Part shown: positions 1 through 17,325 of the stretch, piece by piece
How the letters are laid out: every line of letters begins with the position of its first letter
How positions within the stretch are numbered: the first letter of the stretch is position 1
NCBI GenBank assembly: GCA_937890045.1
Contig: CALBXV010000372.1
Coordinates: 1-17,325 of the forward strand
Direction of reading: 5' to 3'
DNA from: an uncultured archaeon
Lineage (GTDB): Archaea; Thermoproteota; Nitrososphaeria; Nitrososphaerales; CALBXV01
Length of the DNA: 17,325 bases
Translations under genes and position numbers: made by a program
The notes under the pieces: model-generated
What the model was told of the DNA's origin: nothing
The model's database searches: none
Seen by the model: only the letters and a program-made list of their open reading frames with translations

Positions 1-103
1 ACAAGCACCAGTATTAGGTCAAGATTTATCTAGGTTCCAGACCGAATTAGACAAAATAGCAGCGGATTTGGGATGGACAGAAGAAGGACTATGGAATGAA
101 TAA
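1..103 (+). CDS. C-terminal end of an unidentified phage protein (partial)
   Basis: An open frame enters from the left edge (first full codon at position 2) and ends at the TAA at 101-103, leaving 33 visible residues that finish with the acidic tail GWTEEGLWNE. The stop overlaps the start of the next gene (ATGAATAA), and that gene's SD lies inside this frame, which is the usual signature of translationally coupled phage genes. The visible part is predicted helical and carries no recognisable motif. Its position directly upstream of the internal-protein genes suggests a virion component, but this is only context. Confidence 0.6.
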   Translation, partial: QAPVLGQDLSRFQTELDKIAADLGWTEEGLWNE

Positions 104-836
104 AACAATTGCAGATAATCATTTGTCAGAAGGTTCGTTAGGTCGTTTTGGCGATACTGAGATGTATAAGACAAAAAGTGTAAGGCCTGGCTCCGAGTGG
201 CATGTGAACCCTAAAGAGAAGCAATTAATGAATATGCGTGGAGCTGAGGGTGAAAAACTTGTAGATGCAATGGGTTCTGGTACTATTAATCCTTATACTG
301 GCAAGGAAGAAAAGTTCCCATTCATTGCAGCTGCTACTCTTGCTCTGGGTGCGTATTCGGCGTGGAAAGGTGGTCAATCGGCCTCTCAGCATTCACAGTA
401 CGAAAAGGAAACAGCTCAGAGTGGAATTGAGGCCCTTGATTTGTCTGAAGGAGAACTTAGAGAATCAAAAGAATCACAAGAAGGCGCTATTTTTCAGCAG
501 CACTCTATGGATACAGAGAAGCTATCGGCTGAGACAGGCATTAGAAAGGAAGACTTAGACCAGCAGACTGCAACTGCAATACAACAAAGTGGTCTTGCCA
601 CATCTGGCACAATAGAACAAAAAAGGTCAACAGCTTGGGGTAGGATACAAGGTGCTTTTGGGAGAGGTCAGAAGAGTTTAATGGCTTCTCTTGGGGAAAA
701 GATGGGAAAACTTGAAGGATGGTTTGAAGGTGAGATGGCAAGAATTGGTAGTGAGCGGAAGAAGTTTCAGCAAGTAATTGATCTTGCAAAAGAAAAACAG
801 AAATCGTGGTACTTAGGAAAAAATATATTTGGTTAA
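96..836 (+). CDS. Phage virion-associated protein of unknown function, 246 aa, one hydrophobic segment
   Basis: The start is ATG 96, with AAGGA at 84-88 seven bases upstream and an overlap with the stop of the preceding gene. The N-terminal third is polar and contains a GSGTINPYTGKEEKF stretch. A single short hydrophobic, alanine-rich segment follows (about residues 75-90), then a Gln/Glu/Ser-rich, mainly helical region to about residue 190, and a basic, helical C-terminus. There is no signal peptide and no catalytic motif. The layout (short N-terminus, one membrane-seeking helix, long helical tail) and its place three genes before a giant virion-like polymerase fit a small internal or ejection protein. 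That role is inferred from context, and no family name can be assigned from sequence alone. Confidence 0.7.
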   Translation: MNKTIADNHLSEGSLGRFGDTEMYKTKSVRPGSEWHVNPKEKQLMNMRGAEGEKLVDAMGSGTINPYTGKEEKFPFIAAATLALGAYSAWKGGQSASQHSQYEKETAQSGIEALDLSEGELRESKESQEGAIFQQHSMDTEKLSAETGIRKEDLDQQTATAIQQSGLATSGTIEQKRSTAWGRIQGAFGRGQKSLMASLGEKMGKLEGWFEGEMARIGSERKKFQQVIDLAKEKQKSWYLGKNIFG

Positions 837-839
837 GGA
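835..839 (+). promoter_or_regulatory. Ribosome binding site of the 413-aa gene
   Basis: AAGGA overlaps the TAA stop of the upstream gene and lies six bases before ATG 846. It fixes that start and implies coupled translation of the two proteins. Confidence 0.6.
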
Positions 840-845
840 TAAACT

Positions 846-2087
846 ATGGCAGTTCAAGAAGCAGAACTATTAAGATCAATAAACGCAATATTAGAAAGTG
901 GTGAGCGTAAAAGGGAGTTTGATGTTGCGAAAGCACTCGAGTATATGAAACTAGCTGGGAGCCAGAAAGAAGCTGGGCAAAAAGCAGCTTTACAGTGGAT
1001 GCAGATAAAGCAAGCTAAGAAATTACAGGACGTACAATTAGCAGGAGAATCAATAGATAGGCTAAAAAATACTAATCAACAGATGATGACTGTGCATGCA
1101 AATACCTTTATAGATTTGTCAGGGCTTAACAGATGGTATAATCCTGAAGATGAGGGTTGGCGTGAAGAAATGTTAGACGACTTGCAAGATACTGATTACT
1201 ATGGATTTAATGAAGTCGATGCTTATAGAATAGTTGGGGCTGTTCAGAGCTATTACTTAAAGGAGCCACAGTTTATTCTTGAGATTGCTAGTGATTTAAA
1301 TGCAAAAATGGAAGCTGGTGTTCCAGATTCTTTTGTTAAAGCTTTTGCTAATCCAAAAGGTACAAATATGTTTGTTGGGGAAAAAGCTCAGGACACATAT
1401 CAACATTTAGCGAATGTAGATAAAACGTTGCTGAATGCGGAATTAATTATGGCGGAGGAATTTGAACTTGGTAAGTCTTTGGATGTTGAAATAGATAGAG
1501 ACATTAGTATGGCTGATGTAGTTACTCTTCCTAGTGGAGATGCTACTGACCAAGCAATTGCAGCAGGTACTACAAATGCTCTTTCTAGTCATATTATAAA
1601 AATAAATACGGATATAAAAAGTAAGAAGCAACAGATTACAGCTGAGGAGGAATCATTAGAACAGTTACGTGTCCACATTGCAACAGCCAAGTTATTAAAA
1701 GAGTCAGATCAGGAATTGACTCCATTACAGGAAGATTTAATAGAAAATGAAACAGAAATTATTGGAGAGAGAGAGGACAAAATAGCTGAGTTGTCTCAAC
1801 TAATAGTAGAAGAGACATCAAAGGGTCAGAAAATGAGCCATAAGATGAAAGACGAAGCAATTAGAAGTGGAGAGGTAGCGATGGCACCCCCAGTTATACA
1901 TTTTGGAATAGACCCACTCCAAAAGTTTTGGTATTGGAATAGGACTGGTATATGGCCTTCAGATGAGACTCTTAGAGAAGCAGAAGATGTGGCTCAAGCG
2001 AAACGAGATAAATCATGGCAGCGTATCGAAGAATGGCGGAAAAGGGAGCAAGCAGCGTTTGATGCGCAAGTTGGTAGGAATAGATAA
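846..2087 (+). CDS. Coiled-coil phage protein of unknown function, 413 aa
   Basis: This charged, soluble protein begins nine bases after the upstream stop, with an SD at the right spacing. Residues 1-80 are helical and Lys/Gln/Glu rich. About 80-200 has more aromatic residues and may be globular. About 245-345 shows heptad-like Leu/Ile and Glu/Lys patterning typical of a long coiled coil. The C-terminus (about 350-413) has several Trp residues and ends in a basic/acidic helix. No membrane segment, signal peptide or enzymatic motif is seen. It ends two bases before the giant polymerase-like gene, so it is very probably co-expressed with it. A structural, scaffold-like or ejected internal role is plausible from position, but I do not recognise the family. 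Confidence 0.72.
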   Translation: MAVQEAELLRSINAILESGERKREFDVAKALEYMKLAGSQKEAGQKAALQWMQIKQAKKLQDVQLAGESIDRLKNTNQQMMTVHANTFIDLSGLNRWYNPEDEGWREEMLDDLQDTDYYGFNEVDAYRIVGAVQSYYLKEPQFILEIASDLNAKMEAGVPDSFVKAFANPKGTNMFVGEKAQDTYQHLANVDKTLLNAELIMAEEFELGKSLDVEIDRDISMADVVTLPSGDATDQAIAAGTTNALSSHIIKINTDIKSKKQQITAEEESLEQLRVHIATAKLLKESDQELTPLQEDLIENETEIIGEREDKIAELSQLIVEETSKGQKMSHKMKDEAIRSGEVAMAPPVIHFGIDPLQKFWYWNRTGIWPSDETLREAEDVAQAKRDKSWQRIEEWRKREQAAFDAQVGRNR

Positions 2088-2089
2088 AT

Positions 2090-5000
2090 ATGGCAATAGA
2101 TGCTTTAACTCAGGACTTTTTAGATGAACTCGATAGAAGGTCTGCCGAGTCACTTTCGCCTACAACGGCATTCGCACAAACCAGACAAACTTCAGCTCAA
2201 CAAACTACTGAATCTCTTTGGGAAGCACTAGGTAGGGGAGAGCAACCTGCATGGCTTACGCCTCCAGAAAAGAAATCGGGGGCTGTACATGCAGTTGGTG
2301 CTGCTCTTTGGCACGCTGTTGATACTGCATTATTTTCAATACCATCTCTAGCTCTTGGCATGGACTATTATAAGTGGGAAGAGCTTGGTGGTGGAGCTAA
2401 AGCAGGTGCTGTTTTTGGTGAAGCTCTTGGATTCTTGGCTCCACTCGGAGTAATAGGCAAGGCAACATCTAAAGGCGTAGCTGCTGTTACGAAGTATGGA
2501 ACAAAAGAAGCCACTAAAAGGGCGTCTGGAGCGGCTAAAGCAGTTGCAGAAGCAGCAAAATTAGAAGACGCTGGAATGGTTGGGCCTACTGTTAGTAAGG
2601 TCTTTAAAACAAAAGCTGCTAAAGCTCTTAGACCTCAATATGAACTAAGCATTACAACTCTTGAGGCTGCTCAAGTGAAGATGGGTTCTTTAATCAGAGG
2701 TAGTTTAAAGAAAGAGTTTGCTGAAAAATTTGGAGATGATGTAGTTGAGGAAATGACACAGGCTTCCTTAAAAGGATTGTCTCAAAGGGGAGTTCATGTT
2801 AATAATATAAGCAAATGGGTAGAGAGGTCTTTAAATACAAAATTTAGTGTAGCGGATAGAAGTAAAATAACTCGATATGTTGGAAGGGCTGCTGAATTAA
2901 CTGCTAGTTTTTCATTGTATAATCTTATTGATGACGGTCTTAAATCACAATTAGTTGAGGGGCACAATTTTGATCCAGTAGCTGATGTTGGACATGCTTT
3001 AATGTTCTCAGCTTTCTTACCAGCAGTGGAGGCTTTTCCTTTTGGTGGTAGGATAAAATTCTTTAAGACTCATAAAGACGTAAAGTCTGGTCTTAATAAG
3101 ATTAAGACAATGGATTATCATAACTTAGATATTGATGAAGTCAATGCTTTATTTAAAATAGTATCAAACAATAATAGATTAAAACATTCAACCTTTGCTG
3201 TTGAAGCAAGTAAAAATATTACTAACGTATTTGAAAAGGGTCAAGAAAAACTGGCAGCTAATCATTTAAAATCTTTACTCAGTAATTTTAACCCTGAGAA
3301 AGTTTATCGTGAGATGTATAAACAATTCGGAATGGATTTAGTCAAGTCAATTCCAAGGATGACAATAGGAGCCGCTTATTTTAATTCGTCTACGCTTCTT
3401 GACTCAAACATGTTAAGGAATGTTGACCCTGAAGTGTTAGGTGCTCACTTATTAGTTGGGGCTTTGTTCACAAGAAAATACAAGCCTATTTTACCAGAGA
3501 AGTTTCCAACACTAAATAACTTTGATAGAAAAGTAGAGTTTCTAAGAACCCTTGGGCTTGAATCTGAGCAGATAAAATATCTTGGGGAATCATATGGAGT
3601 GAGAGCAAATATAGGCTATGCGTATATGGGTCTTCTTTCTCATCCTATAATGAGACAAGTTAGTGAAGCGATTAATACTGCTGACAACAAACAACAAAGC
3701 ATAGAAGGCAAGGATGGTGTTGGTGGATTAAATAGTGATGTTCATTCGTTAATACAACAATTACAAAAAGTATATCACTTATCAGAAAACTCGAGAAAAG
3801 TTGGTCTTGAGGATGCCAGAGTTGAACCTGACGTTAGGCTCGATAGGTTGACAGGTGACCAGTTAACGGCAATTGACAAAAAATTAAGATCGATAGAGAT
3901 AAAGGATGGTGAGTTTTTAAATGAACAGAACGTGGCTGAATTTCTGGAGTCTTTAAGTAAAGATTTAACTGATGCTACATTCCAAAATTATATAAAAACT
4001 ATTCTTGGTGGTTTAGGCGACCTAAATGTTAAGACTGATTATAAAGAAACAGCAGATCCATTTGATATAACAAAATCAATAGGTGTTTCAAAGATAAAAG
4101 GATTATCAGGCACAAATGGGGATGCTAATTTTGATCCAATAAGAGAGCTGCATAAGATAATTAACCAATTTGAAGCCATGGGCTTTTTACATGAAATACC
4201 ATTAACAGCAAAAGAAACAAAGATGGCTACTGATATAGATGCAAAAAAAATGGGGCCTAAAGTACAAGACCGTCTTAATAAACTGGTACAAAAGATTAAA
4301 AAAGATAATTATGATCCTGCTACAAGATTCGATATAGAGCCACACGAAAACGAATTTCTTAATGCTCTTAAAAATTATAAGAGTGAACGATCATTAAATG
4401 CATTATACAACTTTGCTGAAGGCAGGATTGATAAGTTAACTGATTCAGACAGGGCTCTTTATAATGATGTGGTAGCATTGATTCCTGAAGGAAAAAAATA
4501 TAATGGAATGAAGATGCCTGAGGGCATGGACCCTAAAACTTGGAATAGGATAATAGTAGAAGGTGATTTCTTAGTAATTGATAATGCCGCTAGAGCTTTG
4601 TCAGAAATGTTAAATATAAGTAGCCGTGGTGAGGTAGAAGCGCTAGGAGAATTAGATTATGGTGAAGTAAAGGGTGTTATAAATAATCTTAAAAGGCATG
4701 GGTTTAAGATTGATGTAGTTACGGCTAGAACCTTTGAACATTTCTATTATAGAAGACTTCTCAGTTCTATGAATATTGGGGCTAAGCACATAGCTATTGC
4801 TAAGAATGGTTTAGGTCACAATGTATTTAGATTAGAACCAAAGAACGGCAAAAGAATTTTAATTGTTATGGATAGAAGGTATGTTAAACAAATATTGTCT
4901 AAAGATATGGACACAGCAGAACTAACAGAGGAAATGAGAAAGTATGACGCCATTATGAGTGAAATGCAAGCTATTAATGGCGCTTTTATGAGCATTGAAA

Positions 5001-8000
5001 AGGAGATGCCATCACATGACACTGCGTCTGCCGACCTACATGACTTTATTTATGAGACACACACCATTACTTCAAAGTTTGATAAAGATGTTCCTGGTGA
5101 GTGGAGAAAAATTAAGAAGGATAATAATGATAGGATTGAAGTTATAGAATCTGTTGACACCATAATAACAGACCTTTTTGATGTTACTGATCCAGAAAAT
5201 CCTGTACCTAAAAAGCTAACTGTTGATGAGGTTAGTGAGTTAAGCGATACATTGAGAGAATTGAAGAAAGAATCAGAATATAATATGTCTCCTGAAATGG
5301 TGCATATGATAGACCAGTTAGTACAAAGATTAAGTCTTAAAAATGTTGGTGAAGATGGCATGATGTCTGCTCATGGAGATCAGTTGTTAGCATTGCAAAG
5401 AGCCTTAACACCAGAGTATATACCAATAAACCATATAAATGAAGTTATCTCAAAAATTATATTTGGATACCAAAACTACGCTAGTGACAAGATACAAGGC
5501 AGAAGAAGGCTAGATGCGTTAGTAGCTGACTTAACAAAACAGTTAAAAGAGGGAGGTATTGAAGTAAGTGGTTCTGACACTCTTAGCCAGATGGTAACTA
5601 AATATTTTAATAGTGGCCTGACTCTTGAACAGAAGATTAAAAGGAACATTGATTTAGACCTTGCAACATTTGCGAAAGAATTGAACAAGCATGTTGACGC
5701 TTGGAATAGTGTAATGTCTGATGCTGAGTGGAGAAGTGGTGTAAAGAAGTGGAGAGATTATTTTGGTGACAGCTCTTTAAAAGATAAGAACGTTGATATA
5801 TTTGCAAAGTCTGGCAAAGAAATAAATAGACTATCTGACCACAATAGTTATTTTAAAGCTGAAGAATTTTCACGAACTAAAGAAGAGTTAAAACTTTCGT
5901 TAATAAAAGAAAAGGAAGTAGGAGATGTGGGTCTAGTAAGATTCTGGATTGATAATATTCTTTCGGAAGCTGAAGTCGCATATAATATAATGCATAGAGA
6001 TTCTCCAGATAAAGCTGCAAAAGAATTTGAGTCTTTTAAGCATTCAGTTGTAAAGGAACTATTGTTTGCATCTGCTGGTTCACACTCAGCTAGGTCTGTA
6101 AAGTTAGTATATGCTGAAACGATAGAAGGCAAACCTACCTATTTATTAACTGAGTCTAGGATGACTACATCTAGTATTGGTGTATCAGAAATTATGAGAG
6201 AGTTTGAAGAAGCTGGTGTATATGTTGCTTTAGTTGAAAATGAAGCTATAATTCTTGGTGATAACGGTATACCAAGAGAAGTAAGTAATGTATTTGCAAT
6301 ACGAGATGTTGATGTAGAGTATTTTAACAATGCTAAACTTCAAGCAACAAGGGATTCTACTAAAGAGAGGATGGAATCTGATAGTGAAGTAATTAGACCT
6401 ATAGGGCCTGAGGTAATAAGGATTCCTATAAGTTTTAATACACAGTTAGTTATTGATAGTAGAGGAGTGGGTAATTCTAGGGAAGTTTTCAGAGGATGGT
6501 ACAATGATAAGCTATCAAAATTAGAAGAAGGTAGGGCAGAGGGAGTAATAAGTAAAGAAATCATAGATAACTTTAAATCATTATTTAGTGTTATAGAAAA
6601 AGAAGGTGAATTAAATACATCTCAATTAGAAGTGTTTGTTAGTTCCATGTACTGGGATAAGATGAACAGTGCAGCATTTAATAGACTAATGAAAAATCCA
6701 ACAACTGGTAGTGAAATAAATCCTACAATGGCGGCCTTGTTTAAGTATCTTAGTCTTGGTGAAGGAGTCGGGGCTAAAATAGCTGGTAATGATATTGCAT
6801 TAAGAGCTATAAGAAGAGCGAATGAAAGTGGCAAATATGCTGGAGAGTTATTAACAACATTACAAGACAATGTTATTGATTATTATTTAGATAAAGGAAA
6901 ACTTGAAATTGTATCTATTCAAGATGAAGCAGGCCATTTTAATTCATCTGCAATAGTTAAAGATAGGTTAGAAGAATTGGAGGCAATTGAAAGTGTGAGG
7001 GCTGACGCAGCATATACTAAAAATATGGCTGAAGATATAATGAGGAGTTTAAAAGACAAGTCTGCTGTTGACGGAGCAACTTATGTTGGAACAAATATGT
7101 GGCATCTATCATTATTGCAGGAAGGAAGGGAATCTGGTGATGGTTCTGGTGGTGTAAAACAGTCTATTGCTTATAATGATGGTATAAATACTGTGCTTTT
7201 AAAACAGAACTTTACATTTAATCCACGTATTGCAGCTAAATTGGATGGTCTTGGCATAGATATTTTAACATTTAATAGCGCAGCTAAAGAATATTCAAAA
7301 GAACAAGTTACACCTCATAAGAATTGGAAAGGAGAGCCACTTCCAGAATTTTTTAGTAGGTCTCTTGGTCAGACTAAGGAAGCTTCTAAGAAGTTAAGAA
7401 CTGATGGAAAAGTACAGGACATAAGTATAGAGAACATTATGTTTGTTAAGTCAGAGGATAGACATGCTGTTACAAATATTACATATGCATTAGATGAGTA
7501 TTTACATGATGTCGGACATACACAGTTTATGAAAGATTATGCTAATTATGATATGGTACTAGGTCCTGGCAATGAATTATTAAGAGGTATCGTTAATCGT
7601 GGTTCTCAAAGACTAGGTATATCTGATTTTATTCTTAATACACTAACTGAAAAAGGAGATATAATTGACGGGTCAACTAATGCATTTGTAAAAGTTATGG
7701 TCACTGCTGGTATGGACCCTAGGTCCGATCTTGTAAAGGATGACATTAATAGAATTGTTCATAGGACTATAATTGGTAAAATAAGAAAACCTCAAACAGA
7801 GTATGGTTCGTATTCTACAATGATACCATTCCTCGATGGTGCAATGCCTGTATACAGCAGGGCTGGTAAACAAGTTAGGTTTGGTGGAAAGAAGCTTCCA
7901 CATGCTGACAGCACGCAAAAAATTGATAATATGGATAAACTTCAATATATAGTTGATCTTGGAGGCAGGGAACTTCTTGTTGGTAAAAATGCAAATGCTA

Positions 8001-10726
8001 AATGGGATAATATTAATTTAAAGAAAGAAGATTTATCTAAGAATGAGATAAAGATACTAAAGGAAAAGATGAGTGTTCTTGAGAGAATAAATAAGAGTCA
8101 AGGATTATCATTAGGTAAATTGACAGCGATACTTGAACCACATAATATGTGGATTAACTCTTTAAGTTTAAGGATGCCAAACTTAGCTGCTGATGTTGTT
8201 GTTCATAAAGTAGAAGGATTTTATTCACCTGAAATGGGTAATGTTGTTGGTATAAATGTCCTTGATTTAGCAACTAAACACCAAGGCGACTTTGATGCTG
8301 ACATGGCTTTTAGTTATCACGATACAAAGTTTGAATTAACTGATGCCGTAGCCAGTCTTGTTCCAAGAAGGATGGATGCATATGTATATGACCCAACAGA
8401 CTTTGATTTTTCAGATATTTTTAGCAACGGTGAAACATTAAAGTCAGTTGGTAGTGTTACAAGCCCGATAAGGAGAATGGATGATCATGTAGCAAACTAT
8501 AATACTGCTAAGAATCATTTTGGGCAAATAAAAAGGTTGTCAGCAGGTGTTAATTCATTGAATAGAATTAATATGAATATGGATAATAAAAAGATGTTAG
8601 AACTTGAAGGAGAAATATTCAATGCATACTTACAGAGATATGCAAATAATCTTCAAAGCTTAATTGACACTACAAAGAGGTCTAATCTTACTAATAAGTC
8701 AACAATTAAAGAGTTAAAGAGATATATATTATTTGGTGATAAGCCTAGTAATTATACTGTAAAAGCAGAAGATTACAACGAGCAGGGGTATAAGTCTGTA
8801 TTTAATTTGAAGGAAATAACGGATGTTCATACGAAAGATGTTTATAAAGATGCTATAGTAGAAATAATTGATGCTCTTGGAAGGCCTTCTCGTATTATGA
8901 GCGACTTGTTTGATGGTTCGGGTAGGAGAATACCAGACCAAAATGATTTATTGAGGATGAGACAAGAACTAGATAAGATTGCATTTAGCCCTAGCCAGTA
9001 TATATTTAATCGACTTGTTCGCAGATATAAAAGGGATGACGCTAAGAGAGACGCACTATTAAAAATGTTCTACGACTTTCCCGAGGGAACTACTACTGAG
9101 TCATTAAGGAAAAGAATATTACAAGGAAAATTTAAGACAACAGTAGCGGTAGAAAAGACTCCATTTAGCTTTTTGGGGGAATGGAAAATTAGACAAGGAG
9201 AGTTATATGATTCTACTCCAGCAGGTTATACTCTAAAGAGAATAGGTAATGTTAAAAATACATATGATAGAGTAGCTCAGAAACATGGAGTGGAGGTAAA
9301 AGAACTAGCAAGGAGTATTGATGCTATTGAAAATTTTATTGTACTATCTGACGCTGAAACGCATGAGTCCATCATGGAAGCCTTAGGGGAAGCTGATGGT
9401 GAGGGTCAACTTACATTTGGTCTTACTGGTGGACAATACGAAACACAAATAACAGACTTAGCATATGTCCAGAGGTATTCACTATCGTATGAATTGCTTG
9501 GTAGGAATGCATCTAGTATAAGAAAATCATTACGAAGCAATCGCAAGGGTAGTGATTCTGTTTATTTAGTTCAAAAGCTTCGGCGGTTAAATGCTATTAG
9601 AGAACACATGAGGAATAAAGAAGATGGTTTAATTGGTAAACTATTATCGGGGGAAGCTGGTGAGAAAATATTAAATCATTTTAAATTTCGAGAACATATA
9701 ATAGGTGGAAGAGGTGTTAAAGGCAGATATATACCGAATAATTCTAATGACAGAAACTTTATATATAGAGAAACTAGTACTAAAGGAAAGTGGTCACCAG
9801 CTGGGGAGATAAGACCGAAGTCACAGAGGTGGATGACTCCTGGCAGATATGTAATTTTAATGAATCCATTAAGATATGATCGTTTAAGTAAGTCTGAGAC
9901 TATTGATGCATACTCATTATTATCTGTTTTTGGTGATATTGAGGCAAATAATATTAGAGGATTTTCTGGAGAGACTATGCAGGAGATTCGTTTTATTGAT
10001 GATTCGAGGGCATTAAAGGGTCGAATAAGCGCATTGTCTAGTGAAGCATATAGAGCAAGTGAGGGTCATCCACAAGCATCTGAGAACTGGACCTTATTGA
10101 AAGAGTCTGAAGATATGCTTGTTGATGTGTTTATGAAAAAATATATACCAAGTGTTGAGTTTTCTGAACCGTTAACATTTCAACAAGAACTAAACACAAT
10201 ACATGATATTATTGGTTATATGATGAAGCCAGACCCTGTGTTTGGCAATGTTACATATATTCCAAATAGGAATGTTGCGTTGCCATCTCTTAAAATAAAC
10301 AAAAGAGTATCAAGAGCTATGTTAAGATGGTTAGTAAACAATGGACATGAAGAGATGTACCAAGATATTGTAATGAAGTATGGCTCAACATATAGACGTA
10401 GATATGATAATGTACCTGACTTGGAATATACATCCATGTATTCGGATGGTATATATAGAGAAAGGAATACACCATTTGAAGTTAAGTCTGAGGTATACAA
10501 CTTAATTGCTGAGACTAATCCTGACTTTTTATATCATCCAGCTATCAAAGAAGTATTAAAGGATGAAATGACATTTAGAAGTGCTAAAACAAGACAGGTT
10601 CGTGATCCTAACGGAGACGTTTATAGAATCTTAAGGTTTGGCAAGTATGATGATATTGAGGTTGGCTTTGATATATTTGCTGACCCTAAATCAAACGAAT
10701 CAACAAGCAACATGGATTGTTACTAA
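2090..10726 (+). CDS. Giant (2,878 aa) probable virion RNA polymerase of the single-chain two-barrel type, with N-terminal membrane-seeking region
   Basis: Start ATG 2090 is two bases after the upstream stop, with a weakly spaced AGGA at 2076-2079. Residues 1-60 are polar. Hydrophobic/Ala-Gly-rich segments lie at about 65-91, 102-135 and 268-320. Residues about 320-1650 are helical, charged and unrecognised. Residues 1661-1738 look like a first double-psi barrel, opening with DGATYV and holding K1690, K1705 and K1733 (in FNSAAK). Residues 2014-2078 look like the second barrel, with RMPNL at 2028 and the metal motif DFDAD at 2067-2071. A G2145-I...I2192-D-T-T-K2196 block follows. In two-barrel RNA polymerases (cellular beta/beta', QDE-1-type, YonO, crAss-like phage enzymes) the DxDxD aspartates bind catalytic magnesium and barrel-1 lysines sit at the active site. 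I infer a DNA-dependent RNA polymerase packaged in the capsid and ejected with the genome to transcribe early genes. The C-terminal 680 residues should hold the bridge-helix and trigger-loop equivalents, but I could not place them. It is not a T7/N4-type enzyme. Confidence 0.75.
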   Translation: MAIDALTQDFLDELDRRSAESLSPTTAFAQTRQTSAQQTTESLWEALGRGEQPAWLTPPEKKSGAVHAVGAALWHAVDTALFSIPSLALGMDYYKWEELGGGAKAGAVFGEALGFLAPLGVIGKATSKGVAAVTKYGTKEATKRASGAAKAVAEAAKLEDAGMVGPTVSKVFKTKAAKALRPQYELSITTLEAAQVKMGSLIRGSLKKEFAEKFGDDVVEEMTQASLKGLSQRGVHVNNISKWVERSLNTKFSVADRSKITRYVGRAAELTASFSLYNLIDDGLKSQLVEGHNFDPVADVGHALMFSAFLPAVEAFPFGGRIKFFKTHKDVKSGLNKIKTMDYHNLDIDEVNALFKIVSNNNRLKHSTFAVEASKNITNVFEKGQEKLAANHLKSLLSNFNPEKVYREMYKQFGMDLVKSIPRMTIGAAYFNSSTLLDSNMLRNVDPEVLGAHLLVGALFTRKYKPILPEKFPTLNNFDRKVEFLRTLGLESEQIKYLGESYGVRANIGYAYMGLLSHPIMRQVSEAINTADNKQQSIEGKDGVGGLNSDVHSLIQQLQKVYHLSENSRKVGLEDARVEPDVRLDRLTGDQLTAIDKKLRSIEIKDGEFLNEQNVAEFLESLSKDLTDATFQNYIKTILGGLGDLNVKTDYKETADPFDITKSIGVSKIKGLSGTNGDANFDPIRELHKIINQFEAMGFLHEIPLTAKETKMATDIDAKKMGPKVQDRLNKLVQKIKKDNYDPATRFDIEPHENEFLNALKNYKSERSLNALYNFAEGRIDKLTDSDRALYNDVVALIPEGKKYNGMKMPEGMDPKTWNRIIVEGDFLVIDNAARALSEMLNISSRGEVEALGELDYGEVKGVINNLKRHGFKIDVVTARTFEHFYYRRLLSSMNIGAKHIAIAKNGLGHNVFRLEPKNGKRILIVMDRRYVKQILSKDMDTAELTEEMRKYDAIMSEMQAINGAFMSIEKEMPSHDTASADLHDFIYETHTITSKFDKDVPGEWRKIKKDNNDRIEVIESVDTIITDLFDVTDPENPVPKKLTVDEVSELSDTLRELKKESEYNMSPEMVHMIDQLVQRLSLKNVGEDGMMSAHGDQLLALQRALTPEYIPINHINEVISKIIFGYQNYASDKIQGRRRLDALVADLTKQLKEGGIEVSGSDTLSQMVTKYFNSGLTLEQKIKRNIDLDLATFAKELNKHVDAWNSVMSDAEWRSGVKKWRDYFGDSSLKDKNVDIFAKSGKEINRLSDHNSYFKAEEFSRTKEELKLSLIKEKEVGDVGLVRFWIDNILSEAEVAYNIMHRDSPDKAAKEFESFKHSVVKELLFASAGSHSARSVKLVYAETIEGKPTYLLTESRMTTSSIGVSEIMREFEEAGVYVALVENEAIILGDNGIPREVSNVFAIRDVDVEYFNNAKLQATRDSTKERMESDSEVIRPIGPEVIRIPISFNTQLVIDSRGVGNSREVFRGWYNDKLSKLEEGRAEGVISKEIIDNFKSLFSVIEKEGELNTSQLEVFVSSMYWDKMNSAAFNRLMKNPTTGSEINPTMAALFKYLSLGEGVGAKIAGNDIALRAIRRANESGKYAGELLTTLQDNVIDYYLDKGKLEIVSIQDEAGHFNSSAIVKDRLEELEAIESVRADAAYTKNMAEDIMRSLKDKSAVDGATYVGTNMWHLSLLQEGRESGDGSGGVKQSIAYNDGINTVLLKQNFTFNPRIAAKLDGLGIDILTFNSAAKEYSKEQVTPHKNWKGEPLPEFFSRSLGQTKEASKKLRTDGKVQDISIENIMFVKSEDRHAVTNITYALDEYLHDVGHTQFMKDYANYDMVLGPGNELLRGIVNRGSQRLGISDFILNTLTEKGDIIDGSTNAFVKVMVTAGMDPRSDLVKDDINRIVHRTIIGKIRKPQTEYGSYSTMIPFLDGAMPVYSRAGKQVRFGGKKLPHADSTQKIDNMDKLQYIVDLGGRELLVGKNANAKWDNINLKKEDLSKNEIKILKEKMSVLERINKSQGLSLGKLTAILEPHNMWINSLSLRMPNLAADVVVHKVEGFYSPEMGNVVGINVLDLATKHQGDFDADMAFSYHDTKFELTDAVASLVPRRMDAYVYDPTDFDFSDIFSNGETLKSVGSVTSPIRRMDDHVANYNTAKNHFGQIKRLSAGVNSLNRINMNMDNKKMLELEGEIFNAYLQRYANNLQSLIDTTKRSNLTNKSTIKELKRYILFGDKPSNYTVKAEDYNEQGYKSVFNLKEITDVHTKDVYKDAIVEIIDALGRPSRIMSDLFDGSGRRIPDQNDLLRMRQELDKIAFSPSQYIFNRLVRRYKRDDAKRDALLKMFYDFPEGTTTESLRKRILQGKFKTTVAVEKTPFSFLGEWKIRQGELYDSTPAGYTLKRIGNVKNTYDRVAQKHGVEVKELARSIDAIENFIVLSDAETHESIMEALGEADGEGQLTFGLTGGQYETQITDLAYVQRYSLSYELLGRNASSIRKSLRSNRKGSDSVYLVQKLRRLNAIREHMRNKEDGLIGKLLSGEAGEKILNHFKFREHIIGGRGVKGRYIPNNSNDRNFIYRETSTKGKWSPAGEIRPKSQRWMTPGRYVILMNPLRYDRLSKSETIDAYSLLSVFGDIEANNIRGFSGETMQEIRFIDDSRALKGRISALSSEAYRASEGHPQASENWTLLKESEDMLVDVFMKKYIPSVEFSEPLTFQQELNTIHDIIGYMMKPDPVFGNVTYIPNRNVALPSLKINKRVSRAMLRWLVNNGHEEMYQDIVMKYGSTYRRRYDNVPDLEYTSMYSDGIYRERNTPFEVKSEVYNLIAETNPDFLYHPAIKEVLKDEMTFRSAKTRQVRDPNGDVYRILRFGKYDDIEVGFDIFADPKSNESTSNMDCY
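7070..7303 (+). other. Candidate first double-psi beta-barrel (lysine barrel) of the giant RNA polymerase
   Basis: These are residues 1661-1738 of the 2,878-aa protein. The block starts with DGATYV, runs through a Gly-rich stretch to K1690, then VLLKQNFTF with K1705, and closes with GIDILTF followed by NSAAK (K1733). The order (DG + beta strand, Lys on a strand, G-x-D-hydrophobic strand, S-x-x-K) is what I know of the first barrel in single-chain two-barrel polymerases, where two lysines approach the nascent RNA and NTP. The assignment is by motif reading, without a computed alignment. Confidence 0.65.
8129..8323 (+). other. Candidate second double-psi beta-barrel with DFDAD catalytic motif
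   Basis: These are residues 2014-2078. SLRMPNL (R2028), followed by alternating hydrophobic strands (ADVVVHKV, NVVGINVLDL) and then QGDFDADMAF, reproduces the layout of the catalytic barrel: an R-x-P, about 40 residues of strands, then a DxDxD. The same layout occurs in beta' (DFDGD) and in QDE-1-type RNA-dependent polymerases. The three aspartates D2067, D2069 and D2071 would chelate Mg2+. The usual fourth-position Gly is Ala2070, and crAss-like phage enzymes also vary here. Confidence 0.75.
8516..8686 (+). other. Post-catalytic block resembling the G-I...avD-K segment of QDE-1-type polymerases
   Basis: These are residues 2143-2199: HFGQI, about 45 mostly helical residues, then LQSLIDTTKRSN. 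Eukaryotic cell-encoded RNA-dependent RNA polymerases carry a comparable LGxI ... L..AVDxxKxG block shortly after the DxDGD motif. Its presence about 75 residues after DFDAD supports the polymerase reading independently of the barrel motifs. The similarity is short and judged by eye. Confidence 0.5.
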
Positions 10727-13470
10727 TGGCTTGTGCAGTATTAACAAAAGAACAAAAGTTTACAAAAGAACATCTAGGAACTTTAAGAAAGCTATTTGAT
10801 GGTGGTACGATAAAAGATATTGACGGCAAGACAAGGTCTATTGGAGATTCCTTAAGCGGTTCGCATCGTTATGGGCCTACTTCTGAAGAGTTTGGTGGTA
10901 TGATGTTTAATGAAATTGTTTGGCGTTCAACATATAAGCCTGCTGATGAAGCGTTTTCTAATTTTACTGAAGGTGATATTAGGCGTGTTGCAAATGAGAT
11001 AGAAAAAGAAGCAAAGAGAATGGACAATCCAAAGTTGAGTGTTTTAGAAAGATTTGGGTTTGTTAAGCGTGGTGTAATGGGAAAGTTTGCAGTAACAAGA
11101 TGGATGAATAAAGGTATTACCCTCGGGTCAAACTATGAGAGAACAAAGTTCTCAATGTATATATCATCTAATACACTAATAGCACAACACTTAAGAGCTG
11201 AAAGCATCCTTAGAGAACCATCATTAGAGAATAAACTACCTGGTTTAAAATCAGCAAGAGAGTTAGAAAAATTTGAAAGAAGGTTAGTGTATGAGATACA
11301 AAAACTTGATAGTTTAGAAAAGGGTGAAGAATACAATAAGAAAGATAAGGAAATATCTGAATTAAGGAATGAGATTGGAGCTGTTCTTGCAACTAAAGGC
11401 GGTGAAGTGTTAAGTGAAATGGTAGAATGGTTAGAAGCTACACCAGAAATTGCAGACAAATATAATGAGAAATATGGTACGATAGATTGGGGTGTTAGGT
11501 TAAGAACAAAAGAAGGGCTGGATAAGAATGGTAGGGAGATAAAGGGAACTAGGTTTTCAAAGAATATAGAAAAAGCTGGGATTGAAGCAAGACAGTTGTT
11601 AAATAATATGGGCGAAGTTCTTGTTAATGGTTTAAACCAACATAAGAAAGCTATTAAACTATCATACAATGAATTATCTACATTAAGATTAAGTAGATAC
11701 CTTAAAAGTATTGATGAGCATATAGTTAGTATAGAAAAAGGAGTGGAAAAAGGAAATTATTTTCCACATTATATCACAGAGGGACTTGCTTCTATTGAAA
11801 AAGTTATGGATAAAATTGATAGAGCTGATACTATGTCTGCAAAGGATGGGTTCTTAGGTGACTTAGAGAGTGCATTTTCAATTGTTAGAGAGTCTATTGG
11901 TTCTCTTCCACCATCTGTTATGGGTAGGAGTAGGTTTAAATATGAAAATTGGCTAAAGAATCCTTTAACTGTATTAAGAAAATATTCAATGGATGCAATA
12001 GCTTTTAATAGAACAAACCATTTAAAGGCTGTTTACTTAAAAGGAATGAAGAGACTTCCCAAAGAAGGTGATCTTGCTAGAGGATTAAACGATTATCTGA
12101 ATGATGTGTTTACACTTGCTGGTCGTGGTTATAAAGATAGACCTAACTGGGTTAATAAAACAGTGAGAGTGTTAACAGGGTATGAGTTCTTTTCTAAGAT
12201 TGGGTTTGGAGTTGCGACTGCCGCAAGAAATACAATGTCAGGGTTATATTTTATACAGGGAGTGGGCAATCGTGCTTTCTATGGATATTTAAGAGATTTA
12301 AATAAAGGTGGAGAGAGAAATGATGAGATTAGGAAAATTCTAGGAAAGATAGAGAGCGAGCAGGGGTTTAGGTTTGAAGACTTGTCTAACCCACTGTTTA
12401 CAGAAGGTCTACTACCTACTGAAGGTTTGCGTGTTGATAACGTTGATATTATATTCGATCCTCAAACTCAAAAACCGTCACTGCAATATAAAAATGAAAA
12501 GGGATGGCAAACATTTGATAGCATATTAACAAGGGCAACTGGAGCTGGTGCTATTTTGCAAAAGGTTACTGAGAACTTCCTTAGAAAACATATGTTTAGG
12601 TATTCATTTAAACAAAAGTACAGTGAATTGAGAGATGGTGGCATCACTAAGAGTAAAGCTACTAATATTGCTAAAGAATATGCTCTTGATATGGTAAATA
12701 AATATGCGTTTGAATATTCTGCATCTCAAAAAGCTCCTATTATAGGTGGAACTGGTAAGAACCTTGGAGCTGCTGGTCAAGTTGCTTTTCAGTTCATGCA
12801 CTTTCCGATGTCATTCTTACAATTACAATCAGAAATATTAAGAAATTCTAAAGATGCTGTAATTGCAAGACAATGGAATAATCCAGACTTATTAATACCG
12901 ATTAAGTTTGCAGGCTTATATTTATTTACACAATTAATGAGCGGTATAGGTAATGTTGATTTTAACAGGTTAATGGAAAATGATACAGTAGATAGAATAA
13001 AAGATTTAAAAGATGCTGTTGAAGGTAAGAAAGATATTAAAGGTAGAGGGTATATAGGCCCTGCTGTTGGTGATTTGTTTTTCTTAGCAAGTCTGAAAGA
13101 ATGGATTGAATTTCCAGACAATGTTGTTTCAGATATGGTAGTTGGATATAATAATGCATATAAGTTAACAGATGAACAAAAAGGTATGAGATTACTGTCT
13201 ACGTTTAATGTTGAGATGGCAAAGGTGCCAAGAAACTGGAAAGCTTTACAGAATGGTACAATATGGAATGTTTTAATGCATGAGTTTGGATTATATCCAA
13301 AGGCATGGACTCGTGACATGAGAGCTAAGGCTCCTATTAAATATTTACCTTGGGTAAAGAAGAAGAAGAGGAAGAAGAAGAAAGAAAAAACAGAAGCTCA
13401 ATTGCAATTAGAAATTGAAAAGATAAGGCAATTAGAGTTGACTAAATTATACAGATCGATGGGAATATAG
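10726..13470 (+). CDS. Large phage virion-type protein, 914 aa, with hydrophobic segments and Lys-rich tail
   Basis: I choose ATG 10726 because it overlaps the giant gene's stop as TAATG. A TTG three codons earlier also lies in frame but has no SD, so reinitiation coupling is likely. Residues 1-480 are helical and highly charged. Hydrophobic or amphipathic stretches lie at about 496-515 (following FFSKIGFGVATAA), 721-742 (PIKFAGLYLFTQLMSGI) and 777-795. A run of eight Lys and one Arg lies at 878-886 of a basic stretch reaching 888, followed by a Glu/Leu/Lys helix to the end. This mixture is typical of large internal or polyvalent phage proteins ejected with DNA. The Arg-Asn plus hydrophobic region near 500 is reminiscent of large-polyvalent-protein-associated domains, which I cannot confirm. 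A partner of the polymerase in DNA delivery is inferred from adjacency, overlap and composition. No enzymatic motif is seen. It ends 3 bp from the convergent minus-strand gene. Confidence 0.75.
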   Translation: MACAVLTKEQKFTKEHLGTLRKLFDGGTIKDIDGKTRSIGDSLSGSHRYGPTSEEFGGMMFNEIVWRSTYKPADEAFSNFTEGDIRRVANEIEKEAKRMDNPKLSVLERFGFVKRGVMGKFAVTRWMNKGITLGSNYERTKFSMYISSNTLIAQHLRAESILREPSLENKLPGLKSARELEKFERRLVYEIQKLDSLEKGEEYNKKDKEISELRNEIGAVLATKGGEVLSEMVEWLEATPEIADKYNEKYGTIDWGVRLRTKEGLDKNGREIKGTRFSKNIEKAGIEARQLLNNMGEVLVNGLNQHKKAIKLSYNELSTLRLSRYLKSIDEHIVSIEKGVEKGNYFPHYITEGLASIEKVMDKIDRADTMSAKDGFLGDLESAFSIVRESIGSLPPSVMGRSRFKYENWLKNPLTVLRKYSMDAIAFNRTNHLKAVYLKGMKRLPKEGDLARGLNDYLNDVFTLAGRGYKDRPNWVNKTVRVLTGYEFFSKIGFGVATAARNTMSGLYFIQGVGNRAFYGYLRDLNKGGERNDEIRKILGKIESEQGFRFEDLSNPLFTEGLLPTEGLRVDNVDIIFDPQTQKPSLQYKNEKGWQTFDSILTRATGAGAILQKVTENFLRKHMFRYSFKQKYSELRDGGITKSKATNIAKEYALDMVNKYAFEYSASQKAPIIGGTGKNLGAAGQVAFQFMHFPMSFLQLQSEILRNSKDAVIARQWNNPDLLIPIKFAGLYLFTQLMSGIGNVDFNRLMENDTVDRIKDLKDAVEGKKDIKGRGYIGPAVGDLFFLASLKEWIEFPDNVVSDMVVGYNNAYKLTDEQKGMRLLSTFNVEMAKVPRNWKALQNGTIWNVLMHEFGLYPKAWTRDMRAKAPIKYLPWVKKKKRKKKKEKTEAQLQLEIEKIRQLELTKLYRSMGI
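13356..13390 (+). repeat. 35-nt homopurine tract with tandem AAG units
   Basis: This uninterrupted A/G run is built mainly of AAG triplets and encodes residues 878-888 (Lys/Arg with one Glu) of the 914-aa protein. It makes a basic tail likely to bind DNA or the capsid. Triplet repeats like this can vary in length between relatives. Confidence 0.6.
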
Positions 13471-13473
13471 AGA

Positions 13474-13662
13474 TTACTCTATTGTAAATGTTAAATTAAT
13501 TCTTGCTTTTTTAAACATTGACAATGAAAACATTGTATATGTTGATGATACTTCCACAGTTACTGAGATAAAAATGAATTTTATTGTTACAAATTTAGCA
13601 GCTCTTTTTCTTTCATTAAATTCACCAGTTGCTATAAACATATAATTATTTCCTATCGTCAT
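13474..13662 (-). CDS. Small protein of unknown function, 62 aa
   Basis: The ATG at 13662 has a near-perfect SD (AAAGGAGGA, 13667-13675) five bases upstream, inside the resolvase gene, and the coding region overlaps the resolvase stop by 17 bases. A longer in-frame start at 13701 lacks an SD and is rejected. The protein begins MTIGNNYMFIATGEF. It has alternating hydrophobic/polar residues in its second half (KFIFISVTVEV, INLTFTIE), suggesting a small beta-rich fold rather than a membrane helix. No motif is recognised. It is the last gene of the minus block and stops three bases from the end of the convergent plus-strand gene. Confidence 0.62.
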   Translation of the reverse strand: MTIGNNYMFIATGEFNERKRAAKFVTIKFIFISVTVEVSSTYTMFSLSMFKKARINLTFTIE

Positions 13663-14158
13663 TATTTCCTCCTTTATCTCTGATAAATAAATAGTTAGCA
13701 ATTAGTAATGCATCGCATGTTTTAAGTGTAGCCTTATCATCTATTTTTTTTGCTATTTCTTTAAGTCTTCTTTTTCTATCTTGTTTATTCTTGGGTAATG
13801 GGGCGTACATTTTCATCCATTTCTGAGGTGAAACCTTTTCATGTTCTATTTTTAAAGTTCCAAGTATACCAATCCAGATACCATAGTTAGTACCAAACTT
13901 AAATGCGGCGCTTCTTGCATCAGTTGGAAAGCTCCACACGTGTTCTATAACTGCTATAATTTTATTTCCTCCAATCAATCCTTTGTTTCTAACTGAAAAA
14001 ATTATGTTAGCCATATCTTCAGTGGAGTCTGGACAGTTGTACAGCTTTGTACTAAAAGGAGGCCTATCAGAATAACTGACAACTGCCACTCCACCAGATT
14101 TACCTGGATCAATTGCTACTATTATTTTATCTTTCAGAAAATCTACACTTGTTTCCAT
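13646..14158 (-). CDS. RuvC-like Holliday junction resolvase, 170 aa
   Basis: This is an RNase H-fold endonuclease that cuts four-way or branched DNA, as phages need before packaging replicated DNA. IIVAIDPGKSGG supplies the first acidic residue (D17), AVIEHV supplies E72, and the C-terminal TLKTCDALLIANY helix supplies D149. Between them, AAFKFGTNYGIWIGIL and the VSPQKW segment are typical of the compact phage/bacterial RuvC branch, and the length is normal. The ATG at 14158 follows GGTAGGATTTG; a TTG one codon earlier is possible. It overlaps the helicase gene's end by 32 bases and hosts the SD of the 62-aa gene. In this operon it probably debranches replication and recombination intermediates. 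Confidence 0.88.
   Translation of the reverse strand: METSVDFLKDKIIVAIDPGKSGGVAVVSYSDRPPFSTKLYNCPDSTEDMANIIFSVRNKGLIGGNKIIAVIEHVWSFPTDARSAAFKFGTNYGIWIGILGTLKIEHEKVSPQKWMKMYAPLPKNKQDRKRRLKEIAKKIDDKATLKTCDALLIANYLFIRDKGGNNDDRK
13667..13675 (-). promoter_or_regulatory. Ribosome binding site of the 62-aa gene
   Basis: AAAGGAGGA on the minus strand, with five bases between GGAGG and ATG 13662. It decides the start and is the main evidence that this small gene is real. Confidence 0.7.
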
Positions 14159-15419
14159 CAAATCCTACCATATGGTTACCTATTTGGCCGTACCTACTTT
14201 TTGCAGCAACTATCATACACTCTTTTTCATCGTATTCAAATCTATCTACTGCGTATCCATAGAATACAAACAGTGCAGTTTCAGCAGTTTGTTCTATTAC
14301 TCCACTTTCAGCATAGTCACTCATCTTAGGGATAGGATTATCTCTCTTTTCTATCTCTCTATTCAACTGACTAATTAAGAATGCTGTGCAGTTTGAAGTC
14401 TTACACACCCACTTATAATCATACATTATCTTCTCAATCTCAAACCTTCTACCTTCTTGTGCTCCTTCTGCTTTAATCAGTTGAATGTAATCATCAATTA
14501 CTATATCAGGACGATGTTTCATGACCTCTCTTAATGAATCATCTAATCCTCTAATATCATCATACATCATAAGCTTCTTGTACTTTACCTTGATTATATC
14601 TTTAACAGAATCAATTTCTGCGAGTTCTTTGATAGTTAAATCGTGTTTTCTTACTTTATCATAGGATAAGGTATCGCTTTCGATAACTAATAGCTTTTTG
14701 AGCATTTCTACATTACTCATTTCCCTATTAAATAACATCACTTTATACCCTTGTTCTATAAGACTTTTTATTATGTTAAGCATTAGTGTTGTCTTACCAT
14801 GTCCTGGTCTACCACCTAGAACTGTAACTTCTTTCCTTGTCATTCCCCCAGCTGGTGCATCTAATGCAGGTATTCCAAATGGGATTATATTTGTTCCTTC
14901 TTTTAATGTTTCAGCTGTCTCCTCTATTATAATACTGATATCACGCATCTTAGTAGGCTGTAATTCTCTTAACTCTTCTACTAATCTACTATGTTTCTCA
15001 AGGATCTTTGAAGTTTGATTATAATCACTATAACTCATCCTTAGAATATTACTGGCACTTGTAGCACACTCTCTTTGAACATGTTTCTCCCATATTATCT
15101 TTGCATAATGTTCTAAGTTACCATCAGTAACTGTGTCTGCAACTAATCCTGTTAGATAATATCCGTATTCACCCTTTCTACCGTGCTTCTCGTTACATCT
15201 GTTAACAACTGTTACTACTTCAATTGGTTCTCTTTGTTTATACATATTAGACATAACTTTCCAAACATTTTGAGGCTTATCATAATAAAATGCTTTATTC
15301 TTTCTTATCCAAGATGCAGCTCTATCAAAAGCATCAAGGCCTCCATATAAAACACAGCCTATTAAGGCTTCTTCAGCTTCTTCGCTAGCTGGAAGAGCCT
15401 CCATTATATTGTCTGTCAT
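14127..15419 (-). CDS. dnaB: DnaB-family replicative DNA helicase, 430 aa
   Basis: This is a hexameric 5'-3' fork helicase. Residues about 10-110 match the helical DnaB N-terminal domain, with ASEEAEEALIGCVL at the start. A linker follows, then a RecA-like motor: Walker A GGRPGHGKTT (202-211), the acidic residue in LFNREMS (E233), Walker B DIVIDDYIQL (305-314), the SQLNREIEKR stretch with the following DYAESGVIEQTAE segment, and a final strand with KSRYGQIG (arginine-finger/loop region). All core motifs are intact, and the length is close to bacterial DnaB. ATG 15419 has GGGAGG six bases upstream; the longer frame to 15437 has no SD. The first 35 bases overlap the methyltransferase gene. No primase is visible in the window, so priming must come from elsewhere in the genome or from the host. 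Confidence 0.92.
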   Translation of the reverse strand: MTDNIMEALPASEEAEEALIGCVLYGGLDAFDRAASWIRKNKAFYYDKPQNVWKVMSNMYKQREPIEVVTVVNRCNEKHGRKGEYGYYLTGLVADTVTDGNLEHYAKIIWEKHVQRECATSASNILRMSYSDYNQTSKILEKHSRLVEELRELQPTKMRDISIIIEETAETLKEGTNIIPFGIPALDAPAGGMTRKEVTVLGGRPGHGKTTLMLNIIKSLIEQGYKVMLFNREMSNVEMLKKLLVIESDTLSYDKVRKHDLTIKELAEIDSVKDIIKVKYKKLMMYDDIRGLDDSLREVMKHRPDIVIDDYIQLIKAEGAQEGRRFEIEKIMYDYKWVCKTSNCTAFLISQLNREIEKRDNPIPKMSDYAESGVIEQTAETALFVFYGYAVDRFEYDEKECMIVAAKSRYGQIGNHMVGFDGNKCRFSER

Positions 15420-16266
15420 TTTCAACCTCCCTATCAAATATCTCAGTTTGAGACATTGGTTCGTAGTTCATTATTACAAGTTCACTTACTACTTTTTTAA
15501 TCGCACTCCCTGCATACATAGTCTCTATTGTTCTTATATTATAATCTTTATACAAATCTTTTATGACCTTTTTATCATCGTAACTCACCATGAATTTAGC
15601 TCCTAAATTATTTATATCATCACATTTTTTTACAAGTGCTTCGTGCATTTCCATGTTAAAATCATGGTAGTAGTATGTTCCTTTCTCTCCTGCTACTACA
15701 TATGGTGGATCAAAGTACCACATGTCTCCTTCTTGAGCTTTATACTTATCTATAAACTTTCTAAAGTCTAAGTTTTCTATTAAGGCACCTTCTAAATGTT
15801 TTCTTGATTGGATTAACTCATCTTTTAAATTATGTCTCCAATCCTTTTTAGGAGCTGAACTCATTGGGTTATAAGGATTTTTATTAAATGAATTTCTTAT
15901 TATATAATAGTACAAACATGCTCTTCTTACATCAGGAACATTAATTTCCTTAGATGACATTATATGTTCTTTTGCTTCAGTAAATGTTTTTCTTGATCTA
16001 GGCACCCAAAATATAAACTCACAAAATTCATCAAAGTGATCAAGAACTACCATATACAGATTTACTATATCATTATCTATATCATTTACTACACTATTCT
16101 TTGACTTCTTTTTTCTAAAGAACATACTTAAACCGCCAGCAAACACTTCTAAATATCTATCATGTGGTGCTAGCATTGGAATCAATTTCTTACTCAGTTC
16201 AAACTTACCTCCATAGTATGGAATAACTACAGGACAGTCTCTCCATATTAATGTTTCAATCATCAT
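15385..16266 (-). CDS. dam: Dam-like (D12 class) DNA adenine-N6 methyltransferase, about 293 aa
   Basis: This enzyme transfers a methyl group from S-adenosylmethionine to adenine N6 in DNA. Motifs appear in the order of the Dam/D12 (alpha-type) class: PYYGGKFELSKKL (motif X, 16-28), YLEVFAGGLSMFF (motif I, 38-50), VVNDIDNDIVNLY (motif II, 59-71), a helical target-recognition region (about 80-175) and the catalytic WYFDPPY (183-189). The start is uncertain: ATG codons at 16266 and 16263 lie in the 61-aa gene's stop region without a good SD, and a GTG at 16293 also lies in frame. Coupling to the upstream gene is likely. GATC is the usual target of this class, but specificity is not proven here. 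No partner restriction enzyme is seen, so self-protection or replication/packaging control is more likely. Confidence 0.88.
   Translation of the reverse strand: MMIETLIWRDCPVVIPYYGGKFELSKKLIPMLAPHDRYLEVFAGGLSMFFRKKKSKNSVVNDIDNDIVNLYMVVLDHFDEFCEFIFWVPRSRKTFTEAKEHIMSSKEINVPDVRRACLYYYIIRNSFNKNPYNPMSSAPKKDWRHNLKDELIQSRKHLEGALIENLDFRKFIDKYKAQEGDMWYFDPPYVVAGEKGTYYYHDFNMEMHEALVKKCDDINNLGAKFMVSYDDKKVIKDLYKDYNIRTIETMYAGSAIKKVVSELVIMNYEPMSQTEIFDREVENDRQYNGGSSS
15426..15431 (-). promoter_or_regulatory. Ribosome binding site of the dnaB-like gene
   Basis: GGGAGG six bases before ATG 15419, located inside the 3' end of the methyltransferase gene. It selects the 430-aa form. Confidence 0.7.
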
Positions 16267-16441
16267 CTTTAAAAAGTTCAATGCAGTCGTCACATATCTT
16301 TACATTTTGCTTTACTCCCATCTCTTCTTGTTCATGTAAAAACTCTTTTAATGTTATTTTTTCCTCTCTATTATCTTCTATTGCATCATTGTTTCTACGC
16401 ATTTCTTCTACTTTAGACATAGCATAATTACTTATCTTCAT
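16256..16441 (-). CDS. Small acidic CxxC protein of unknown function, 61 aa
   Basis: The ATG at 16441 has AAGGAGGA (16447-16454) six bases upstream, one of the best SDs in the window, and the gene overlaps the preceding stop by 14 bases. The protein has a helical, Glu/Arg/Asn-rich body (KVEEMRRNN, LKEFLHEQEEM) and ends VKICDDCIELFKDDD. The single CxxC pair could bind metal only as part of a dimer or with a partner, or it may be redox active. Its end overlaps the methyltransferase start, so translation of the two is probably coupled. No family is recognised. Confidence 0.68.
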   Translation of the reverse strand: MKISNYAMSKVEEMRRNNDAIEDNREEKITLKEFLHEQEEMGVKQNVKICDDCIELFKDDD

Positions 16442-16802
16442 TCTGATCCTCCTTCTTTATTGATGTAATTTTTTCGTGTGATTCTCTTAATGTTTTCCTC
16501 ATTGGATACATTTTTTCAAGTGCTGATATAGCAACGTATGCATAGTTTAGTGATGCTACTGGATATCTAGATAATAAGTTTAATGCATCTGTTGCAATTT
16601 TTACTTGTCTTTGGGATTCTTGATATCCTTTATCACGTCCTATATCAGACCCTTCGTCCAAGTATTTTTTGTTATCTACTATCATTGCATATGCACTATT
16701 ACCAAGAGGATCGTTTTCACTATCACCAGCCATTATAAAAAACCATTCATCATCATGCATTACATCTTGACTCTCTGGCCACTGTTTTACTTTAAGTATC
16801 AT
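16428..16802 (-). CDS. Phage early protein of unknown function, 124 aa
   Basis: The start is ATG 16802, seven bases after AAAAGGAG (16810-16817). The open frame extends further upstream to 16862, but that part would be translated from the structured RNA element and has no SD. The N-terminal half (MILKVKQWPESQ, then an aspartate-rich stretch) looks globular. The second half has a long helix pair (QVKIATDALNLLSRYP and NYAYVAISALEKMYP) and a charged C-terminus. No catalytic motif or membrane segment is seen. It is the first gene after the RNA element, so if that element is regulatory, this protein and the genes below it are the likely targets. Confidence 0.68.
   Translation of the reverse strand: MILKVKQWPESQDVMHDDEWFFIMAGDSENDPLGNSAYAMIVDNKKYLDEGSDIGRDKGYQESQRQVKIATDALNLLSRYPVASLNYAYVAISALEKMYPMRKTLRESHEKITSIKKEDQNEDK
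16447..16454 (-). promoter_or_regulatory. Ribosome binding site of the 61-aa gene
   Basis: AAGGAGGA on the minus strand at good spacing from ATG 16441, lying within the 3' end of the 124-aa gene. Confidence 0.7.
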
Positions 16803-16809
16803 TTTTCTT

Positions 16810-16817
16810 CTCCTTTT
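16810..16817 (-). promoter_or_regulatory. Ribosome binding site of the 124-aa gene, just downstream of the RNA element
   Basis: AAAAGGAG at seven-base spacing from ATG 16802. Only four bases separate it from the closing stem of the structured RNA, so folding could affect access to it. Confidence 0.65.
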
Positions 16818-16821
16818 AATA

Positions 16822-16950
16822 AATGTAGGGCGAACTCTGCGTTGGCAAACATTTTGGTTCATTAAGCTGTTCCAACCTCGTCAGGTGTCGTCACGGAGCA
16901 TATAGCTCTGGAGAGTGAGACTTTTATTATACGCTTCAGCACCCTACATT
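16822..16950 (-). ncRNA. Structured intercistronic RNA element, 129 nt, class unknown
   Basis: A noncoding stretch of about 46% GC (hand count) lies in an AT-rich operon, between the DUF932-like stop and the next SD. The ends form a perfect 9-bp stem, AATGTAGGG/CCCTACATT, extendable by TGC/GCA. Inside, read on the minus strand, I see several pairings. GTC-TCAC (16921-16915) pairs with GTGA-C-GAC (16894-16887) and encloses hairpin GAGC-TATAT-GCTC (16908-16896). ACCT-GACG-AGGT (16886-16875) is stacked directly after it. GTTGG-AACA (16876-16868) pairs with TGTT-TG-CCAAC (16851-16841). AAGC (16936-16933) can pair with GCTT (16867-16864) in the last loop as a pseudoknot. The last two helices share two bases. 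A multi-stem fold closed by a strong stem suggests a cis-regulatory RNA, a ribozyme or a stable processed RNA. I cannot match it to a known riboswitch, tRNA, tmRNA or hammerhead. Confidence 0.6.
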
Positions 16951-16951
16951 A

Positions 16952-17325
16952 TTATGCTTGTGCTACTTTAGCCATTCTCATAACTTTAGGATATATTTTA
17001 TCTTCAAGCTTATGAGTTACTTCTGTCTTTCTGTTTAGTAAATGAGTGGCTGTCCATGTAGCTGCGTTCAATAAGTCCCAATAGTTATCAGGCTTATTAG
17101 CTATTATATGGTTAGTTATCTTTTCAATATGCTTATTAGGAAACATCTCAATCACATCTTTAATATGTTCCCCTTTAACTTTAGTACCAGTAAGAATAGG
17201 CATATCAGATGCAAATATCCTTGGAATATTATCAACTACTTGTTCTATAATATTTTCAAGATTACCTAAATCTGTCTCATTCCATATAATGTGCTTAAAC
17301 TTCTTATGGTCTGAGATACGACCTA
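16952..17325 (-). CDS. C-terminal part of a DUF932-like phage/plasmid protein (partial)
   Basis: The frame is open to the right edge of the window, giving 123 visible residues, so the internal Met at 17203 is not the real start. The visible sequence runs from GRISDHKKFKHIIWNE through a helical stretch (NLENIIEQVVDNI) to DNYWDLLNAATWTATHLLN and ends MRMAKVAQA. Pattern and position resemble the C-terminal part of DUF932 proteins, often encoded near phage and plasmid replication genes, where a K/R-H segment precedes helices and an N-A-x-T-x-x-x-T-H stretch. Their biochemical role is not established. The match is by eye and moderate. The stop is one base from the structured RNA element. Confidence 0.5.
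   Translation of the reverse strand, partial: GRISDHKKFKHIIWNETDLGNLENIIEQVVDNIPRIFASDMPILTGTKVKGEHIKDVIEMFPNKHIEKITNHIIANKPDNYWDLLNAATWTATHLLNRKTEVTHKLEDKIYPKVMRMAKVAQA

Follow-up and report, generated by a model that had tools for sequence, protein, structure and literature searches.

The window, that is, the whole 17,325-nucleotide stretch of DNA that was analysed, carries a run of genes on its forward strand. A cysteine-free 246-aa protein (96..836) is followed by a cysteine-free 413-aa protein (846..2087), a giant protein of 2,878 aa (2090..10726) and a partner protein (10726..13470), which is 914 aa long from the ATG at 10726 and 917 aa from an earlier TTG at 10717. The 246-aa protein recurs ahead of the giant in relatives and, from its position, is probably a small ejection or internal virion protein; the 413-aa protein is, also by position, a probable ejection protein. 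The reverse strand encodes a Holliday junction resolvase (13646..14161; phrog_1770), a DnaB-like replicative helicase (14127..15437; PF03796, phrog_19) and a D12-class adenine methyltransferase (15385..16293; PF02086, phrog_56), and the resolvase gene is convergent to the virion block. The original prediction had described a virion-type block convergent to replication genes, which the open reading frames (ORFs) of the window, their family matches and the relatives bear out. The order of small ejection-type genes, polymerase, another large protein and then convergent replication genes is also found in cr55_1 and cr125_1, and in this the window resembles crAss-like phages with a fused polymerase.

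No notable family match to the giant was found in Pfam or PHROGs, and none was found in PDB sequences or phage records. Against PDB sequences, profile A1 drew 17 matches at E up to 10 (best 0.015), which were designed proteins and others with no polymerase among them, and profile A4 drew none. The 917-aa form of the partner has no relative in Pfam, PHROGs, PDB sequences or phage records. A polymerase of the T7/N4 type was rejected, as no T7-like or other known RNA polymerase family appeared in Pfam or PHROGs at E up to 1. Genome contigs were also searched for relatives with A3 and A5, and none was present among 593 and 33 pattern matches respectively.

A database search for the giant returned a family of 41 proteins, one of which is 99% identical to the window protein. 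The family alignment consists of the window protein and the other 40 (41 rows), with identity to the window protein down to 24%. Nine rows from virus contigs were added to it, of which L014 is the farthest (21% identity) and some may duplicate database proteins. Relatives in IMG/VR comprise 14 distinct contigs found via the giant, one more via the giant core (L053), and L071 via the partner. The gene clusters that recur in the longer contigs are those of the 246-aa protein, the 413-aa protein, the giant, the partner, the resolvase, DnaB, the methyltransferase and C8, a cluster whose member in the relative G010 matches DUF932. Full-length members of the partner family close to the window (10717-13470) share a conserved C-terminus resembling ELTKLYR[AS]MG[IV], which is absent in L014 and is perhaps a docking peptide.

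Marker genes for the phage lineage sit in relatives and the window itself has none, a point that was counted against the lineage reading of the polymerase. In G010, a 51.7-kb relative, the terminase matches phrog_38, the portal gives strong matches to phrog_156 and P22_portal, and the capsid matches SU10_MCP. In crAss001, the terminase matches phrog_6681 and the capsid phrog_11589 and Crass_capsid; the best match of its portal is phrog_6547, with phrog_156 also found (E 6e-9) and P22_portal below the cut-off. The portals of G010 and crAss001 thus appear to be distant kin. Neither the terminase nor the major capsid of G010 belongs to the Crassvirales families, and membership of Crassvirales was ruled out by the terminase and capsid of the relatives. 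The lineage is uncultured and has a P22-type portal; judged by terminase and capsid, it lies outside Crassvirales. Since the terminase and capsid are not of the crAss type, a crAss-type polymerase would here belong to another lineage, and the proviso of the original prediction, by which virion two-barrel polymerases extend to another lineage if the phage is not crAss-like, applies. Among phage records, the best 20 of 382 matches to the G010 terminase have 24-25% identity, the G010 portal has two matches at 27-28% identity, and its capsid has none.

The giant contains two motif blocks in a fixed order. The first, a counterpart of the barrel DPBB-B, covers residues 1640-1760 (7007..7369, forward strand) and includes the invariant lysines K1690 (7157-7159), K1705 (7202-7204) and K1733 (7286-7288), which align with lysines of gp66 from Cellulophaga phage phi14:2 (gp077 in the GenBank record). 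A linker motif, RKPQTEYGSYSTMIP (7784..7828, forward strand), corresponds to KLKTNGGSF of gp66. The second block, a counterpart of DPBB-A, extends from R2028-x-P2030 to the DFDAD motif at residues 2067-2071 (8171..8302, forward strand), with R2028 at 8171-8173, P2030 at 8177-8179 and DFDAD at 8288-8302. The prediction had located R-x-P and DFDAD correctly, and its gap of about 330 residues between K1733 and DFDAD agrees with the 334 residues counted from K1733 to D2067. For the first block it was right about K1705 and K1733, but the 'DG' from which it started the block at residue 1661 is no family feature, the consensus there being NAQ.

In the family alignment, K1690, K1705, N1707, D1724, K1733, P2030, N2031, Q2065, D2067, D2069 and D2071 are invariant (41/41 rows), and R2028 is conserved in at least 90% of the rows. 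With the nine virus-contig rows added, K1690, K1705, K1733, P2030, D2067, D2069 and D2071 are still invariant in 50/50. DLDGD takes the place of DFDAD in three of 42 proteins (P0001-P0042), and arginine at -39 together with proline at -37 from the first aspartate is found in 38 of 41 own rows and in 82/82 crAss-like rows. By 50-residue bin, conservation is highest at 1651-1750, 1901-1950, 2001-2100 and 2251-2300. The invariance of the three aspartates, P2030 and the lysines across distant members indicates that the motifs are more than chance. The conserved lysines K1690, K1705 and K1733 are residues that we take to be among the catalytic ones. The DxDxD motif is catalytic in two-barrel polymerases (PMC10770324). 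Polymerase makes up only the smaller part of the chain, whose sequence is very far from known polymerases, as would be expected if the giant were a former polymerase that is now inactive and purely a structural ejection protein; nevertheless, invariant DxDxD aspartates and three invariant lysines in 41/41 and 50/50 rows are unexpected in a dead enzyme and make such a descent highly improbable.

When the profile of the giant family was compared with that of 82 diverse crAss-like virion polymerases, a probability of 95.4 was obtained (E 1.8e-8, score 79.7, 432 columns). The score of 79.7 compares with 17.9 ± 2.5 (maximum 26.1) in 60 column shuffles, and the controls gave 19.5-25.7 for four other slices of the giant, 18.6 for the partner family and 21.1 for a reversed profile. 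The score was still 52.1 (E 4e-5) with DxDxD masked and 61.6 (E 2.6e-6) with the divergent rows L014 and L071 left out. A chance motif was ruled out by this comparison with shuffles and controls. The crAss-like set had been grown stepwise; near relatives of gp66 gave a weak signal or none, and 66 and then 82 varied sequences gave a clear one, the score for 66 being 41.2 against 18.4 ± 3.1 (maximum 28.8) in 100 column shuffles.

Several results were counted against the polymerase reading. The window protein as a single sequence scored only 31.0 (probability 6), and narrow gp66 profiles overall gave probabilities of 0.4-10; the HMM and ungapped-profile searches below, the partner's lack of homology to the crAss downstream protein, the weak match of the N-terminal part and the missing repeated early promoter belong here too. 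Whole regions of near gp66 relatives gave a probability of 2.6, and an 18-member gp66 alignment gave 0.5, in the same register, against the giant's own profile, both in comparisons run without a shuffle control. With the narrow gp66 set, two of five pieces failed to exceed column shuffles (maximum of 30 in each case): the scores were 27.4 against 21.6 for linker plus second barrel, 21.5 against 21.2 for the second barrel, 30.5 against 26.3 for all, 30.2 against 31.3 for both barrels, and 13.3 against 16.8 for the first barrel alone, which gave no signal. Searches with hidden Markov models (HMMs), in which reversed decoys served as control, brought none of 121 crAss entries to E < 1e-3; the second-barrel profile had a best E of 0.022 against 0.48 for the best reversed decoy, but neither the first-barrel nor the joint profile outdid the decoys. 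In the reverse search, L014 was top among the own proteins (0.013 versus 0.079 for the best decoy). When an ungapped profile was used with DxDxD masked, the site came first over other positions in just two of 41 proteins; in the window protein it ranked 60th of 2,822 positions.

The 82-sequence alignment pairs K1690, K1705 and K1733 with K1012, K1027 and K1065 of gp66, which are invariant in 18/18 crAss members; RKPQT-x-x-GSYS falls opposite KLKTNGGSF, DFDAD opposite DFDID, and the R-x-P motifs of the two sides coincide. When both groups were aligned jointly with MAFFT, K1690, K1733, P2030 and the aspartates were shared by 18/18 own and 82/82 crAss-like rows, and R2028 by 17/18 and 82/82, while the K1705 column holds lysine in only 12 of the 82 crAss-like rows. 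In a midpoint-rooted tree, the 18 own sequences group as a single clade with support 1.0, separate from the 82 crAss-like sequences. The prediction had read two barrel-like blocks in one chain, and at the level of sequence homology both motif blocks do align, in order, with crAss-like virion polymerases. The diverse crAss-like set gave a profile match; YonO, P23-45 gp64 and P23-45 gp96 as single sequences did not match the own profile. On this evidence, the giant is supported as a distant relative of the crAss-like virion RNA polymerase, with its predicted two-barrel core set between an N-terminal and a C-terminal part.

The solved two-barrel enzyme phi14:2 gp66 (PDB 6VR4; PMC10770324) resembles the giant in several respects. 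Its core motifs are collinear with those of the giant in one profile alignment, both are large virion-type proteins that lie next to further giant virion proteins and show facing terminal cysteines, and in both cases the gene order ends convergent to replication genes. Unlike gp66, the giant falls in its own clade (18/18 rows) with the upstream part fused, the markers of its phage, taken from relatives, are not those of Crassvirales, and its 914-aa partner shows no recognisable homology with the downstream protein of crAss-like phages (probability 0.8). In Fpv2 (a Flavobacterium phage) and cr55_1, as in the giant, a long part precedes the core in one chain with a C-terminal cysteine, and a downstream partner has an N-terminal cysteine. 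Their polymerases are longer than the giant, at 4,401 and 4,551 aa, and the N-terminal part of the giant matches the fused crAss N-terminal parts weakly (probability 18, E 0.0014). The record taxonomy of Fpv2 (KU599878, L077) is not Crassvirales, and the only cysteine of its 4,401-aa crAss-type fused polymerase is residue 4400.

Virion two-barrel polymerases were already known from crAss-like phages and from Thermus phage P23-45 (PMC10770324). In P23-45 gp96, a two-barrel polymerase is likewise fused to a giant virion protein, the tape measure (PMC10770324), but it lies at the N-terminal end, has no cysteine and belongs to a long-tailed phage, and its single sequence has no profile match. SPbeta YonO and P23-45 gp64 are, like the giant, single-chain polymerases with DxDxD, but they are not virion-borne giants. 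The virion RNA polymerase of N4 is also a giant injected polymerase with no internal cysteine; it differs in lacking terminal cysteines, and has a T7-like fold (PMC10747016). Two-barrel polymerases of a non-virion type, such as P23-45 gp64, are known (PMC10770324), and the giant might similarly be made inside the infected cell and not injected. This is improbable: the giant gene lies on the structural strand among small cysteine-free ejection-type genes, in relatives it adjoins tail-side genes away from the convergent replication genes, and its product has the long N-terminal fusion and the cysteine rule of virion-carried crAss-like polymerases.

The giant is thus very probably a crAss-like (gp66-type) virion RNA polymerase, with both double-psi barrels in one chain, that is packed in the capsid and injected to transcribe early genes; carriage in the virion and early-gene activity are suggested by the gene position and the cysteine pattern. 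It would be packed in the capsid together with its partner, both would pass through the tail, and the polymerase would enter ahead of or with the DNA. The core would then refold inside the cell and start early transcription on the incoming DNA. The long N-terminal part ahead of the core probably serves ejection.

C2877 (10718..10720, forward strand) is the sole cysteine codon of the giant gene, and Cys 3 (10732-10734, forward strand) is the single cysteine of the partner. Exactly one cysteine, at most four residues from the C-terminus, is present in 41 of 42 family proteins (P0001-P0042); in the remaining one, P0008, the end differs and there are zero cysteines. Fourteen of 15 ORFs in the partner family contain exactly one cysteine; it lies at residues 3-10 in 12 ORFs and, in two with a start called too early, at residue 36, and the L014 partner has three, one at residue 7. 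The cluster of 413-aa proteins ahead of the giant is cysteine-free in 11/11, and that of the 246-aa protein has a single cysteine across 15 proteins. In the same phages, the cysteine content is 1.5% for DnaB and 1.3% for the methyltransferase.

A similar distribution was found in crAss-like phages. Among the best 120 of 661 crAss-like polymerases, 101 have cysteines within both the first eight and the last seven residues but nowhere else. The phi14:2 polymerase has Cys 3 and Cys 2179 in a chain of 2180 residues; gp78 of this phage terminates in its sole cysteine, and that of gp76 is Cys 3. In crAss001, the single cysteines of gp47 (2341 residues) and gp49 are Cys 2339 and Cys 5, respectively, and the polymerase (2412 residues) combines Cys 5 and Cys 2404 with an internal one. 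Further counts were made on the best 80 of 463 IMG/VR loci (L083-L162), several of which are near-duplicates, so that the counts are not independent events; a polymerase ORF was found in 77 of the 80 and, by pattern, none in L103, L104 and L140. Within this best 80 of 463, an N-terminal cysteine is present in 49 of 50 unfused polymerases and a C-terminal one in 43 of 45 of their upstream proteins, versus 1 of 18 and 0 of 14 (preceding protein) where the polymerase is fused upstream. At the downstream junction in these loci, a C-terminal cysteine is present in 62 of 64 polymerases and an N-terminal one in 61 of 64 partners, counts that omit polymerases with at least 1,700 residues past DxDxD, e.g. 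L159, which has no C-terminal cysteine. The exact pattern with zero other cysteines is seen there in 41/48 polymerases, 43/45 upstream and 53/61 downstream proteins, and the cysteine content of the module is 0.06-0.08% as against 0.58% in 389 other ORFs of crAss-like loci. cr125_1 was omitted from the cysteine reading because of its many in-frame stops under the standard code.

Fused polymerases differ according to the side of the fusion. Those fused upstream (Fpv2, cr55_1) have no N-terminal cysteine and a C-terminal one that faces the partner, and those fused downstream (cr271_1, C0521BD4) keep the cysteine pair at the upstream junction. The window follows the fused-upstream pattern, the giant being without an N-terminal and with a C-terminal cysteine, and the partner having an N-terminal one. 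As facing terminal cysteines are absent at fused junctions, we infer that disulfides link the injected parts in a chain; the position of the cysteines mainly at partner-facing ends in both phage groups suggests bonds joining the parts. The virion polymerases of crAss-like phages and of this lineage would accordingly be delivered as disulfide-stitched chains, from which internal cysteines have been removed and in which one is kept per partner-facing end, a reading that is modestly favoured. Head-to-tail disulfides would arise in the particle and preserve the order of the parts during ejection, until the reducing cytoplasm opens them. In the window phage, a disulfide between C2877 and partner Cys 3 would keep giant and partner in order and open on reaching the cytoplasm.

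For the cysteines alone, other roles are quite possible, if not preferred: they might be left over from split inteins, form a metal site or attach the protein to some other part of the virion. The disulfides are predicted here from sequence, and crAss-like phages are rich in inteins (PMC7886860), but an intein relic leaves the C-terminal cysteine of the upstream protein unexplained, and a metal site would be poorly served by one cysteine per end. Some gut crAss-like phages (cr126_1, cr271_1, C0521BD4) keep the terminal cysteines of polymerases and partners and have several internal ones too, and an 857-aa protein of C0521BD4 (MW067000.1; L079 2551-5124) that does not adjoin the polymerase ends Cys-Arg and is otherwise cysteine-free, which is unexplained by the junction rule. 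Against such roles, the cysteines occur in facing pairs and are absent on both sides of a fused junction. In crAss001, furthermore, the C-terminal cysteine of gp47, its only one, has a counterpart at the start of the polymerase; as the two genes are non-adjacent and on opposite strands, neighbouring DNA does not explain the pair. N4 vRNAP, T7 gp15, T7 gp16 and P23-45 gp96 are cysteine-free, as was already published for N4-type polymerases (PMC10747016); thus, injected giants more broadly lack internal cysteines, but the facing terminal pair is not so widespread.

Facing terminal cysteines were not mentioned in the literature searched, to which the primary gp66 paper (Nature 2021) did not belong; by term, there was no mention in the portions covered of PMC10172136, PMC7886860, PMC8954989, PMC10925440, PMC10136315 and PMC10770324. 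Partial unfolding during ejection has been proposed (PMC10172136), with no tether for polymerase parts in the portion of that source covered. The cysteine rule offers a directly testable idea of how several very large polymerase parts are kept together, partly unfolded, through a phage tail. What appears to be new in the lineage itself is a crAss-type virion polymerase outside Crassvirales, which would make the trait older or more mobile than one order.

A few minor observations were also made. The annotated start of the C0521BD4 polymerase looks too early, with its cysteine at residue 24: in MW067000.1 (L079 13631), the CDS starts ILLYISHR and the first cysteine is residue 24, and the true start is probably about 20 codons later. 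In the scanned subset of proteins from the relatives G005, G009, G010 and G012 (pieces L017-L028), terminase, portal, capsid, exonucleases, DnaB, resolvase and methyltransferase were found, but neither a DNA polymerase nor a further RNA polymerase was among them. A k-mer search of four relatives for a repeated early promoter gave nothing clearly above shuffles except AAGGAGAGA in L007, which resembles a ribosome-binding site.
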